Source: Sphaerisporangium album (GTDB taxonomy: Bacteria; Actinomycetota; Actinomycetes; Streptosporangiales; Streptosporangiaceae). Taken from it: a stretch of DNA of 64,000 nucleotides. Of the stretch, positions 1 through 64,000 are shown one piece after another (within the stretch, counting starts at the first letter, position 1; the number at the start of each line of letters is the position of its first letter). The position numbers and the translations under genes are program-made. The notes under the pieces were generated by a model. It had not been told where the DNA came from. It made no database searches and saw nothing but the letters and a program-made list of their open reading frames with translations. The DNA lies in the NCBI RefSeq assembly GCF_003323745.1, contig NZ_QOIL01000005.1, positions 248,001 through 312,000 of the forward strand, written 5' to 3'.

Positions 1-2142
1 GGAGGCGTCCAGGAACTCCCTGTGCCGCCTCTCCAGGGCGGGGTACCGGCCCGGATCCGTGAGCCACCGTTGCTCGGCCGACCTGATCGTCTGCAGTTGC
101 CGTCCCTGGTAGAGGAATGACGGGTCGGGGCCGGGCCTGCCGCTCGCCCACTGCGCGGCTACATCGGCGAGACGCCCGTACAGCTTCCAATCCTCGATGT
201 CCTCTTTGAGCCAGTCCTTCAGGCGGGGCCAGGCCTTCAGCAGCACTTGGTGAGCGGGCTCCGCCCCGCCGTTTCCGATCACGACCAGCCGCTTGTCGGC
301 GAACTTCTCGAGGATGGGCCGCGACTCCACGGGCAGGTCCTTCAAGGCGACCCTGCGGCACGCCGGACGCCCGTCCCGGCCCACGAACATCAGCCGGCGC
401 AGCGCGTCCTGGGCGACGGGCCGTTCCTCGGGGGTCAGCTTCGCGTAGACCTCCTCGGCGCTCTGCTCGACGGCTCTGCGCACGCCACCCGACAACTCGT
501 AGGCGCGGTCGGTGAGACGGTCGCCCTCACGGTTCTCCCAGGTGAGCAGCATCGCCTGGGCCACGAGGGGAAGGGTTCCGGTCTCGAAGTCCGCCAGCTC
601 CGGTGAACGCAGGTCCAGAAGGATCCTCTGCACGAGCTTTTCCTCGATGCGCAGGCCCGCGGCCTCCGCCTGGTCGACGATGGCCCGCCGCAGATCCGGC
701 TCCTCCATCGGGCCCAGCACGAACTGGTTGTCCTGCTGCGCCTGCCGGAGCACGGGGTGGCGCGCGCAGTTGTCGATCTGATCACCGCGTACCGCGATCA
801 CCACCAGGGCCGGGACTCCGGCGTCCGACAGGGGGACGGCGGCGGCGTGCAGGGCGCCGACGAACGCGCGCGTCTTCTCCTCGCCGGGCCCGTTCGAGCC
901 GAACAGCTGCTCGAACTGGTCGACGACCAGGACGAGCCGCCTGTCGTCGCCCGCGACGCGGTCCGCCCGGCTGCGCCGGCCTTCGGCGAGCACCGCCTCC
1001 CGGACGAGGAACCCGGCACTCTCCGGCTCGGCGGTCAGCTGCTCGCGTAACGCCCGCTGGTTGCGCTTCTCCGCCAGTGCCGCCAAATGCAGGGCGAGCC
1101 CGGGCAAGGGCGAGCCGTATTCCATGGGGGTCATCACGATCCGGGGCCAGTACGCCGCCTCCGCGGGCAGCGGTCCGGTCGCCTGCCCTGGCCGCCTCCC
1201 CGCCGTCGCCAGCGCGGGCAACAGCCCGGCCCGCAGCAGCGAGGATTTCCCGACTCCGGACGCGCCGGTCACCATCACGATGTGCGGACCGCCACGTTCG
1301 ATGGTCCTGGCCACGATCCTGAGGAGCTCCTCTGTGGCCCCGGCTCGGCCGTGGAACAGCGCGGCGTCGCCCTGCTGGAACGCCGAGATCCCTCGGTACG
1401 GACGGTCCCCGCTCCACTGGGGGAACGGCGAACTCGGTCGTTCGCCCAGCGGCGGCCGTCCCCGGGCCGTGATCTCCCTCTGGAAGAGGTCCGTCTGGAG
1501 CGTCTGCCGGTGCATCAGGTCGGCCATCTGCTGGTGCTGCGCGCTGTGCAGGTCGGCACTGCTCCGCAGGGATTCCAGGGCGGTGGGGACGTCGCGGAGC
1601 AGGAACCGGAACTCCGCGAACTCCTCGCCGAGTGAGGCCAGGCCCGTCATGACCTGCCGCCGCGCTTCTTCCTGATCGCCCAGCGCCTCGCGGAGGAGGT
1701 CGCCGAGGTCTCCCATCTCGCGCAGGACCGGGGCGATGTCGGCCCGCAACGCCGCGGCCCGGTCGCCGTCCCCGGCCAGCACCTCCTCGATCCGCCGTTG
1801 GATCGCCTCCTCGGTCTCCTCGCCGGAGGCGCCGGGGCGGAGGCGCTGGACGGCCGATTTGAGTACATCGGTGAGGACGTTGCCGCCGACGCCGGCGAGC
1901 ACGTCGAACAACTCTCCGTCGCCCAGCAGGTTGCCGAACGCCCCGGCCGCCAGGACCGCGATGAGCGTGCCCGGTGTCGCGCGGCGTACCCGGGTCCCGG
2001 ACGCACGTGCCCAGCGGCGGACCCTGTCGCGCGCCCCGGCCCGCATGAGCCGTTTCCGCTCGTCCGGGCCGCCGCTCTCCCGGTCGCCGGCCGTGTGCCC
2101 GGACGCCTGCCCGTCCGGCTCGCACCCGGCTTCCTCGCTCAC
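1..2142 (-). CDS. STAND-family NTPase (nSTAND1-like), 3' partial
   Basis: Only the first 714 codons are visible; the C-terminus lies beyond the left edge. The chosen GTG start (2142) is 5 bp after the stop of the upstream lipoprotein gene. The first 60 or so residues are charged, followed by a Gly/Ala-rich hydrophobic stretch (about residues 50-90), a helical region, and then the NTPase core. The core opens with PYRGISAFQQGDAALFHGR, has a Walker A GASGVGKSS at about residue 293, and a Walker B-like LVLVVDQFEQLFG at about 405. The conserved RGDQ and FLYQGRQL segments further on are typical of the conflict/regulatory STAND ATPases of actinobacteria. Such proteins usually carry a C-terminal repeat sensor, which cannot be seen here. 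Codon 365 is TTA (1048-1050). The role as a signalling switch is inferred from the family; its ligand is unknown. Confidence 0.85.
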   Translation of the reverse strand, partial: MSEEAGCEPDGQASGHTAGDRESGGPDERKRLMRAGARDRVRRWARASGTRVRRATPGTLIAVLAAGAFGNLLGDGELFDVLAGVGGNVLTDVLKSAVQRLRPGASGEETEEAIQRRIEEVLAGDGDRAAALRADIAPVLREMGDLGDLLREALGDQEEARRQVMTGLASLGEEFAEFRFLLRDVPTALESLRSSADLHSAQHQQMADLMHRQTLQTDLFQREITARGRPPLGERPSSPFPQWSGDRPYRGISAFQQGDAALFHGRAGATEELLRIVARTIERGGPHIVMVTGASGVGKSSLLRAGLLPALATAGRRPGQATGPLPAEAAYWPRIVMTPMEYGSPLPGLALHLAALAEKRNQRALREQLTAEPESAGFLVREAVLAEGRRSRADRVAGDDRRLVLVVDQFEQLFGSNGPGEEKTRAFVGALHAAAVPLSDAGVPALVVIAVRGDQIDNCARHPVLRQAQQDNQFVLGPMEEPDLRRAIVDQAEAAGLRIEEKLVQRILLDLRSPELADFETGTLPLVAQAMLLTWENREGDRLTDRAYELSGGVRRAVEQSAEEVYAKLTPEERPVAQDALRRLMFVGRDGRPACRRVALKDLPVESRPILEKFADKRLVVIGNGGAEPAHQVLLKAWPRLKDWLKEDIEDWKLYGRLADVAAQWASGRPGPDPSFLYQGRQLQTIRSAEQRWLTDPGRYPALERRHREFLDAS

Positions 2143-2146
2143 CTGA

Positions 2147-2734
2147 TCAGCTCAGCGGCTCGTCCGGGCGCGCCGCCGTATGCGGGCCGGGGGTGAAGCC
2201 GGGCGGAACGGTCGCCGGCAACCGCGCGTAGCCCTGCTCCACCCACGGGCACTCGACGGCGGAGCTGAACTGGTTCTCGTCCAGGCACAACACCGTCCCT
2301 GTCGTCACGGTGACCGTGCAGGTCGCCGTCCGGGTCGCCTCGGACCACGATCCGTTGCGGCAGAGGCTGAGCCTGACGGATTCGTTCTCCCCGACCAGGA
2401 CGGGATGCAGCTTGCGGACCTTGGCGGTGAGGTGGACGACCATGCCGCGCGGAACGACGAACCTGCAGGACACGGTGGTCTGCGGCGGGGCCTTGCCGCG
2501 TTCCCGGACATCGGGGCAGAAGGTCTGGCCCGGGATGTCGGAGCCAATTCCGGAGCTCCACGCGGTCGGCATGAGCACCACCAGGGGCACGTCCCGGGAG
2601 GCCGTGGCCGTAGATGTGGACGCAGACGTGGAGGGCGGCAGGGTGGGATCGTCGCGGGCCTCGTTCGCCCCGCAGGCGGCGACGGCGAGCACGCACCCCG
2701 CGGCGGCGACGCGTCTCGCCAGGCGGCCGATCAC
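2147..2734 (-). CDS. Cys-rich lipoprotein of unknown function
   Basis: I do not recognise a named family. The GTG start at 2734 overlaps the stop of the upstream gene (GTGA), which implies translational coupling; in-frame starts further upstream would lie inside that gene. The N-terminus is a lipoprotein signal (arginines, then a hydrophobic stretch, lipobox VAAC), so the mature 180-residue protein should be anchored outside the membrane. After a Ser/Thr-rich linker the body has Cys residues in the order FC...SCRFVV..G....ATCTV...VLC...EC. The same order occurs twice in the neighbouring 263-residue protein, so the two look like one-domain and two-domain versions of the same module. The gene sits between that protein and the STAND NTPase in a tight operon, which suggests a shared extracellular sensing or binding role (inference). 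Confidence 0.75.
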   Translation of the reverse strand: MIGRLARRVAAAGCVLAVAACGANEARDDPTLPPSTSASTSTATASRDVPLVVLMPTAWSSGIGSDIPGQTFCPDVRERGKAPPQTTVSCRFVVPRGMVVHLTAKVRKLHPVLVGENESVRLSLCRNGSWSEATRTATCTVTVTTGTVLCLDENQFSSAVECPWVEQGYARLPATVPPGFTPGPHTAARPDEPLS

Positions 2735-3522
2735 GGGGTTCCCGCCCTGCGGTAGGGGAGGCATTCGCGCGCCAGTTTCTCCTCCACCGGGTCGCCGGAG
2801 GACACGCAGACGGTGGTGGCGGCCGGCGCGCCGAAGACGACGCACGTGATCGCGTCCGCGTGCCCCATGCCGCTGTTACAGCCCTCATAGGTCACGTAGT
2901 GGAAATCCCAGGCGCGGCCGGCCTGTGGATAGGGGTCGGCGGCGGCCTTCTCGAATTGGGCGCGCAGATAATAGATCTTGCCGGGTTTGATCGCGATCTC
3001 GCACCTCTTTCCCAGGGCACCGCCGTTCGCGCAGGGCTCGTCGAAGTTTCCGGACAGTTCGATCTTCCATTTTGTCCTGAAAACGACGGAGAGCTTGCCC
3101 GGCGCCTCGGCGACCGGTGTGCCGGGTCTGGTTCCGCACGCGTTCCGTGCCACGTCGGCGGGGCCGGTGGTCGTCACGCAGATCGTCGTGTCGCGATCCG
3201 GGCGAACCGTGCAGGTGGCCGCTCCCGGCCCCTCGCCGCACCCCCAGTAGGCGAGTCGCACGCCCTCCGGCAGCGCGGTCTGAGGCGTCGCGCCGATGGA
3301 CCTCGTCGTGTCGCCTTTGTCGACGCGCAGAATGGTGCGGCACACCCGCGTGCCGCATGATCCCGACGGCTCGCCGGGCAATGTAAGGGCCACCACCTGC
3401 GTGTCGGCCACGAGATTCAGCCGGACGGATTCAGAGGGCCTCAGCAGGAAATACGCCGCTCCGGCCGCCAAGATCAACATAGCGAGCGCGGCGCCCGTCA
3501 CCCTGATGGCAAGACGCTTCAT
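2731..3522 (-). CDS. Membrane-anchored Cys-rich protein with two repeated domains
   Basis: The 263-residue product begins with a short basic segment and one hydrophobic helix (residues about 9-27, ending FLLRPSES). No lipobox or clear signal-peptidase site follows, so it is probably a signal anchor with the rest outside. The exterior contains two copies of a Cys-patterned module: copy 1 has SCGTRVCRTILRVDKG then AATCTVRPDRDTTICV and NAC; copy 2 has KRCEIAIKPG then AITCVVFGAPAATTVCV and EC. The downstream lipoprotein has a third copy. Conserved spacing suggests disulfide-bonded beta-rich domains. The gene heads a three-gene operon with the lipoprotein and a STAND NTPase. I know no family name; function unknown. 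Confidence 0.75.
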   Translation of the reverse strand: MKRLAIRVTGAALAMLILAAGAAYFLLRPSESVRLNLVADTQVVALTLPGEPSGSCGTRVCRTILRVDKGDTTRSIGATPQTALPEGVRLAYWGCGEGPGAATCTVRPDRDTTICVTTTGPADVARNACGTRPGTPVAEAPGKLSVVFRTKWKIELSGNFDEPCANGGALGKRCEIAIKPGKIYYLRAQFEKAAADPYPQAGRAWDFHYVTYEGCNSGMGHADAITCVVFGAPAATTVCVSSGDPVEEKLARECLPYRRAGTP

Positions 3523-3930
3523 CCCATGCCGCCCCAGAAAGCGATGATGCTGCGAGTAGCAGTCTAGATTTCGGCCATACGACTCGACAGGCCGTGGACG
3601 GGATCGTCACTTCCGGTTATCCGATCGATATGTTAATCCAGTCCTGTGGCGTCACTCGTGCTTTCTCGACCGTTTAATCCGCCTCATCGCTATTCGCCCG
3701 ATTTATAGCCTGAAACGCCCACTCGGCGACCTTCTCCTACTCTCCGTGGGGCCGGTGTGCGAGGGCATGATCTGCCCCGATCCCTCCGGAATCCGGACGG
3801 GTCGTGGTGGAACACCATCGCGTCGTGCCCGTTAGGTGTGTAGATCCTTTACTGTTTTCGCACCTGGTGATTACTCTCCGCGCTAGCGTCAGCACGTTCC
3901 GTGTTGGTGTTTCCTTGGGGGTCCGGGCCG
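3523..3930. other. Divergent intergenic region
   Basis: About 400 bp between the minus-strand Cys-rich operon and the plus-strand sulfotransferase. It is more AT-rich than its surroundings and must carry promoters for both directions, but I cannot assign -35/-10 pairs with confidence. I see no credible gene in it. Confidence 0.5.
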
Positions 3931-4905
3931 GTGGGTGTTCGAGTGATCTTCATAGGTGGGCTGGGGCGCAGTGGCACCACGCTGCTGGAGCGGCTGCTGG
4001 GCGAGGTGCCGGGGGTGGCGCCGCTCGGGGAGGTGGTCCATCTCTGGGAACGCGGTGTCATCGGCAAGGAGCCGTGCGGCTGCGGCGAGCCTTTCACCAC
4101 GTGTCCCTTCTGGCGCAGGGTCGGCATCCGCGCGTTCGGCGGCTGGTCGACGGGCCTGGCCGATCGCATTCTCACGCTGAGGCGGCGCGTCGACCGCACC
4201 AGGCACATCCCCGCCCTCGCGGCCCGCCGGTGCCGGGTCGGGCTCAGCGGTTACACGCGGGCGTACTCGCGGGTGTACGAGGCGGCGGCGCAGGTCGCGG
4301 GCGGTCGTGTGGTCGTCGACTCCAGCAAGCACGCCTCCCTCGCGTTCTGCCTGCGTACGTCCCCGGTGGTCGATATGAGCGTGGTCCACGTGGTGCGTGA
4401 CCCGCGCGCGGTGGCGTACTCCTGGCGCAAGCAGATCACCCGGCCCGAGGACGGCACGCCCATGACGCGCTGGCCGTCGGCGTGGACGGCCGTCCACTGG
4501 CTCGTGCAGAACCTCGCGTTCGAGCTGCTGGCCAGGCGCGGCGGCACCGTCATCCGCGTCCGGTACGAGGACCTGCTGGCCGACCCGCCCGCCGTGATGC
4601 AGGCCTTGCTCACCCGGCTCGGGCTCGGCGGCGTGGCGGTGACCTTCCTGCGGCAGGGGGTGGCCGAGCTGTCGGTCGCCCACACGTGCGCGGGCAACCC
4701 CATGCGCTTCGCGGCCGGGCCGCTGGATCTGTCCAGGGACGACAACTGGTGCGACCGCCAGCCCCGCCTGCACCGCTGGCTCGTGACCGCGCTGACCTGG
4801 CCGTTGATGCTCCAGTACGGCTACCGCCCGCGCGACCGCCGCACGCCCGAGGGCGCCGTCGCTCCGTGGCTCACGGCGGGGGTCGCCGCCCAGGAGTGCC
4901 GATGA
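3931..4905 (+). CDS. Sulfotransferase (PAPS-dependent), cluster copy 1
   Basis: The 324-residue protein has the two PAPS-binding signatures of the sulfotransferase superfamily: a P-loop-like GGLGRSGTT near residue 9 (5'-phosphosulfate binding) and HVVRDPRAVAYSW near residue 153 (3'-phosphate binding). It would transfer sulfate from PAPS to a sugar hydroxyl, probably on the glycan made by the neighbouring genes; the acceptor is inferred from context only. Start: GTG at 3931 follows a G-rich stretch that can serve as ribosome binding site; an in-frame GTG at 3901 would add ten residues but has no visible Shine-Dalgarno sequence. Its stop overlaps the ATG of the GT2 gene (ATGA), so the two are coupled. 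Two more sulfotransferases lie within 6 kb. Confidence 0.88.
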   Translation: MGVRVIFIGGLGRSGTTLLERLLGEVPGVAPLGEVVHLWERGVIGKEPCGCGEPFTTCPFWRRVGIRAFGGWSTGLADRILTLRRRVDRTRHIPALAARRCRVGLSGYTRAYSRVYEAAAQVAGGRVVVDSSKHASLAFCLRTSPVVDMSVVHVVRDPRAVAYSWRKQITRPEDGTPMTRWPSAWTAVHWLVQNLAFELLARRGGTVIRVRYEDLLADPPAVMQALLTRLGLGGVAVTFLRQGVAELSVAHTCAGNPMRFAAGPLDLSRDDNWCDRQPRLHRWLVTALTWPLMLQYGYRPRDRRTPEGAVAPWLTAGVAAQECR

Positions 4906-5948
4906 ACCCGGCCGAGTTCGCGGTGCCGATGTCCTTGGACTACCGCGGGGCGCCGATGTCGGGGGACCACTGCCGGACGCCAATGTCCTCCGACTACTGC
5001 GGGGCGCCGATGCCCTGGGATGAGGGCGGGCCGTCGGCGACCCCGGTCGTCGGGGTGGTCGTTCCGACGCGGGGAGATCGTCCCCAGCAGCTTCGGGCCG
5101 CGCTGCACGCCGCGCTCGCGCAGGAGTGCCCGGGAGGTGTGGACGCCGTCGTGGTCGTCGACCGCGGGGACGTCGCGGCGGTGACCGCGCACGTGGCCGA
5201 GGTCGCCGCGCGGTGGCCCGGCCGGGTGCGCGTCCTGGCGAACCGGCTGACCCCCGGGCTGCCCGGCGCGCGCAACACCGGCATCGCCGCCCTCGGCACG
5301 CCGATGGTCGCCTTCTGCGACGACGATGACGTGTGGCTGCCCGGCAAGCTGAGCGCCCAGCTCGACGCCCTCGCGGCCGACCCGGACGCCGAGTTCGCCG
5401 CCTGCGCCATCGAGGTCGAGTACGGCGCCCATCGCGTCACGCGCCTCGCGGGCACCGGGCGCGTCACCGCCGCGCATCTCACCCGGTCCCGCATGATGAT
5501 GGTCCACTCCTCGACGTTCCTGTTCAGGCGCGGCTCCATCTGGCCGGACGAGAGCGCGCCCGGCGGGCAGAACGAGGACTGGGATCTCGCGCTGCGCGCC
5601 GCCGCGCGCCATCCGATCGTCCATGTCGACCGGCCGCTCGTCCGCGTCCGGTGGGGCGGCTCCGCGTACGTCAGCCGCTGGGCCGACCGCATCGCCGGGC
5701 TCGAATGGATGCTCGCCCGGCACCGCGGCCTCGCCGCCGACCGGCGCGGCGCCGCGCGGATCTACGGCCAGCTCGCCTTCTGCAACGCGGCACTGGGGCG
5801 TCGCCGCGAGGCCGGTCGGTGGGCCCTGCGCGCGTTCGCCGCCCGCTGGGGCGAGCCGCGCGTGCCGATCGCGCTGGCGGTGGCGCTCGGTCTCGTCCCG
5901 GCGCGTTCCGTGCTGAGCGCGCTGCACACCCGGGGGCACGGAATCTGA
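4902..5948 (+). CDS. Family 2 glycosyltransferase with repeat-bearing N-terminus
   Basis: The 348-residue protein has a GT-A fold. The donor-binding strand is VVGVVVPTRGDRPQQL, followed by LPGARNTGIAAL and a metal-binding CDDDDVWLPGKL (DxD-type) motif. The catalytic-base region is NEDWDLALRA. It should add a nucleotide-sugar-derived residue to a lipid-linked glycan at the cytoplasmic face. The first 45 residues are not part of the fold: they consist of four imperfect 9-residue repeats (PMSLDYRGA, PMSGDHCRT, PMSSDYCGA, PMPWDEGGP). The ATG at 4902 overlaps the stop of the sulfotransferase, but a start after the repeats cannot be excluded. It ends in a TGATG overlap with the next glycosyltransferase. 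Confidence 0.88.
   Translation: MNPAEFAVPMSLDYRGAPMSGDHCRTPMSSDYCGAPMPWDEGGPSATPVVGVVVPTRGDRPQQLRAALHAALAQECPGGVDAVVVVDRGDVAAVTAHVAEVAARWPGRVRVLANRLTPGLPGARNTGIAALGTPMVAFCDDDDVWLPGKLSAQLDALAADPDAEFAACAIEVEYGAHRVTRLAGTGRVTAAHLTRSRMMMVHSSTFLFRRGSIWPDESAPGGQNEDWDLALRAAARHPIVHVDRPLVRVRWGGSAYVSRWADRIAGLEWMLARHRGLAADRRGAARIYGQLAFCNAALGRRREAGRWALRAFAARWGEPRVPIALAVALGLVPARSVLSALHTRGHGI
4925..5032 (+). repeat. Four in-frame 27-bp degenerate tandem repeats
   Basis: Units begin at 4925, 4952, 4979 and 5006, each starting GCCRATG and encoding nine residues (PM-[SP]-x-D-x-x-G/T-A). They lie in the 5' end of the GT2 gene and keep frame. Confidence 0.85.
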
Positions 5949-6760
5949 TGACTTCTCATGCTTTGATCGGCAGGTCCCGCGTCGTGGTGGCGGGCCTCGC
6001 AATGGACGCGCTCACCGAGGACGAGGTGGTGCGCCACGTCGTCGCGGCGGTGCGGCGGGGGGAGGGCGGCCATGTCGTCACCCCCAACGTCGACATCTGC
6101 CGCGCCTGCGCCCGGGACCCGGAGGTACGGGCCATCGTGGCGGGGGCCGACCTCGCCGTCCCCGACGGCATGCCGCTGGTATGGGCGTCGAGGCTGCTGG
6201 GGACGCCCGTTCCCGCGCGCATCACCGGCGCCGACCTGATCTGGTCGCTGTCGGAGGCCGCCGCGGCCAACGGCCTGTCGATCTACCTGCTGGGCGGGCC
6301 GCCCGGAATCCCGTGCAAGGCCGCCGAGGCGCTGCGCGCCCGCTTCCCGGGGCTGCGCGTCGCGGGCGGCGCCGCCCCGCCGTACGGCTTCGAGAAGTCG
6401 GCGGAGGGGCTCGCGGCGGTGCGGCAGGCGCTCGTCCACGCCGACCCGGACGTGGTGTTCGTGGGGCTCGGCTTCCCCAAGCAGGACCGGCTGATCGGGG
6501 TGCTGCGCGCCGAGCTGCCGGGGGCCTGGTTCGTCGGCTGTGGTGGTGCCATCTCGTTCGCGGCGGGTGTGGTGCGGCGGGCGCCTCGGTGGATGCAGCG
6601 GGCGGGGCTGGAGTGGCTGTTCCGCCTGTGCGCCGAGCCTGGCCGCCTCGCACGCCGGTACCTCGTGGACGATCTTCCGTTCGCGTTGGGCCTGCTCGCG
6701 ATGTGCCTGGTGAAGCGACTGCTCAGACGGTGGCGTAGCTCCCGGCGCGGTGTCCACTGA
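5948..6760 (+). CDS. WecG/TagA/CpsF-family glycosyltransferase
   Basis: This 270-residue protein matches the family that includes TagA (N-acetylmannosaminyl transfer to lipid-linked GlcNAc) and WecG. Seen are VVTPNVDICRACA, the signature ADLAVPDGMPLVWASRLLG with the conserved Asp, ITGADLIW, a Rossmann-like IYLLGGPPGI, and VFVGLGFPKQDRLI. The C-terminal tail (WMQRAGLEWLFRL, then RYLVDD and a hydrophobic helix) matches the membrane-targeting end of TagA-like enzymes. It probably adds the second sugar to a polyprenyl-linked acceptor in this locus. The start overlaps the GT2 stop (TGATG). It is the last gene of the plus-strand trio; the following genes are on the other strand, converging here. 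Confidence 0.9.
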   Translation: MTSHALIGRSRVVVAGLAMDALTEDEVVRHVVAAVRRGEGGHVVTPNVDICRACARDPEVRAIVAGADLAVPDGMPLVWASRLLGTPVPARITGADLIWSLSEAAAANGLSIYLLGGPPGIPCKAAEALRARFPGLRVAGGAAPPYGFEKSAEGLAAVRQALVHADPDVVFVGLGFPKQDRLIGVLRAELPGAWFVGCGGAISFAAGVVRRAPRWMQRAGLEWLFRLCAEPGRLARRYLVDDLPFALGLLAMCLVKRLLRRWRSSRRGVH

Positions 6761-6789
6761 CGTTCGCCGGGGGGCTCCTTTCCCGCTCG

Positions 6790-7911
6790 CTAGTGGATGG
6801 ATTCGCGCCACGTCCGGGTCAGTTCGCCGATTCGGGCGGTCTCTTCGGGGGTGAGCCGGTCGCGGTGGCCGGCGAGGGCCCGGCTCGGGTCCATGGGCCG
6901 GTACGCGGTGCGGGACAGGCCGTTCCAGGCGAAACCCCGCGCCGGGGCCGCTTTCGTGGCGGTGTGCGCGGTCGGTGCCTGTCGCAGGCTTCCGGGGACG
7001 GTACCCGGAGTGTTCGGATCGTTTGAGGTGTCCGATTGGTCTGAGGTGTCCCTGTTCGCGGTTTTCGGGCGGCCGGTGTCGGGTGCGGAGGCCCGTCTGA
7101 TCGCTCTTTCCGCCCGAGCCGACCAGGTGAGGCCGCACCACGTGTACAGGTCGCGGTAGTGGCCCACCGGGTCGGTCACGAGGTCCTCGTACGGGACGAC
7201 GCGGACGCCGGGGTGGCGTCCGGACAGGTTCTCGGCGGCGGCCCGGGCGACGCTCCACAGCGCGCAGGTCGTCGCGAGGTGGTCCTCCGAACCTGCCAGA
7301 GGACGCAGCGCCCGCGCGTACGGGTGGTCGCGGACCAGCAGCGGTTGCCCGAGCAGCTCGCCCGGGTCCACACGCCAGCCGAGACGCCGCCAGCTCGCCA
7401 CCAGGGACACCGGGTCGCGGACCATCAGGACCACGCGGCACCCGAGCCGTTCGGCGAACCATCCCGCCGAGAACAGGGCGAACGGGTCGTCCAGCAGGGC
7501 CCGGCGGCCGCGGATCCGGCCGAGGGTGAAGGCGGAGGCGTTCTTCGCCAGGCGCGCGAGGTCGCGGGGACGGCGGTTGCGGCGCAGTTCGGCGGCGTAG
7601 CGGTAGCGCAGGGCCACGGTGTCGGCGAACGCGCGCAGCCACGGGTCCTCGTCGTCGGGGCAGATGTACTGGAACCTGTGGCGCACGGTCGCGTTCAGCA
7701 CGCCGGGAGAGCGGCCCGGGGGGCGCTGGGGGTTGAGCGGTTCGTTGACGTACACCGCCTCGCCGCCCGCCGTGAGCATCTTCCCGGCCCAGCTCGTCCC
7801 GCTCCTCGGCAGCCCGGTCACCAGAATGGGCGCCCGGCCCACAGGGGCCGACTGCCGCCGACGCGTCCGGTCGGCGGTGGTGCTCGTCCGGTACGCGGGG
7901 TCGTCGCTCAT
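6790..7911 (-). CDS. Sulfotransferase, cluster copy 2
   Basis: A 373-residue protein with PILVTGLPRSGTSWAGK (5'-PSB loop, residues about 28-44) and VVLMVRDPVSLVASWRRL (3'-PB motif, near 160), followed by VRVVPYEDLVTDP, all typical of PAPS-dependent sulfotransferases. The ATG at 7911 overlaps the stop of the flippase gene (ATGA). The carboxy-terminal third is interrupted by about 50 low-complexity residues between RRASAPDTGRP and RGFAWNGLSRTAYRPMD; the insert includes DTSDQSDTSNDPN, encoded by short repeats. Last gene of the minus-strand polysaccharide operon (14358 down to 6790), and the target hydroxyl is unknown. Confidence 0.88.
   Translation of the reverse strand: MSDDPAYRTSTTADRTRRRQSAPVGRAPILVTGLPRSGTSWAGKMLTAGGEAVYVNEPLNPQRPPGRSPGVLNATVRHRFQYICPDDEDPWLRAFADTVALRYRYAAELRRNRRPRDLARLAKNASAFTLGRIRGRRALLDDPFALFSAGWFAERLGCRVVLMVRDPVSLVASWRRLGWRVDPGELLGQPLLVRDHPYARALRPLAGSEDHLATTCALWSVARAAAENLSGRHPGVRVVPYEDLVTDPVGHYRDLYTWCGLTWSARAERAIRRASAPDTGRPKTANRDTSDQSDTSNDPNTPGTVPGSLRQAPTAHTATKAAPARGFAWNGLSRTAYRPMDPSRALAGHRDRLTPEETARIGELTRTWRESIH
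7011..7064 (-). repeat. Three in-frame 18-bp degenerate repeats
   Basis: Units start at 7011, 7029 and 7047; the first two are clearly similar (TGTYCGRWYSGTYTGAGG pattern), the third weak. They encode part of a low-complexity insert in sulfotransferase copy 2. Confidence 0.6.
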
Positions 7912-9596
7912 GAAGTCGTCTCGGCTTCTCGTGGGACAGGTGTCGTGGCGGAGGTGGGGGGAGTCGAGGTGCTGTGCACGAGCAGAAGGTGCCGTGCGTG
8001 CGTGGTGTTCTGGGGACGAGGTGGCGGCCCACCGCGCCACAGGCGGAGAGACGGCATGGTGTGGGGGCCGAAGGGGCGCAGGCCGTAGGCCCGGGAGATC
8101 TGGAACAAGGGAAGGAGGTTCTTGGCGAGGACCCCGGCCGACCAGCCGAGTGCGGCGCCGAGCGCTCCGTGCGAGGGGACGAGGACGATGTCCAGGGCGA
8201 TGGTCACCATGATCGCGGTGAGCATGTTGGCCATGCTGGAGGCGGTGTGCCCGGCGGCGGTCAGGACGACGTCCACCATGCCGCAGGCCGTCGCCACCAT
8301 CATCGTCACGCCGAGGACGGCCGCCACCATGGCCCCGCCGTCGTAGCCGTCCCCGAACGCCCGCAGCAGCCACGGCGCGAGCAGGGCGTATCCCAGCCAG
8401 ATCGGCCAGGTGAGTACGACCAGCCAGATCGTGGCCGTCTGGTACAGCCTGCGCGCCACGGGCAGGTCGCCGTCCGCCATGGCGAGGATCAGGCGTGGCT
8501 GGGCGGCCTGGGCCAGGCCCTGGTTGACGAGCTGGCCGACCACCTTGAAGCGGGTGGCGGCGGTGTAGACGGCGGCCTCCGCCGGGCCGGCGAGGAGGGC
8601 CACGAGGACGACGTCGAGCCGCTGGAACACGGCCTGCACGGCCCCGCCGAACGCGCGGGGACCTGTGTACCGCCAGAACTCGGCGGCGGCGCCGCGGGCC
8701 CGGGTGGCGTCGTCCTGGGAGGGCGGTGCGGTGCCGAGGTGGAAGGTGCCGCGGTCCTTGGCGGGAGGGTCGGTGCCATGGAGGGGCGTGACGACGTCAT
8801 GGAGGCCGGTTGTGCCGGCTTGGAGATCCGGCGTCGATCGCCTTCGGTGCTTGCCCCTGGTTCCTGAGGCGTGCCGTGTCGGGCGGCGTAACCAGAGGGC
8901 GGCGAGGAGCAGGACCGGGAGCGCCGGGGCGGACCAGGCGGCCGGGATCGCCCAGGCCCGCCCGGCCGCCGCGCCGGTCATGACCAAGGTCCCGACGAGG
9001 AGGAGCTGTGCCGCGGGGTGCAGCATTCCGGTGAGCAGCGTCGTCGGCCGCATCGTCCCGAGGCCGCGCGTCGCCGCGACCAGCAGGTCGGCGCAGACGA
9101 TGACCGGGAGCGCGAGGGCGAGCGTGCGCAGGATCGTCGCGGTCGTCTCCGGGGAGGGGCCGGTGAGCGCGACGGCTCCAAATGTTCCGGATGGCCTGGG
9201 AGGTTCCGTCGGTCCCGATATCAGGGCGGCGAGGGGGTCCGCGCCGAGATACACGAGAACGGACGCGACGAGGGACAGGACCACCACCGGGGTCAGGGCC
9301 GGCCGAAGGAATCGGGAAATTTCGCGGTACTGCTCCGCGCGTGTCCGGGCGATGAAGTAGATCAACCCGTTCCCGGCGTCCAGGCGCAGGATCCCGGCGA
9401 CCATCAGGCACAGCGACGTCGTCGTGAACACCACGCCCGCCGACGCGGCGTCCAGCCCCCGGGCGAGCACGACCATGAGCAGCATCTGCGCCCCGGCACT
9501 GACCACCGCTCCGGCCAGCCCCGCGAGACCTCCCTTCGCCAGGGAAGCCACACCGCCGTCCCTTGATGGCGCACGGCCGGGGTCTAGCGGCGCCAT
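7908..9596 (-). CDS. Oligosaccharide flippase (Wzx/MOP superfamily)
   Basis: The 562-residue protein is strongly hydrophobic, with roughly 12-14 membrane segments starting at VASLAKGGLAGLAGAVVSAGAQ, the usual Wzx/polysaccharide-transporter opening. It should move lipid-linked repeat units from the cytoplasmic to the outer leaflet for polymerisation. The start ATG (9596) lies 13 bp inside the end of the upstream sulfotransferase gene, and its stop overlaps the next sulfotransferase start. Between the two membrane halves there is a hydrophilic insert of about 60 residues containing three 14-residue repeats, in the region where Wzx proteins normally have a short loop. A hydrophilic tail of about 45 residues ends the protein. 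Codon 236 is TTA (8889-8891). Confidence 0.88.
   Translation of the reverse strand: MAPLDPGRAPSRDGGVASLAKGGLAGLAGAVVSAGAQMLLMVVLARGLDAASAGVVFTTTSLCLMVAGILRLDAGNGLIYFIARTRAEQYREISRFLRPALTPVVVLSLVASVLVYLGADPLAALISGPTEPPRPSGTFGAVALTGPSPETTATILRTLALALPVIVCADLLVAATRGLGTMRPTTLLTGMLHPAAQLLLVGTLVMTGAAAGRAWAIPAAWSAPALPVLLLAALWLRRPTRHASGTRGKHRRRSTPDLQAGTTGLHDVVTPLHGTDPPAKDRGTFHLGTAPPSQDDATRARGAAAEFWRYTGPRAFGGAVQAVFQRLDVVLVALLAGPAEAAVYTAATRFKVVGQLVNQGLAQAAQPRLILAMADGDLPVARRLYQTATIWLVVLTWPIWLGYALLAPWLLRAFGDGYDGGAMVAAVLGVTMMVATACGMVDVVLTAAGHTASSMANMLTAIMVTIALDIVLVPSHGALGAALGWSAGVLAKNLLPLFQISRAYGLRPFGPHTMPSLRLWRGGPPPRPQNTTHARHLLLVHSTSTPPTSATTPVPREAETTS
8712..8837 (-). repeat. Three in-frame 42-bp degenerate tandem repeats
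   Basis: Units start at 8712, 8754 and 8796, each 42 bp. They encode STPDLQAGTTGLHD, VVTPLHGTDPPAKD and RGTFHLGTAPPSQD in the central loop of the flippase. Confidence 0.8.
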
Positions 9597-10441
9597 GACG
9601 GGGTGTCTCCGAGCCAGTCGCGGAGTTTGTGGTCCCACGGGAGGAAGTGGTCGGACAGGGTTCTTCTTAGCGAGTGGGGCATCGTGGTGGGGCGTGGGCG
9701 GGCGTTGTGGCGTTCGAAGACGGGGTCGCCCAGGCGCGGCAGTCCCAGGAACTCCAGGACCTGGTCGTACACGGGCTCGGGCGTGGTGAAGAAGCGTCCG
9801 CTGTCGATCACGAGGATGCGGCGGCGGCCCATCACGGACTCCAGCCGCGCGAGCTGTTCGGCGTACTGGCCTCGGGTGACGTACGCGTGGTGGCGGTGGG
9901 CGGTGCTCCGCGCGTAGGGCTCCGCGCACAGCCGCTCGATCTCCCCTTCCAGCCGCGCCGGCTCCAACTCGACGGCGCGCTCGAACGACGGCTCCGTCTC
10001 GAACCCGCGCGCGAGCTCGTGGGCGTGGGCGGAGTACGCCCGCTCGACCGGGTCGCGGACGAGCACGATCATCTTCGCCCCGGGCAGGTCGCGCGCCATG
10101 CGGTACGGGGACAGCGGGTGGAACAGGTAGTAGGGAGACGACTCGAAGGCGAGCGGCCGCGTGCCGTACCTGCGCTCCAGCCGGTAGGCGGTGGTTTTGA
10201 GGGGGAAATGCGCGCGGTACCAGGAAAGCCCCTTCTCGTATGCGATGTCGAAGTAGTGGACGCCCTTGCGCAGCACCGGTTTCAGGACGAGCGGGTGCTG
10301 GGCCAGTGCTCGGTACAGGGAGGTGGTGCCGCAGCGCTGCGCCCCGACGATCAGGAAACACGGCAGGAGCCGTCCGCCCACGGTGAGCCGGCCGGCGGTG
10401 TGGGAGACGGCGTGCGCGGAGCGTTTGACCGCGGGGTTCAT
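9584..10441 (-). CDS. Sulfotransferase domain protein, cluster copy 3
   Basis: A 285-residue protein close to the heparan-sulfate-type sulfotransferase branch: FLIVGAQRCGTTSLYRAL (PAPS 5'-loop, residues 30-47), KGVHYFD, MIVLVRDPVERAYSAHAHE (3'-phosphate motif, near 122), and a late YAEQLARLESVMGRRRILVI. It differs in subtype from copies 1 and 2, so it may modify another position or sugar. It is a compact protein without the low-complexity insert seen in several neighbours. The ATG at 10441 overlaps the stop of the kinase-like gene (ATGA), and its 3' end overlaps the flippase start. Confidence 0.9.
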   Translation of the reverse strand: MNPAVKRSAHAVSHTAGRLTVGGRLLPCFLIVGAQRCGTTSLYRALAQHPLVLKPVLRKGVHYFDIAYEKGLSWYRAHFPLKTTAYRLERRYGTRPLAFESSPYYLFHPLSPYRMARDLPGAKMIVLVRDPVERAYSAHAHELARGFETEPSFERAVELEPARLEGEIERLCAEPYARSTAHRHHAYVTRGQYAEQLARLESVMGRRRILVIDSGRFFTTPEPVYDQVLEFLGLPRLGDPVFERHNARPRPTTMPHSLRRTLSDHFLPWDHKLRDWLGDTPSWRR

Positions 10442-11598
10442 GTCAGGACCTCCAGGGGGTCGACGAGGGGGGACAGCCACCGTGAGGGCGGGCCGAGGGG
10501 GTGGTGGCCGTCCCGTTCGTGACGGTCGGCCAGGGTGATCAGGTAGTGGACGGCCGTCTCGCGGGCCTGGGCCGCCGAGAGGCCGTACGGCGCGAGCGTG
10601 GGCAGGGCGTGGGCGAGGCATGCGGCGGCGGCGATATCGGGGGGCATGCGCCGCAACGCACGCTGGAAGAAGTGGTGAAGCGCGTCGAACCCCAGCGGCA
10701 CCCCGCCGCCGAACCGCTCCCAGTCCCACACGAGCAGCCGCCCGTCCGGGGAAGGCGCGATGTTCCACGGTGAGAAGTCCCCGTGCCAGCAGTGGCCGCC
10801 AAGCGGTCCGGGCCGTGTCGTCGCGGTGTCGAGCGGTTCTGGCCCGGCGGTCGCCGTGCCGGGGGGTCCGGGGGAGGGGGGCGTGGTGCCGGAAGGGCCG
10901 GACCGGGCGGTGGCGGCGGGGGGCTCTGGGCGGACGGTGATCGTGTCGAGCGGGTCTGAGCAGGCGGCCGGTGTGCCGAGAGAGGGGTGGAGGCCGAGGG
11001 TGGCGATCTCTACGACGGCCTGGGTGAACAGGGTGTGGGGGACGCGGCGGAGGCGCCGGATCGGGAGGGGGGAGAGGGCCAGGACCTCCAGGTCGTTCCA
11101 GGTGCCGTGGTGAAGGATCGTGGGGACGACCACCGTCTTCAACGGGGTGACCGCCAGCAGGGCGAGGGTCATGGCCTCGTGGCGGACGAGGGCGCGGGCG
11201 CGGTCGGTGTCCCCCATCTTGACGAAGGCGAGGCGCTCGCCCGTGGCCGCGCGGACCTCCAGGACGGGCTTGCGGTTCGCGCGCCGGGCCGGGCGTACGT
11301 GCAGGGTGATCCCCACGTGCTGCCCGAAGACCTCGCTCAGGTGGCCCTCGATCGTGCCGGAACCGCCGGGCAGGCGGCGGCGTCCGGGCAGCCACCGGGA
11401 CCGGGGGACGAGGCGCCGCGGCAGGAACCGGCTCGGCGTCAGCGCGTACGCGGTAGTGGGCTCACCGGTGGCGCGGAGGCGGTCCGAGGGGTCGGTGTCT
11501 TCGTACGGGCCAGGTGTCCGGGGGACGGCGTTCACGGGCGGGTAGAGCAGGGTGATCACCTCGTCGAGGTAGCTCAGACGGGCGCGGCGGTCCCTCAT
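10438..11598 (-). CDS. Aminoglycoside-phosphotransferase-fold kinase
   Basis: The 386-residue product has the APH/choline-kinase fold: a nucleotide-binding N-lobe with LAFVKMGDTDRARALVRHEA (Lys and helix-C Glu), a catalytic loop CWHGDFSPWNI and a metal-binding LVWDWERFGGG. It should phosphorylate a small molecule or sugar; the substrate is unknown. Its position between the polymerase-like gene and a sulfotransferase suggests a role in precursor phosphorylation or in decorating the glycan (inference). Between the lobes, directly before the catalytic loop, is an insert of about 60 Pro/Thr/Gly-rich residues made of 10-residue repeats. ATGA overlaps join it to both neighbours. Confidence 0.8.
   Translation of the reverse strand: MRDRRARLSYLDEVITLLYPPVNAVPRTPGPYEDTDPSDRLRATGEPTTAYALTPSRFLPRRLVPRSRWLPGRRRLPGGSGTIEGHLSEVFGQHVGITLHVRPARRANRKPVLEVRAATGERLAFVKMGDTDRARALVRHEAMTLALLAVTPLKTVVVPTILHHGTWNDLEVLALSPLPIRRLRRVPHTLFTQAVVEIATLGLHPSLGTPAACSDPLDTITVRPEPPAATARSGPSGTTPPSPGPPGTATAGPEPLDTATTRPGPLGGHCWHGDFSPWNIAPSPDGRLLVWDWERFGGGVPLGFDALHHFFQRALRRMPPDIAAAACLAHALPTLAPYGLSAAQARETAVHYLITLADRHERDGHHPLGPPSRWLSPLVDPLEVLT
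10802..10978 (-). repeat. Six in-frame ~30-bp degenerate tandem repeats
   Basis: Units start at 10802, 10832, 10862, 10892, 10922 (27 bp) and 10949. They encode the low-complexity insert (TATAGPEPLD, TATTRPGPLG and similar) immediately before the catalytic loop of the APH-fold kinase. Confidence 0.8.
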
Positions 11599-13091
11599 CG
11601 GTTCGCCGCCGGGGCCCGCATGGGGATGGTCGGCCGTGCGGTCATCGGCACCGTCGCCGGCGTGCCGTCCCCGCGGACGGGTCTGCCGTCCCGGGGGATT
11701 GGTGTCCCGTTCCCAGGGGCTGGTGTGCCGTCCCAGGGGGCCGGTCTGCCGGGGTCATGGGGGATCGCCGGTGGCGGCGGCCGGTGGCCGTTGCGCCAGA
11801 GGAGGGCGTAGGAGATCAGGTAGAGGCCGAGGGCCGTGACCAGGCCGTCGTAGATGAACATGTAGAGCAGCACGAGGATCATGACCAGCGTCCCCGCCTG
11901 CCCGATCGGTGTGCGGTCGTGCCGGAAGCGGCGGATGGCGCCCGCGAAGAACCCGATGTACAGCGCCGCGCCCGTGAAGCCCTGCGTGATCAGCAGCAGC
12001 CACAGTTGCCCGTCGCTGCCGAGCGGCGGGTGCCCGCACTCGGCGCACCAGTCGGTCTTGCCGGTGGTGATGGTCTGGTAGCTGCCGAACGCGTTGCGCG
12101 TGTTGCCGTACCCGATGAACGGCGAGTGGGTGGCCGCCTCCAGCGTGGTGGTGACGGTGAACGCGCGGATGCGGTTGCTGTGCGGTTTGTCCAGGCGCTG
12201 GGCGACGATGTCGGTCAGCGGCCCGGCGGCCAGCACGAGCGCCCCGCAGGCGAGGCCCGCGCCGACGAGGAACCCCCGGCGCGGGCGCACGCGCACCAGC
12301 ACGTACGCCGCCGAGACGGCGAGCCCCGCCCACAGCCCCCGGTTGAGCGAGTACACGATCGGGATCGCCGACAGCGCGACGACCGCCACGCACACCGCCC
12401 GCCGCGCGGGCCCGCCCCACGTCCACCAGCCCACCACGAACCAGATCAGCAGCACCGACAGGTTGCCGCCCCAGGCGTTGGCCCACTCGAACGGGGCCTC
12501 GGGACGCGGCGCCGCGTGCCCGAGTACGTGCTGGATCTGCGCCGCCGTGGGGTGGATCAGATTGCGCACGTAGGAGTTGCCGCTGATCCAGGACGGCAGG
12601 ATCGACTCGACGGGCGAGGTGAACTCCAGGCGCGGCGCGAAGACGCCGAGCAGCCCGCCCGCCACGGTGGTGAGGAAGAGCACGCCGAGCATGCCCACCA
12701 GCGCCCGCTGGGGCAGCTCGCGCTCGGTGAGGTTGCCCAGGTAGAGCACCATGATCATCAGGGCGAGGTACAGCGCGAGCCGCATGGTGTACCCGAGGAC
12801 GCGGCCGGTGCCGAGCTCCCCGTACGTGCCGGGGGGCGTCTCGTCGAGCATCACGGCGCTCACCAGGTATCCGGCGATGAGCAGCATCCACAGCCCCATG
12901 CCCTTGGGGACGGTGATCGGACGGCGCCGCCAGAGGACGACGGCCATCGGGCAGGCGACGACGATGATCGACAGCCCGCCGAACCCGAGCGCCCACCAGA
13001 CGGGGTAGCCGACGAGGAACGCCGCGATGGGCCAGGCGGCGGGCGAGGGCATCCGGACGGGGCCCGTGCGCCGGGGGGGAGGCGGTGTCAC
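11595..13091 (-). CDS. O-antigen ligase/polymerase-like membrane protein
   Basis: A 498-residue multi-spanning protein with about 10-12 hydrophobic helices and one large external loop (from about residue 150 to 210, with ILPSWISGNSYVRNLIHP). The later YSLNRGLWAGLAVSAAYVL and PFIGYGNTRNAFG segments resemble the conserved Arg-containing regions of Wzy/WaaL proteins. It likely polymerises or ligates flipped repeat units on the outer face. The GTG start (13091) follows the Wzz-like stop by 7 bp. The C-terminal 60 residues are hydrophilic and formed by five 7-residue repeats (such as GTPAPGN, GTPIPRD, GRPVRGD), then a short tail. The fold assignment is family-level; donor and acceptor are unknown. 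Confidence 0.83.
   Translation of the reverse strand: MTPPPPRRTGPVRMPSPAAWPIAAFLVGYPVWWALGFGGLSIIVVACPMAVVLWRRRPITVPKGMGLWMLLIAGYLVSAVMLDETPPGTYGELGTGRVLGYTMRLALYLALMIMVLYLGNLTERELPQRALVGMLGVLFLTTVAGGLLGVFAPRLEFTSPVESILPSWISGNSYVRNLIHPTAAQIQHVLGHAAPRPEAPFEWANAWGGNLSVLLIWFVVGWWTWGGPARRAVCVAVVALSAIPIVYSLNRGLWAGLAVSAAYVLVRVRPRRGFLVGAGLACGALVLAAGPLTDIVAQRLDKPHSNRIRAFTVTTTLEAATHSPFIGYGNTRNAFGSYQTITTGKTDWCAECGHPPLGSDGQLWLLLITQGFTGAALYIGFFAGAIRRFRHDRTPIGQAGTLVMILVLLYMFIYDGLVTALGLYLISYALLWRNGHRPPPPAIPHDPGRPAPWDGTPAPGNGTPIPRDGRPVRGDGTPATVPMTARPTIPMRAPAANR
11659..11763 (-). repeat. Five in-frame 21-bp degenerate tandem repeats
   Basis: Units start at 11659, 11680, 11701, 11722 and 11743, each beginning GGYGTSCCG or GGTCTGCCG. 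They encode seven-residue Gly-Thr/Arg-Pro repeats in the C-terminal tail of the polymerase-like protein. Confidence 0.85.
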
Positions 13092-13098
13092 GCCGGGC

Positions 13099-14358
13099 TC
13101 ACGAGGCCCGGGCGGGGGAGTCGGGCGGGTTGCGGCGGCCGAGCCCGGGACGGGTGTCGCCGGGCGCGGCGGTGGCCGACAGCAGGATCACCCCGAGCGG
13201 CGAGATCTCGGTGCGCCGTAACTGGCGGACGGCCTGCGCGAGCTGCTTGGAGCGGGCCGCGCGGCTCTCGACGACGAGCAGGGCGGCGTCCGCGTGGGCG
13301 GCGTGGTCGGTGCGCACCCAGATGGGGGCGAGGCCGGTGAGCGCGAGGCGCAGGTCGTCGGCGATGGGCTCGGGGTCCACGCCGGGGGTCACGCCGCGTA
13401 CGAGCAGCTCGCCGCCGTCGCGCAGGTGCCGCGCGACGGCCACGGCCAGCTCGCGCAGCTCACGGGCGTTCCCGGCCTTGGCGAGGACGGGCAGGCCGGT
13501 GAGCCGTTCGATGTCGGCGGCCGTCCTCAGCCGGGTGTCGAGGCGGTCGCGCAGCATGGCGGCCCCGGTGCCGGCGAGCAGGCCGAGGAACAGCCCGCTG
13601 CCGAGGTAGAGCGGCGGGCGCGGCTGGGTGGGGGAGGCGGGCGGGCGGGCGTCGCTGATGACGTTGCCGGGGGTGACGGCGACGGTCTTGAGCGCGTCGT
13701 ACTTGAGCGTGAGGGCGTAGACCTGCCTGCTCAGGACGTTCTGCCGCTGGGCGGCGATGGTGCGCGCGGCCGAGCCGGGCGTCGTGCGGGGCAGCCCGGC
13801 GACGGTGGCGGCGAGCGCGGAGTCGACCTGGCGGAGCTTGCCGGCCAGGGCCTTGAGCTGGGCGTCGATGGCGTGCTTGGCCGTCGACTCCCGGTTGGCG
13901 AGGTAGCCCTTGGCGAACGCCTGCGCCCCGGCGGCGGCGTTGACCGGGTCCCCGGCCGTGTACGAGACCTCCAGCACCGCCGAGTTCGGCGGGACGGTGA
14001 CGGTGACGCGCTCGCGGAGCGTCTCGGGGTCGCCGGCCTTGAGCGTGCGCGCGGCCCGCGCGGCGACGACGGCGGACCGGGCGATCTGCGCCTCGGTGTC
14101 GAGGTTGAGCGGCTCGCGCTGGCGCTGGGTGGTCTGGTTGGTCTGGTCCTGCACGCCGGTCGGGGAGACGAGGATCTCGGCGGTGGCGGTGTAGGACGCG
14201 GGGGACAGCGCGAGCGCGAGGCCGCCGAGGCACAGGCCGGCGAGCAGGAACCCGGCGAGCGTGACGCGTCGCCGCAGCAGCATCGCCCGGAAGTCGGCGA
14301 ACTCGCGCCCGGTCGCCGGGCCGGGGACGCCATGGACTGAGGACGCCGGGTGACTCAT
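13099..14358 (-). CDS. Wzz-like chain-length determinant with a decayed kinase-like tail
   Basis: The 419-residue protein has a first membrane helix (VTLAGFLLAGLCLGGLALAL), an extracytoplasmic region starting SYTATAEILVSP (Wzz domain), a coiled-coil-rich middle, and a second helix (LYLGSGLFLGLLAGTGAAML). After it comes DRLDTRLRTAADIERLTGLPVLA, the usual junction to a BY-kinase domain. That cytoplasmic domain is short and lacks a Walker A loop, though ADAALLVVESRAARSKQL keeps the strand pattern of the Walker B/C region, so it is probably catalytically dead. It should set polymer length. The start is taken at ATG 14358; an ATG at 14409 would add 17 residues. Codon 380 is TTA (13219-13221). It is the first gene of the minus-strand operon. 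Confidence 0.85.
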   Translation of the reverse strand: MSHPASSVHGVPGPATGREFADFRAMLLRRRVTLAGFLLAGLCLGGLALALSPASYTATAEILVSPTGVQDQTNQTTQRQREPLNLDTEAQIARSAVVAARAARTLKAGDPETLRERVTVTVPPNSAVLEVSYTAGDPVNAAAGAQAFAKGYLANRESTAKHAIDAQLKALAGKLRQVDSALAATVAGLPRTTPGSAARTIAAQRQNVLSRQVYALTLKYDALKTVAVTPGNVISDARPPASPTQPRPPLYLGSGLFLGLLAGTGAAMLRDRLDTRLRTAADIERLTGLPVLAKAGNARELRELAVAVARHLRDGGELLVRGVTPGVDPEPIADDLRLALTGLAPIWVRTDHAAHADAALLVVESRAARSKQLAQAVRQLRRTEISPLGVILLSATAAPGDTRPGLGRRNPPDSPARAS

Positions 14359-14684
14359 GGAAGCGGCAGGCCTCTCGGTGCGGGGCTGTTCATACGTGTT
14401 CGGTGGCATTGGGCGTTTTTCGCGGGTTTCGGAGGCCGGGGAAAAGTGCCGCCCGTCCGGGAACAGATCCAGAGCACTATAGGCACAACCCAAGATTTCT
14501 CGGATCGCATACGAGCGTTTTCGTGGACGGCGGCCGGGCGTACAGACCCCGATATCGGGATATGTCGCTCCGGGCGATGGCGCAGCTCAGAGGAGAGGGG
14601 CGAGTTTCCGGCCGATCGGTCGCCTTTAGTGGGAAGGTGAATACCGGCCTTCTAAGGAAACGATTAAAGGGAGGTTTGGTCGTC
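14359..14684. other. Divergent promoter region of the polysaccharide operon
   Basis: About 325 bp between the Wzz-like gene (minus) and the GH26-like gene (plus). It is relatively AT-rich in its middle part and must hold both promoters. The strong AAAGGGAGG at 14667-14675 is the ribosome binding site of the plus-strand gene. No other element is clear. Confidence 0.5.
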
Positions 14685-15761
14685 TTGCGTAGAGTGGCGG
14701 GAATATGGTTTTTCGGCATCGGGCTCGCCGCCGGATGCGGCTTGATCGTCTACGCCGTGGCGTCGGTGAAACCATCGGAGCGGACCGTCGCGAGTGACCG
14801 GCTCCCCGGCACCGAGATGCCCGCCCCGACCGGCGCCCCCGGCTGCGTCGCCACGGCCAAGCTGATCCCGAGCTGCGGCGCGTGGTGGGGCGTCGCGCCC
14901 GACGTCTTCAGCGGCAGGCCGCCCACCGAGGCCATCGCCGCCGCCGAGCAGCGCATGGGACGCAGGGCCGACATCGTCCACGTGTACCACCGGGGCTGGG
15001 ACCCGTTCCCCACTCCCGAGGAGCTCCGCCTCGCCAGGAAACGGCTGCTGCTGATCAACTGGAAGCCCTCTGTGCGGCGCACCTGGGCCGAGATCGCCTC
15101 CGGGGCGATCGACGACCGCATCGACCGCATCGCCGCGACGATCCGGCACAGGCTTCCCCGCCGCTTCTTCCTGACCATCCACCACGAGCCCGAGAACGAC
15201 GTACGCGAGCAGCCCGGGTCGGGCATGACCGCCGAGGACTACGCCGCGATGTACCGCCACGTCGTGCTGCGCCTGCGCGACCAGGGCGTGCGCAACGCCG
15301 TCACGGTCATGACCTACATGGGCGCGCCCAACTGGGCCGCCAAGCCGTGGTTCGAGCGGCTCTACCCCGGTGACGACGTGGTCGACTGGATCGGCCTGGA
15401 CCCCTACGCCGACCACCGCGTGAACGACTTCGCCAACCTCGTCGACAAGAGGCGGGACGACCACGCCGACTGGCCCGGCTTCTACCGCTGGACGCAGCAG
15501 CGCTTCCCCGGCAAACCGATCATGATGGCCGAGTGGGGCGCGTTCGAGCGGCATGGCGACCCGGGGTTCAAGGTGTCGTTCTTCAACTCGGTCCGCCGGC
15601 AGATCCGCGGGTACCCGCAGATCAAGGCCCTGGTGTACTTCGACTCGCCGATCGCGCCGCGGGGGGACACCCGCTTCGACTCCACCGTCGCCGCCGGGCG
15701 CGCCTTCGCCGAGCTGGCCCGAGCCCCCTACTTCAGCTCGACTCCGGTCCCGGACCACTGA
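14685..15761 (+). CDS. GH26-like secreted or membrane-anchored glycoside hydrolase
   Basis: The 358-residue product starts with RRVAGIWFFGIGLAAGCGLI, a signal anchor or signal peptide, then a Pro/Thr linker and a TIM-barrel domain beginning CGAWWGVAPD. The family 26 glycosidase signatures are FLTIHHEPENDV (general acid/base Glu after His) and PIMMAEWGAFERH (nucleophile Glu); WIGLDPYADH lies between. GH26 enzymes cut beta-mannans or related beta-glycans, so it may trim or release the polymer made by this locus (inference). The TTG start at 14685 is preferred because AAAGGGAGG lies 9-10 bases upstream; an ATG at 14562 is in frame but has no ribosome binding site. Divergent from the Wzz-like operon. 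Confidence 0.82.
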   Translation: MRRVAGIWFFGIGLAAGCGLIVYAVASVKPSERTVASDRLPGTEMPAPTGAPGCVATAKLIPSCGAWWGVAPDVFSGRPPTEAIAAAEQRMGRRADIVHVYHRGWDPFPTPEELRLARKRLLLINWKPSVRRTWAEIASGAIDDRIDRIAATIRHRLPRRFFLTIHHEPENDVREQPGSGMTAEDYAAMYRHVVLRLRDQGVRNAVTVMTYMGAPNWAAKPWFERLYPGDDVVDWIGLDPYADHRVNDFANLVDKRRDDHADWPGFYRWTQQRFPGKPIMMAEWGAFERHGDPGFKVSFFNSVRRQIRGYPQIKALVYFDSPIAPRGDTRFDSTVAAGRAFAELARAPYFSSTPVPDH

Positions 15762-15773
15762 CCCCCCGGGAGG

Positions 15774-17033
15774 TCAGCGCACCCAGCCGCCGGAGGTGAG
15801 CAGGCCCAGCACCGAGTCCACGGCGCGGTCGACGGACATGCCGGTGGTGTCGAGCGTCAGGTCGGCGTCGTCGGGCTCCTCGTAGGGGTCCGAGATGCCG
15901 GTGAACGCCGGGATGATGCCCGCCCGCGCCTTGGCGTACAGCCCCTTGCGGTCGCGCCGCTCGCACTCGGCGAGCGGCGTGGCCACGTGGACCAGGACGA
16001 AGTCCGCGCCGACCGCCTCCACCATGTGGCGCACCTCGTCGCGGGTCGCCGCGTACGGGGCGATCGGCGCGCAGATGGCCAGGCCGCCGTGCCGGGCGAC
16101 CTCGGAGGCGACGAAGCCGATCCTGCGGATGTTGAGGTCGCGGTCCTCCTTGGAGAAGGTCAGCCCCGCCGACAGCAGCCGCCGCACGACGTCGCCGTCC
16201 AGGTAGGTGACCGTACGGCCGCCGCGTTCGAGCAGGGCGTCGTGCAGGCCCCGGGCGATCGTGGACTTGCCCGACCCCGACAGGCCCGTGAAGAGGACGA
16301 CGACGCCGCGCCGGTGCGGGGGGCCGGGCAGCGTGACGGGCTCGGGGCCGGCCATGTGCTCGTGGGCGCCGAACGCGGCGGCGACGTGCTCGCGCAGCTC
16401 CAGGTCGATCTCGGGCTCGCGCGGCGCGAGGGGGACGACGGCGACGGCGGTGCCCTTCGGCAGGGCGTCGCGGGCCTTCAGCGCCGCCCGCACCACGGCC
16501 GGGCCGCCCTCGCCGAAGGCCAGCGGCAGCAGCAGGATCGCCGCGTCCAGCTCTCGGGCCGTCGCGGTGATCTCGCCCAGGTCGTCCAGCGGGCCGCGCA
16601 TCGTCACGGCCAGCACGGGACGCTCGCCCAGCTCGGCGCGGACCTCGGCCGGGGAGCGGCGCAGGCGGGCGAAGGGGCCGTGCTCGGGCGCGCCCAGCGA
16701 GGTGACGGGACCCGCCACGAGGCCGTCGGCGGTGCGCTCGGTCACCTTCACCACGGCGACGGCGGCGCCCTCGGGGTCGCGCAGCGTGAGTTCCTGGCCG
16801 GCCGAGACAGGGTGGCCGGGCGGCACGGTGAGCGTGACCGCGTCGGGCCAGGGGGTGCCGTCGGCGAGCCGCCCGTTCTCGACGACCGACGCGAGGTCGG
16901 CCGAGCCGAGGAAGCCGGTCAGCGGGGCGAAGGCCCCGGACAGCAGCAACTCCAGGTCGGCGAGCTCGTGGGCGTCCGGCACCCACTCCAGGACCGGTTC
17001 GGCGTCGGCCGTCGTCTGCTCCGCGTTTGCCAC
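15774..17033 (-). CDS. cysC: Adenylyl-sulfate kinase with a reduced sulfurylase-like N-terminus
   Basis: The last 175 residues are a complete APS kinase: FTGLSGSGKSTIARGL (P-loop, from residue 249), YLDGDVVRRLL, FSKEDRDLNIRRIG, APYAATRDEVR and GLYAKARAGIIPAFTGISDP. It makes PAPS from APS and ATP. The first 235 residues resemble the front of ATP sulfurylase (LLLSGAFAPLTGFLG and the PUA-like region) but are too short, and I cannot find the QxRNPxHxxH-type motif needed for catalysis; LAVTMRGPLDDLGE stands at about that place. So this part is likely structural or regulatory. Its location beside three sulfotransferase genes fits a dedicated PAPS supply. ATG at 17033. Confidence 0.9.
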   Translation of the reverse strand: MANAEQTTADAEPVLEWVPDAHELADLELLLSGAFAPLTGFLGSADLASVVENGRLADGTPWPDAVTLTVPPGHPVSAGQELTLRDPEGAAVAVVKVTERTADGLVAGPVTSLGAPEHGPFARLRRSPAEVRAELGERPVLAVTMRGPLDDLGEITATARELDAAILLLPLAFGEGGPAVVRAALKARDALPKGTAVAVVPLAPREPEIDLELREHVAAAFGAHEHMAGPEPVTLPGPPHRRGVVVLFTGLSGSGKSTIARGLHDALLERGGRTVTYLDGDVVRRLLSAGLTFSKEDRDLNIRRIGFVASEVARHGGLAICAPIAPYAATRDEVRHMVEAVGADFVLVHVATPLAECERRDRKGLYAKARAGIIPAFTGISDPYEEPDDADLTLDTTGMSVDRAVDSVLGLLTSGGWVR

Positions 17034-17083
17034 AGGGGTCAGGATATTGGCGTGTCGCCCCCGTCACGGCCACGGGGCGCGAG

Positions 17084-17181
17084 GTACGGCGCGGGCGCCC
17101 GGGACGTGGCCGGAGGTACGGCGCGGGCGCTCGGGGACATGGACCGCGATACGGCGCGGGTGTCCGGAAGGCGGAAGGCAT
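17084..17181. repeat. Three 32/33-bp intergenic tandem repeats
   Basis: Units begin at 17084, 17116 and 17149, each with RTACGGCGCGGG. Read on the minus strand they contain CCCGGGCGCCCGCGCCG, nearly the same core as the array at 30302-30397. Confidence 0.75.
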
Positions 17182-17242
17182 AGCGCGGCCGCCCCCGGCG
17201 CGTCCAAGGGCCGACGACGACATCCGGAGGTGATCGTGGACG

Positions 17243-17761
17243 TTGCCGAGGAGCGACGCTTCCGCGAGTTCGCCCGCGCTGATGCGGTTCGGCTTCCTGC
17301 TCACCGGCGGGGACCAGCACGCGGCCGAGGACCTGCTGCAGACCGTCCTGGCCAGGACGGCGTCCCGGTGGAGCGGCATCGACGACCCCGAGCCGTACGT
17401 GCGGCGTGCCATGTACCGCCAGCAGGTGAGCTGGTGGCGCCTCGCCTCGCACCGGCGCGAGACCACGGTCGCGGACACCCCCGACGCGCCGGACCCCTCC
17501 GGGCGCGACCACGCGGACACGGCCGAGGTGAAGCTCGTGCTGCGCCGCGCGCTGGCCCGGCTGACCTCCCGCCAGCGCGCCGCCCTGGTCCTGCGGTACT
17601 TCGAGGACCTGCCAGAGGCCGACGTGGCGCAGATCATGGGCTGCTCGGTCGGCACCGTGCGCAGCACCGTCCACCGCTCGCTCGCCCGCCTGCGCGCCGC
17701 CGCGCCGGAGCTGGCCGATCTGCGCGCCCCGCGCGACTCGTTCGAGGAGGTCACCCCGTGA
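17243..17761 (+). CDS. SigE-family RNA polymerase sigma factor (5' end probably frameshifted)
   Basis: The frame opened by TTG 17243 encodes region 2 (SPALMRFGFLLTGGDQHAAEDLLQ split across LMRFGFLLTG and HAAEDLLQTVLARTA) and region 4 (LTSRQRAALVLRYFEDLPEADVAQIMGCSVGTVRS split at DLPEA), as in actinobacterial SigE-type ECF factors. However, the good ribosome binding site CCGGAGG (17224-17230) is placed 5 bases before GTG 17236 in another frame. That frame reads VDVAEERRFREFARA, which is the family's normal N-terminus. So the 5' end seems to be disrupted by a small deletion near 17268-17281, and the protein may be non-functional or start late. The stop overlaps the GTG of the next gene (GTGA). 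Confidence 0.75.
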   Translation: MPRSDASASSPALMRFGFLLTGGDQHAAEDLLQTVLARTASRWSGIDDPEPYVRRAMYRQQVSWWRLASHRRETTVADTPDAPDPSGRDHADTAEVKLVLRRALARLTSRQRAALVLRYFEDLPEADVAQIMGCSVGTVRSTVHRSLARLRAAAPELADLRAPRDSFEEVTP

Positions 17762-19158
17762 CACCCGAGTCCCTGCCGTCCGAGACGCTGCCCGAGATGT
17801 TGCGCGAGTGGTCCGCGGAGGCCCGGGTGCCCCACGACCTGGCCGACCGCGCCCTGCGGCGGCGCGCTCGTCGCCGCACCGCCTCGTTCGCGCTGGCCGC
17901 CGGGGTGGCGGCCGTCGTGGTCGCCACCGGCGTCCTGGTGCCGAAGATCCTGGAGGACGGACGCCGGCGCATCGATCTCGCCGTCGCGAGCGGCACGCCG
18001 ACCGCGTCCGCGTCGTCCGTCGCCTCCCCCGAGCCCGCCCCGGCGTCCTCCGCCCCGTTCCCGGTCGATCCCCCGCCCACGGAGCCGGCGCCGGAGCCGG
18101 CCTCCGTCGAGCCCGGCGCGATGCCCGACTCCCTCGCGGTGCGTGCCGATCCGGGGAACGCCCCGCCGAAGAGCCTGATCGCCGCGGGCGGGGTCGCCGT
18201 CTCGGCGTACTACGTGTGGGAGTACGAGAAGATCGGCGCGAGGTCCGACCGCCGCAAGGACGCCTGGTTCCTGTACGACCCGCGGACCGGCGGATACGAG
18301 CGGACCGATTGGACGGAGGTCACCGTGGCCCCCGGCATGAAGTACGCCGCCGTGCTGGAGGGAGCCCTGCCCGCCCGCAGGATCGGCCTCCTCGACATGG
18401 CCACGCGCACCGTCAGGTGGATCGACCTCGACCACTCGGTGGCGCGGATCTCCTGGTCGCCCGACGGCGCCAGGGTGCTCGCCACGACCTACGAGAAGGA
18501 CCCGACCGTCCGCATCAAGCTGTCCGCCGACGGCAGAAGCTGGCAGACGCCGGACCCCGTACGCGGTGGCTTTCAGATCGTCGACGTGGCGTCGGGGCGG
18601 GCGTCGTACCACGCCGTGCCGCACGAGGACGGGTTCCCGGGGCCGCCGGACACCCAGTTCCTGTGGTCCGACGACGGCACGCTGGTCTGGCAGCCCAACA
18701 ACGGGCGGATGCGCGACAGCGACCCGCAGCGGCTCTACTACGACCTGGAGGGCCGGCCGCACGACGCGCCCCGGGAACAGCTCGCGACCTCCGAGGCGGC
18801 CGGCCTCTCGCCGGACGGAAGGTTGTACGCCGACCGCCGCCACCCGCCCCGGGTGGGGAAGCCCCTGAGCCCCTCGGAGGCGGAGAAGCTCCTGGAGGCG
18901 GAGCCGAAGGGCCCGGAGACGGTCGTCAGGGACGTCGCGACCGGGAAGATCACCGGGCGGCAGAAGATGCTCCAGCTCCTGGCGTGGGCGGACGACACCC
19001 ATCTGATCGCGCTGCAGTGCCTCGACCGGTGCCAGGATGAGTTCGACGCCTACCTGGCGCTGGTCACCGTCGACGGACGGCAGAGCGTCCGGCTCTCGGG
19101 CGACAGGAGGAACAGCCAGCGGGAGGGAAGCTGGCACCCCGTGCTGACCAAGCGCTGA
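17758..19158 (+). CDS. Single-pass membrane protein with beta-propeller-like exterior, sigma-factor partner
   Basis: The 466-residue product has a 45-residue cytoplasmic head (LPEMLREWSAEARVPHDLAD), one membrane helix (FALAAGVAAVVVATGVLVP), a Pro/Ala/Ser-rich linker and an extracellular domain. The latter has blade-like segments such as ISWSPDGARVLATTY and FLWSDDGTLVWQP, resembling TolB/WD-type propellers. It overlaps the sigma factor gene by GTGA. This order is common for SigE-type sigma factors, where the second gene often encodes an anti-sigma or linked sensor; no zinc-binding anti-sigma motif is visible, so that role is inferred. The late CLDRCQDEFDAYLALV could hold a disulfide. Confidence 0.8.
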   Translation: MTPESLPSETLPEMLREWSAEARVPHDLADRALRRRARRRTASFALAAGVAAVVVATGVLVPKILEDGRRRIDLAVASGTPTASASSVASPEPAPASSAPFPVDPPPTEPAPEPASVEPGAMPDSLAVRADPGNAPPKSLIAAGGVAVSAYYVWEYEKIGARSDRRKDAWFLYDPRTGGYERTDWTEVTVAPGMKYAAVLEGALPARRIGLLDMATRTVRWIDLDHSVARISWSPDGARVLATTYEKDPTVRIKLSADGRSWQTPDPVRGGFQIVDVASGRASYHAVPHEDGFPGPPDTQFLWSDDGTLVWQPNNGRMRDSDPQRLYYDLEGRPHDAPREQLATSEAAGLSPDGRLYADRRHPPRVGKPLSPSEAEKLLEAEPKGPETVVRDVATGKITGRQKMLQLLAWADDTHLIALQCLDRCQDEFDAYLALVTVDGRQSVRLSGDRRNSQREGSWHPVLTKR

Positions 19159-19194
19159 GGACCGTGCCCGCCGGGCCCGCCATGGCCCGGACGC

Positions 19195-19926
19195 TCAGAT
19201 GAGGCGGGCGAAGTGGTTCTGCGGCTTGCGGATCACCAGCGTGATCTCGTCCCGCGTGGCGGGCAGGCGGTCGCCGGACAGGCGGGCGACCATCTTGCAC
19301 GCCACGCGGGCCAGCCTGGCGTGCGGGCCACGTAGCGCGGGCCCCGACGTCCCGGAGTAGTCCTCGGCGATCATCAGGCCGCGCATCAGGCAGTAGGAGT
19401 GGATGCCCTCGCGGGAGGCGACCTGCTCGTAGATCGCCGGCAGCGGGCCGACCGCGCCCGCCGGGGCGAACCTGCGCCACAGCAACCTGCGGATCCAGCC
19501 CGGCAGGGCGCGGTCGCAGAAGCCGTACGCCGAGGCGCGGTCGCGCATCCTGATCAGCAGCAGGCCGCCGGGGCGCAGCGCGTTGACCATGCGGTCGAGC
19601 ACGAGCTCGGTGTGCCGCACGCGCTCCAGCAGGAAGGCGGCGTGGACGACGTCGAACGTGCGGGGCAGCAGGGGCGTGGCGCGCAGGTCGCCGAGGAACC
19701 GCGCGTCCAGGTCGGAGCGGCGCTCCGTCGAGGCGCGCAGCACGGGGAGGTCTTCGTCGATGCCGGTGATCCGGGTCTCGACGCGCTCCAGATCGATGCC
19801 GCCGCCCCGGCCGCACCCGGCGATCAGGATGTCCAGCCGCCGGCCGAGCTGCTCGTTCCTCAGCTCGCGGATCCGGAGGCTGAACACGTCGCCTTGGGTG
19901 GCGGGCCACCATCGAACCTCTGACAT
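19195..19926 (-). CDS. Class I SAM-dependent methyltransferase
   Basis: A 243-residue protein with the Rossmann-fold order: DILIAGCGRGGGIDL (SAM-binding motif I, about residues 31-45), ITGIDEDLPVL (acidic end of strand 2), FDVVHAAFLLERV (motif IV) and LRPGGLLLIRMRD. The last part (RRLLWRRFAPAG and IHSYCLMRGLMIAEDYS) is specific to a subset of actinobacterial homologues. The substrate is unknown. ATG 19926 is chosen; a GTG at 19944 is possible. It stands alone between the sigma-factor pair and mfd. Confidence 0.8.
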   Translation of the reverse strand: MSEVRWWPATQGDVFSLRIRELRNEQLGRRLDILIAGCGRGGGIDLERVETRITGIDEDLPVLRASTERRSDLDARFLGDLRATPLLPRTFDVVHAAFLLERVRHTELVLDRMVNALRPGGLLLIRMRDRASAYGFCDRALPGWIRRLLWRRFAPAGAVGPLPAIYEQVASREGIHSYCLMRGLMIAEDYSGTSGPALRGPHARLARVACKMVARLSGDRLPATRDEITLVIRKPQNHFARLI

Positions 19927-20315
19927 GTGACTCAGGGTAGTCACCTAAACCCGAGCTGTAGTGCATTTACTTGACGAAGGGGCCACCCCGGGTCAGGGAA
20001 GGCCGGGCGCGCGCGGGGCCGTAACCGTCCGGATCCCCGCCGGACCACCACGGGCAAGATCACCTTTATCGGACGGACGGGCGGTTCCCGGCATGACGGC
20101 GCCCGCGGGGAAGTAGCCTTGAGGTTGACCCCGGCGACTGAACCGGGGTCGCGCGCGTCGTCGTATAGTGCGCAGGGCGCCCGGGTGGGTCGTCATGGGC
20201 GCGGCCTGCGGCGACGCGGTGCGCGAGGTGGGTCGCCGTGTGGGGTGTGTTCGAGTTGAGCAGGCCGTCCCCGGGCGAACGAGTAGGCGGGCCTGACCAC
20301 GTGGGGGCATTTCTG
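19927..20315. other. Intergenic region upstream of mfd, with one hairpin
   Basis: About 390 bp without a credible gene. It contains an 8-bp stem-loop at 20127-20150 (GACCCCGG / CCGGGGTC, 8-base loop) and a -10-like TATAGT at 20164-20169 that could belong to the mfd promoter, though I see no matching -35. The function of the hairpin is unknown. Confidence 0.4.
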
Positions 20316-23897
<3,582 letters not shown>

Positions 23898-23981
23898 ACA
23901 GGCATGGACAGGCGCGGCTCGGTGACGAGACGGTCGCCTGGTTTGAGTAGAGTAGCCCCGCGTCTGCTGAAGGGACCGCTA

Positions 23982-24656
23982 GTGAAGTCGATTCGTGTGC
24001 GCGCGCTGCTGGCCGTAGCGGCCGCCGTGCTGGCCTGCGTCGCGCTGACCGCCTGCTCCTCGCCGGTGAGCCTCGGCTCGGCGGCCACCGTCGGCGACCA
24101 GCGCATCAGCTCCAGCGAGCTGAACGCCGAGATCGAGGAGTACCAGGCGGCGCTGAAGAAGGCCAAGATCTCCGAGGCGCAGCTTCAGATCCCCTCGGTG
24201 CCGCGCGCGATCCTCCTCCAGCTGATCTACTTCCGTCAGTTCGAGCAGTTCGCCCGGCGCAACGGCGTCGTCGTCACCGAGGGCGACGTCGACAAGTTCA
24301 TCACCGAGCAGGGCGGCATGCAGCAGATCGGCCCGGCGGCGCTCAGCAAGGGCGTCCCGCCGTCCGAGACCCGCGCGTGGATCCGCGCCGCGATCATCTA
24401 TCAAAAGGGCCTGGAGCGCTTCGGCGCCAACCTGACCGACCAGGCGTCGGTGCAGGCCGCCCAGATGAAGCTGTTCGGGCAGATGGACGCCGTCCCGGTC
24501 AAGATCTCCCCGCGCTACGGCACCTGGGACACCCAGCGGGGCCTGGTCGAGGAGGCCCGGTTCGGCAAGCCCGCCGCCGGCACCGACGCCGCCACCCCGC
24601 AGGACCCCTCCCAGCAGCAGGACCCGAACCAGTCGGACCCCGCGGCCGGCCAGTGA
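23982..24656 (+). CDS. SurA-N-like lipoprotein
   Basis: A 224-residue lipoprotein: the signal segment LLAVAAAVLACVALTACSS has a lipobox LTAC, followed by ATVGDQRISSSELNAEI, the strand-helix opening of SurA/PrsA-type chaperone domains. No parvulin PPIase domain follows, so it is probably a helical holdase-like or assembly protein outside the membrane. The C-terminal tail is Gln/Asp/Pro-rich. GTG 23982 has GAAGGGA at 23969-23975. Its stop overlaps the GTG start of mazG (GTGA). The mfd - lipoprotein - mazG order is conserved in actinobacteria. Confidence 0.88.
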   Translation: MKSIRVRALLAVAAAVLACVALTACSSPVSLGSAATVGDQRISSSELNAEIEEYQAALKKAKISEAQLQIPSVPRAILLQLIYFRQFEQFARRNGVVVTEGDVDKFITEQGGMQQIGPAALSKGVPPSETRAWIRAAIIYQKGLERFGANLTDQASVQAAQMKLFGQMDAVPVKISPRYGTWDTQRGLVEEARFGKPAAGTDAATPQDPSQQQDPNQSDPAAGQ

Positions 24657-25627
24657 CCCTCGTCGTCGTCACGACCTCGCCCCGGGTGGCGCCGGGGCTG
24701 CTGAGCGGGCGGGCGTGGGCGGTCCTCGGGTCGGGGCGCGTGCTCACCGGCTCCGGCGACCACCCGCTGCTGCCCTACCTCGCCGAGGAGGACATCCCGG
24801 TCGAGGTCGTGACGCCCGACCCGGTCGCGCTCGCGCGTGAGAGTCTCGACACGACGATCGTCTGGCTCGCCGCCCAGGACGGCGACGAGCCGTTCATGCG
24901 CGCCGTCGGCCGCGCCGCGCTCGACATGCCAGAGCCGCCGGTCATCGAGCTCGTCCCCGGCTCCTACGACCTGCCGGGCGCCCGGTTCGTCGACATGGTC
25001 GCCGTCATGGACCGCCTGCGGCGCGACTGCCCGTGGGACGCCCGGCAGACCCACGAGTCGCTGGTGCCGTACCTGCTGGAGGAGGCCTACGAGGTCCTGG
25101 AGACCATCGAGGAGGGCGACCACGCCGCCCTGCGCGAGGAGCTCGGCGACCTGCTCTTCCAGGTGGTCTTCCATGCGCGCCTCGCGCAGGAGCGCTCCGA
25201 GGAGGACGGCGGCTTCGACGTCGACGACGTCGTGCAGGAGCTCGTGGACAAGCTGGTGCGACGCCATCCGCACGTGTTCGCCGGGACCGTCGTGGACGGC
25301 GCCGAGGAGGTCAACGCCAACTGGGACGCGATCAAGGCCGCCGAGCGCGCGGCGAAGGGCCGCGAGTCGTCGCTCGACGGCGTGCCCATGGGCCAGCCCG
25401 CGCTGTCCCTGGTCCTCGGGCTGCAGAGCCGGGCCGAGCGGGCGGGCGCCCCCGACACCCTCTCGCGTGCCGTCGGGCAGGGCATCGGCCGCGAGCTGTT
25501 CGATCTCGTCCGCCGCGCCCGCGCCGCCGGCCTCGACCCGGAGGCCGAGCTGCGCGCCGCCGCCCGCGACTACCGCGACCGCGTCCGCACCTGGGAGCAG
25601 TCCGCCAAGCCCGGCGACAACGCCTGA
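24653..25627 (+). CDS. mazG: Nucleoside triphosphate pyrophosphohydrolase MazG
   Basis: The 324-residue protein has an actinobacterial N-terminal extension (about residues 1-110, with VVVTTSPRVAPGLLSGRAW), followed by a MazG domain. The latter contains the metal-binding helices LLEEAYEVLETIEEGDHA and REELGDLLFQVVFHARLAQE, with the EExxE and ExxD patterns that hold Mg2+, and LVRRHPHVFAG. It hydrolyses (d)NTPs to NMP and PPi, clearing abnormal nucleotides. GTG start overlaps the lipoprotein stop. Followed by a 220-bp gap before eno, so eno likely has its own promoter. Confidence 0.93.
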   Translation: MTLVVVTTSPRVAPGLLSGRAWAVLGSGRVLTGSGDHPLLPYLAEEDIPVEVVTPDPVALARESLDTTIVWLAAQDGDEPFMRAVGRAALDMPEPPVIELVPGSYDLPGARFVDMVAVMDRLRRDCPWDARQTHESLVPYLLEEAYEVLETIEEGDHAALREELGDLLFQVVFHARLAQERSEEDGGFDVDDVVQELVDKLVRRHPHVFAGTVVDGAEEVNANWDAIKAAERAAKGRESSLDGVPMGQPALSLVLGLQSRAERAGAPDTLSRAVGQGIGRELFDLVRRARAAGLDPEAELRAAARDYRDRVRTWEQSAKPGDNA

Positions 25628-25841
25628 CCCTTACCGCCGCACGCAGCCAGGCCCTCAGCACCGCCGCGCCGGAGGCGCTGCCATCAACAGAGTTCGGGGC
25701 GCGGCCACCAACACAACCCCGGCGGCGTGCGGGCGTCCGGACCCCCGATAGGCTCGGGTGGCAAACCGTCCGCCACCGCATCGCGCAACGACGGCGCGGT
25801 GAAGGGTTTCCGGGGGCCCGACCCCGGGCTGACAGATCTAG

Positions 25842-27128
<1,287 letters not shown>

Positions 27129-27133
27129 TTTTC

Positions 27134-27173
27134 TCCGTACGGCTTGCGCGGATTTGCGCGCAAGCCGTACGGA
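27134..27173 (+). terminator. 17-bp hairpin between eno and ftsB-like gene
   Basis: A perfect 17-bp stem (27134-27150 with 27157-27173) with a 6-base loop. There is no U-tract, as is common in actinobacteria. It ends only 4 bases before the GGGAGGAG ribosome binding site of the next gene, so it may both terminate eno and limit read-through into that gene. Confidence 0.7.
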
Positions 27174-27185
27174 CCTGGGAGGAGC

Positions 27186-27602
27186 ATGAGGAAACGACCG
27201 CAGCTGACGGGACGGGCCGCGATCCTCGCGGTCGTGGTGTGCGCGATCGCCATGAGCCTCGCGTATCCCGTGCGCGAGTACGTCGCCCAGCGGCGCCAGA
27301 TCGCCCAGCTGGAGCGGCAGCAGGCCCAGGCCCTGAAGGACCTTCAGGAGCTCGGCGAGCGCGGCAAGATGCTCGCCGACCCCGCGTACATCGCGCGGCA
27401 GGCCAAGGCCCGGCTGCACTTCTGCGAGGAGGGCGAGAAGTGCATCGTCCTGCGCGACACCTCCAAGAAGGCCCAGCCTCCCAAGCCCGGTGCGGCCCCC
27501 GCCGCCACGCCTCCCTGGTACCAGACCCTGTGGGAATCGGTGGAGGCCGCCGACCGAGGCACGGGGCGCCGCGCCGAGCCCTCGCGCACCCCTGCCCAGT
27601 AG
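27186..27602 (+). CDS. FtsB/DivIC-like septum formation initiator
   Basis: A 138-residue bitopic protein: short basic cytoplasmic part, one helix (AAILAVVVCAIAMSLAYPVREYV across residues 10-30), and an external coiled coil (RRQIAQLERQQAQALKDLQE) followed by MLADPAYIARQAKARLHFCEEGEKC, the FtsB/DivIC signature. In mycobacteria and Streptomyces the protein after enolase is such a divisome component, linking FtsL and FtsQ. The Pro/Ala-rich C-tail is typical for actinobacteria. ATG 27186 has GGGAGGAG just upstream. Confidence 0.9.
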   Translation: MRKRPQLTGRAAILAVVVCAIAMSLAYPVREYVAQRRQIAQLERQQAQALKDLQELGERGKMLADPAYIARQAKARLHFCEEGEKCIVLRDTSKKAQPPKPGAAPAATPPWYQTLWESVEAADRGTGRRAEPSRTPAQ

Positions 27603-27729
27603 GCGCCCGTACCGCCCCGGGCCACGTATCGTCACAGGGGAGCCAGGCGCCCGGCGGGCCGGGTGAACGTCCGTGAATACCGCGCCCGAAGAGATTCCGG
27701 GCCGGGGAAATTCTGGGGAGCAGCCGACG

Positions 27730-28407
27730 ATGGTGGATCCGGCCGACGTGGCCGTGGTGGAGCAGCAGCTCGGCAGGCCGCCGAGGGGCGTGCGGGCCGT
27801 GGCGCACCGCTGCCCGTGCGGGCTGCCGGACGTCGTGGAGACCACTCCCCGGCTGCCCGACGGCTCGCCCTTCCCGACCCTCTACTACCTGACCTGCCCG
27901 AAGGCGGCCTCGGCCATCGGCACGCTGGAGTCGTCCGGCCTGATGAAGCGCATGCAGGCCCGGCTCGCCGAGGACCCCGCCCTCGCCGAGGCGTACGCGC
28001 GCGCCCACGCGGGGTACGTCGAGCGGCGCGACAAGGCGGCCTCCGAGGACGGCGTCGAGCCCCTGCCCCGCGGCATGCAGAGCGCGGGCGGCATGCCCGA
28101 CCGCGTGAAGTGCCTGCACGCCCTGGTGGGCCACGAGCTGGCCATGCCGGGCTCCAACCCGTTCGGCCGCGAGGCCCTCGACGCCCTGCCCGAGTGGTGG
28201 TGCGACGGCCCCTGCGTCCGGTCCCCAGAGCCCACAGCCACGTCGGCGGAGGGCGAGAACCCGGCTTCCCCGCCGGCAATCGAAGAGGCGTCCTCAGCAG
28301 CCCCAGCGGTATCCAGCTCTCCATCGGCCCCGCAGGCATCACCAGACCCAACGGCATCTCCAGAAGGCCGTTCCACGGGCCCGACAGCCCCCCAGGAGGA
28401 CGTATGA
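27730..28407 (+). CDS. DUF501 family protein
   Basis: The 225-residue product matches DUF501: VVEQQLGRPPRGVRAVAHRC, CPCGLPDVVETTPRL, PFPTLYYLTCPKAAS, a central YVERRDKAAS, GMPDRVKCLHALVGHELA and LPEWWCDGPCV. The clustered Cys/His residues suggest metal or Fe-S binding, but the function is unknown. DUF501 sits between divIC and ppx in most actinobacteria. The start is ATG 27730 with TGGGGAG upstream; a GTG at 27673 would add 19 residues that are not conserved in the family. The last 60 residues are Ser/Pro/Thr/Ala-rich and repetitive. The stop overlaps the next gene (ATGA). Confidence 0.87.
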   Translation: MVDPADVAVVEQQLGRPPRGVRAVAHRCPCGLPDVVETTPRLPDGSPFPTLYYLTCPKAASAIGTLESSGLMKRMQARLAEDPALAEAYARAHAGYVERRDKAASEDGVEPLPRGMQSAGGMPDRVKCLHALVGHELAMPGSNPFGREALDALPEWWCDGPCVRSPEPTATSAEGENPASPPAIEEASSAAPAVSSSPSAPQASPDPTASPEGRSTGPTAPQEDV

Positions 28408-29333
28408 CGCGCGTCGCGGCCATCGACTGCGGGACCAACTCCGTACGTCTCCTGATCGCGGACATCCACGACGACGGCGCGCTGGTGGACGTCGAGCGCC
28501 GCATGGAGATCGTCCGCCTCGGCGAGGGCGTCGACCGGACGGGACGTCTGGCCCCCGAGGCGCTGGAGCGCACGTTCACCGCCATGCGCGGCTACGCCAA
28601 GCTGATCGAGGACCACGGCGCCGCGCGGGTGCGCGTGGTCGCCACCAGCGCCACCCGCGACGCCGCGAACCGCGACGACTTCACGACCGGAGTCCACGAC
28701 ATCTTCGGCGTCGACCCCGAGGTCGTCACCGGCGCGGAGGAGGCCCACCTGTCCTTCCTCGGCGCCACCACCGGCCTCACCGGCGTCGAACACCCCGTGC
28801 TCGTGGTCGACATCGGCGGCGGCTCGACCGAGTTCGTCCTGGGTTCGTCGGACGTCGACAGCGCCCTGTCGGTCGACATCGGCTGCGTCCGCATGACCGA
28901 ACGCCACCTCTCCCTCGGCGCGGCCTCCGGGGGCGTGCCTTCCTCCGAGGCCGTGGCGGCGGCCGTCGCGGACATCGAGGCGGCTCTGGACCGCGTCGCG
29001 GAGGCGGTCCCCGTGGACCGCGCCCGCACCCTGATCGGCCTCGCCGGTTCCGTCACCACCGTCGCGGGCATCGCCCTCGGCCTGCCTGCCTACGACCCGG
29101 CCCGCATCCACGGCGCCAGGATCGCGGCCGACCGCGTCCACGAGGTCTCCCGGCGCCTGCTCACCATGACCCACGACGAGCGCGCCGCGATCCCCGTCAT
29201 GCACCCCGGCCGCGTCGACGTCATCGCCGCCGGCGCCCTGATCCTGGACCGCATCCTCACCCGCCAAGGCTTCCCAGACGTCCTCGTCAGCGAACACGAC
29301 ATCCTCGACGGCATCGCCCGCAGCCTCACCTGA
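28404..29333 (+). CDS. ppx: Exopolyphosphatase (Ppx/GppA family)
   Basis: The 309-residue protein has the actin-like ATPase fold of Ppx/GppA: VAAIDCGTNSVRLLIADI (phosphate 1), VRVVATSATRDAANRDDF, VTGAEEAHLSFLGATTGL, LVVDIGGGSTEFVLG (phosphate 2), SVDIGCVRMTERHL and GLAGSVTTVAGIALGLPAYD. It is the short, N-terminal-domain-only type found in actinobacteria (compare mycobacterial Ppx1), which cleaves short polyphosphate and may also act on pppGpp. It is coupled to DUF501 by ATGA. Confidence 0.93.
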   Translation: MTRVAAIDCGTNSVRLLIADIHDDGALVDVERRMEIVRLGEGVDRTGRLAPEALERTFTAMRGYAKLIEDHGAARVRVVATSATRDAANRDDFTTGVHDIFGVDPEVVTGAEEAHLSFLGATTGLTGVEHPVLVVDIGGGSTEFVLGSSDVDSALSVDIGCVRMTERHLSLGAASGGVPSSEAVAAAVADIEAALDRVAEAVPVDRARTLIGLAGSVTTVAGIALGLPAYDPARIHGARIAADRVHEVSRRLLTMTHDERAAIPVMHPGRVDVIAAGALILDRILTRQGFPDVLVSEHDILDGIARSLT

Positions 29334-29501
29334 CCCTGCCCGAGGAGCCGGTGCCAGGTACGCACCGCGCGAAATCGCCACCTCACCGCTCCAGCGCGTC
29401 CGTCCCGACAAGATGGAGCTCCGGGTTTGGCGGGACAACGGTGGTCCTTCGGGGAGTGCCTTCGTCCGACGCATGGGCGTGGAGCTGGCACGATCGGACG
29501 T

Positions 29502-30296
29502 ATGAGTTACGTTCCCCCTGGTAGTGGATGGCCTGATGACCCGGCCGGGCCGGAGACGCCCGTGGCCGGTGGGGCCGACGATGTGCGCGAGCTCGCGCGG
29601 GAGAGCCGGGATCTTGGGGAGCTGACCGCCAGGCAGTCGGTGTGCCGGGCGTGTCCGCGGCTGGTGGAGTGGCGGGAGGAGGTCGCGGACGTCAAGCGGC
29701 GGGCGTTCATCGGCGAGACGTACTGGGGCAGGCCCATCGCGGGGTGGGGGGAGGAGAAGCCGCGGGTCCTCATCGTCGGGCTGGCCCCGGCGGCGCACGG
29801 CGGCAACCGCACCGGGCGGGTGTTCACCGGGGACCGCAGCGGCGACTGGCTGTTCGCGTCTCTCTACCGCACGGGCCTGGCGGCCCAGCCGACCAGCACG
29901 TACGCGGGGGACGGGCAGCGTCTGATCGGCGCGCGCATGGTCGCGGCCGTCCGTTGCGCCCCGCCGGCCAACAAGCCGACCATCGAGGAGCGCGCGACGT
30001 GCTTCCCGTGGCTGGTCCGCGAGCTGGAGCTGGTCGCCGACCCGCTCCGCGTGATCGTCGCGCTGGGCGGTTACGCCTGGCAGGCCGTCTGGCCCGCCCT
30101 GAAGGCGGCCGGCTACACGCTTCCCCGCAGCCGGCCCCCCTTCGGCCACGGCGCTGAGGTCGAGATCGCCCACGAGGGGACGCCGATCCGCCTCCTCGGC
30201 TGCTACCACCCGAGCCAGCAGAACACGTTCACCGGCCGCGTCACCGAACAGATGCTGGACGCGATCTTCACCAGAGCCGCCGAGCTGGGCGGGTAG
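29502..30296 (+). CDS. Uracil-DNA glycosylase, type 5 (UdgB-like)
   Basis: A 264-residue member of the [4Fe-4S] uracil-DNA glycosylases. Seen are [17 protein letters not shown] (two cluster Cys), the active-site loop [52 protein letters not shown] with further Cys residues, and [20 protein letters not shown] (motif 2, HPSQQN). The GLAPA loop rather than GE/DP-Q points to UdgB, which removes uracil, hypoxanthine and related bases. High-GC actinobacteria use it against deamination. ATG 29502. Confidence 0.94.
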
Positions 30297-30301
30297 GCGG
30301 G

Positions 30302-30397
30302 GCCCGCGCCACCCTGCCGTTGAGGTGGTGGGAGCCCGCGCCGCCCGGCTGTGCAGTGCCCGGGAGCCCGCGCCGCCCGGTCGTGAAGTACGTCACT
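30302..30397. repeat. Three 32-bp intergenic tandem repeats
   Basis: Units begin at 30302, 30334 and 30366; the last two share GGGAGCCCGCGCCGCCCGG. The core CCCGGGAGCCCGCGCCG matches the minus-strand core of the 17084-17181 array at 16 of 17 positions, with the same period. Confidence 0.75.
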
Positions 30398-30558
30398 AGA
30401 GGAAAGTTTCGCGGAACTTCACGGCGGAAGTCCGCTCGATGTGCACCGGCGGGGAAAAATCTTGGTTCTGCGCAATTATCCGGTTGGCGCTGAGACCTCC
30501 TCGTGACGTAAGATTGTGAATGGTTTCACAAGCGACCATGCCACGAAGGGGCACTCAC

Positions 30559-31878
30559 GTGGACCGCAAGGCGAAGCACATACTCATCGTCGGTGGAGGG
30601 TACGTCGGTCTCTACACGGGCCTGCGGCTCCAGCGCAGCCTGCGCAAGGAGCTCGCGTCCGGCAGCGTCCGCATCACGGTCATCGACCCGCAGTCCTACA
30701 TGACCTACCAGCCCTTCCTTCCGGAGGCCGCGGCGGGCAACCTGTCCCCCCGCCACGTCGTCACGCCGCTGCGCCGGGTCCTGCCGAAGGTCCGAATTCT
30801 CAACGGCAAGGTCACCAAGGTCCATCACGAGAACAAGACCGCGACGTTCGTCCCCAATTCGGGGCCGAGCCAGGAGATCGCCTACGACGTCATCGTCATG
30901 GCGGCAGGGTCGATCTCGCGCACGCTGCCCATCCCGGGCCTGGCGGACGCCGCGATCGGCTTCAAGACGGTGGGCGAGGCCATCGCGCTGCGCAACCGCG
31001 TCCTGGCCCTGTTCGACCGGGCCGACTCGACCGAGGACGAGCAGGTGCGCCGCCGCGCGCTGACGTTCGTCGTCGTCGGCGCCGGGTTCGCGGGCGTGGA
31101 GGCGCTGGCGGAGCTGGAGGACATGGGCAGGGACGCGGTGAAGTACTACGACTCGCTCAGTGAGAAGGATCTGCGCTGGGTTCTCGTCGAGGCGAGCGAC
31201 CGCATCCTGCCCGAGGTCGGCCCCGAGATGGGCCGGTGGACGCTGGACGAGCTGCGCGAGCGCGGCATCGAGGTCAAGATGGAGACGCTGCTGAAGTCCT
31301 GCGTGGGCGGAAACGTGGTGCTCAGCGACGGCGAGGAGTTCGAGTCGGCCACGATCGTCTGGACGGCCGGCGTCAAGCCGAGCCCGGTGGTGAACGCCGG
31401 CGACCTGCCGTTGGACGAGCGCGGGCGCGTCAAGACCACGACCCGGCTGACCGTCGTGGGCGTCAAGGACGCCTTCGCGGCCGGCGACGTCGCGGGGGTG
31501 CCCGACATGACCAACCCCGGCCAGTACTGCGCGCCCAACGCGCAGCACGCCGTGCGGCAGGCCAAGGTGCTGGCCGACAACATCGTTCGCTCGCTCCGGG
31601 GGCTTCCGCTCAAGGACTACCGGCACAAGTACGCGGGGTCGGTCGCGGGGCTGGGCCTGCACAAGGGCGTCGCGAACGTCTACGGGGTCAAGCTTCATGG
31701 ATTGCCTGCGTGGTTCATGCACCGGACCTACCATCTGTCCCGGGTGCCTACGTTGAACCGCAAGGTCCGCGTGGTCGCCGACTGGACGCTCGCCCTCTTC
31801 TTCAAGCGGGAGACCGTCTCGCTGGGCGAGATCGAGTCGCCTCGCGAGCAGTTCAAGGCGGCCGCCGCCACAGGCTAG
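30559..31878 (+). CDS. ndh: Type II NADH dehydrogenase (NAD(P)/FAD-dependent oxidoreductase)
   Basis: A 439-residue two-dinucleotide-fold flavoprotein: KHILIVGGGYVGLYTGLRL (FAD), TVIDPQSYMTYQPFLPEAA, RRALTFVVVGAGFAGVEALA (NADH), IVWTAGVKPSPVV, DAFAAGDVAGVPD and YCAPNAQHAVRQAKVLADNI. The C-terminal region (HGLPAWFMHRTYHLSRVPT) forms the amphipathic membrane-docking part. It passes electrons from NADH to menaquinone without proton pumping. GTG 30559 is chosen since AAGGGG lies 7 bases upstream; earlier in-frame starts add non-conserved residues. Confidence 0.93.
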   Translation: MDRKAKHILIVGGGYVGLYTGLRLQRSLRKELASGSVRITVIDPQSYMTYQPFLPEAAAGNLSPRHVVTPLRRVLPKVRILNGKVTKVHHENKTATFVPNSGPSQEIAYDVIVMAAGSISRTLPIPGLADAAIGFKTVGEAIALRNRVLALFDRADSTEDEQVRRRALTFVVVGAGFAGVEALAELEDMGRDAVKYYDSLSEKDLRWVLVEASDRILPEVGPEMGRWTLDELRERGIEVKMETLLKSCVGGNVVLSDGEEFESATIVWTAGVKPSPVVNAGDLPLDERGRVKTTTRLTVVGVKDAFAAGDVAGVPDMTNPGQYCAPNAQHAVRQAKVLADNIVRSLRGLPLKDYRHKYAGSVAGLGLHKGVANVYGVKLHGLPAWFMHRTYHLSRVPTLNRKVRVVADWTLALFFKRETVSLGEIESPREQFKAAAATG

Positions 31879-31894
31879 CGACCTGGCGGTTCCG

Positions 31895-31933
31895 GTACGG
31901 CTCGCGCCTGGGCGACTCAGGTGCGGGCCGTAC
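31895..31933 (+). terminator. Hairpin terminator after ndh
   Basis: A 14-bp stem (31895-31908 with 31920-31933, two G-U pairs) with an 11-base loop, 16 bp after the ndh stop and followed by TGTTCT. Confidence 0.6.
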
Positions 31934-32081
31934 TGTTCTGTGGAGGGATAACGAAGGTGACGAGGTGAATTCTGGCGAGTTGAGCGGTCTGTTGTTCATT
32001 GCCCGAGTCACGAGGGTGCGGGGCGTATACCGTTATCTTGCGCAAGACGGAAGGAAGAGCAGAGACGTGGGCTCTGACCCG

Positions 32082-32110
32082 TTACGCAAGTGTGGTCCGT
32101 TACGTATGAT
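32082..32110 (+). promoter_or_regulatory. Promoter of the UAA-anticodon tRNA
   Basis: TTACGC (32082-32087) and TATGAT (32105-32110) are spaced by 17 bp. The expected start of transcription, about 7 bases after the -10, falls at the first base of the tRNA (32118), so the transcript may have almost no 5' leader. Confidence 0.6.
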
Positions 32111-32117
32111 TTACGGC

Positions 32118-32190
32118 GCCCCCGTAGCCCAATGGCAGAGGCAAACCCCTTAAAAGGGTTCCAGTGTGGGTTCGAGTCCCACCGGGGGCA
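32118..32190 (+). tRNA. tRNA with anticodon UAA (codon UUA), class I fold
   Basis: A full 73-nt cloverleaf: acceptor GCCCCCG/CGGGGGC (7 bp), T8 A9, D-arm GCC/GGC with loop containing GG, anticodon stem AACCC/GGGTT with loop CTTAAAA (anticodon T32168-style position 34-36 = TAA at 32151-32153), variable loop CCAGT (5 nt), T-arm GTGGG-TTCGAGT-CCCAC, discriminator A. The CCA end is not encoded (CCC follows). Bacterial tRNA-Leu normally has a long variable arm (class II, about 85 nt), and so does the actinobacterial UAA tRNA known as bldA. This gene lacks it, so the amino acid it carries is uncertain. It might be a leucine tRNA of odd form, another isoacceptor with a changed anticodon, or a specialised or inactive tRNA. 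Confidence 0.85.
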
Positions 32191-32360
32191 CCCCTGCCGA
32201 CTATATGAAACACCCCTGATGGCAGTAACGCTCCCGAAGAGCTATATCCTTGACGGTTTGGCACTCGCCACGGGACATTCTGGGTAAGCCCCGAAACCCC
32301 TCAAGAGGCGGACCGCTTCCCCTCCGCCGTGAATCGTTACCATTCCGTGCCGTCGCGTCG

Positions 32361-33158
32361 TTATCGGCTCCCGGCACCCGCCGAGCCGCCCTCAGGCCCG
32401 AGGTTCCCGCTCAGGAACGCCGCCGTCCGGTCGTCCGCCGGAAGGAACGCCTCCAGCTTCAGCTCGGCCACCGTCACGTCCACGGCGGTGGCGAAGGTCG
32501 TGACGGTCGTGATCAGCCGCAGCTCGCCGCCCTCGGAGCGCAGGCGCAGCGGCACCGCGAACCCCAGGTGGCCCGCGGACGGCAGCGACCGCGGCACGTA
32601 CGACGCCAGCTCCTCGCGCAGGCCGGCCAGGCGCTCGTCAGGGTGGCGCAGCGTCTCCTGGTTCAGCCTCTCCAGGATGTGCACGGCCCACTCGGCGAAG
32701 TTGAGGATGCGCGGCGCGATGCCGCGCGGGTGCAGCGCCAGGCGGTAGACGTTCGCCGGCGGCGCGAGCAGCTCGGGGTCCACGTCCCCGAACAGCGCGG
32801 TGAAGGCCGTGTTGGAGGCCACCAGGTCGCCGTGCCGGTCCACGACCACCGCCGGGTAGGGCAGGTGGCCGGTGAGGATGTGGTCCAGCGCGGTGCGGAT
32901 CGCGGCGAGCGCGGGGTCGCCGAGGTCGGTCTCCGGGTAGACCGGGGCGTACCCCGCCGACAACAGCAGGCCGTTGCGCTCACGTAACGGCAGCTCCAGC
33001 GACTCGGCCAGCCGGACGACCATGCTCCGGCCGGGCGCCGACCGCCCGCTCTCCATGAAGCTGATGTGCCGCTGGGTCGTGCCCGCCCGGATCGCGAGGT
33101 CGAGCTGGCTGAGCCGGCTGCGCGTCCTTCGCTCACGGAGCGCCTGCGAGAACTCCAC
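32361..33158 (-). CDS. XRE-family regulator with MmyB-like ligand-binding domain
   Basis: The 265-residue protein has an N-terminal helix-turn-helix (LRERRTRSRLSQLDLAIRAG, then TTQRHISFMESGRSAP) and a C-terminal MmyB-like domain (PAVVVDRHGDLVASNTAF, LNFAEWAVHILERL, PLRLRSEGGELRLITTVTTF), a PAS-like fold reported to bind fatty-acid-type ligands in this family. It probably controls a nearby gene or itself. A 24-bp perfect palindrome lies 33 bp upstream of its GTG start. Codon 58 is TTA (32985-32987), and the gene is next to the UAA tRNA. Target genes are unknown. Confidence 0.9.
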   Translation of the reverse strand: MEFSQALRERRTRSRLSQLDLAIRAGTTQRHISFMESGRSAPGRSMVVRLAESLELPLRERNGLLLSAGYAPVYPETDLGDPALAAIRTALDHILTGHLPYPAVVVDRHGDLVASNTAFTALFGDVDPELLAPPANVYRLALHPRGIAPRILNFAEWAVHILERLNQETLRHPDERLAGLREELASYVPRSLPSAGHLGFAVPLRLRSEGGELRLITTVTTFATAVDVTVAELKLEAFLPADDRTAAFLSGNLGPEGGSAGAGSR

Positions 33159-33190
33159 GCTCCCCGTTCTATCGCCGCGGGCTTCCGCCT

Positions 33191-33214
33191 GGCGATTCCC
33201 CGCGGGGAATCGCC
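33191..33214. promoter_or_regulatory. 24-bp perfect palindrome, likely operator
   Basis: The 12-base arm GGCGATTCCCCG is followed directly by its reverse complement. It begins 33 bp upstream of the XRE regulator start, where the promoter should be, so it is a good candidate binding site for a dimeric regulator, probably the XRE protein itself. Confidence 0.6.
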
Positions 33215-33839
33215 GCCATTCGCCCGGGTGGGGGTCGACGACCCGTTCCCCCCGCCCCCGTGCGTCAGGGGCTGGGATGCCGCTGAATCACGGCGGCCTG
33301 CTCGAAAGGCCGCATGGCCCCGCCCGGAGGCTCCGCGACGCCTGCGAGCGGAAAGTCGGGCGGCTCGGGCCGGCGGGGACATGGGTATAGGTATGCAATT
33401 TTCCGGGCGGACGATCGCGGGGGTACGGACTGGAATGAACTCTCTGGCCGTATAGCCCGAAAGAAGCGGTTTACCGAAGAACGTAACGCAACACGCCTCC
33501 TTATGCCCGCGAATCGCGCCGTGGGCGCATCGTGCCCGTACCATCCCGCCCCGGCGCGAACCCCACGGCCGGACACCCCGGGCGGCCGCCCCACCTCGCC
33601 GTCACGGCAGGCGGACGCTGGTCACCGGTGATCGAAACGCAACGTTCGAGGCGGAACTCGGGTGCCGGGCCGGTCGTTGAACCCGTTGCCGCTGGAGGTC
33701 GGTGTGTGCCGGAGTCCAGAGGTGATTTGCGGCAGGGGCTCTCCTGCCGCCATGACGGATGTAAAGCTATGCGCTACAGGCGGCACTCCCTGTGAGGCTC
33801 GACCGAACAGGCTGATCGCAGGTCGCAGTGGAGGCAGTG
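33215..33839. other. Long intergenic region and leader of the Bax-inhibitor-like gene
   Basis: About 625 bp with no credible gene. A perfect 8-bp stem-loop lies at 33729-33750 (GCGGCAGG / CCTGCCGC, 6-base loop), roughly 90 bases before the start codon of the next gene. I do not recognise a known riboswitch, though a structured leader is possible. Confidence 0.4.
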
Positions 33840-34628
33840 ATGCAGAGCAGGAACCCGGTTCTCAGCAAACTGGGCCGAAACAACCGCCAGTCCGGTGCAG
33901 GCTACGGCGTGAGCCCGCAGTACCTGCAGGACATGTACAACGCCCCCGCGTACGCGCCGCCCACCGCGGCGCGGCCGATGACGATCGACGACGTCGTCGT
34001 CCGCGGGTTCATCACCCTCGGCACGCTGGTGGTGGCCGCCGCCGCGGCCTGGTACCTCAACCTCGGCTGGGGCATCGCGGCCCCCGCCGCGATCGTGGGC
34101 CTGATCCTCGGCCTGATCGTCTCGTTCCGCCAGAGCACGAACCCCGCGCTGATCCTCGGGTACTCCGTCGCCTACGGCATCGCCATCGGCGTGATCAGCA
34201 AGATGTACAACTACCTGTACGAAGGCATCGTGTTCCAGGCGGTGCTCGGCACGATGGTGGCCTTCGCGGGCGTCCTCGCGGTGTACGCGCTCAAGGTCTT
34301 CCGGCCCACCCCCAAGTTCACGAAGTTCGTCGTCGCGGCGGGCTTCGCCGCCGTCGGCCTGATGCTGCTCAACTGGATCGTCAGCATCTTCACCCACGGC
34401 GACCTCGGCCTGCGCAGCGACAGCCCCATCGGCTGGATCTTCAGCGTCGCGATGATCCTGCTCGGCTGCTTCTTCCTGCTCCTCGACTTCGACTCGATCG
34501 AGCAGGGCGTCCGCGCCGGCGTCCCCGAGAAGTACTCCTGGCTGATGGCCTTCGGTCTCACGGTCAGCCTCGTCTGGCTGTACCTGGAGATCCTCCGCTT
34601 CATCAGCTATTTCTTCAACAACGACTAA
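33840..34628 (+). CDS. Bax inhibitor-1/YccA family membrane protein
   Basis: The 262-residue protein has a hydrophilic head (residues 1-45) and seven hydrophobic helices, beginning VVRGFITLGTLVVAAAAAWYL. Characteristic are YEGIVFQAVLGTMVAFAGVL and the late LLDFDSIEQGVRAGVPEKYSW, with the acidic residues that in BI-1 relatives (e.g. YetJ) gate a Ca2+ leak. The biological role in actinobacteria is unclear. ATG 33840 is preferred because GGAGG (33831-33835) lies 4 bases upstream; an in-frame GTG at 33828 is possible. A hairpin follows the stop. Confidence 0.9.
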   Translation: MQSRNPVLSKLGRNNRQSGAGYGVSPQYLQDMYNAPAYAPPTAARPMTIDDVVVRGFITLGTLVVAAAAAWYLNLGWGIAAPAAIVGLILGLIVSFRQSTNPALILGYSVAYGIAIGVISKMYNYLYEGIVFQAVLGTMVAFAGVLAVYALKVFRPTPKFTKFVVAAGFAAVGLMLLNWIVSIFTHGDLGLRSDSPIGWIFSVAMILLGCFFLLLDFDSIEQGVRAGVPEKYSWLMAFGLTVSLVWLYLEILRFISYFFNND

Positions 34629-34643
34629 AGGTTTTCGGTCGGC

Positions 34644-34670
34644 ACGCTCCGCCGCCGGGCGGCGGAGCGT
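34644..34670 (+). terminator. Hairpin terminator after Bax-inhibitor-like gene
   Basis: An 11-bp perfect stem (34644-34654 with 34660-34670) and a 5-base loop, 16 bp after the stop, without a U-tract. Confidence 0.65.
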
Positions 34671-34825
34671 CGATCGTCAGGCATGCGCACCTGAGCTTTG
34701 GGTAAGCCCGCAGAACGCCACTAACGATCTACCTCGTGTAAGAGAAGGCTGGCCATTAGGGTCTTGCCATCGCGGGGCTGGTGATGCAGTGTCTAGCAAA
34801 AGAGGCTTCACTCATGGAGGTGCCC

Positions 34826-35059
34826 ATGTCGTTGAACCACTCACCGGAGACGCAGAACAAGCTGATTGCCAGGGTTCCGGACATCACCGGACGCGCACTC
34901 CCAGAGTGGTTCCAAGCCATCGACAACGGCCCGTCGTTCCTTCGCTGTGACGAGCGGGCCAACTGGCTCGCCGACGAGCACGGGCTGACGCATGGCTACG
35001 CGGCCGCGATCGTCATCGAGCACGAGCGGCAGCGCCGTTCGCGTATGGGCTACATGTAA
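34826..35059 (+). CDS. DUF4287-type small protein
   Basis: A 77-residue soluble protein with a helix TGRALPEWFQAIDNGPS and a conserved WLADEHGLTHGYAAAIVIEH segment, which matches DUF4287. The function is unknown. ATG 34826 has GGAGG at 34816-34820 (5-base spacing); the in-frame ATG codons before it lack one. Its 3' end is followed by a stem-loop at 35077. Confidence 0.85.
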   Translation: MSLNHSPETQNKLIARVPDITGRALPEWFQAIDNGPSFLRCDERANWLADEHGLTHGYAAAIVIEHERQRRSRMGYM

Positions 35060-35076
35060 GCCCCTACGCCCACCTC

Positions 35077-35111
35077 TGTGCGCTCACGTCATGACATGGC
35101 GTGGGCGCACA
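35077..35111 (+). terminator. Hairpin after the DUF4287 gene
   Basis: A 12-bp stem with one G-U pair (35077-35088 with 35100-35111) and an 11-base loop. It could terminate the DUF4287 transcript. Confidence 0.55.
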
Positions 35112-35140
35112 TGCCGTGAAGGCCGGGTCATCATGAAGAC

Positions 35141-35211
35141 ATGGATCTCGACAAGGCCCGTGACTTCATCCGGAACAACCACCGCGCGGTGATACAGACC
35201 TGGCGCGCCGA
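35141..35211 (+). pseudogene. Remnant of a PPOX-class F420-dependent oxidoreductase gene
   Basis: ATG 35141 opens 23 residues, MDLDKARDFIRNNHRAVIQT then WRA, that look like the N-terminus of the pyridoxamine-5'-phosphate-oxidase-like F420 enzymes. After that the similarity stops (a short HLQRDP patch near 35229 may be another piece), and the 3' end of the thiolase gene on the other strand follows. The gene has been truncated, leaving only its 5' tip. Confidence 0.45.
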
Positions 35212-35250
35212 CCCGCTCCAGGCCGCACACCTTCAGCGGGACCCGGGCGA

Positions 35251-36471
35251 TCAGCTGAGCCGCTCCAGCACCATGGCCATGCCCTGGCCGCCCCCCACGC
35301 ACATCGTCTCCAGGCCGATCGACCTGTCGTGGAAACGCAGGCTGTTGATCAGCGTGGAGGTGATCCGGGCGCCCGTCATGCCGAACGGGTGCCCGACGGC
35401 GATGGCGCCTCCGTTGACGTTGAGCCGGTCCAGGTCGATCCCGAGCTCCTGGTAGGACGGGATGACCTGCGCGGCGAAGGCCTCGTTGATCTCGACCAGA
35501 TCGACGTCGCCGATCGCCATCCCGGCCCGTCCGAGCGCCTGCCGGCTCGCCTCGACGGGCCCGAGGCCCATGATCTCGGGCGAGAGGCCGGTCACGCCGG
35601 TCGACACGATGCGCGCCAGGGGCGTGATGCCCAGCTCGGCGGCCTTCACGTCGCTCATCACGATCACCGCGGCGGCGCCGTCGTTCAGCGGGCAGCAGTT
35701 GCCCGCCGTGACGGTGCCGTCGGGCCGGAAGACCGGCTTGAGCTGCGAGACGGCCTCGTAGGTGGTGCCGGGCCTCGGCCCGTCGTCCTTGCCGACGACC
35801 GTTCCGTCGGGAAGCGTGACAGGGGTGATGTCCTGCTCCCAGAACCCGTTGGCGAGTGCCTTCTCGGCGAGGTTCTGCGACCGGACGCCGAACTCGTCCT
35901 GCTCCTGCCGGCTGACGCCCTTCAGCTCGGCGACGTTCTCGGCGGTCTGCCCCATGGCGATGTAGACGTCGGGCAGCAGGCCCTTCTGGCGCGGGTCCTG
36001 CCATTCGGGGCCGCCGCCCTCGGCCCGCCTGTCGGTGCGCCCCTTGGCGTCCAGGAACAGCGGGTTGGTGGTCTCGGGCAGGGAGTCGGCGCTGCCCTTG
36101 GCGAAGCGCGACACCGTCTCGACGCCCGCCGAGATGAAGATGTCCCCTTCGCCCGCCTTGATGGCGTGGAAGGCCATGCGCGTGGTCTGCAGGGACGACG
36201 AGCAGTAGCGCGTGACCGTCGTGCCCGGGACGCCGTCGAGGCCGAGCAGCACCGACACCACACGGGCCATGTTGAAGCCCTGCTCGCCGCCCGGCAGGCC
36301 GCAGCCCAGCATCAGGTCGTCGACGTCATTGGGGTCGAGCTGGGGCACCTTGTCGAGCGCGGCCTTGATCATCTGAACGGTCAGGTCGTCGGGACGGATC
36401 TCCTTCAGCGAACCCTTGAAGGCTCGGCCGATGGGCGAACGTGCGGTCGCGACGATGACTGCCTCGGGCAT
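35251..36471 (-). CDS. Acetyl-CoA C-acetyltransferase (thiolase)
   Basis: A complete 406-residue thiolase with the three catalytic signatures: TVTRYCSSSLQTTRMAFHAI (acyl-accepting Cys90), VNGGAIAVGHPFGMTGARI (His) and ETMCVGGGQGMAMVLERL (second Cys); NEAFAAQ is also present. It either condenses two acetyl-CoA or cleaves 3-ketoacyl-CoA in beta-oxidation, and sequence alone does not settle which. ATG 36471. It stands as a single gene; a Rho-independent terminator of the upstream lipoprotein gene precedes it. Confidence 0.93.
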   Translation of the reverse strand: MPEAVIVATARSPIGRAFKGSLKEIRPDDLTVQMIKAALDKVPQLDPNDVDDLMLGCGLPGGEQGFNMARVVSVLLGLDGVPGTTVTRYCSSSLQTTRMAFHAIKAGEGDIFISAGVETVSRFAKGSADSLPETTNPLFLDAKGRTDRRAEGGGPEWQDPRQKGLLPDVYIAMGQTAENVAELKGVSRQEQDEFGVRSQNLAEKALANGFWEQDITPVTLPDGTVVGKDDGPRPGTTYEAVSQLKPVFRPDGTVTAGNCCPLNDGAAAVIVMSDVKAAELGITPLARIVSTGVTGLSPEIMGLGPVEASRQALGRAGMAIGDVDLVEINEAFAAQVIPSYQELGIDLDRLNVNGGAIAVGHPFGMTGARITSTLINSLRFHDRSIGLETMCVGGGQGMAMVLERLS

Positions 36472-36583
36472 GTGGCTCTCCTGAGTTCGTGGCCGGGCGG
36501 GGCTCCCACTGCGGAGGTTACCGCGCGGTAGGGCGGATGCCACGTCCCGGGGGCCAAGAAACAGAACTATGTACGGCAAAAGC

Positions 36584-36617
36584 CCGAGGGCCCCGGAATC
36601 CGCCGCGGGGCCCTCGG
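36584..36617 (-). terminator. Intrinsic terminator of the PQQ-type lipoprotein gene
   Basis: An 11-bp stem (36584-36594 with 36607-36617), 12-base loop, followed on the minus strand by a T-run (GCTTTTG). This is the clearest classic terminator in the window. Confidence 0.75.
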
Positions 36618-36636
36618 CGCGGCACGTGACCCGAGG

Positions 36637-38001
36637 TCAGCCGTACATGCCGGGAGCGGTGGCCTTCGCGTCCTCCACGGCGTTCACCGCGCCCTTCTCG
36701 TCCCGCCACAGACGCCAGCCGTCCTGGCTGCCGGTGAACCACACGGGCGGCGCCCCGGACCCGGACACCCGCCTGCCCGTCGATAGGTCGAACTCGCACA
36801 GCGACGCCACCGAGTAGAAGCCGCCGGGCGCGCCCGCGAGCGGCAGCGGCTTGGGGTCGGTGACGCAGAACGACCAGCCGCGCCGGCCGCTCACGGGGGT
36901 GGGCTTGCCCGAGGGCAGCTCGAACGCGGCCCCGGACGCGCCGGGCTTGAGGAAGTCGACCCGCGCCATGTCGCCGGGGAAGGCGAGCCACCAGCCCGTG
37001 CCGGGCACCTGGTCGGCCGTGATCTGGCCGAGCACGCGGCCGGACGCCGGGTCGAGCCGGGCGAAGCCGCCGTACTGCCCCCGCTCGTCCACCGGGCGGA
37101 CCACGGGGGCGTAACCGGGGCTGCCGCTCGGGTACACGCGGACCACCGACGGCCGGAGCCAGTTGACCGTGCCGTCCGCGAGGGCGACGGAGAACAGGCC
37201 GAAGGAGGACGTCTTCTTCTTGCCGGGAGGGGTGTACGGCGCGACGTACCCGACGAGGTCGCCGCCCGACGCGCCGAAGGCCCAGCCGCCCGACAGGTCG
37301 ACGCCGGGGCTGAGCGCCTGCTCGACGGGGAGCTGCCAGGCGGGCCTGCCGGTCTTCAGGTCGCGCGAGGCGAGGACGGGATGCGTGGCGAGGTGGAGCA
37401 TGACGACCTTGGAGGAGTCAGACCATTCCACCTCGGCGATGCCGGGCGCCTTCCACAGCACCGCGCCGGTGAGCGGGTCGAGCACGACCATGCGCGCGGA
37501 GGCCAGCGCGGTGTTCTCCGACAGGCACAGGTAGCCGCCGCAGCGCTGCGGGCCGAAGGTCGAGTGCACCGGGCGGCTCCACAGCTGCCGCCCCGTGCGC
37601 GCGTCACGGGCGACGAGCGCGGCGTTCCACTTGCGGCCCGCGCCGGGCTTACCCGCCGGGGCGACCGCGGCGACGACCGCCTGGCCGGGGGCGGTCGGGA
37701 CGGCGGCGGGCGGCTGCACGCCCATGCCCGGCAGCCGTCCCGCGATGGCCGCCGGGTGCGTCCACAGCTTCTTCCCGCTGGTCAGGTCGAGGGCCGCGGT
37801 CTCCAGCGAGCCGTCCGGCCTCATGGAGGTGAGGGTGGCCACGCCGGCGGCCACGGCGGCTCGGCTGACGGCGTTCACCTCGGCGTTGCGCCAGGTGCGG
37901 TGAGTCTCCTCGGTGGCCGCCGTGCTGGTGGAGCAGCCGGTGAGGGCGAGCACCCCGGCGAGCGCCAAGGCCGGTTTCGTGAGGGGCCGGAACACGGGCA
38001 T
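36637..38001 (-). CDS. Lipoprotein with PQQ-binding-like beta-propeller
   Basis: The 454-residue protein starts with a lipoprotein signal (LALAGVLALTGCSTS; lipobox LTGC). The body contains repeated propeller blades such as LVARDARTGRQLWSRPV, MVVLDPLTGAVLWKAPG, ASRDLKTGRPAWQLPV and ARLDPASGRVLGQIT, the pattern of PQQ-binding-like (BamB/quinoprotein) propellers. I see no residues that would support true quinoprotein catalysis, so it is more likely a structural or binding protein. ATG 38001. A clear intrinsic terminator lies 20 bp past the stop. Confidence 0.87.
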   Translation of the reverse strand: MPVFRPLTKPALALAGVLALTGCSTSTAATEETHRTWRNAEVNAVSRAAVAAGVATLTSMRPDGSLETAALDLTSGKKLWTHPAAIAGRLPGMGVQPPAAVPTAPGQAVVAAVAPAGKPGAGRKWNAALVARDARTGRQLWSRPVHSTFGPQRCGGYLCLSENTALASARMVVLDPLTGAVLWKAPGIAEVEWSDSSKVVMLHLATHPVLASRDLKTGRPAWQLPVEQALSPGVDLSGGWAFGASGGDLVGYVAPYTPPGKKKTSSFGLFSVALADGTVNWLRPSVVRVYPSGSPGYAPVVRPVDERGQYGGFARLDPASGRVLGQITADQVPGTGWWLAFPGDMARVDFLKPGASGAAFELPSGKPTPVSGRRGWSFCVTDPKPLPLAGAPGGFYSVASLCEFDLSTGRRVSGSGAPPVWFTGSQDGWRLWRDEKGAVNAVEDAKATAPGMYG

Positions 38002-38052
38002 TGCACTCCAATGTGGGCAGAGTGACGACTCTGCCGCGGAGGGTGACCGTCA

Positions 38053-39051
38053 TCAGGCGCTACGAGGCATGGCCCCCGGCCGACGGCGAAGGATCGCGGC
38101 CCATCTTCCCTGGGGGCCGGTCGCGCGGCCGGCGACGCGGGTCGCGGTGACCTCGGTGCCGGGCTCCTCCGCGGCGATGGCCGCCGCGAGGTAAATCGAT
38201 TGGGATGCCTCGCCGCGCTCGGATTCAGGCTCGGGCCACAACCCCAACGCAGCGCATACAGACGGTAGCACTACGTTAGCGGACTGTTGATAACCTCGCA
38301 CAGATGGGTGGTATCGATCGGGTCCGAACATCTCGCCCGGGTATGTATCGAATTCCGGCCCGAGGACGTCGGCGAACGCCACCGTGCGCCCGCCCTCCTC
38401 GATGACGGCCACCGTCTGCGCCGCCGCGAGCTGGCGGCTCCACCGCCGCGTCACCCACCGGAGCGGCTGCCCGATCGGGCGAACCGTGCCGAGGTCTGGA
38501 CATGTACCGACCACGACCTCCGCGCCCTCCTCGCGAAGCCTGCGCACCGCCGTCTTCAGGTGCCCCACGGCCAGGGCGGGCTTGGTCTGGGTCGTCACGT
38601 CGTTCGCGCCGACGAAGATGACCGCGATGTCGGGCTTGGTGCGCAGGGCCCGGTCCACCTGGAAGGGCAGGTCGGCCGAGACCGCCCCGGAACGCCCGAA
38701 CACGTGCAGCCGCACGGGCCGCTCGGCCACCGCCGCCAGGCCCCCGGCCAGCAGCACGGCGGGCGTCGTGTTCGGGTCGGTCATGCCCAGGCCCACCGAC
38801 GTCGAGTCCCCGAGCATGACCATGTCGATCGGCTGGGCCGGCCCGTCACAGGCCCAGGTGCCGTAGAGGCCGTCGGCGGCCGGCCCGTCCATTCCGTGCG
38901 GGCGTCCGACCGTCTTGCGCGCGAGTTGCGCCTCCGCGAGGAGCAGACCGTAGACGGCCACCCCCAGCGCGGTCACGCCACCGCCCCCGAGCGCGGCTGC
39001 GGTCGCGATCCGGCGGGCCGCCCGAGCGGTCCCCGGCGTCCAGATCACCAT
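38053..39051 (-). CDS. SGNH/GDSL-type hydrolase
   Basis: A 332-residue protein with an N-terminal hydrophobic helix (AALGGGGVTALGVAVYGLLLA) and an SGNH domain: MVMLGDSTSVGLGM (Ser), VFGRSGAVSADLPFQV (Gly), VIFVGANDVTTQTKP (Asn) and FGPDRYHPSVRGYQ (Asp-His). It should be an esterase or lipase acting outside the cell or at the membrane face. A hydrophilic 65-residue tail follows. ATG 39051. The substrate is unknown; it is divergent from the cystathionine beta-synthase gene. Confidence 0.9.
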   Translation of the reverse strand: MVIWTPGTARAARRIATAAALGGGGVTALGVAVYGLLLAEAQLARKTVGRPHGMDGPAADGLYGTWACDGPAQPIDMVMLGDSTSVGLGMTDPNTTPAVLLAGGLAAVAERPVRLHVFGRSGAVSADLPFQVDRALRTKPDIAVIFVGANDVTTQTKPALAVGHLKTAVRRLREEGAEVVVGTCPDLGTVRPIGQPLRWVTRRWSRQLAAAQTVAVIEEGGRTVAFADVLGPEFDTYPGEMFGPDRYHPSVRGYQQSANVVLPSVCAALGLWPEPESERGEASQSIYLAAAIAAEEPGTEVTATRVAGRATGPQGRWAAILRRRPGAMPRSA

Positions 39052-39349
39052 CCCCGGTGTCCCCTTCCTTGGTCGTTATTTACGCCGTTGCTTGGTTCCG
39101 TCCTGGTTTAGGGGTGCAGTGACCTCGGCTTACGTGGTTCCTGGCTGGTTTTCTGGGTTGTGGCCTGTCTTGAGCACTATGATCGCGGCCGCACCGGTAC
39201 GCGTGGGGCGTGGCTCGCGGCCGCCTGTCCCTTGAGGCGGTAGTCGTGACGGTACGGTGTGAGTTGAACACGCTGGACGACCACCTGACCCCTCGGAACT
39301 CCGGCATCGGTAAGCTGACAAAGCTTCGTTAAATGAGGTGTTATTCCCG
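39052..39349. other. Divergent intergenic region (SGNH hydrolase / CBS)
   Basis: Just under 300 bp, with two similar TGGTT-rich stretches (TTGCTTGGTTCCGTCCTGG and TGGTTCCTGGCTGGTTTTCT at 39088-39156). Nothing else is certain; it should contain the two promoters. Confidence 0.4.
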
Positions 39350-40723
39350 GTGCGCGTACACGATTCGCTGATCGAGCTGATGGGCAACACCCCGCTCGTC
39401 CGGCTGCGCAAGGTCACCGCCGGCGTGCCGGGCCAGATTCTGGCCAAGGTGGAATATTTCAACCCCGGCGGCTCCGTGAAGGACCGCATCGCGCTGCGCA
39501 TGGTCGAGGCGGCGGAGCGCTCGGGCGCGCTGCGCCCGGGCGGCACGATCGTGGAGCCCACCTCGGGGAACACGGGCGTCGGTCTGGCCATCGTCGCCCA
39601 GGACAGAGGTTACCGATGCCTGTTCGTGGTGCCGGACAAGGTCGCCCAGGACAAGATCGCGGTGCTGCGGGCGTACGGCGCCGAGGTGGTCGTCTGCCCG
39701 ACGGCGGTGTCGCCAGACCACCCCGAGTCCTACTACTCGGTCTCCGACCGGCTGGCCCGTGAGGTGCCCAACGCCTGGAAGCCCGACCAGTACTCCAACC
39801 CGGAGAACCCGGCGAGCCACTACCACTCGACGGGCCCGGAGATCTGGGAGCAGACCGAGGGGCGCATCACCCACTTCGTCGCCGGCGTCGGCACGGGCGG
39901 CACGATCAGCGGCACCGGGCGCTACCTCAAGGAGGTCTCCGGCGGGCGCGTGCAGGTCATCGGCGCCGACCCGGAGGGCTCGGTCTACTCCGGCGGGTCC
40001 GGGCGTCCGTACCTGGTCGAGGGGGTGGGCGAGGACATCTGGCCCGCCACCTACGACACGACGGTGGCCGACCGGGTGATCGCGGTTTCCGACAAGGATT
40101 CGTTCGGCATGACCCGCCGCCTGGCCCGCGAGGAGGCGCTGCTCGTCGGCGGCTCGTGCGGCATGGCGGTCGTGGCGGCGCTCCGGGTGGCCGCCGAGGC
40201 CGGTCCCGACGCCGTCATCGTCGTCCTCCTGCCGGACGGCGGGCGCGGCTACCTGTCCAAGATCTTCAACGACGACTGGATGGCCGACTACGGCTTCCTG
40301 ACCACTCCGAGCGAGGAGGGGCTGGTCCGCGACGTGCTCGGCCGCAAGGGGCCCGGCCTGCCCGAGTTCGTCCACGCGCACCCGCACGAGTCGGTCAGCA
40401 CGGCCATCGCCATCATGCGCGAGTACAGCGTGTCCCAGCTGCCGGTCATGAAGGAGGAGCCGCCGGTCATGGCGGCCGAGGTGGTCGGCTCGATCGTCGA
40501 GCGCGACCTGCTGGAGGGCCTCTACCGGGGCAAGGTCTCGGGCGAGGACCCGATCCAGGACCACATGTCGGCGCCGCTGCCGATGATCGGCGCCGGCGAG
40601 CCGCTCTCGGTGGCGATCGAGGCCCTGGAGAAGGCCGACGCCACGGTCGTCCTCGACGACGGCAAGCCCGCCGGCCTGGTCACCCGCCAGGACCTGCTCG
40701 CCTACCTCGCCAGCGGCGCCTGA
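39350..40723 (+). CDS. cbs: Cystathionine beta-synthase
   Basis: The 457-residue enzyme has the PLP fold type II core: ELMGNTPLVRLRKV, VEYFNPGGSVKDRIALRM (PLP Lys44), EPTSGNTGVGLAIVAQ, HFVAGVGTGGTISGTGRYLK (phosphate cup) and LLVGGSCGMAVVAAL, with the C-terminal regulatory tandem CBS domains (from about residue 335: SVSTAIAIMREYSVSQLPVM and SVAIEALEKADATVVLDD). It joins serine and homocysteine. GTG 39350 is chosen by comparison with family members; a GTG at 39338 would add four residues including a TTA codon. The cystathionine gamma-synthase/lyase lies 3 kb downstream on the same strand. Confidence 0.95.
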   Translation: MRVHDSLIELMGNTPLVRLRKVTAGVPGQILAKVEYFNPGGSVKDRIALRMVEAAERSGALRPGGTIVEPTSGNTGVGLAIVAQDRGYRCLFVVPDKVAQDKIAVLRAYGAEVVVCPTAVSPDHPESYYSVSDRLAREVPNAWKPDQYSNPENPASHYHSTGPEIWEQTEGRITHFVAGVGTGGTISGTGRYLKEVSGGRVQVIGADPEGSVYSGGSGRPYLVEGVGEDIWPATYDTTVADRVIAVSDKDSFGMTRRLAREEALLVGGSCGMAVVAALRVAAEAGPDAVIVVLLPDGGRGYLSKIFNDDWMADYGFLTTPSEEGLVRDVLGRKGPGLPEFVHAHPHESVSTAIAIMREYSVSQLPVMKEEPPVMAAEVVGSIVERDLLEGLYRGKVSGEDPIQDHMSAPLPMIGAGEPLSVAIEALEKADATVVLDDGKPAGLVTRQDLLAYLASGA

Positions 40724-40753
40724 GGGACGCCGCGAACACGCCGGGGGCGGAGG

Positions 40754-41908
40754 CTAGGCGTTAGGCGCGGGGAACCAGGCACGTACCTCCCAGGCGCCGT
40801 CCGGGGTGGGGCCGGCGAACATCCGGCCGCCTACGGCGGTGACCCGCTCGTTCATGCCCACCAGGCCGAACCCGCCGCCGAGCCGCGAGACGCGCGGGTC
40901 CGAGCCCGACCGGTGGTTGCGCACGCGCAGCACGGCCCCGCCCTCGGCGTGCCGGAGGTCGGCCTGCACCCAGCCGGTGCCCGGGGCGTGCCTGCGGATG
41001 TTGGTCAGTGACTCCTGCAGCACGCGGTGCAGGGTGGTGAGCACCTCCGGGGCCATGGACGCCTCGCTGACGCCCTGGGCGATGTCGAAGGCGACCGGCG
41101 GGCCTCCGGTGGCGAAGCGCTCGACCAGCAGGCGCAGGTCGTGGAACGTCACTCCGGGATTGCGCGCCGCGTCGTCCTCGGCGCGCAGTACGCCGACCAG
41201 CCGGCGCATGGACGTCAGGGCCTCCGACCCGGCTCCGGCGATCGCGTCCAGGGCGGGCACGACGGTGTCGGGCCGCTGGGCGGCGACGGTCCTGGCCGCC
41301 TGCGCCTGGACGACGATGCCGGTGATGTGGTGCGCGACCAGATCGTGCAGTTCCCTGGCCAGCTCCAGGCGTTCGGCCCTGCGAACGGCGTGCACGGTCT
41401 GCTCGCGGCGTTCGAGCTGGTAGCGCAGGTAGCTGCCGACGCCCATCGCGATGGCCCAGAGGACGAACAGCATGAAACCCCACACGACGGCCACGTTGTC
41501 GGGGGTGCGCAGGCCGCTGTTCAGCTCCAGGGTGAGCATCGACAGCAGCGTGAGGATGACGGCGGTCCGCAGCGGGCGCACCCAGCGCAGCACGCCGACG
41601 GTCAGCAGCAGCAGGGCCCCGCTCTCGGCGAAGCCGGGCAAGCCGCGCCACCGGAACGCGAACGCGATGACGGAGACGGTCACCGATACCGCCATCAGCA
41701 GCACGACGCCCTGGACGCGGAACCGCCGCCGCAGCAGGTAGGCCCCGATACCGAGCAGCCCGATGAGCGGGACGGCGAGCTGCCCGTAGCGCATGGAGGC
41801 GGCCAGCGCGACGTCGCCGAGCAGGAGCACCCCGAGCAAGCAGACCAGCGCGATCTCGCTGAGCCGCTGGATCCACCAGACGATTCGGGGGGCGTCCCTC
41901 ACAGACAT
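40754..41908 (-). CDS. Sensor histidine kinase (NarL-partner type), orphan
   Basis: A 384-residue protein with five or six membrane helices in the first 170 residues, then a HisKA_3 domain (RLELARELHDLVAHHITGIVVQ; phosphorylated His in ELHDLVAH) and a HATPase_c domain (VLQESLTNIRRHAPGT N-box, GGGFGLVGMNERV G-box). Such kinases usually pair with a LuxR-type response regulator, but no regulator gene is adjacent, so it is an orphan here. The signal sensed is unknown. ATG 41908. It converges on cbs. Confidence 0.92.
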   Translation of the reverse strand: MSVRDAPRIVWWIQRLSEIALVCLLGVLLLGDVALAASMRYGQLAVPLIGLLGIGAYLLRRRFRVQGVVLLMAVSVTVSVIAFAFRWRGLPGFAESGALLLLTVGVLRWVRPLRTAVILTLLSMLTLELNSGLRTPDNVAVVWGFMLFVLWAIAMGVGSYLRYQLERREQTVHAVRRAERLELARELHDLVAHHITGIVVQAQAARTVAAQRPDTVVPALDAIAGAGSEALTSMRRLVGVLRAEDDAARNPGVTFHDLRLLVERFATGGPPVAFDIAQGVSEASMAPEVLTTLHRVLQESLTNIRRHAPGTGWVQADLRHAEGGAVLRVRNHRSGSDPRVSRLGGGFGLVGMNERVTAVGGRMFAGPTPDGAWEVRAWFPAPNA

Positions 41909-42035
41909 CGAGCGTAAACCGGACGGCGCACTGCAGGATCGGCCATTCGGACGACCGGCTCGTGGTCATATCAATCTTCCTGGCGAGGCGCGGCCGGGGT
42001 CCCTCTGGCGATGCTGGATGGCGAATGGAGGGGAA

Positions 42036-42155
42036 ATGACCATCTTCAGCGTGATCCTGCTCATCCTCGGCGTGTGCTCGTTCGCCCTTCTGGCCCTGGC
42101 CGACCCCGTGCTGCTCTCGCGGGTAGGCCGCGGGGGCCCGCGCGAGGACGTTTAG
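42036..42155 (+). CDS. Small single-helix membrane protein (39 aa)
   Basis: MTIFSVILLILGVCSFALLA begins this 39-residue product: one hydrophobic helix with a basic-acidic tail (LSRVGRGGPREDV). ATG 42036 has a very good ribosome binding site (GGAGGGG just before). It overlaps the 3' end of the MMPL-like gene on the other strand by 4 bp. I do not recognise a family; the helix and size suggest an accessory subunit or small regulatory membrane protein. Confidence 0.6.
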   Translation: MTIFSVILLILGVCSFALLALADPVLLSRVGRGGPREDV

Positions 42156-43423
42156 CGCCTCCCGGCCAGGCCCCCCGCGTCCACGGGCTCCGGAGAGGGT
42201 GCCGCCCCCGGGCTCAGGGCGCCCGGGGCGGTGTCCGGCCACCACGCCCGCCCGCCGAGCGTCGCGGCCAGCCCGGGGACGATGACCAGCGCCAGCCCCG
42301 CGCCCCCGGCCACCAGGCACAGCCCCGACAGCACGTCGTAGGCGCCCGCGACCAGCGTCCCCGCGGCCAGCAGGGCGGCGAGGGCGGACGGGCCCGCGTA
42401 CTTGACCGCGAGCGCCGAGCCGGTCCTCGGGTCGCTGCCGGTGCGGGCGGCGGCGCGCACCCTGGCCAGGACCAGCACCGCCGACGAGACGCTCATGACC
42501 AGCGCGAACATGAACACGGCGATCTGCCGGCCCGGCCCGGCAGCGGCCGTCCCCGAGGCCCACGCGACCAGCAGCCCGCCGGTGGTCAGGTAGACCGGGG
42601 CGATCAGACTCCGCAGCACGAGCGCGAGCACCAGCGCGACCAGCACCCCGGCGACCGCCATCACCGTGAAGGGCAGCGGCTCGGGCACCAGCACCGGCCC
42701 GGTCGCCCCCATCGCGACGATCAGCGCCGCCGTCACGGCCGTCCACGCGCCCGGCCGGGCGGCGACGGCCCGTCCCAGCCGCGCGAGGGCGGACGGCGGC
42801 CCCGTACGGCGCCGCCCCCCGGGCCATGCCAGGGAGCCGCCCAGCGCCGCCAGCACGGCGGGCACGAGGGTGAGGACGACCAGCATCTGGACCGCCGCCG
42901 TGAGCGCCAGGGACGGGCCGAGGCCGCGAGGGAGAGCGCCGCGAGGGAGGGCGCCGAGGGGGAGGGCGGCGCAGGCGGCCATCCAGGCGGCTCCCGAGGT
43001 GGCGACGACCGCCCCCACCTGCTCCAGGGCGGTGACGACGGCCCGCGCGGGCGGCTCGGCCGCGTGCAGGCGTTCCCGGACGCGGTGGGCCAGCATCGTG
43101 GCGGCCCCGGCGGCGGCGCCGTAGGCGAACACCTCGGGGGCCGGGGACAGGCCGAGGCCGGCGAGCAGCCCGGCGGACAGGCCGTGGGCGGCGACCGCCG
43201 CCAGCACGACGGCGAGCGCCGCGGAGGGGGATCTGAGCACGGCGAGCAGGACCAGGGCCGCGACGATCGTCCCCGCCGCTCCGATCGGGCCGGCGGGCAG
43301 GGGGCCGTAGCCGCCGGGACGGGCCTCGGGCCAGGCGACCAGGGCGGCGGCGAGCACCACGAGCCAGGCCGCGAGCACCCAGCCGGCGTGGCGGGTGGTG
43401 AGCCTGCCGATGACGTCGAGCAT
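42152..43423 (-). CDS. Reduced MMPL-like membrane protein
   Basis: The 423-residue product is mostly hydrophobic, with ten or so helices. It begins LTTRHAGWVLAAWLVVLAAALVAWP, similar to MMPL/RND transporters, and has the later pattern VLALVLRSLIAPVYLTTGGLL. The large periplasmic domains of normal MMPL proteins (700 or more residues) are missing: the first helix is followed at once by the membrane core. It may be a decayed or minimal member. An internal ALPRGALPRG repeat lies near residue 155. ATG 43423. Confidence 0.7.
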   Translation of the reverse strand: MLDVIGRLTTRHAGWVLAAWLVVLAAALVAWPEARPGGYGPLPAGPIGAAGTIVAALVLLAVLRSPSAALAVVLAAVAAHGLSAGLLAGLGLSPAPEVFAYGAAAGAATMLAHRVRERLHAAEPPARAVVTALEQVGAVVATSGAAWMAACAALPLGALPRGALPRGLGPSLALTAAVQMLVVLTLVPAVLAALGGSLAWPGGRRRTGPPSALARLGRAVAARPGAWTAVTAALIVAMGATGPVLVPEPLPFTVMAVAGVLVALVLALVLRSLIAPVYLTTGGLLVAWASGTAAAGPGRQIAVFMFALVMSVSSAVLVLARVRAAARTGSDPRTGSALAVKYAGPSALAALLAAGTLVAGAYDVLSGLCLVAGGAGLALVIVPGLAATLGGRAWWPDTAPGALSPGAAPSPEPVDAGGLAGRR

Positions 43424-43657
43424 CGTCTTGGTCCCGTCGTCAGCCGTCGCGGGCGGAAGCCGCCTCCGTGTGGTCGTGACGTCTCCGCCGCGCGGCGATC
43501 ATGTCCGTTTCATGACCGGTACGTTCACCACGATGACTCCACACTAAGTACGTTTCGCCCTCCTGCCATCGGACGATCGGCCGATCCCGGGCTCGTCCTT
43601 GCGCCGTAGGGGAGAGAGCAGGGGCTCGTCCTCCGGAAGGGGCGATAGCGTGGGTGC

Positions 43658-44800
43658 ATGATTGAAGGTTTCGAGACATTGGCCGTTCACGCAGGCCAGG
43701 AGGCCGACCCGCACACCGGCGCGGTGGTGCCCCCTATCTACGCCGTGTCCACCTACAAGCAGGACGGCGTCGGCGGGCTGCGGGCGGGTTACGAGTACAG
43801 CCGCTCGGCGAACCCGACCAGGACCGCGCTGGAGGAATGCCTGGCCGCCATCGAGGGCGGCACGCGCGGCCTCGCGTTCGCCTCTGGGCTCGCCGCCGAG
43901 GACACCCTGCTGCGCGCGGTCTGCGCGCCCGGCGACCACGTCATCATCCCGGGCGACGCCTACGGCGGCACCTACAGGCTCTTCGCGCAGGTGCTCGCCC
44001 GCTGGGGCCTGCTCTTCGACCCGGTCCCGCTGCACGACCTGGACGCGGTGCGCGCGGCCGTCCGTCCCGAAACCAAGGTCATCTGGGTCGAGACGCCCAC
44101 CAACCCGCTGCTCGGCATCGCCGACATCGAGGCGCTGGCCTCCATCGCCCAGCAGGCCGGCGCGCTGCTGGTCGTGGACAACACCTTCGCGTCCCCCTAC
44201 CTCCAGCAGCCGCTGGCGCTCGGCGCCGACGTCGTCGTCCACTCGACCACCAAGTACGTCGGGGGGCACTCCGACGTCGTGGGCGGAGCCCTGGTGGCTC
44301 GCGACAGGGACCTCGGCGACCGGCTCGCCTACCACCAGAACGCGATGGGAGCCGTGGCCGGGCCGTTCGACGCCTGGCTGACGCTGCGGGGCGTCAAGAC
44401 GCTGGCCCTGCGCATGGAGCGCCACTGCGACAACGCCGAGCGCGTCGTCGACCTGCTGCTGTCGCACCCGCGGGTCACCGAGGTGCTCTACCCGGGCCTG
44501 CCGAACCACCCGGGCCACGAGGTCGCGGCCAAGCAGATGCGGCGCTTCGGCGGCATGGTGTCGTTCCGGGTCGCCGGCGGCGAGGACGAGGCCGTGCGGG
44601 TGTGCGACCGCACCAAGCTGTTCACGCTCGGCGAGTCGCTCGGCGGCGTCGAGTCGCTGATCGAGCACCCAGGGCGCATGACGCACGCCTCGGTGGCGGG
44701 CTCGGCGCTGGAGGTGCCGTCCGACCTGGTGCGCCTGTCGGTGGGCATCGAGACGATCGGCGACCTGCTGGCCGACCTCACCGAGGCACTGCGCGCCTAG
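43658..44800 (+). CDS. Cystathionine gamma-synthase / gamma-lyase
   Basis: A full 380-residue PLP enzyme of the Cys/Met-metabolism family: YEYSRSANPTRTALEECLAA, FASGLAAEDTLLRAV, VETPTNPLLGIADIEAL, LLVVDNTFASPYLQQPL and VVHSTTKYVGGHSDVVGGAL (Lys199 binds PLP), SLGGVESLIEHPGRMTHAS near the C-terminus. It makes cystathionine from O-acyl-homoserine or cleaves cystathionine to cysteine; the two activities are not separable by eye. With cbs upstream, reverse transsulfuration (lyase) is the likely role. Confidence 0.93.
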   Translation: MIEGFETLAVHAGQEADPHTGAVVPPIYAVSTYKQDGVGGLRAGYEYSRSANPTRTALEECLAAIEGGTRGLAFASGLAAEDTLLRAVCAPGDHVIIPGDAYGGTYRLFAQVLARWGLLFDPVPLHDLDAVRAAVRPETKVIWVETPTNPLLGIADIEALASIAQQAGALLVVDNTFASPYLQQPLALGADVVVHSTTKYVGGHSDVVGGALVARDRDLGDRLAYHQNAMGAVAGPFDAWLTLRGVKTLALRMERHCDNAERVVDLLLSHPRVTEVLYPGLPNHPGHEVAAKQMRRFGGMVSFRVAGGEDEAVRVCDRTKLFTLGESLGGVESLIEHPGRMTHASVAGSALEVPSDLVRLSVGIETIGDLLADLTEALRA

Positions 44801-44834
44801 GACAGGGGCGCCCGGCCCGCCGCCGCGTCCCGGC

Positions 44835-45266
44835 TCAGGGGTTGAACCAGACCATGAGCACGAGGATCACCAGCCAGATCAGGGCCATGATCGACGAGAG
44901 CATGGCGATCCTGCCGGTCTGCACCTTGGCGTCGTCTTCGGGGATCTCGTTCGACAGCACGCGTACGGCGGTGCTCTGGTCGCGTTCGATCATGACCAGG
45001 AGCACCGCCGCCACGATGAACAGCGTCATCGAGATGGACAGATAGGGCTTGGACAAGGCGGCGCGGCCCAGGGCGATCCCGAAGAGGAACACCGCGAGCG
45101 TCAGCACGCCGAAGATGCGCGTGGTGCGGTGCAGGTGCCGCAGCACGCCGACGTCCCGGGCCCGGATGTAGCGCGGTGTGAAACTGGTGGCGACGGTCAC
45201 CGGGCCGATCGCGAAGATGGCGAAGCCGATGTGCAGCCAGAGCAGAAACTTGTCCAGGAACGACAT
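44835..45266 (-). CDS. Four-helix membrane protein (DUF2269-like)
   Basis: A 143-residue protein with four hydrophobic helices: FLLWLHIGFAIFAIGPVTVA (His in the first), FGVLTLAVFLFGIALG, LSISMTLFIVAAVLLVMIE and a last one (MALIWLVILVLMVWF). The opening resembles the DUF2269/CopD-like group; I am unsure of the exact family. ATG 45266 is used rather than the upstream starts, which would add a charged, non-conserved head. Confidence 0.75.
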   Translation of the reverse strand: MSFLDKFLLWLHIGFAIFAIGPVTVATSFTPRYIRARDVGVLRHLHRTTRIFGVLTLAVFLFGIALGRAALSKPYLSISMTLFIVAAVLLVMIERDQSTAVRVLSNEIPEDDAKVQTGRIAMLSSIMALIWLVILVLMVWFNP

Positions 45267-45329
45267 GCCGCCGAGGCTATCGCCTGGGTGATCAGCCAGG
45301 GAACGGTCTCGGCTCAACCGCAGGCAATC

Positions 45330-45485
45330 TCACGACCTGGGGACGTCGGGCGCGCCCAAGGCGGACTCGGTGATCTCGCCCGCCTCGTCCCTCTCGCGAG
45401 GGGCGTGGAAGCGGTTGTTCACGGAGAGCTCGAACATCGTGACGGTGAGGACCATCACGAAGAGGAGAGCGACCGCCGCGATCAT
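45330..45485 (-). CDS. Small membrane protein (51 aa)
   Basis: An unlisted short gene: ATG 45485 has an excellent AAAGGAGG 5 bases upstream. The product begins MIAAVALLFVMVLTVTMFEL (one helix) and continues with a polar tail with acidic residues, ending PDVPRS. No family recognised. It lies 63 bp upstream of the four-helix membrane protein gene and on the same strand, so the two may be one transcript. Confidence 0.65.
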   Translation of the reverse strand: MIAAVALLFVMVLTVTMFELSVNNRFHAPRERDEAGEITESALGAPDVPRS

Positions 45486-45690
45486 GGCACCCTCCTTTCA
45501 CGACAGGCGAAACGGTGGAACCGTCTCAGGGGGGCCGTCGTCGGCATACTGCCAATGAATATCCTCGGCGCTTGCATTTGAATAGGCAACCGATTAACAC
45601 GGTCGGCGGGGCGCCTCGGTAATGCAGGTGATTCCATCGTTCCCGGCACGCCGCAACGATAAGGGTGATTGTCCGCAAATCCGGCGTTGA

Positions 45691-45734
45691 GCAGGGCGGG
45701 GGCAGGGCGGGGGCAGTGCGGGGGCAGGGCGGCG
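45691..45734. repeat. Four 11-bp tandem repeats
   Basis: Units GCAGGGCGGGG (one with GCAGTG) start at 45691, 45702, 45713 and 45724, immediately past the end of the VWA gene. Confidence 0.7.
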
Positions 45735-45737
45735 GCG

Positions 45738-47687
45738 TCAGCGGGCGCGGCGGGACCGCAGGAAGTCGCTGACGACGTACTCGCCGAGCCGGTCGGCGCT
45801 CGGCGAGAAGACGCGCCCGCCGTTGCGCCGGGCGACCTCGTCCACGAACTCCTTCAGGCGCTCGTCGGTGGCCAGCATGAAGACGTTGATCGTGGCCCGG
45901 CGCCGGGTCATCTTGTCGACCTCGGAGAGGGTCAGCTCCAGCGTCTCGCGGGACGGCGGCCACTCGAACCAGTAGCGGCCGTTGCGGGTCAGGTGGGCGG
46001 TCGGCTCGCCGTCGGTGACGACGATCACCACGGGCTCGAAGTCCGGGTGCCGGTCCAGGTGGCGGCCGGCGATCAACAGGGCGTGGTGCAGGTTGGTGCC
46101 CTGGACCATGTCCCATTCGAGGCTCGCCAGCTCCTCCGGCTGGAGCACCCGGGCGTAGTTGGAGAAGCCGATGATCTGCACGGCGTCCCCGGGGAACTTC
46201 GAGGCCACCAGCGCCTGGAGCGCCAGCGCGGTCTGCTTGGCGGGCGCCCACGTCTGGCGCAGCGCCATCGAGTACGACAGGTCGACCAGCAGGCACACCG
46301 CCGCCGCCGTGCGGCGCTCGGTCTCGGCCACCTCGAAGTCGTCCACCGACAGCGACACCCGGCCGCCCGTCCCGCCGCGCCGCACGCCGTTGACCAGGGT
46401 GCGGACGACGTCGATGGGCTGCTCGTCGCCGAAGCGCCACGGGCGCGAGGAGCCGGTCAGCTCGCCGGCCGCGCCCGCGTCCCGCTGGTCGTGGTCGCCC
46501 CTGCGCCCGGCGTCCAGGGAGTCGAAGACCCGCCGCAGGGCTGTCTCGCCGAGCCGCCGTACGGCCTTGGGGGTGAGCTCCAGCTTGCCGCGCTGGCGGC
46601 GCAGGTAGCCCTGGCGCTCCAGCTCGCGCTCGATCTGCTTGAGAGCCTCCAGGTCGTCCACGGCCGACCGGCCGAGGGCGCGGCGGATCGCGGCCTCGTC
46701 CACGTCGTCCAGCCGGGCGCCGGGGTAGTCCTGCTGGAGGGCGGCCTCCAGGTCGTTCAGGTCGGCGAGCTCCTCCAGGGCGGTCACGGCGTCGCCCATG
46801 CCGAGGCCCTGTTCGCCGTCCATGCGCTCGGAGGAGTCCCAGTTGAGGTCGGGGCGGCGGGCGTACAGGGACTGGCCGAGGCGGGCCATCTGCTCGGCTA
46901 GGCCCGCGTCCTGGAGGGTCTGGTCGATCAGCGCCTGCAGCTCGGCGCGTTGCTCGGGGGTCATGGAGGCGAGCATCCGCTGGGCGGCGGCGGCGCGGCG
47001 GGCCAGGATGTCGACGAGTTCGTCGAGGTTGCGGGGATTCTCCGGAAAGAAATCCCGATATTTCTCCATAAACTGGTCAAAGTCGCTTTGGGTGTGCTCA
47101 CCGCGCGCGTCCCGGTCCAGCATGTCGTTCAAATCCGACATCATCTGCCGAACCCGGTTCATCATTTCCGGGTCTGGATTCGCCAGCGCCTCCCGCATGC
47201 CGCGGAACCGGCTGTCGAGCACCTCCCGGCGCAGCAGGTCGCGCAGCTCCTCGAACGTCTCGCGCGCCGCCGCCGAGCGCCACTCGTACGAGCCGAGCCG
47301 CTGGACGGCGCTCGCCGTGTCGGACGGCACCGAGTCCAGCTCGGTCTCGCGCAGCCGCGCCTCGTCGGAGGGGTCGGGGAACAGCTCGGCGCGCTCCTGC
47401 CCGATGGCCTTGTCGAGCAGCGCGCGGGCGCGCTCCAGCGTGCCGGAGAGATTGCCGCGCTCGCTCAGCTCACGGCGGCGCCTGCGCACCTCGCGCAGCA
47501 GCTCGTCCAGCCCGCGCCGGTCCGGGGCGCCGGGAAGGCCGCGCCGGAGCAGGTCGCGGAGGGAGTCGAGGGGGGTGGAGCCCTGCAGGATCGCGTCGCC
47601 CATCTCGTCGAGCGCGGCGCGCACGTCGTACGGCGGTGCCAGCGGATCGGGTCCGTCGTGGTACTCGCCGTATCGGTATCCGCTCAT
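45738..47687 (-). CDS. VWA domain protein, partner of AAA+ ATPase
   Basis: The 649-residue protein has a long helical N-terminal part (rich in Arg/Glu/Leu, such as RDLLRREVLDSRFRGMREAL), and a C-terminal von Willebrand A domain with the MIDAS motif: CLLVDLSYSMALRQTW (DxSxS), then QGTNLHHAL and VVIVVTDGEPTAHL. It is the ChlD/BchD-like partner of the AAA+ ATPase encoded directly upstream. Such pairs work as metal-dependent remodelling or chaperone complexes; the substrate is unknown here. ATG 47687. Confidence 0.9.
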   Translation of the reverse strand: MSGYRYGEYHDGPDPLAPPYDVRAALDEMGDAILQGSTPLDSLRDLLRRGLPGAPDRRGLDELLREVRRRRRELSERGNLSGTLERARALLDKAIGQERAELFPDPSDEARLRETELDSVPSDTASAVQRLGSYEWRSAAARETFEELRDLLRREVLDSRFRGMREALANPDPEMMNRVRQMMSDLNDMLDRDARGEHTQSDFDQFMEKYRDFFPENPRNLDELVDILARRAAAAQRMLASMTPEQRAELQALIDQTLQDAGLAEQMARLGQSLYARRPDLNWDSSERMDGEQGLGMGDAVTALEELADLNDLEAALQQDYPGARLDDVDEAAIRRALGRSAVDDLEALKQIERELERQGYLRRQRGKLELTPKAVRRLGETALRRVFDSLDAGRRGDHDQRDAGAAGELTGSSRPWRFGDEQPIDVVRTLVNGVRRGGTGGRVSLSVDDFEVAETERRTAAAVCLLVDLSYSMALRQTWAPAKQTALALQALVASKFPGDAVQIIGFSNYARVLQPEELASLEWDMVQGTNLHHALLIAGRHLDRHPDFEPVVIVVTDGEPTAHLTRNGRYWFEWPPSRETLELTLSEVDKMTRRRATINVFMLATDERLKEFVDEVARRNGGRVFSPSADRLGEYVVSDFLRSRRAR

Positions 47688-47798
47688 CTCTTGGCAGCCT
47701 AATCGTCAGATGTCCGATGTGCGATGAAGTGACCGATCCGGGGACGCCTCGCGGGGCGGCGCGCCGGAGTCCGGTGCGCCGCCCGCCGGAAACGCGTC

Positions 47799-49268
47799 TC
47801 AGGTGCGGTAGACGGCCCCGCCGTCCACCTCGTCCTTGGACAGGCGCCGCATCAGGTAGAGGCCTTCCAGGGCGAACTCCAGCGCCGCGGCGGCGTGCCC
47901 CGGCGACTCGTCGCCCTCGCCCATGCCCACGGCGGACATGATCTTGGCGAGCCCGTTGATCTGGCCGATCCGCTGGAGCAGGTCGGTGGCGGTGGTCATC
48001 TCGCCGGTCTCGATCTGGACGCCTTCGCTGAACTTGTCCAGCAGCGCGGACAGGTCCATGCCCCCGAGCGTGCCCCGGAACGTCTCGGCGACGGCCCGGC
48101 GCAGCAGGTGGGAGAGCACCTCGACCTCGCGGCCCTCCTCGCTGACCTCGAACTCGACCTTGCCGCGCAGCGTCGGGACGACTGCGGGAAGGTCGGCCAC
48201 CCGGGTCACCGGACGCTCCTCGCCGGTGATCGCGGCCCGCCGCACGGCCGAGGCCGCGGCCGTCTCGGCGGCGGCGATGGCGAAGCGCGCCGAGACGCCC
48301 GAGCGCGAGTCCACCGCCGTGGACTCCCGGACCAGGCGGGTGAAGCGGGCGATGACCTCCACGATGTGGTCGGGGAGCTCGGCGCTCAGGCCCCCCCCGT
48401 CCTCGGTGAGGACCGGCTGCCCGTTCTGGAACTTCCAGTTGAGGACCGCCTCCTGGCGGATGAGGCCGAGTTCGTCCTCCAGCGTCAGCGGGTAGTGGGT
48501 GCGGATCTCGGCCCCGAAGCGGTCCTTGAGCGGGGTGATGATGCGCCCGCGGTTGGTGTAGTCCTCGGGGTTGGCGCTGGCGATCAGCAGCACGTCCAGG
48601 GGCAGCCGCAGGTTGTAGCCGCGCACCTGGATGTCGCGCTCCTCCAGCACGTTGAGCAGGGAGACCTGGATGCGTTCGGCCAGGTCGGGCAGCTCGTTGA
48701 CCGAGAAGACGCCCCGGTTGGTGCGCGGCACGAGGCCGTAGTGCACCGTCTCGGGGTCGCCGAGCGTGCGGCCCTCCGCGATCTTGATCGGGTCGACGTC
48801 GCCGATCAGGTCGCCGACGGAGGTGTCCGGCGTGGCGAGCTTCTCGCCGTACCGGTCATCGCGGTGCTTCCAGGTGATCTCCAGATCCTCGCCCCGCCCG
48901 GCCGCGAGCTTGACGCAGCGGACGCACGCCGGCGCGTACGGGTGGTCGTTGATCTCACACCCCTCGATCACCGGCGTCCACTCGTCGAGCAGGCCGGTGA
49001 TCGTGCGGATCAGGCGCGTCTTGCCCTGGCCGCGCTCGCCGAGCAGCACCAGGTCGTGTCCCGCCAGCAGGGCCCGCTCCAGATGGGGAAGCACGGTCTC
49101 GTCGAATCCGACGATGCCCGGGAATCTGGGCTCGCCTGCGCGTAACCTGGCGAGCAGGTTCTCGCGGATCTCCGCCTTGACCGTGCGATAGGTGTGTCCA
49201 CTTTCGCGCAGGTCACGCAGAGTGCGGGCCTGCGGGGTCTCACTTCGCGGTGTGGGCGATTCATGCAC
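47799..49268 (-). CDS. AAA+ ATPase (magnesium-chelatase/MoxR type)
   Basis: A 489-residue AAA+ protein: LVLLGERGQGKTRLIRTI (Walker A, residues 74-91), GVFSVNELPDLAERIQVSLL (Walker B region), DVLLIASANPEDYTNRGRII (sensor 1) and PLKDRFGAEIRTHYP. A Cys pair ACVRC after Walker A is unusual and may bind metal. It belongs to the magnesium-chelatase/MoxR group and is paired with a VWA protein downstream (gap 111 bp). GTG 49268 is chosen since residues before it are not conserved; ATG 49316 remains possible. Codon 42 is TTA (49143-49145). Confidence 0.9.
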   Translation of the reverse strand: MHESPTPRSETPQARTLRDLRESGHTYRTVKAEIRENLLARLRAGEPRFPGIVGFDETVLPHLERALLAGHDLVLLGERGQGKTRLIRTITGLLDEWTPVIEGCEINDHPYAPACVRCVKLAAGRGEDLEITWKHRDDRYGEKLATPDTSVGDLIGDVDPIKIAEGRTLGDPETVHYGLVPRTNRGVFSVNELPDLAERIQVSLLNVLEERDIQVRGYNLRLPLDVLLIASANPEDYTNRGRIITPLKDRFGAEIRTHYPLTLEDELGLIRQEAVLNWKFQNGQPVLTEDGGGLSAELPDHIVEVIARFTRLVRESTAVDSRSGVSARFAIAAAETAAASAVRRAAITGEERPVTRVADLPAVVPTLRGKVEFEVSEEGREVEVLSHLLRRAVAETFRGTLGGMDLSALLDKFSEGVQIETGEMTTATDLLQRIGQINGLAKIMSAVGMGEGDESPGHAAAALEFALEGLYLMRRLSKDEVDGGAVYRT

Positions 49269-49440
49269 GGCATCGAGACTACGTCGCGGGGGAAGCTTGT
49301 GGCAGCTTATACACATTTCGGATCTTGACCATTGTGTGACGCTACGCGCGCGTTGTTACTCCCGTAGTGGGGAGAATCCGGCCAAGAGGGTCAAAACCCA
49401 GCGACACACAACGACTCGCGCGGAAGGGGAGGCGAGGCGT

Positions 49441-50655
49441 GTGGCAGTGCTGACGAGCCGGTTCGCGGACGGTCTCGCCGTGGGCTCCGACCTGGAGGCC
49501 GCCGCCGAGCAGGCGGTGCGCCAGGCGCTCTCCGGCCTGTCGGGACCACCGGACCTCGTGTGCTTCTTCATCTGCGGCGAGGATCCAGAGGAGGTGTCCC
49601 GCGCCGGGCTGCGGGCCATGCGCATGGCGCCCGGGGCCCAGGTCATCGGGTGCAGCGCCACCGGCGTCATCGGCGACAGCCAGGGCGTCGAGCACACCTC
49701 GGCGGTCAGCGCCTGGGCGGCCAGCCTCGACGGTGCCCGCGTGACGACGTTCGTCCTGGAGACCCTGCGCATGGAGGACCGCTTCGTGATCATCGGTCTT
49801 CCCGACCGTGATCCCGACGACCGGGTGGCCATCCTGCTCGCCGACCCGTACAGCTTCCCCACCGACGCCTTCGTCGAGCACTCCTCCGACGTCCTCGGCG
49901 ACCTTCCCCTGGTCGGAGGGCTCGCCAACGGCATGCGCGGCCAGGGCTCGGTCCGCCTGTTCGCCGGCGGCGAGATGTACGCCGAAGGGGCGATCGGCGT
50001 CATGCTGAGCGGCCCCCTCAACGTGAGCACCGTCGTCAGCCAGGGCTGCCGCCCGATCGGCCCCACCATGGTCGTCACCCGCTCCGAGGACAACCTGCTG
50101 CTCGAACTCGCCGGGCAGCCCGCGCTCGCCCGCCTGGAGGACATCGTCAGCGGCCTGGACGAGGACGACAGGGAGCTGGTGGCCTCCGGTCTCCAGATCG
50201 GCATCGCCATGGACGAGTACGCCGAGATCCACGAGCGGGGCGACTTCCTGATCCGCGGCATCCTCGGCATCGATCCCGAACGCGAGGCCGTGGCCGTGGG
50301 CGACGTGCTCGACATCGGCCAGAGCGTCCGCTTCCAGGTCCGCGACGCCGCCGCGGCGGACGAGGACCTGTACGAGCTCCTCGACGCGCACGTCGAGGAG
50401 CGCGGGCGCATCGACGGGGCGCTGCTCTTCTCCTGCAACGGCCGGGGCTCGGCCATGTTCGGCAGCCCCGACCACGACGCGCTCGCGCTGCGCGACACCC
50501 TGGGCCCGATCGGCATGGCCGGGTTCTTCGCGGCGGGCGAGGTCGGCCCGGTCGGCGGACACAACCACGTCCACGGCTTCTCGGCCTCCATCCTGGTCTT
50601 CTCCAGCGGCCAGAACAGCCCCAGCGGCGGCGAGCGAGCCGCCCGCCACGCCTGA
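49441..50655 (+). CDS. FIST domain sensory protein
   Basis: The 404-residue protein has FIST N and C domains: LVCFFICGEDPEEV, VIGCSATGVIGDSQGVE, PLVGGLANGMRGQGSVRLF, GAIGVMLSGPLNVSTVVSQG, then RGILGIDPEREAVAVGD, GRIDGALLFSCNGRGSAMFG and AGFFAAGEVGPVGGHNHVHGF. FIST proteins are thought to bind small ligands such as amino acids. There is no output domain, so the protein may act alone or with a partner. GTG 49441 is preceded by GGGGAGG. Confidence 0.93.
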   Translation: MAVLTSRFADGLAVGSDLEAAAEQAVRQALSGLSGPPDLVCFFICGEDPEEVSRAGLRAMRMAPGAQVIGCSATGVIGDSQGVEHTSAVSAWAASLDGARVTTFVLETLRMEDRFVIIGLPDRDPDDRVAILLADPYSFPTDAFVEHSSDVLGDLPLVGGLANGMRGQGSVRLFAGGEMYAEGAIGVMLSGPLNVSTVVSQGCRPIGPTMVVTRSEDNLLLELAGQPALARLEDIVSGLDEDDRELVASGLQIGIAMDEYAEIHERGDFLIRGILGIDPEREAVAVGDVLDIGQSVRFQVRDAAAADEDLYELLDAHVEERGRIDGALLFSCNGRGSAMFGSPDHDALALRDTLGPIGMAGFFAAGEVGPVGGHNHVHGFSASILVFSSGQNSPSGGERAARHA

Positions 50656-51020
50656 CGCCCTCGTCCCTGACGTCGTGGCGCCGTGGTCCCTGAGGCTCTG
50701 GGCTCCGACGTCCTGACGCTTCGCCCCTGATTCGCCCTGCCCGCCACCCCAGCCACCGCAGCCACTCCCGGGCACGCGAGCCACCCCAGCCACCTAGCCA
50801 CCCAGCCATGTCCGCCACGCCAGCCACCCAGCCACGCAGCCACGCAGCCACGCGAGTCATGCCAGCCACGTCAGCCACGTCAGCACGCCTGCCAGGCCGC
50901 CGAGCTCGCCGCGCCCCGCCACATCCACGTCCGCCCGGCGTCTGACGCCCGCCCCGCCCGGCCGGCGTGTGATCCTGGTACATCGCGGGCACGTGGGTCC
51001 CGCGACGGAGTGGTGCGGTC
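50656..51020. repeat. Intergenic region with degenerate short repeats
   Basis: From about 50740 to 50890 many 7-9-base units like CAGCCAC(G/C) are arranged in tandem; 50656-50735 contain CCCTGACG-like units. Unit sizes vary. I see no gene here. Confidence 0.7.
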
Positions 51021-51026
51021 TCCACT

Positions 51027-51032
51027 TACGAT
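51027..51032 (+). promoter_or_regulatory. -10 element for a leaderless transcript
   Basis: TACGAT is 6 bases before the GTG at 51039, the spacing of leaderless genes in actinobacteria. No clear -35 is visible. Confidence 0.45.
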
Positions 51033-51038
51033 CGCCGG

Positions 51039-51206
51039 GTGCCCTCCTCTCCCGCTCGCTACGGTGCTCTTGTCCGGCGCCGGGTCGGTGAGGAGTGGCA
51101 CCGCGAATCCGGCTCCGCCGTACGGTGGGTCACCCGGAGAACGTTCGTGGACAGCGCACAGCAGATCTTCCTGCACCGGGACGTCTGGGAGGCGGGGCTC
51201 AGGTGA
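51039..51206 (+). CDS. Small protein coupled to a ROK kinase (55 aa)
   Basis: An unlisted 55-codon gene whose stop (TGA 51204-51206) overlaps the GTG start of the ROK gene (GTGA). The product is basic and folded-looking: VPSSPARYGALVRRRVGEEW then HRESGSAVRWVTRRTFVDSA, with a conserved-looking FLHRDVWEAG end. No Shine-Dalgarno sequence is seen; a -10-like TACGAT 6 bases upstream suggests leaderless translation. I do not recognise the family. The overlap makes it likely to be real and to set ROK expression. Confidence 0.6.
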   Translation: MPSSPARYGALVRRRVGEEWHRESGSAVRWVTRRTFVDSAQQIFLHRDVWEAGLR

Positions 51207-52258
51207 CATACGACGCGAGGCGGGACACGGCACACGGCACGGGACTCGACGCGGCGCCCACGACGGCGGGGGGCGCCGGCGCGGTCCTGGCGGTCGACAT
51301 CGGCGGCACCAAGTTCGCCGCCGCCGTCGTCGGCGCCACGGGGGAGATCATCGTGGCCGACCGCGTCGCGACCCCACCCGGCGGCGACGCGGAAACCCTC
51401 TGGAAGTCCCTGGCCGCGCTGGTGGACTCCGTCGTCCAGCGCGTGCCGGGCCTTGACGTTCTCGGCGTGGGAATCGGCTGTGGCGGCCCGATGAGCTGGC
51501 CCGACGGTCATGTTTCGCCGCTCAACATGCCCGGATGGCGCGGTTTCCCCCTGCGGGACCGGCTCGCCGAGCGCTTTCCCGGCGTGCCGGTGCGCATCCA
51601 CAACGACGCGATCTGCGTGGCCGCCGCCGAGCACTGGCGCGGCGCGGGCCGGGGCAGCGACAACATGCTCGGCATGGTCGTCTCGACGGGCGTCGGCGGC
51701 GGCCTCATCCTCGGCGGCCGCCTGATCGACGGAGGAACGGGCAACGCCGGGCACATCGGCCACGTCGTGGTCGACCCCGACGGCCCGGACTGCGAGTGCG
51801 GCGGCCGCGGCTGCCTGGAGGCCATCAGCCGCGGCCCCGGCCTCGCCTCCTGGGCACTCACCCAGGGCTGGGTCCCCGGCTCCGCGCATCGCGACCCGGC
51901 GGCCGGAGGGCTGTACGTCGAAGCCGCGGGGGCCAGCGGCCGTCAGCTCGCCCTCGACGCCGCCGCGGGCGACCCGATCGCCCGCAGCGCCTTCACCCGG
52001 GCCGGCCGCGCGCTCGGCATCGCGATCGCCTCGGCCACCCACATGTGCGACCTGGACCTCGTCACCATCGGAGGCGGCCTGTCCCAGGCGGGCCCGCTGC
52101 TGTTCGAGCCCCTGGAGCGGACTCTGCACGCGCACGTCCGCATGGAGTTCGCGGCCCGCGTCCGCGTCGTCCCCGCCGCCCTCGGCCAGGACGCCGGCCT
52201 GATCGGCGCCGCCGCCCTGGTCCTCGCCGAGGACCACTACTGGACCGGCCCCGCCTGA
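51203..52258 (+). CDS. ROK family sugar kinase (glucokinase-like)
   Basis: A 351-residue ROK kinase without a DNA-binding domain: AVLAVDIGGTKFAAAVV (phosphate 1), VGIGCGGPMSWPDGHVSPL, IHNDAICVAAAEHWRG (catalytic Asp in ND), GVGGGLILGG, the zinc site HIGHVVVDPDGPDCECGGRG and CLEAISRGPGL. It phosphorylates glucose or a related sugar with ATP. GTG 51203 overlaps the stop of the small upstream gene; the first 35 residues before DIGGTK are non-conserved. Followed by 360 bp without a gene. Confidence 0.93.
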   Translation: MTYDARRDTAHGTGLDAAPTTAGGAGAVLAVDIGGTKFAAAVVGATGEIIVADRVATPPGGDAETLWKSLAALVDSVVQRVPGLDVLGVGIGCGGPMSWPDGHVSPLNMPGWRGFPLRDRLAERFPGVPVRIHNDAICVAAAEHWRGAGRGSDNMLGMVVSTGVGGGLILGGRLIDGGTGNAGHIGHVVVDPDGPDCECGGRGCLEAISRGPGLASWALTQGWVPGSAHRDPAAGGLYVEAAGASGRQLALDAAAGDPIARSAFTRAGRALGIAIASATHMCDLDLVTIGGGLSQAGPLLFEPLERTLHAHVRMEFAARVRVVPAALGQDAGLIGAAALVLAEDHYWTGPA

Positions 52259-52275
52259 GAAAGCCGCTCACGAGG

Positions 52276-52325
52276 CCCACCGGCGCAAGCTGAGTCACAG
52301 CCGACCGGCGGAAGCTGAGACACAA
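52276..52325. repeat. Two 25-bp direct repeats
   Basis: Units at 52276 and 52301 share GCC-ACCGGCG-AAGCTGAG-CACA (21 or more of 25 identical). They could be a binding site pair or the trace of a mobile element end. Confidence 0.65.
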
Positions 52326-52619
52326 AGGAACCATGCCCGCTGGAGAACGTGGGGCGCCCGGCTGATCCGTCGCAACCGATGATCACTGCCGGACCCGTCC
52401 CGCCTCACGAGTCGTCCGCCGGGCCGATCCTGGGCGCGGCGCCTTATCACGGGGACGAACGGGGTGGAACAGCCCGTATGCGCGGGTCATCCTAATTCGA
52501 CCGATTAATACCTTGATGCTGCGAAAAGTTCACCGTAGCTTTGGCGATCTTTGCCTATATCTGACCCGATTTGAAAGGGGATCCTGACGGGTGTCGTAAC
52601 ACCCCCACAAGGAGGCTTC
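52326..52619. other. Upstream region of the secreted RNase gene
   Basis: About 290 bp. The last part is less GC-rich and should hold the promoter. A 6-bp stem-loop (GGGTGT/ACACCC, 52589-52604) sits just before the ribosome binding site AAGGAGG of the RNase gene. Confidence 0.45.
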
Positions 52620-53033
52620 GTGCACACCCTGCAACGCCCCCGGCTCGCCTGGCCCGCGCGACTCACCGTCCTGCTCGCCACCCTCATGTCCCTGACCTTC
52701 GTGGCCGGCGTCACCCCCGCCGACGCGGCGGTCTACAGCTCCTGCACCCAGTCCCGCTGCGCCGACGCGCGCTACGCCAGGAGCGTCTGGTCCGGCAAGG
52801 GCTTCCCGACCAGCGCCGGCTGGTACACCTGGCCCGACGGCCGGTACAACTACACTGGCGGTCAGTTCTACAACCGCGAGGGTCAGCTTCCCAGCGGCGC
52901 CACCTACTACGAGTACGACGTCTACTCGCGGGCGCGCGGCGCGGCCCGTGACGCGTACCGCATCGTTGTGAACCGCAGCACCGGCGCCACCTGGTTCTCC
53001 CCCAACCACTACACCGACTTCTACCGGATCTAG
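52620..53033 (+). CDS. Secreted guanyl-specific ribonuclease (N1/T1/Sa family)
   Basis: The 137-residue preprotein has a signal peptide (LTVLLATLMSLTFVAGVTPADA, cleaved after ADA or AVY) and a microbial RNase domain: SGKGFPTSAGWYTWPDGRYNY split at GWYTW, GGQFYNREGQLP, then YYEYDVYSRARGAARDAYRIV (general base Glu in YYEYDV; Arg residues) and SPNHYTDFYRI (general acid His). This matches the RNase Sa/barnase-like group that cuts RNA after guanine. GTG 52620 has AAGGAGG upstream. A barstar-like gene follows 8 bp later. Confidence 0.88.
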   Translation: MHTLQRPRLAWPARLTVLLATLMSLTFVAGVTPADAAVYSSCTQSRCADARYARSVWSGKGFPTSAGWYTWPDGRYNYTGGQFYNREGQLPSGATYYEYDVYSRARGAARDAYRIVVNRSTGATWFSPNHYTDFYRI

Positions 53034-53041
53034 GACTCTCC

Positions 53042-53437
53042 ATGACATCCGCCGCACGTCCACTGCCGCACTGGCTGACGGTGTCCACCACCCTGGCGCC
53101 CGCCGCCGGGGATCACGGTGATGTCGTGGACGGGCGCGCTTGTCGCACCCGCGCCGCCTTCTTCGAGGAGGCGGCGCGGGCTCTGCGCCTGCCCGCCTAC
53201 TTCGGCCGCAACTGGGACGCCCTGGCCGACTCGCTGCGCGACCTGACCGCCGCCGGGAAGGCGACCTTGGCCATCGACCACGCCGAAGCCCTCCTCGCCG
53301 ACGAACCCCCTACACAGTTGGCCGCCCTGCTGGCCATCCTCGCCGAGGCCGCTGAGGCCGGCCTCACCGTAACCCTCCACACGACCCCCGAGGCCGAACC
53401 GACCCTCCACACCCGCCTCACCGCCGCCCTCAACTGA
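53042..53437 (+). CDS. Barstar-like RNase inhibitor
   Basis: A 131-residue protein with the barstar core: FFEEAARALRLPAYFGRNWD and ALADSLRDLTAAGKATLAID (the acidic helix that plugs the RNase active site), followed by the characteristic alpha/beta half. It lies 8 bp behind the secreted RNase gene and lacks a signal peptide, so it would protect the producing cell from unsecreted enzyme. ATG 53042. The Ribosome binding site is weak, suggesting coupling to the RNase gene. Confidence 0.88.
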   Translation: MTSAARPLPHWLTVSTTLAPAAGDHGDVVDGRACRTRAAFFEEAARALRLPAYFGRNWDALADSLRDLTAAGKATLAIDHAEALLADEPPTQLAALLAILAEAAEAGLTVTLHTTPEAEPTLHTRLTAALN

Positions 53438-53582
53438 GGGCATCCCGATCGCGCAGGCCAGTGGCCTCTGGCGGCCCCGCCTACTGATTCGTCGCCTGGG
53501 TGCTCGTCGGCGCTTGTAACGGTTTGCGGGCCTTCGTCCAAGCAGATGTGTAAGTAAGCGGACGACGAAGGGAGTGAGGCCG

Positions 53583-54155
53583 GTGCGCCTGAAACAGGCT
53601 GGGCCGGGTGGGATGGCCGGAGATCCGGAGGCTTTCGAGGCCTTCTACCGGCGGCACTTCGACGAGGTGACCCGATTCCTGGCCCGCCGCGTCGACGACC
53701 CCCACACGGTCGCGGACCTCGTGGCCGAGGTCTTTCTCGCCGTGATCGACTCCGCGCACACCTACCGTCCCGCGCTGGGGAGCGAGACGGCCTGGTTGTA
53801 CGGCGTGACGCGCAACACCCTGCTCGCCGAACGACGGCGGGCCGCGCGGGAGCTCCAGGCCGGCCGGCGCATCGCGGGCCGGCGGCTGCTGGAGCCGGAC
53901 GACGTCGCGCGCCTGGAGGAACGGATCGACGCGGAGGCCACCGCGCGTGAGGCGCTCCACGCCATGGGCGAGCTGCCAGAGGGCGAGCGAGCGCTGCTGG
54001 AGCTCGTCGTGGTCGACCAGCTCACCCTCACGGAGGCCGCCTCCGCTCTTGGCATCCGCCAGGGCACCGCCCGCGTGCGCCTTCACCGGGCCAGGCGGTG
54101 GCTGCGGCGGGCTCCCGGTGTCGTGCCGCCCCTCGTGATGGAAGGACTCAGATGA
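53583..54155 (+). CDS. ECF RNA polymerase sigma factor
   Basis: A 190-residue ECF factor with region 2 (EAFEAFYRRHFDEVTRFLAR, VADLVAEVFLAVID, SETAWLYGVTRNTLLAERRR) and region 4 (LPEGERALLELVVVDQLTLT then EAASALGIRQGTARVRLHRA). The next gene overlaps (ATGA) and encodes a one-helix membrane protein, which is likely its regulator. GTG 53583 gives good spacing from GAAGGGA; GTG 53574 or ATG 53613 are alternatives. Confidence 0.9.
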   Translation: MRLKQAGPGGMAGDPEAFEAFYRRHFDEVTRFLARRVDDPHTVADLVAEVFLAVIDSAHTYRPALGSETAWLYGVTRNTLLAERRRAARELQAGRRIAGRRLLEPDDVARLEERIDAEATAREALHAMGELPEGERALLELVVVDQLTLTEAASALGIRQGTARVRLHRARRWLRRAPGVVPPLVMEGLR

Positions 54156-54835
54156 ACGGCACTTTCGAGGACAAACTGCTTAGCGAGCTCAAGGCGCAGA
54201 TGGCCGTACGGCCGTCCGGGGAGCACATCCCCGCTCGGCGTAGGACCGGACGCAGGCTGCTGATGGCGGCGGGCGTCGTCGGAGTGGCCGCGGCGGCGGT
54301 GGTCGCCGTGCCGTGGGCCACCGGTTCCGGATCCCCCGCCTACGCGGTGACGAAGAACGCCGACGGCTCGGTGACCCTCACCCTTCGCGAGTTCCGCGCC
54401 CCGGAGACGGTGGAGAGGGATCTGGCCGCCACGGGGGTGCGTGCCGACATCGCGTACATGCCCCTGGGCAAGCGCTGCGACGTGAGCCGGTACCGGCCCC
54501 TGGCCGAAGACCAGGCGAACATGCCGACCAAGGAGGAAATGGAGAGCGACGACCCCGCCAAACGGGCCACGGTCCTCCAGAAGTTGGAGAACAGGCCGTC
54601 CGGGAAGGCCGTGCGGCTGCGGGACGACATCACGATCTACCCCCGCCGCATCGCGCCCGGGTGGACATTGGTGATCGACATCGCGGAGAACCCGAGGACG
54701 CCGACCGCCGACGATCCGGGCGTCGCCTGGCAGTTCAGTGCCGGGCTCACCGACGGCCCGGTCCGGCCGTGCCGGCTGGTCGACGATCCGTCGGCGTTCC
54801 GCATCGGCGACGCGACGCCCCCGCCGGGAAGCTGA
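54152..54835 (+). CDS. Single-pass membrane protein, likely sigma-factor regulator
   Basis: The 227-residue protein has a 40-residue cytoplasmic head (FEDKLLSELKAQMAVRPSGE), one helix (LLMAAGVVGVAAAAVVAVPWA) and an extracellular domain beginning AYAVTKNADGSVTLTLREF. This combination occurs commonly behind actinobacterial ECF sigma factors. No zinc-binding anti-sigma motif is visible, so an anti-sigma role is an inference. Its start overlaps the sigma factor stop (ATGA). Confidence 0.82.
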   Translation: MNGTFEDKLLSELKAQMAVRPSGEHIPARRRTGRRLLMAAGVVGVAAAAVVAVPWATGSGSPAYAVTKNADGSVTLTLREFRAPETVERDLAATGVRADIAYMPLGKRCDVSRYRPLAEDQANMPTKEEMESDDPAKRATVLQKLENRPSGKAVRLRDDITIYPRRIAPGWTLVIDIAENPRTPTADDPGVAWQFSAGLTDGPVRPCRLVDDPSAFRIGDATPPPGS

Positions 54836-54968
54836 CCCGAGTGCCGTCGTGCCGTGCGGCGTCCGGAAGGCGTACGGCACGACAGGGGCGGGCAAGTCCT
54901 CTCACGGGGTGACATATGAGGGTGGCCCGGTGGCGGTGGTGAATGATGGGGAGTGGGAGACTTCGGGC

Positions 54969-56183
54969 ATGGCGCGCCCTGAGGTGACCTACGAGGACGT
55001 GGTCGCCGCACGTGAGTTGCTGGACGGCGTGATCGTCCAGACGCCGATGTTGCATTCCCGGCTTCTGTCGGAGATGGTCGGCGGGCCCGTCTACCTCAAG
55101 TGCGAGAATCTCCAGCGGGCGGGGTCGTTCAAGGTGCGCGGCGCCTACGTCCGGATCGCCCGGCTCAGCGAGGAGGAGCGGTCGCGCGGGGTCGTGGCCG
55201 CGAGCGCGGGCAACCACGCGCAGGGGGTCGCGCTGGCGTCCGGGCTGCTCGGGTGCAAGGCGATGGTGTTCATGCCGCACGGCGCGCCGCTGCCCAAGGT
55301 CGAGGCCACCCGCGCGTACGGCGCCGACGTGATCTTCGCCGGGTCCACGGTGGACGAGGCGCTGGCCGCCGCGCGGCAGCACGCCGAGGAGACGGGCGCC
55401 GTCTTCATCCACCCCTTCGACCACCCGGACATCGTGGCGGGGCAGGGCACGGTCGGGCTGGAGATCCTGGAGCAGCTCCCCGAGGTCGGCACGATCACGG
55501 CGGCCGTGGGCGGCGGCGGGCTCGCGGCCGGGGTCGCGCTCGCGGTGAAGTCGATGCGTCCGGGGGTGAGGATCGTCGGTGTGCAGGCCGAGCGGGCCGC
55601 CGCGTACCCGGCCTCGCTCGCCGCCGGGCACCCGGTGCTCGTGGAGCCGGCCTCGACCATGGCGGACGGCATCGCGGTCGGCCGTCCCGGTGACACGACC
55701 TTCGAGATGATCCACTACCTGGTCGACAGCGTGGTCACCGTCTCGGAGGAGTCGCTGTCGCGGGCCCTGCTGCTCTGCCTGGAGCGGACGAAGCTCGTGG
55801 TCGAGCCCGCCGGCGTGGCCGGGGTCGCGGCCCTGCTGGACCTGCCGCGCGCCTTCGAACCGCCCGTGGTCGTGGTGCTCTCCGGGGGCAACATCGACCC
55901 GCTGCTGCTGTCGAAGGTGCTGCGCCACGGCCTGTCGGTGGCCGGCCGCTACCTCGCCTTCAGAATTCGCCTGCCCGACCGCCCCGGCGCCCTGGCCACC
56001 CTGCTCACGCGCCTCGCCGACCTCGGCGCGAACGTCCTGGACGTCGGCCACGAGCGGGTGAACCCCCGCCTGCACCTGGACGAGGCCGAGGTCCTGCTCC
56101 ACCTGGAGACCCGCGGCCCCGTCCACTGCGACGAAGTCCTCGCGGGTCTCCGCCGCTTCGGCTACAAGCTGATCTTCAGCTAA
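54969..56183 (+). CDS. ilvA: Threonine ammonia-lyase (threonine deaminase)
   Basis: A 404-residue PLP enzyme: LKCENLQRAGSFKVRGAYVR (PLP Lys55), VVAASAGNHAQGVALASGLL, GTITAAVGGGGLAAGVALAV, ERTKLVVEPAGVAGVAALLD, VVVLSGGNIDPLLLSKVL, with a single C-terminal ACT domain (FRIRLPDRPGALATLLTRLA, near 335 on). It deaminates threonine to 2-oxobutanoate. The single ACT domain is that of the catabolic-like/TdcB-ACT type found in actinobacteria. ATG 54969; converges on the STAND-WD40 gene with 7 bp between stops. Confidence 0.93.
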   Translation: MARPEVTYEDVVAARELLDGVIVQTPMLHSRLLSEMVGGPVYLKCENLQRAGSFKVRGAYVRIARLSEEERSRGVVAASAGNHAQGVALASGLLGCKAMVFMPHGAPLPKVEATRAYGADVIFAGSTVDEALAAARQHAEETGAVFIHPFDHPDIVAGQGTVGLEILEQLPEVGTITAAVGGGGLAAGVALAVKSMRPGVRIVGVQAERAAAYPASLAAGHPVLVEPASTMADGIAVGRPGDTTFEMIHYLVDSVVTVSEESLSRALLLCLERTKLVVEPAGVAGVAALLDLPRAFEPPVVVVLSGGNIDPLLLSKVLRHGLSVAGRYLAFRIRLPDRPGALATLLTRLADLGANVLDVGHERVNPRLHLDEAEVLLHLETRGPVHCDEVLAGLRRFGYKLIFS

Positions 56184-56190
56184 GTGGGAT

Positions 56191-59100
56191 TCAGGGGCAG
56201 ACCTGCTGGAACTTCTCGCCGGGGACGTAGAGGTTCCATTCTTCCTGGGTGAGAGAACGCGGGGAGATGGCGCAGGCGGTGGCGTACGGGTCCGTGGGCA
56301 GGGCCACGTGCCACAGCCACACCGTCGAGCCGAAGGTTCCAAAGGCCATGGTCTTGCCGTCAGGGCTGAAGACCACCGAGGTGACGGCCTCGTCGTAGCC
56401 GGCGGTCGGGGTCCCGATAGGGCGGTGGGTGGCCGTGTCCCACAGGCGCACGGTCTCGTCAACGCTTCCGGTGGCCAGCAGCGAGCCATCCGGGCTGAAC
56501 GCCACCGAGCGGACTCCGGCGGCGTGGCCGGTCAGAGGTGCGCCGCGTTGACGGCCGGTGCCCACGTCCCACAAGCGAACCGAGCCGCCCGCGCTGGCCA
56601 GGATTTTCCCATCCGGGCTGAACGCCATCGACTCGACCTGGCTGGCGTGACCGGTCAGGGGTGTGCCCCGCTGACGGTGGGTGGCCACGTCCCAGAGGCG
56701 TACGGTCTTGTCGCCACCGGCGGTGGCCAGGGTCTTGCCGTCGGGGCTGAAGGCCAAGGAGTACACGTACCCGTCGTGGCCGGTGAACGGGGGCCCGATC
56801 GGACGCTGGGTTGCCACGTTCCAGAGCCGTACCCTTCTGTCGTCACCGGCGGTGGCCACGGTCCTGCCGTCGGGGCTGAAGGCCACGGACATGATCTGCT
56901 GGTCGCGGTCGGCGATCAGGGTTCCGAGCGGTTGCCGGGTGGCCACGTTCCAGAGCCGCACCGTGTTCTGTCCGAGGCCGGCGATGGCCACGGTGTTGCG
57001 GTCAGGGCTGAAGGCCACGGAACTGCCCACTTCGTGGGCGAGCGGGGTTCCGACCGGGCGGTGCGTGGCCACATCCCATCGCCGTAGGGCACTGAGACTC
57101 TCGCCTGACCGTGCGGTGGTGAAAATCTCGGCGAACAGGATCTTGCCGTCGGGGCTGAAGGCCACGGTGTCGTCGACGTCGCCGTCCATATCAAGGGGCT
57201 CCAGCTCGCCACGGACACCCATATCCCAGAGCCGTACGGTGTCGTCGAGGCTGCCGCTCGCCAGGGTCCTGCCGTCACGGCTGAAGGCCAGCGAGGTGAC
57301 CCCCCCGTCGTGGCCGATGAGCGGGGTTCCGAGAGGGTGGTGGGTGGCAACGTCCCAGAGCCGTATGGGGGTGCCGCCGCCGCTGGCCAGGGTCTTGCCG
57401 TCGGGGTTGAAGGCCACTGAGCTGACGGTGTCGTCGTGGCCGGTGAGCGGGGTTCCGATCGGGCGGTGGGTGGCCACGTCCCACAGTCGTACCGTTTTGT
57501 CCCAGCTGCCGCTGGCCAGGGTCTTGCCGTCGGGGTTGAAGGCCACTGAGCTGACGGTGTCATCGTGGCCGGTGAGCGGGGTTCCGATCGGGCGGTGGGT
57601 GGCCACGTCCCACAGTCGTACCGTTTTGTCCCAGCTGCCGCTGGCCAGGGTCTTGCCGTCGGGGTTGAAGGCCACCGAGCTGACGGCGTCGTCGTGGCCG
57701 GTGAGCGGGGTTCCGATCGGGCGGTGGGTGGCCACGTCCCACAGTCGTACCGTCTTGTCCCAGCTGCCGCTGGCCAGGGTCTTGCCGTCGGGGTTGAAGG
57801 CCACCGAGCTGACGGCGTCGTCGTGGCCGGTGAGCGGGGTTCCGATCGGGCGGTGGGTGGCCACGTCCCAGAGCCGTATCGTCCTATCCTCACCGGCGCT
57901 GGCCAGGGTCTTGCCGTCGCGGCTGAAGGCCACGGCCCGGACGCCCTGGTCGTGGCCGGTGAGCGGGGCTCCGATCGGACGCTGCGTGGCCATGTCCCAC
58001 AGCCGTACCGTCTTGTCCCAGCCCGCGCTTGCCAGGGTCCTGCCGTCGGAGTTGATGGCCACGGATGTGATGTCCTGGGTGTGGTCGGCGAGGACTCCGC
58101 GGCCGGGTCTGCCGATCGCCGTGAGCAGGCTGACGCGGGCGTCGGCCGTGGGGGCGATGCGCCAGGCCGCCACCGCCAGAAGGGTGGAGGCGACCGGGTC
58201 GGCCGTGCTGAGGGTTTCGCTCTGTGCCGCCAACTGGCGGGACAGCGCCAGAGTGCGCTGGTGGTGGGCGTCGTTGGCGGAATTGACCGCGCCGGCCGCG
58301 GCGATGATCGCGATGATGAGCGAGACGACCAAGGCCATGATCCCGAATCTGCGCAGGCGCGCGCTGCGGTGCGCCGCGTGCGTGCCCGCCTTGAGAAAGT
58401 CGTGGGTGACCGCGTCGAGGGGACGATACCCGCCGGGATCGGCGTCCCACTTCTGCCTGGCCTCCTGGGCGGCGGCCAGCCGGGTGCCCTGGTAGAGGAA
58501 CGCCGGATCGCGGCCATGGCGCAGCCACTGCGCCGCGTCCTCGGTGAGCTGCTGACGGACTAGAAGACCGGCGCCGTCGGCGTCGATCCAGCCGCGAAGC
58601 TGTGGCCAGGCCCGGATCAGCGCCTCGTGGGTGAGCTGGACGGCATCGTGGTCGACGGTGACCAGCCGGGCGCGTACCAGCTGGTCGAGCACGTGCCGGA
58701 CGGTGCCGTGCTCCGGGGTCGTGGGCGGGGGGAGCAGTTCGAGGACGGGGACGCGCTGCCGGGTGTCGTTGGTGGCCTGGCCCAATCTCACCAGGCGCAG
58801 CAACAGGGCGCGCGCCCGGTGACGGCCGTCCAGATCCAGGCTGTCGAGAGCGGCGTCGGCGGTGCGTTGCAGGGCACCGGCCACACCTCCGGCGGCGCGG
58901 TAGCCCGCCAGGGTCAACCGGCGGCCCTCGCGGTGCTGCCAGGTGACGAACAAGGCGTGCGACAGCAACGGCAGCACGCCCTCGGTATCGGAGCGGTGCG
59001 GGTGGGAGTCATCGCCCAGGCCGTCCACCAGCAGGTCTTCCAGCACCTGGTCGGCCAGGCCCTCTTGCAGCATGAGACCGGCCAGACCGGCCGGGCCTTC

Positions 59101-60201
59101 AATGGCCAGCCGCAATTGGGAGGCGGTCATCGGACCTACGACCAGGGGGTGTTCCAGCGCAGCGAGCAGCTGGGGGTAGGCGGTGCAGTGGCCGAAGAAG
59201 TCGGCGCGCATCCCCAGGACGACCACGGCGGGGGCGTCGCCGGAGGGGCTCGCGCACAAGGCGTCCAGCGCCTGGACGAACGATCGGCGCCGCTGCTCGT
59301 CGGGGCACAGGGTGAACAGTTCCTCGAACTGGTCGACGATGACCACCGCCCGGGCCTGGCGTGGCGAGCCGGCGATGCCCGGCGTCCGGCCGAGTACGTC
59401 CCGCAGGTGCCCGGGGTCGGCATGGACGCGTTCCGCCAGGTCGTCCGGAGACGTCTCCGCTGTGAGGGCGGCGACGTGTCCGGTCAGTTCGGTCAGCGGG
59501 TCGGCCCCGGGGGTGAACAGCAGGACCGGAACGCCCGTGTGGTCGGGGTCCGGCGGTGGATCGCGGTTGTTGAGCGCGGGGATCAGCCCGGCGCGCAGCA
59601 GGGAGGACTTTCCCGATCCTGACGGGCCGGTCACCATCAGCGGCCCGGGGGAGGCTCGTTTCTCGGCGACCCGGTCCAGCAGGCTGCCGGTCAGCTGCCT
59701 GCGCCCGAAGAAGAACCGGGCGTCGCCGGGACCGAAGGCCTCCAGCCCTCGATACGGGCTGACCTCGTCGGGCTCATCGGGCTCGTCACGGGGATCGGCG
59801 GCCGGCGGTTCGCCCGCCGACCGGAGTCGTCTGACCGCCTCGGTGGCCGCCCGGTTGGTGCTGCGCACCCCGGCCATGCGCAGCAGCAGCTCGCGGTAGG
59901 CCGCGTCCCACGCCTGGCGGTCCCCCAGATCGCCGGGCAACGGCCGGCCGGATTCCCCGGCGACGCGCACGCAGGTGTCGACGAGGACCTCGAAATGCTC
60001 CTGCTCCGGGAGCACCGGCCGGGTCCTGCTGATCATCCCGGCGATGGTGCTGCGCTTCAGCCGCAACGGCTCCTGGCCGTCGCGTCGCCGTGGCGTACGG
60101 ACGCTGGCGATCTCCAGGTCGCGGACCGAGACACCGGCGGCGTCCTTCAAGGCCCGTAACCGCTCGGCGAACCTCAGCCGTGGATCCGATTCCTCGCTCA
60201 T
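56191..60201 (-). CDS. Large STAND NTPase with XRE-like head and 14 WD40 repeats
   Basis: The 1336-residue protein has an N-terminal XRE-like region (RFAERLRALKDAAGVSVRDL, then STIAGMISRTRPVLPE), the nSTAND core SPYRGLEAFGPGDARFFFGR, GPSGSGKSSLLRAG (Walker A near residue 192), AVVIVDQFEELFTLCPDEQ (Walker B), LRADFF-like segment MRADFFGHC, a single hydrophobic helix (FGIMALVVSLIIAIIAAAGA, about 619-640), then 14 WD40 repeats (from about 707) forming two seven-blade propellers. The family is thought to act as signal-driven switches, in some cases in phage defence or cell regulation. Three blades are nearly identical at DNA level. Codon 15 is TTA (60157-60159). ATG 60201. Confidence 0.93.
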   Translation of the reverse strand: MSEESDPRLRFAERLRALKDAAGVSVRDLEIASVRTPRRRDGQEPLRLKRSTIAGMISRTRPVLPEQEHFEVLVDTCVRVAGESGRPLPGDLGDRQAWDAAYRELLLRMAGVRSTNRAATEAVRRLRSAGEPPAADPRDEPDEPDEVSPYRGLEAFGPGDARFFFGRRQLTGSLLDRVAEKRASPGPLMVTGPSGSGKSSLLRAGLIPALNNRDPPPDPDHTGVPVLLFTPGADPLTELTGHVAALTAETSPDDLAERVHADPGHLRDVLGRTPGIAGSPRQARAVVIVDQFEELFTLCPDEQRRRSFVQALDALCASPSGDAPAVVVLGMRADFFGHCTAYPQLLAALEHPLVVGPMTASQLRLAIEGPAGLAGLMLQEGLADQVLEDLLVDGLGDDSHPHRSDTEGVLPLLSHALFVTWQHREGRRLTLAGYRAAGGVAGALQRTADAALDSLDLDGRHRARALLLRLVRLGQATNDTRQRVPVLELLPPPTTPEHGTVRHVLDQLVRARLVTVDHDAVQLTHEALIRAWPQLRGWIDADGAGLLVRQQLTEDAAQWLRHGRDPAFLYQGTRLAAAQEARQKWDADPGGYRPLDAVTHDFLKAGTHAAHRSARLRRFGIMALVVSLIIAIIAAAGAVNSANDAHHQRTLALSRQLAAQSETLSTADPVASTLLAVAAWRIAPTADARVSLLTAIGRPGRGVLADHTQDITSVAINSDGRTLASAGWDKTVRLWDMATQRPIGAPLTGHDQGVRAVAFSRDGKTLASAGEDRTIRLWDVATHRPIGTPLTGHDDAVSSVAFNPDGKTLASGSWDKTVRLWDVATHRPIGTPLTGHDDAVSSVAFNPDGKTLASGSWDKTVRLWDVATHRPIGTPLTGHDDTVSSVAFNPDGKTLASGSWDKTVRLWDVATHRPIGTPLTGHDDTVSSVAFNPDGKTLASGGGTPIRLWDVATHHPLGTPLIGHDGGVTSLAFSRDGRTLASGSLDDTVRLWDMGVRGELEPLDMDGDVDDTVAFSPDGKILFAEIFTTARSGESLSALRRWDVATHRPVGTPLAHEVGSSVAFSPDRNTVAIAGLGQNTVRLWNVATRQPLGTLIADRDQQIMSVAFSPDGRTVATAGDDRRVRLWNVATQRPIGPPFTGHDGYVYSLAFSPDGKTLATAGGDKTVRLWDVATHRQRGTPLTGHASQVESMAFSPDGKILASAGGSVRLWDVGTGRQRGAPLTGHAAGVRSVAFSPDGSLLATGSVDETVRLWDTATHRPIGTPTAGYDEAVTSVVFSPDGKTMAFGTFGSTVWLWHVALPTDPYATACAISPRSLTQEEWNLYVPGEKFQQVCP
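57442..57828 (-). repeat. Three near-identical 129-bp WD40 units
   Basis: Units start at 57442, 57571 and 57700 (129 bp, 43 residues each, VSSVAFNPDGKTLASGSWDK core) and differ at only a few bases. The partial unit on either side also matches, indicating recent blade duplication. Confidence 0.9.
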
Positions 60202-60510
60202 CCGCGCGCCCCGTCCGACCCCCGCTCGCGGGTGTCCGGCGGCGCCGGACACCCCGTTGAGCGGAAGTATAGGACGCTACTTGCGGATTCAAGGGTCTCT
60301 GATCCGATCCGTCCGCCTTTATCGCCGGACATGTGCTCAAGCCGCGAACGTGATGGAGGCAAGCGCTCCTCTCCCTGGTGGCCGGCACCTCCAGGCGGCC
60401 GGCGGTGCTTTCCAGGGCCTCACGCATCACCGACGCGTCAGGCCCGGAGATGTCTCGCCACCAAGTCCCACCCGATCACCGAGCGGCAGCTTCGAAGGAA
60501 GGAAAGCGTC

Positions 60511-60939
60511 ATGAAAAGGATCCGCAGGATCATAGGTGTGGCCGCGACCCTGGGTGCCCTCACCCTCGGCCTGGCCCTCCCGGCCACCGGGACGGCCAAC
60601 GCGACCGCCTACAAGAAGTACACCTGGAACAGTTGGATGTCGGCGGGCGACTGCTACCTCTACCCCGGCGCGAGTTGGACCATCTATCCGAACGGCACGG
60701 CGCAGCTCGACGCCACGGTCAGCAGCTCCGACGGCGACGACGCCTGGCTGATGTGGGCGCACCTCAAGGACGCGAACTTCGCCGTGCTCGCCGACATCCG
60801 GGTGTACGGCAGCACCAGCACCAAGTTCGTCAAGGGCCTGCCCGTCGCCAACCGGAGGTACCGGTGGTTCGCCGAGGGCCGGTTCGACCCCGCCCTGTAC
60901 CCCCTGATCAAGCACATGTCGCTGAACAAGCACTGCTGA
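60511..60939 (+). CDS. Small secreted protein (possible DUF6294 type)
   Basis: A 142-residue protein with a signal peptide (RRIIGVAATLGALTLGLALP, cleavage near NATA) and a mature domain of about 110 residues: YTWNSWMSAGDCYLYPGASW, DATVSSSDGDDAWLMWAHLK, RYRWFAEGRFDPALYPLIKH and a final Cys, so one disulfide is likely (C49-C142 approximately). It looks like a family of small secreted actinobacterial proteins; I believe DUF6294 but am not sure. The function is unknown. ATG 60511 has GAAGGAAGG upstream; two hairpins follow. Confidence 0.8.
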   Translation: MKRIRRIIGVAATLGALTLGLALPATGTANATAYKKYTWNSWMSAGDCYLYPGASWTIYPNGTAQLDATVSSSDGDDAWLMWAHLKDANFAVLADIRVYGSTSTKFVKGLPVANRRYRWFAEGRFDPALYPLIKHMSLNKHC

Positions 60940-60949
60940 CTCGGACCTG

Positions 60950-60974
60950 AGCGGGCGTCCAGCGGACGCCCGCT
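60950..60974 (+). terminator. Hairpin terminator after the small secreted protein gene
   Basis: An 11-bp perfect stem (60950-60960 with 60964-60974) with a 3-base loop, 10 bp after the stop. Confidence 0.7.
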
Positions 60975-61016
60975 CCCTGAGGGACACTTCCTCCACAGAG
61001 CGACTCGACCAACACG

Positions 61017-61050
61017 CCCCCGGCCGGTGCCACCCCGCACCGGCGGGGGG
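61017..61050. terminator. Second hairpin, possibly bidirectional
   Basis: A 13-bp stem with one mismatch (61017-61030 with 61037-61050) between two convergent genes. On the plus strand CGTTCGTCTT follows, so it may serve both. Confidence 0.55.
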
Positions 61051-61160
61051 CGTTCGTCTTCTCCCCCGTCAGCGGTCTACCCGCTGCCGCGGCCCGTCAA
61101 CTGAGGTCATCCCTCCGCCGGGGAGAGCCGCGGCCAGGCAGCGCGCATCGGCGCCGTCTG

Positions 61161-62612
61161 TCACCGCAGGGTGGGGCGTTCGGGTTTGAAGAGCCAGGCG
61201 TTGAAGAGGTCGGTCAGGTTGCGGCCCGACATCGACTCGGCGAGCTTGATGAACTCGTCGGTCGTGGCGTTGCCGTACTTGTGCTTGGACGTCCAGGTGC
61301 GAAGCAGGTCGAAGAACTTCTGGTCGCCGATACGCTCGCGCAGAACCTGCAAGGTCATCGCGCCGCGGATGTAGACCGAGTTGTTGAACAGGTCCTGCCT
61401 CTGGGCGATGCCCGGGGGGTACCGCCACATCGGGGCCTGCTTGGCGGCGTAGTAGTCCTCGAAGGTCTTGGCGGCGCTCAGGCCGCCGATGTGCTCGGAC
61501 CACAGCCATTCGGCGTACGTCGCGAAGCCCTCGTTCAGCCAGAGGTCCTTCCAGCGGGTGATGCTGACGCTGTCGCCGAACCACTGGTGGGCCAGCTCGT
61601 GGGCGATGATGCTCTGGTCGGGGTCGAAGCCGCCGTACATCGGCTTGGTCTGGTTCTCCAGGGCGTAGCCGGAGGAGAAGTCGTCGATCACGCCGCCGGT
61701 GGAAGAGAAGGGGTAAGGCCCGAAGACCTTCGACCAGTAGTCGGTGACCTTGGCGGAGGTCGTGTAGAGGAAGTCGAGCTGCCGCCGGAACGCCGGGTCG
61801 GTCGCCGCGTACACCGGGATGCCGCCCGGCGACCTGCCCGTCTTCACGTCGAACCTCCCGAGCGTGATCGTCGCGAGGTAGGTGGCCATCGGGTGGGACT
61901 CGCGCCAGGAGAACGTGGTGGTGGTCCCGCCGTTCACGGGCTTGCCGCGCAGCTCGCCGTTGGCGATGACGGTCGTGCCGGCCGGGACGGTGATGTCGAA
62001 GTCGAAGGTCGCCTTGTCGGCGGGGTGGTCGTTGGACGGGAACCAGGTCTTGGCGCCGTTGGGCTCGCTGGTGACGAACGCGCCGTCCTTGGTGGGGATG
62101 AACCCGTACGTGCCGAGGTTGGATGAGTTGCGCACAGGGTCCGGCTTGCCGGCGTAGTCGACGGCGACCTCGAACGACGACCCCTTGGCGATCGTCGTGG
62201 CCGGGCTCACGGTCAGCTCGTCTCCCTCACGGGCGAAGGTCGCGGGCCTGCCGTCGACGGTCACCCTGCGGACGGTGAAGCCGTGCAGGTCGAGGTTGAA
62301 CCGCGAGAGGTTCTGGACGGCCTTCGCCGAGACGCTCGTCACGCCGGAAAGGTTCTTGGTCGGCGGGTCGTAGGCCAGTTTGAGCCCGTAGTGGGCGACG
62401 TCATAGCCGCCGTTGCCGTCCGTCGGGAAGTCCGGGTCGCCGATGCCCGCCGCGCCGATCGAGCCGTCGGCGCCGGACACTTGGGTGCCGTTGGGCGCGG
62501 AGGCCGCCGAAGGGGGCATCGTCGCGCCGTTCGAGGGGGCGCAGGCACCGGTTCCGAGGAGGGTGGCCGACAGGACGGCCGTCGTCAGCCGCTTGGGCCG
62601 CAAGAGCTGCAT
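61161..62612 (-). CDS. M1-family metallopeptidase lipoprotein
   Basis: The 483-residue protein has a lipoprotein-type signal (LTTAVLSATLLGTGACAPSN, lipobox ending GAC). The M1 peptidase domain shows GYALENQTKPMYG (GAMEN-like exopeptidase motif, modified), IIAHELAHQWFGDSV (zinc HExxH) and DLWLNEGFATYAEWLW (third zinc ligand Glu). It should trim peptides outside the cell. It is short relative to full M1 enzymes, lacking the C-terminal ERAP domain, like other actinobacterial secreted M1 proteins. ATG 62612 is chosen over upstream ATG 62645 because it gives a proper signal peptide. Confidence 0.9.
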   Translation of the reverse strand: MQLLRPKRLTTAVLSATLLGTGACAPSNGATMPPSAASAPNGTQVSGADGSIGAAGIGDPDFPTDGNGGYDVAHYGLKLAYDPPTKNLSGVTSVSAKAVQNLSRFNLDLHGFTVRRVTVDGRPATFAREGDELTVSPATTIAKGSSFEVAVDYAGKPDPVRNSSNLGTYGFIPTKDGAFVTSEPNGAKTWFPSNDHPADKATFDFDITVPAGTTVIANGELRGKPVNGGTTTTFSWRESHPMATYLATITLGRFDVKTGRSPGGIPVYAATDPAFRRQLDFLYTTSAKVTDYWSKVFGPYPFSSTGGVIDDFSSGYALENQTKPMYGGFDPDQSIIAHELAHQWFGDSVSITRWKDLWLNEGFATYAEWLWSEHIGGLSAAKTFEDYYAAKQAPMWRYPPGIAQRQDLFNNSVYIRGAMTLQVLRERIGDQKFFDLLRTWTSKHKYGNATTDEFIKLAESMSGRNLTDLFNAWLFKPERPTLR

Positions 62613-62644
62613 GTCCCGCAGCCTACGCGAGAAAGCGCAGGTCA

Positions 62645-63184
62645 TCAGGCATCTACGACGATGGTAGAGGCGGCTTTGTCATGCAAAGCCTGCTTCTTTC
62701 CGTCGAAGAGAATCCACAAAACGTCCAGCAGACCGAGGCAACACACCACGCTGAAGATGCCGTACAGGGCCTCTCGGACAGCCGCCTGCCCGGCCGTCAC
62801 CGGCTCCTGGGTCGGGTCCTGCACGACCCGCAGCCGCATCAGCTTCTTGCCGACCGTCTGGCCGCGCCAGAAGGCGGTCAGCAGCCAGTAGTAGAGGAAC
62901 CAGACCAGCCCCAGCAGGAACCCGTTGCCCGTGTGGACGGCGGTCAGGTCCCCGCCGGGTCCGCGTTCCAGCGCCGTGACCGAGAACGGCGAGGTGAGCA
63001 CCCCCACGATGACCAGGTCGATCACGCCCGCGACCAGGCGCCTCACCCGGCCGCCGAGCGGCGCCGCCCGGCGTCCGTACGGTGGGTCGTCGGCACCGTA
63101 GCCGTACGGCGGGGTGTGGCCGCCGTACGGGGACTCGCCAGGTGGTGGCCCTCCGTACGGCGGCCCGGTCCCGGGTGATCCCAT
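62645..63184 (-). CDS. RDD family membrane protein
   Basis: A 179-residue protein with a Pro/Gly/Tyr-rich cytoplasmic head (PPYGGPPPGESPYGGHTPPY), then RRLVAGVIDLVIVGVLTSPF (the R-x-x-D-x-x-x-D-type RDD motif), a second helix pair (GFLLGLVWFLYYWLLTAFWR) and GQTVGKKLMRLRVV. RDD proteins are small transporters or accessory membrane proteins. It lies upstream of the M1 peptidase gene on the same strand with 32 bp between. ATG 63184. Confidence 0.92.
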   Translation of the reverse strand: MGSPGTGPPYGGPPPGESPYGGHTPPYGYGADDPPYGRRAAPLGGRVRRLVAGVIDLVIVGVLTSPFSVTALERGPGGDLTAVHTGNGFLLGLVWFLYYWLLTAFWRGQTVGKKLMRLRVVQDPTQEPVTAGQAAVREALYGIFSVVCCLGLLDVLWILFDGKKQALHDKAASTIVVDA

Positions 63185-63304
63185 GAGCGGTTGATCACCA
63201 GGCGGCGCTCACCGCAAAGCCGGGGTCGCGCAAAGAACGATCACAGGTTGCGGCGCGGTCTCCAGCGGTCAGGCGTCGCCGCGGCGGGCGTGCCAGCCGG
63301 ATGG

Positions 63305-64000
<696 letters not shown>

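What the first reader, a model, noticed from the sequence alone, without database searches (positions are those of the whole stretch)
1..3522. STAND NTPase coupled to two secreted proteins that share a new-looking Cys-rich domain
Aligning by eye, the 263-residue protein holds two copies and the lipoprotein one copy of a module with the order C-x(n)-C-[RE]-x-x-[VI]...G...(A/T)-[TI]-C-[TV]-V...[VI]-C...[NE]-[AC]. The three genes overlap or abut (GTGA, 4 bp). STAND proteins are known as signal-driven switches, but I know of no described pairing with this exported module. It could be a transmembrane sensing or defence-type unit. The extracellular copies suggest that something outside is measured.
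Basis: partly seen in the sequence, partly recalled or inferred. Interest (0 to 1): 0.75.

Follow-up and report, generated by a model that had tools for sequence, protein, structure and literature searches.

The report
Likely outward-facing NLR-like bacterial receptor
Three adjacent genes in soil actinobacteria appear to build a receptor that links new cysteine-rich domains outside the cell to an NLR-like molecular switch inside it, suggesting that such switches can watch the outside of a bacterium as well as its interior.

Summary
An anchored 263-aa protein (modules A and B), a lipoprotein (module C) and a 1590-aa nSTAND1 NTPase form one tight unit; the NTPase runs off the window. A and B are homologous (hhalign 98%); C is related to B more weakly (87%) and to A marginally. 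No Pfam, NCBIfam or PADLOC family covers either exported protein.

The pairing with STAND is strongly supported. The three-gene unit recurs in the same order in four other genomes. In 297 family genomes, the secreted protein and the STAND protein's own C-terminal domain occur in the same four. Ten further loci carry module A fused behind a membrane helix; nine retain a STAND-like ATPase on the other side, and one has lost it. Behind module A the tail varies: B, C, a propeller-like domain, or an unassigned domain.

In the STAND protein all six cysteines beyond the membrane helix are invariant in five orthologues, against one of three before it. This fits an outside WD40 propeller. Best reading: a split, outward-facing NLR-like receptor with a constant membrane-proximal module and exchangeable heads. 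Ligand and output are unknown. New variant of a known kind.

The parts
2731..3522 (-). 263-aa membrane-anchored exported protein, modules A + B
   Evidence: orthologues in L028, L029, L030 at 46-69% identity and in L039 at 60%
3445..3501 (-). N-terminal hydrophobic anchor (aa 8-26)
   Evidence: Kyte-Doolittle 2.02; same place as the membrane helix of the fused relatives
3124..3426 (-). module A (aa 33-133), six cysteines
   Evidence: alignment A1, 15 of 15 rows
2734..3099 (-). module B (aa 142-263), six cysteines
   Evidence: alignment A2; hhalign A-B 98.2%
2147..2734 (-). 195-aa lipoprotein carrying module C
   Evidence: lipobox read by eye; hhalign B-C 86.7%
1..2142 (-). nSTAND1 NTPase gene (first 714 of 1590 aa in the window; continues to G000:C45:245370): N-terminal helical region, nSTAND1, TM aa 728-746, WD40 repeats, C-terminal domain
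142..1401 (-). nSTAND1 NTPase domain, Walker A GASGVGKS
   Evidence: PF20703 313 bits against cut-off 27.1; 314.6 bits; motif
1843..1980 (-). conserved hydrophobic N-terminal stretch (aa 55-100), possible output region
   Evidence: 30% of columns invariant in 5 orthologues against 13% over aa 1-247; function inferred

Best explanation
The three genes encode one trans-envelope receptor. The nSTAND1 switch lies in the cytoplasm. A single membrane helix puts its WD40 propeller and C-terminal domain outside. There they work with the membrane-anchored A-B protein and the module-C lipoprotein as co-receptors. A ligand outside changes this assembly, the STAND part exchanges nucleotide and oligomerises inside, and its N-terminal hydrophobic/helical region gives the output. 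Module A is the constant membrane-proximal part of a wider receptor family whose distal head is exchangeable (B, C, propeller-like, other). Shown by sequence: the parts, the co-inheritance, the fusions and the conserved cysteine pattern. Inferred: topology, complex formation, ligand sensing and output.
For: The same three-gene order with a 4-nt overlap and a 3-12-nt gap occurs in 5 of 5 operon loci. Within 297 family genomes, the strong operon-type hits of the 263-aa protein, the strong non-fused hits of module C and the strong hits of the STAND C-terminal domain fall in the same 4 genomes. Fusions put module A right behind a membrane helix that follows an ATPase; one fusion carries A plus the lipoprotein module (42% identity, E 4e-23). 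All 6 cysteines after the membrane helix are invariant in 5 of 5 STAND orthologues against 1 of 3 before it. Charges favour N-inside in 5 of 5 (+2 to +7 before, -1 to +1 after). dN/dS is 0.33, 0.26 and 0.52 against the closest relative.
Against: No ligand, effector or phenotype is known. The topology rests on hydropathy, charge and cysteines, not on experiment. One truncated locus (L044) keeps the exported modules without the ATPase. Module B also sits on a protein with no STAND gene recognised in the 20 kb seen (L061), so B is not exclusive to STAND. The fused ATPases match STAND families only weakly, mostly under Pfam cut-offs.
Confidence: 0.6

Rival explanations
1. The exported proteins are effectors or surface structures (for instance an adhesin or a secreted conflict protein), and the STAND protein only controls their deployment.
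For: Module B's nearest folds are Ig-like domains of bacterial adhesins and pilins and the VHL beta domain (5u6f, Z 7.2, rmsd 2.9, 93 aligned), a common arrangement at that Z.
Against: In 9 fusions the modules are tethered to the ATPase by a membrane helix, the geometry of a receptor rather than of a released product. Both proteins carry membrane anchors (read from sequence).
Confidence: 0.2
2. The STAND protein's WD40 part is cytoplasmic (the membrane helix is only a hydrophobic linker), and it senses inside like APAF-1; the secreted proteins report on something else in the same operon.
For: In APAF-1 the WD40 repeats sense inside the cell (PMC7159879, passages seen).
Against: Hydropathy of the helix is 2.49-2.91 in 5 of 5 orthologues with positive charges before it; all 6 distal cysteines are invariant; in the fused relatives the exported modules lie on the C side of the helix.
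Confidence: 0.17
3. The three genes are chance neighbours with unrelated roles.
For: Other nSTAND1-TM-WD40 genes in this genome have no obvious secreted partner (window 56191-60201; C34, L114).
Against: Same order in 5 genomes, the same 4 of 297 family genomes, and gene fusions. Two independent sets of 4 in 297 would coincide with probability about 3e-9, ignoring shared ancestry.
Confidence: 0.03

Closest known systems
nSTAND1 NTPases (PF20703; named in Kaur et al. 2021, PMC8195603, passages seen)
   Same: The NTPase domain is a clear member (313 bits, cut-off 27.1) with WD40 repeats behind it.
   Different: Two exported partner proteins, a membrane helix before the propeller, and a C-terminal domain found with those partners in the same 4 of 297 family genomes at strong E-values.
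EACC1 two-gene systems (Kaur et al. 2020, PMC7159879, passages seen)
   Same: Actinobacterial, membrane-linked, variable C-terminal parts that can include TM helices followed by an extracellular periplasmic-binding-protein domain.
   Different: No caspase domain found in either exported protein or in the first 714 aa of the STAND protein; no EACC1 partner recognised.
DGR-diversified STAND antigen sensors (PMC10907252, section 14 and passages seen)
   Same: STAND NTPases with variable sensor domains; in one target the NACHT and CLec domains are both predicted periplasmic.
   Different: No C-type lectin or FGE domain listed here (and, which shows 25 of 57 families for the whole protein); the sensor candidate is a new Cys6 module, with ATPase and exported module on opposite sides of a helix.
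STAND ATPase with TPR sensor PH0952 (PDB 6mfv)
   Same: Best PDB sequence match of the fused ATPases (E 1e-4, profile 151-282). That PH0952 is a STAND ATPase is recalled.
   Different: The fused relatives add a membrane helix and exported modules.

Membership tests
STAND NTPase, nSTAND1 | nSTAND1 profile above curated cut-off | tested here: met
   313.2 bits against 27.1
STAND NTPase, nSTAND1 | Walker A and Walker B motifs kept in orthologues | tested here: met
   Walker A in 5 of 5, my Walker B pattern in 4 of 5
STAND NTPase, nSTAND1 | ligand-driven nucleotide exchange and oligomerisation | not testable with these tools
   needs purified protein
STAND NTPase (fused relatives) | STAND or AAA_16 profile above cut-off | tested here: inconclusive
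   AAA_16 in 7 of 7 at E up to 0.01 and nSTAND5 in 5 of 7; scores seen are mostly under the cut-offs; AAA_22 passes its cut-off in L031 (29 against 27)
EACC1 system | caspase-like peptidase in the partner protein | tested here: not met
   none among the families listed for the two exported proteins and the first 714 aa of the STAND protein
DGR antigen sensor | C-type lectin/FGE sensor domain | tested here: inconclusive
   none, but one search prints only 25 of 57 families for the full STAND protein; no DGR search made
Ig-like/CnaB adhesin domain (fold of module B) | clear fold match | tested here: inconclusive
   Z 7.2, rmsd 2.9, 93 aligned to 5u6f; Z under 8 is common by the tool's own note
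Known anti-phage defence protein (PADLOC) | specific PADLOC model match | tested here: not met
   none for the two exported proteins; only a HEAT-ARM_XIII match over the TM/WD40 part and weak P-loop matches for the STAND protein

The most novel reading that the evidence does not exclude
A family of outward-facing bacterial NLR-like receptors: a cytoplasmic STAND switch linked through a single membrane helix to a constant six-cysteine stem (module A) with exchangeable extracellular heads. It exists both as one-piece receptors and, in the window's clade, as a split receptor in which the stem and heads are separate anchored proteins working with a WD40-bearing nSTAND1.
Probability: 0.45. Interest if true: 0.82.

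Novelty: new variant of a known kind. Interest (0 to 1): 0.64.

Why it matters
Characterised STAND/NLR switches are read mainly as detectors of events inside the cell (recalled; the passages of PMC7159879 seen describe APAF-1 in this way). A STAND switch wired through the membrane to swappable outside heads would be a bacterial counterpart of cell-surface pattern receptors. The natural one-piece fusions make it directly testable: the same output should be triggered through different heads. It also gives an unannotated six-cysteine domain (no Pfam, NCBIfam or PADLOC match for either exported protein) that marks such receptors.

Tried and rejected
Divergent InlB B-repeat (Flg_new_2) origin of the module: suggested by eye (recalled pattern), but no such Pfam match in 9 members of A2 or 6 of A3, and the fold look gave Ig-like adhesins and VHL instead. 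Not pursued.

Known family for the exported proteins: none in Pfam at a meaningful level, NCBIfam or PADLOC; PDB sequence search of A1, A2 and A3 gave only E 0.71 or worse.

Viral carriage: 16 pattern matches in viral contigs, none a relative. Plasmids: one relative of the 263-aa protein, on a Streptomyces plasmid; none for the lipoprotein. One phylum-wide sample of 95 genomes found only the window's genome.

Weak matches dropped before the counts: five rows at E 4.6e-4 to 0.0085 (G126, G028, G086, G007, G154), three with stops inside; a sixth weak row (G111:C1:6509819) is module B of the fused gene already counted. In one search G062 (E 9e-5, stop inside); four rows at E 0.001 to 0.006; two rows (G190, G266, stops inside). 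None was followed up. The weak call-25/27 row G105 was followed up and is L061.

vWA assignment of L061: read by eye; neither Pfam nor PDB sequence search supports it. The propeller-like tail of the Nocardiopsis/Streptomyces fusions has no Pfam match in the proteins scanned and only weak designed-propeller matches in PDB (E 0.006 and 0.061; that these are designed propellers is recalled).

Literature: searches (PMC open library only) listed no paper whose title or abstract start describes this pairing; I read passages of PMC8195603, PMC7159879 and PMC10907252 and one section of the last. No supplements were read and most subscription journals are not held.

Failed or empty steps: scripts (wrong file name; pattern missing in one row) stopped with errors; my own simple gene caller mis-set some starts (the L029, L039 and L040 lipoproteins, L032, L037), corrected by reading the frame. 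The lipoprotein went into with 8 extra N-terminal codons, and P0001 as stored carries one extra N-terminal residue before the GTG start and was used so.
Full report
WHAT IS THERE. On the minus strand lie three tightly packed genes: a 263-aa protein (2731-3522), a 195-aa lipoprotein (2147-2734, GTG start, 4-nt overlap) and, after a 4-nt gap, an nSTAND1 gene from 2142 to the window's edge. On the contig (G000:C45) the STAND protein is 1590 aa. It has an N-terminal region of about 247 aa, nSTAND1 (aa 248-667; 313 bits, cut-off 27.1), a strong membrane helix (aa 728-746; hydropathy 2.51), WD40 repeats and a C-terminal domain of about 128 aa.

THE MODULE. I cut the exported proteins into A (aa 33-133 of the 263-aa protein), B (aa 142-263) and C (the lipoprotein's folded part). 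Profile-profile comparison gives A-B 98.2% (E 5e-14), B-C 86.7% (4e-6) and A-C 20.2% (0.0011, 39 columns). Against 100 column shuffles and 100 cysteine-keeping shuffles per pair, the real scores 81.0, 39.6 and 25.6 exceeded all (best shuffles of either kind 20.0, 19.9 and 23.1). The A-C margin is small. The B profile finds the A copy of the window's own protein at E 0.002. The structure model of the 263-aa protein (pLDDT 71, pTM 0.52) shows two beta domains with similar strand order. B resembles Ig-like adhesin domains and the VHL beta domain (best Z 7.2, rmsd 2.9, 93 aligned), which by the tool's note may be only a common arrangement. The lipoprotein model is poor (pLDDT 46.6).

THE UNIT RECURS. 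In the genus, none of the 10 other genomes held has either exported protein at E 0.001. Among 297 family genomes, 11 places in 10 genomes match the 263-aa protein at E 3e-19 or better. A fifth is Streptomyces actinomycinicus (L039, G610). The three proteins are 43-73% identical to the window's in the first three relatives. The STAND C-terminal domain, searched alone in 297 family genomes, gives strong matches in exactly those four family genomes; so do the non-fused strong matches of module C (where a fifth strong match, G075, is a fusion). dN/dS against T. echinospora is 0.33, 0.26 and 0.52, which fits purifying selection on all three genes.

ROSETTA STONES. The other strong module-A loci are single proteins: N-terminal ATPase, membrane helix, module A, then a varying tail. 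Tails: module C in G075 (42% identity to the lipoprotein, E 4e-23); module B in G068, G111 and Actinocorallia sp. API 0066; a propeller-like domain in three Nocardiopsis and two Streptomyces (weak PDB support); and an unassigned tail on a mobilizable linear plasmid of Streptomyces europaeiscabiei. That is 10 fusions. Nine keep the ATPase; in S. wuyuanensis (L044) the ATPase half is missing and no P-loop was found in the 3 kb around it. So 14 of 15 distinct module-A loci have an ATPase in the same protein or operon. The fused ATPases are STAND-like but remote: AAA_16 in 7 of 7 scanned at E up to 0.01, nSTAND5 in 5 of 7 (7 of the 9 ATPases were given to that call), best PDB match the STAND sensor PH0952 (E 1e-4). 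A tree of module A separates operon and fused forms with 100/100 support. The window's 263-aa protein looks like the outside half of an A+B receptor, cut free of its ATPase and served by a different STAND protein.

TOPOLOGY. In five STAND orthologues, charges favour N-inside. All six cysteines after the helix are invariant and fall in three pairs, against one invariant of three before it. This fits disulfides in an outside propeller and C-terminal domain. A generic nSTAND1-TM-WD40 in the same window (56191-60201) has only one such pair and no adjacent secreted partner.

MECHANISM. Most likely the three proteins form a receptor: WD40 and modules A-C outside, nSTAND1 inside; an outside ligand triggers NTP-dependent assembly, and the hydrophobic N-terminal stretch (aa 55-100, 30% invariant against 13% for the whole N-terminal region) is my candidate output. 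The ligand and the output are not shown. Patchy presence (4 of 297 family genomes) and a plasmid copy of the fused form fit an accessory, conflict-type system, but envelope sensing is equally possible. By eye, no separate effector gene is conserved next to the five units.

EXTRA HINT. In several fused loci the receptor and its neighbour (a kinase or a protein of about 120-155 aa) both start with a GDVxGxVVxGDxN tag: 12 of 218 genes in 16 loci by pattern, plus the L032 receptor by reading its frame. This looks like homotypic coupling, but it is absent from the window's unit (0 of 52 window genes).

NOVELTY. nSTAND1 and its role in conflict systems are described (PMC8195603, PMC7159879; passages seen). 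Periplasmic placement of a NACHT-CLec target was predicted in one organism (PMC10907252, section 14). I found no described pairing of a STAND NTPase with this exported module in the searches. I rate it a new variant of a known kind, with a new domain.

Noticed in passing
window 56191-60201 (-): A second nSTAND1-TM-WD40 gene (1336 aa) without a secreted partner next to it; a third is at G000:C34 (L114), also without an obvious overlapping partner.
   Followed up: partly
L031, L033, L034, L035, L116 (fused gene and neighbour); L032, L045: Short GDVxGxVVxGDxN tag at the N-terminus of fused STAND receptors and of the adjacent kinase or small protein (12 of 218 genes): possible homotypic adaptor.
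   Followed up: partly
L061:10990-12174 (-): Module B at the end of an anchored protein that looks vWA-like by eye (no Pfam support), beside a second similar protein and a 136-aa protein.
   Followed up: partly
L116:4180-7131: Fused STAND-TM-module-A gene on a 250-kb linear mobilizable plasmid, a few hundred bases before two Tn3-family transposase genes.
   Followed up: partly
L044:8362-10251: Fused relative that has lost its ATPase half (homology starts at residue 415 of the L045 protein), perhaps a decaying copy.
   Followed up: partly
window 3943-14358: Next to the unit lies a run of genes that look by eye like polysaccharide synthesis genes (sulfotransferase-, glycosyltransferase- and flippase-like); not checked.
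   Followed up: no

Follow-up and report, generated by a model that had tools for sequence, protein, structure and literature searches.

A tRNA Gene with a UAA Anticodon and a Five-Nucleotide Variable Loop

The window, i.e., the whole stretch of 64,000 nucleotides of Sphaerisporangium album DNA that was analysed, contains a single tRNA gene according to ARAGORN (32118–32192, forward strand, anticodon UAA at position 34), flanked by genes for an NDH2-like oxidoreductase and an MmyB-like regulator (Table 1). The Rfam model RF00005 matches the segment 32118–32190 over its full length with 59.7 bits (E-value 2.1e-10) against a gathering score of 29, which places it among the tRNAs. The anticodon loop CTTAAAA (32149–32155) gives the anticodon UAA, accompanied by U33 and a purine at position 37, the T loop reads TTCGAGT, and the terminal CCA is not encoded, CCC coming after A73. 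A thermodynamic fold recovers the acceptor, anticodon and T helices (−32.9 kcal/mol, z −2.5). With a variable loop of five bases, this is a class I tRNA: the long variable arm of at least 10 nt that defines class II tRNAs of the bldA type is absent. The D-loop pattern is that of the class II tRNA-Leu of the same genome. The complete cloverleaf, UAA anticodon and short loop of the original prediction, made from the sequence alone, are thus borne out by ARAGORN, RF00005 and the sequence itself, both programs placing the anticodon as claimed.

Table 1. Features of the tRNA-Leu(UAA) locus (positions in the window).
Feature	Position	Strand	Basis
Weak candidate −35 element TTACGC, 17-bp spacer	32082..32087	+	conserved in the genus only
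−10 box TATGAT, ending 7 nt upstream of G1	32105..32110	+	conserved in the family
Class I tRNA-Leu(UAA)	32118..32190	+	ARAGORN, Rfam RF00005, sequence
D loop AATGGCAGA: A14, A15, G18, G19, C20, A20a	32131..32139	+	sequence, determinant table
Anticodon TAA (UAA), flanked by U33 and A37	32151..32153	+	sequence, Rfam alignment
Variable loop CCAGT, 5 nt; U48 pairs with A15	32161..32165	+	sequence, determinant table
Discriminator base A73	32190..32190	+	sequence, determinant table
In-frame UUA codon in the MmyB-like regulator gene (32361–33158, −)	32985..32987	−	codon comparison

Promoter and Predicted Start of Transcription

The ten congeneric genomes all have the −10 box 6–7 nt upstream of the tRNA, as do additional genera of the family; its flanks differ between genera while the box itself is kept. 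Such a box (TAnnnT, 4–9 nt before the mature 5′ end) precedes 3 of the 58 tRNA genes of the genome, namely tRNA-Leu(UAA) and two serine tRNAs. The arrangement is that of a leaderless tRNA promoter, in which the −10 element lies about 6–7 nt before the mature 5′ end, and, because the box is conserved at this distance and rare among the tRNA genes of the genome, transcription likely starts at or adjoining G1 of tRNA-Leu(UAA). The candidate −35 element agrees with TTGACA at two of six positions, and a consensus promoter scan returned no sigma-70 site upstream of the tRNA. Of the promoter originally proposed, with −35 and −10 boxes and a start at the mature 5′ end, the −10 box and the probable start therefore hold, but the −35 element is poor, confined to the genus and without a match in the consensus scan.

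Leucine tRNAs and LeuRS of the Genome

In the S. album genome, 58 tRNA genes score above the Rfam cut-off, after which the score of the next candidate falls from 51 to 24 bits. Five of them are tRNA-Leu. Three (UAA, CAA and UAG) belong to class I, have variable loops of 5 nt and are the sole copies in the genome; the other two (CAG and GAG) belong to class II and have the long arm. The original prediction had suggested looking for an ordinary bldA elsewhere in the genome; no second UAA tRNA of class II (bldA type) exists among the 58 tRNA genes, so that the gene at 32118–32190 is the only UAA tRNA. The possibility that a class II UAA gene had escaped detection was rejected in view of the score gap below the last true tRNA. 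Regarding the synthetase, one bacterial-type LeuRS exceeds the family cut-off in this genome, as in each of five relatives; the other matches, examined as candidates for a second LeuRS, are weak and correspond by inspection to related class I synthetases (e.g., ValRS-like).

Two further observations were made in this genome. A predicted tRNA-Asn (GUU) with A33 (G000:C23:78167-78240; L081:101-175) has a D arm, an anticodon stem and a T arm that resemble those of tRNA-Glu, and could be either a tRNA-Glu in decay or, like tRNA-ProX, a tRNA of dual identity. Moreover, there are two rpoB genes (G000:C34:516665-518782 and G000:C5:284865-286967), each cut by a contig end.

Distribution of Class I tRNA-Leu(UAA)

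The same tRNA occurs in 11/11 genomes of the genus at 99–100% identity (identical in nine, one base off in two). At the family level, a relaxed pattern matched 87 genomes, one of them spurious by inspection, which leaves a class I UAA tRNA in 86/91 genomes and a class II UAA tRNA in none. Across the class, a strict pattern, a few matches of which are due to chance, found it in 163/297 genomes, and it is present in most families; class II UAA genes occur in a minority of the other families, being retained by Streptomyces-like genomes (the Streptomyces-like genus in our genome set has a class II, bldA-type UAA gene) and by several other lineages. In addition, a scan of named genomes, which is a sample and whose tRNAs were confirmed by ARAGORN, includes among the matches listed Mycobacterium, Corynebacterium, Bifidobacterium, Gordonia, Nocardia, Rhodococcus, Nocardioides, Arthrobacter, Microbacterium, Amycolatopsis, Blastococcus, Streptosporangium and Actinomadura, as well as two Acidimicrobiia genomes and, further afield, one genome each of Rokubacteria, Planctomycetota, Chloroflexi, Deltaproteobacteria, Christensenellaceae and Cylindrospermum.

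Near-identity across the genus together with presence across families excludes a normal isoacceptor with a recently mutated anticodon. The premise from which the original prediction had started, that bacteria read UUA with class II tRNAs, fails for most actinobacteria.

Two variants deserve mention. Elongator tRNAs have a nearly universal U33, but one branch of the family has C33 in its class I UAA tRNA (loop CCTAAAA; L024–L030, many genomes), and one such tRNA is labelled Phe(AAA) by ARAGORN. Two genomes, both from one genus of the family, have a second, divergent class I UAA-like tRNA (G034:C87:4497-4537 and G502:C233:31490-31530).

Isoacceptors and Origin of the Short-Armed tRNAs

When 16 genomes were compared, UAA proved to be class I wherever any tRNA-Leu is class I, while CAA is class I in some of them (e.g., Corynebacterium and a Mycobacterium-like genome) and UAG only in the Sphaerisporangium family; in genomes from outside the actinobacteria, the sole class I tRNA-Leu seen is often UAA. 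This spread of isoacceptors suggests that UAA came first and that CAA and UAG arose later by duplication and anticodon change.

A tree computed from about 70 columns groups 121/127 class I tRNA-Leu, across phyla, apart from 34/34 class II sequences, with a support of 0.79, and the D arm is nearly constant in class I (GCCC/GGC) versus GYGG/CRC in class II. From these data we infer a common ancestry of class I tRNA-Leu(UAA); yet, since the sample was drawn by D-loop and anticodon-loop pattern, which favours similar sequences, the tree favours a single origin without proving it. Hence, it is with slightly better than even confidence that we regard the short-armed tRNA-Leu(UAA) as one old family, separate from class II, core in most actinobacteria and present in several other phyla, with CAA and UAG derived in some lineages, and undescribed as a family. 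Alternatively, short-armed tRNA-Leu may have arisen repeatedly by deletion of the arm from class II genes, in which case they would be true tRNA-Leu but would not form a family. Their scattered distribution fits such a scenario, as do the short-armed CAG and GAG tRNAs of Cylindrospermum, in which the D arm is still class II-like and the variable arm seems to have been deleted in separate events; with the class I sequences grouped apart in the tree and their D arm nearly constant, we nevertheless consider repeated deletion a doubtful, if possible, explanation.

Three further observations concern individual genomes. In Cylindrospermum sp. NIES-4074 (L207, 2790–3266), a cluster contains five tRNA-Leu, all with short variable loops. 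In a Rokubacteria genome (G455), UAA tRNAs of class II and class I coexist (G455:C245:29093-29146 and G455:C123:612-655). Finally, one genome of the Sphaerisporangium family has a class I-sized CAG tRNA-like match (G025:C7:1998591-1998634) beside a normal class II CAG gene.

Decoding of UUA Codons

UUA is rare in S. album and its genus, amounting to 56 in 116,311 codons in the genus sample, and the ribosomal-protein region of the S. album genome contains none. Together with the anticodon and the status of sole UAA tRNA, this rarity could recall a developmental switch, i.e., a functional counterpart of bldA acting in this family through rare UUA codons, all the more as the adjacent MmyB-like regulator gene contains a UUA codon. 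That codon is not conserved, however: at its site, three relatives use other leucine codons (CTG, CTA), and we consider this role improbable.

Because of this rarity, the decisive codon test was taken from a relative, the actinobacterium IMCC26103, which has two UAA tRNAs, both class I, and whose class II tRNA genes (all fetched) are those for Ser, Tyr, Leu-GAG and Leu-UAG. UUA codons were masked before alignment in about 30 conserved proteins of this organism. Against Streptomyces-like orthologues, 22/27 masked codons face leucine, the second amino acid being 40 log units worse, and against the S. album genome 18/23 do so (second amino acid 25 log units worse). With E. coli as the sole reference, 10/24 are opposite leucine, a weak result attributable to the distance of E. 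coli and resolved by the other two references. Within the genus, UUA exchanges with other leucine codons: over 43 UUA positions, which are not mutually independent, 60/86 facing codons are CUN or UUG where the relative lacks UUA, a rough count in that some of the 26 non-leucine codons fall in stop-to-stop extensions upstream of true starts. Judging from these alignments, UUA is a leucine codon.

The original prediction had envisaged that a different amino acid is inserted at UUA. This could occur by reassignment or by deliberate mistranslation, as for tRNA-ProX of Streptomyces. The class I body of the tRNA speaks for this reading, and mistranslating tRNAs do occur in related bacteria (PMC10365949), but it is contradicted by the masked alignments and by the codon exchange within the genus, to which should be added the leucine determinants A15-U48 and A73, invariant in UAA tRNAs, and the neighbouring genes, which include no extra synthetase. 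Its probability is therefore very low.

Probable Recognition by LeuRS

According to a review (PMC9976931), the long arm is dispensable for the LeuRS of E. coli, which uses A73, A15-U48, G18G19 and A20a, and short-armed tRNA-Leu is charged by the human mitochondrial enzyme. The determinants compiled from E. coli and mitochondrial data (A73, A14, A15-U48, G18G19 and A20a; PMC9976931) are all present in the S. album tRNA, and A15-U48 and A73 are found in 114/114 class I and 28/28 class II UAA tRNAs. Within the genome, the combination of A14, A15-U48 and A73 is shared by the five tRNA-Leu and otherwise occurs only in Lys-UUU and Gln-UUG, which are distinguished by their anticodons. As every element used by the E. 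coli enzyme is there, charging of the class I tRNA-Leu(UAA) is probably ordinary. Of the third possibility originally raised, an atypical charging with leucine, the missing long arm is indeed a fact, but the elements recognized by LeuRS are complete.

Proposed Role and Significance

Overall, we propose, with a probability of about 0.93, that the gene encodes an ordinary tRNA-Leu for UUA that lacks the long arm, is charged by LeuRS, is transcribed from a start near its 5′ end and is part of a short-armed family. In this model, which builds on sequence comparisons, the tRNA would be transcribed from a promoter that starts at or next to the mature 5′ end and would receive its CCA end post-transcriptionally; the single bacterial-type LeuRS would recognize A73, A15-U48, G18-G19 and A20a rather than the arm, and leucine would be delivered at UUA and probably also, by wobble, at UUG. 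The tRNA would belong to a short-armed tRNA-Leu(UAA) family extending across actinobacteria and sporadically into other phyla, which in some lineages would include CAA and, in the Sphaerisporangium family, UAG too. A non-decoding or regulatory tRNA-like RNA, the remaining suggestion of the original prediction, has only the unusual arm in its favour and is hardly credible for a molecule with the full set of tRNA features and a conserved promoter, since the genome, whose conserved genes contain UUA codons, has no other UAA tRNA.

Such a tRNA is a form of tRNA-Leu that textbooks do not admit for bacteria, and it would represent an overlooked core tRNA of mycobacteria, corynebacteria, bifidobacteria and most other actinobacteria. 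If the one-family reading is true, one LeuRS serves two tRNA architectures within the same cell. The tRNA provides natural material for studying the real requirements of LeuRS and how tRNA-Leu stays distinct from tRNA-Ser. As mycobacterial LeuRS is a drug target, assays run on class II tRNA-Leu alone cover only part of its substrates. The tRNA is also relevant to the evolution of bldA, given that the arm has persisted in Streptomyces but not in most actinobacteria.

Comparison with Known Systems

A tRNA-sequencing study gives bacterial leucine tRNAs variable regions of 13–22 nt, and the short-armed tRNA-Leu(UUA) contradicts a 2023 review, although individual short-armed cases have already been noticed. 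A paper treating short-armed bacterial tRNA-Leu as a family was not found in open-access full texts; an earlier description elsewhere is possible, and tRNA databases presumably include such genes. Among the individual cases, a tRNA-Leu(UAG) with a short loop, noted as unlike the expected form, lies in a mycobacterial tRNA cluster (PMC6582537). Like the S. album tRNA, it is bacterial, actinobacterial and short in its variable loop, but it is an exception in an accessory cluster beside a normal copy, whereas the UAA, CAA and UAG tRNAs of S. album are the only copies. For M. tuberculosis, a toxin study assigns long loops to Leu-2, -3 and -5 and thereby implies that the other leucine tRNAs lack them, without discussing the short ones as a class (PMC11541572).

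Outside bacteria, the closest parallel is animal mitochondrial tRNA-Leu(UUR), which also lacks the long arm and is charged through A73 and A14 (PMC9976931), but which is organellar and has an anticodon branch that is partly unfolded as a bare transcript, while the S. album tRNA is a regular cloverleaf. The tRNA-ProX of Streptomyces (PMC10365949) resembles it in being actinobacterial and in its unexpected combination of body and anticodon; in the S. album tRNA, however, body determinants and anticodon both point to leucine, and UUA is read as leucine. Finally, bldA of Streptomyces has in common with it the anticodon UAA, A73, A15-U48, the position of sole UAA tRNA in the genome and the rare codon. 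The two differ in architecture: bldA-type genes (L292–L294, 85–86 nt) have a long arm and a GYGG/CRC D stem, whereas the S. album tRNA has a 5-nt loop and a GCCC/GGC D stem.
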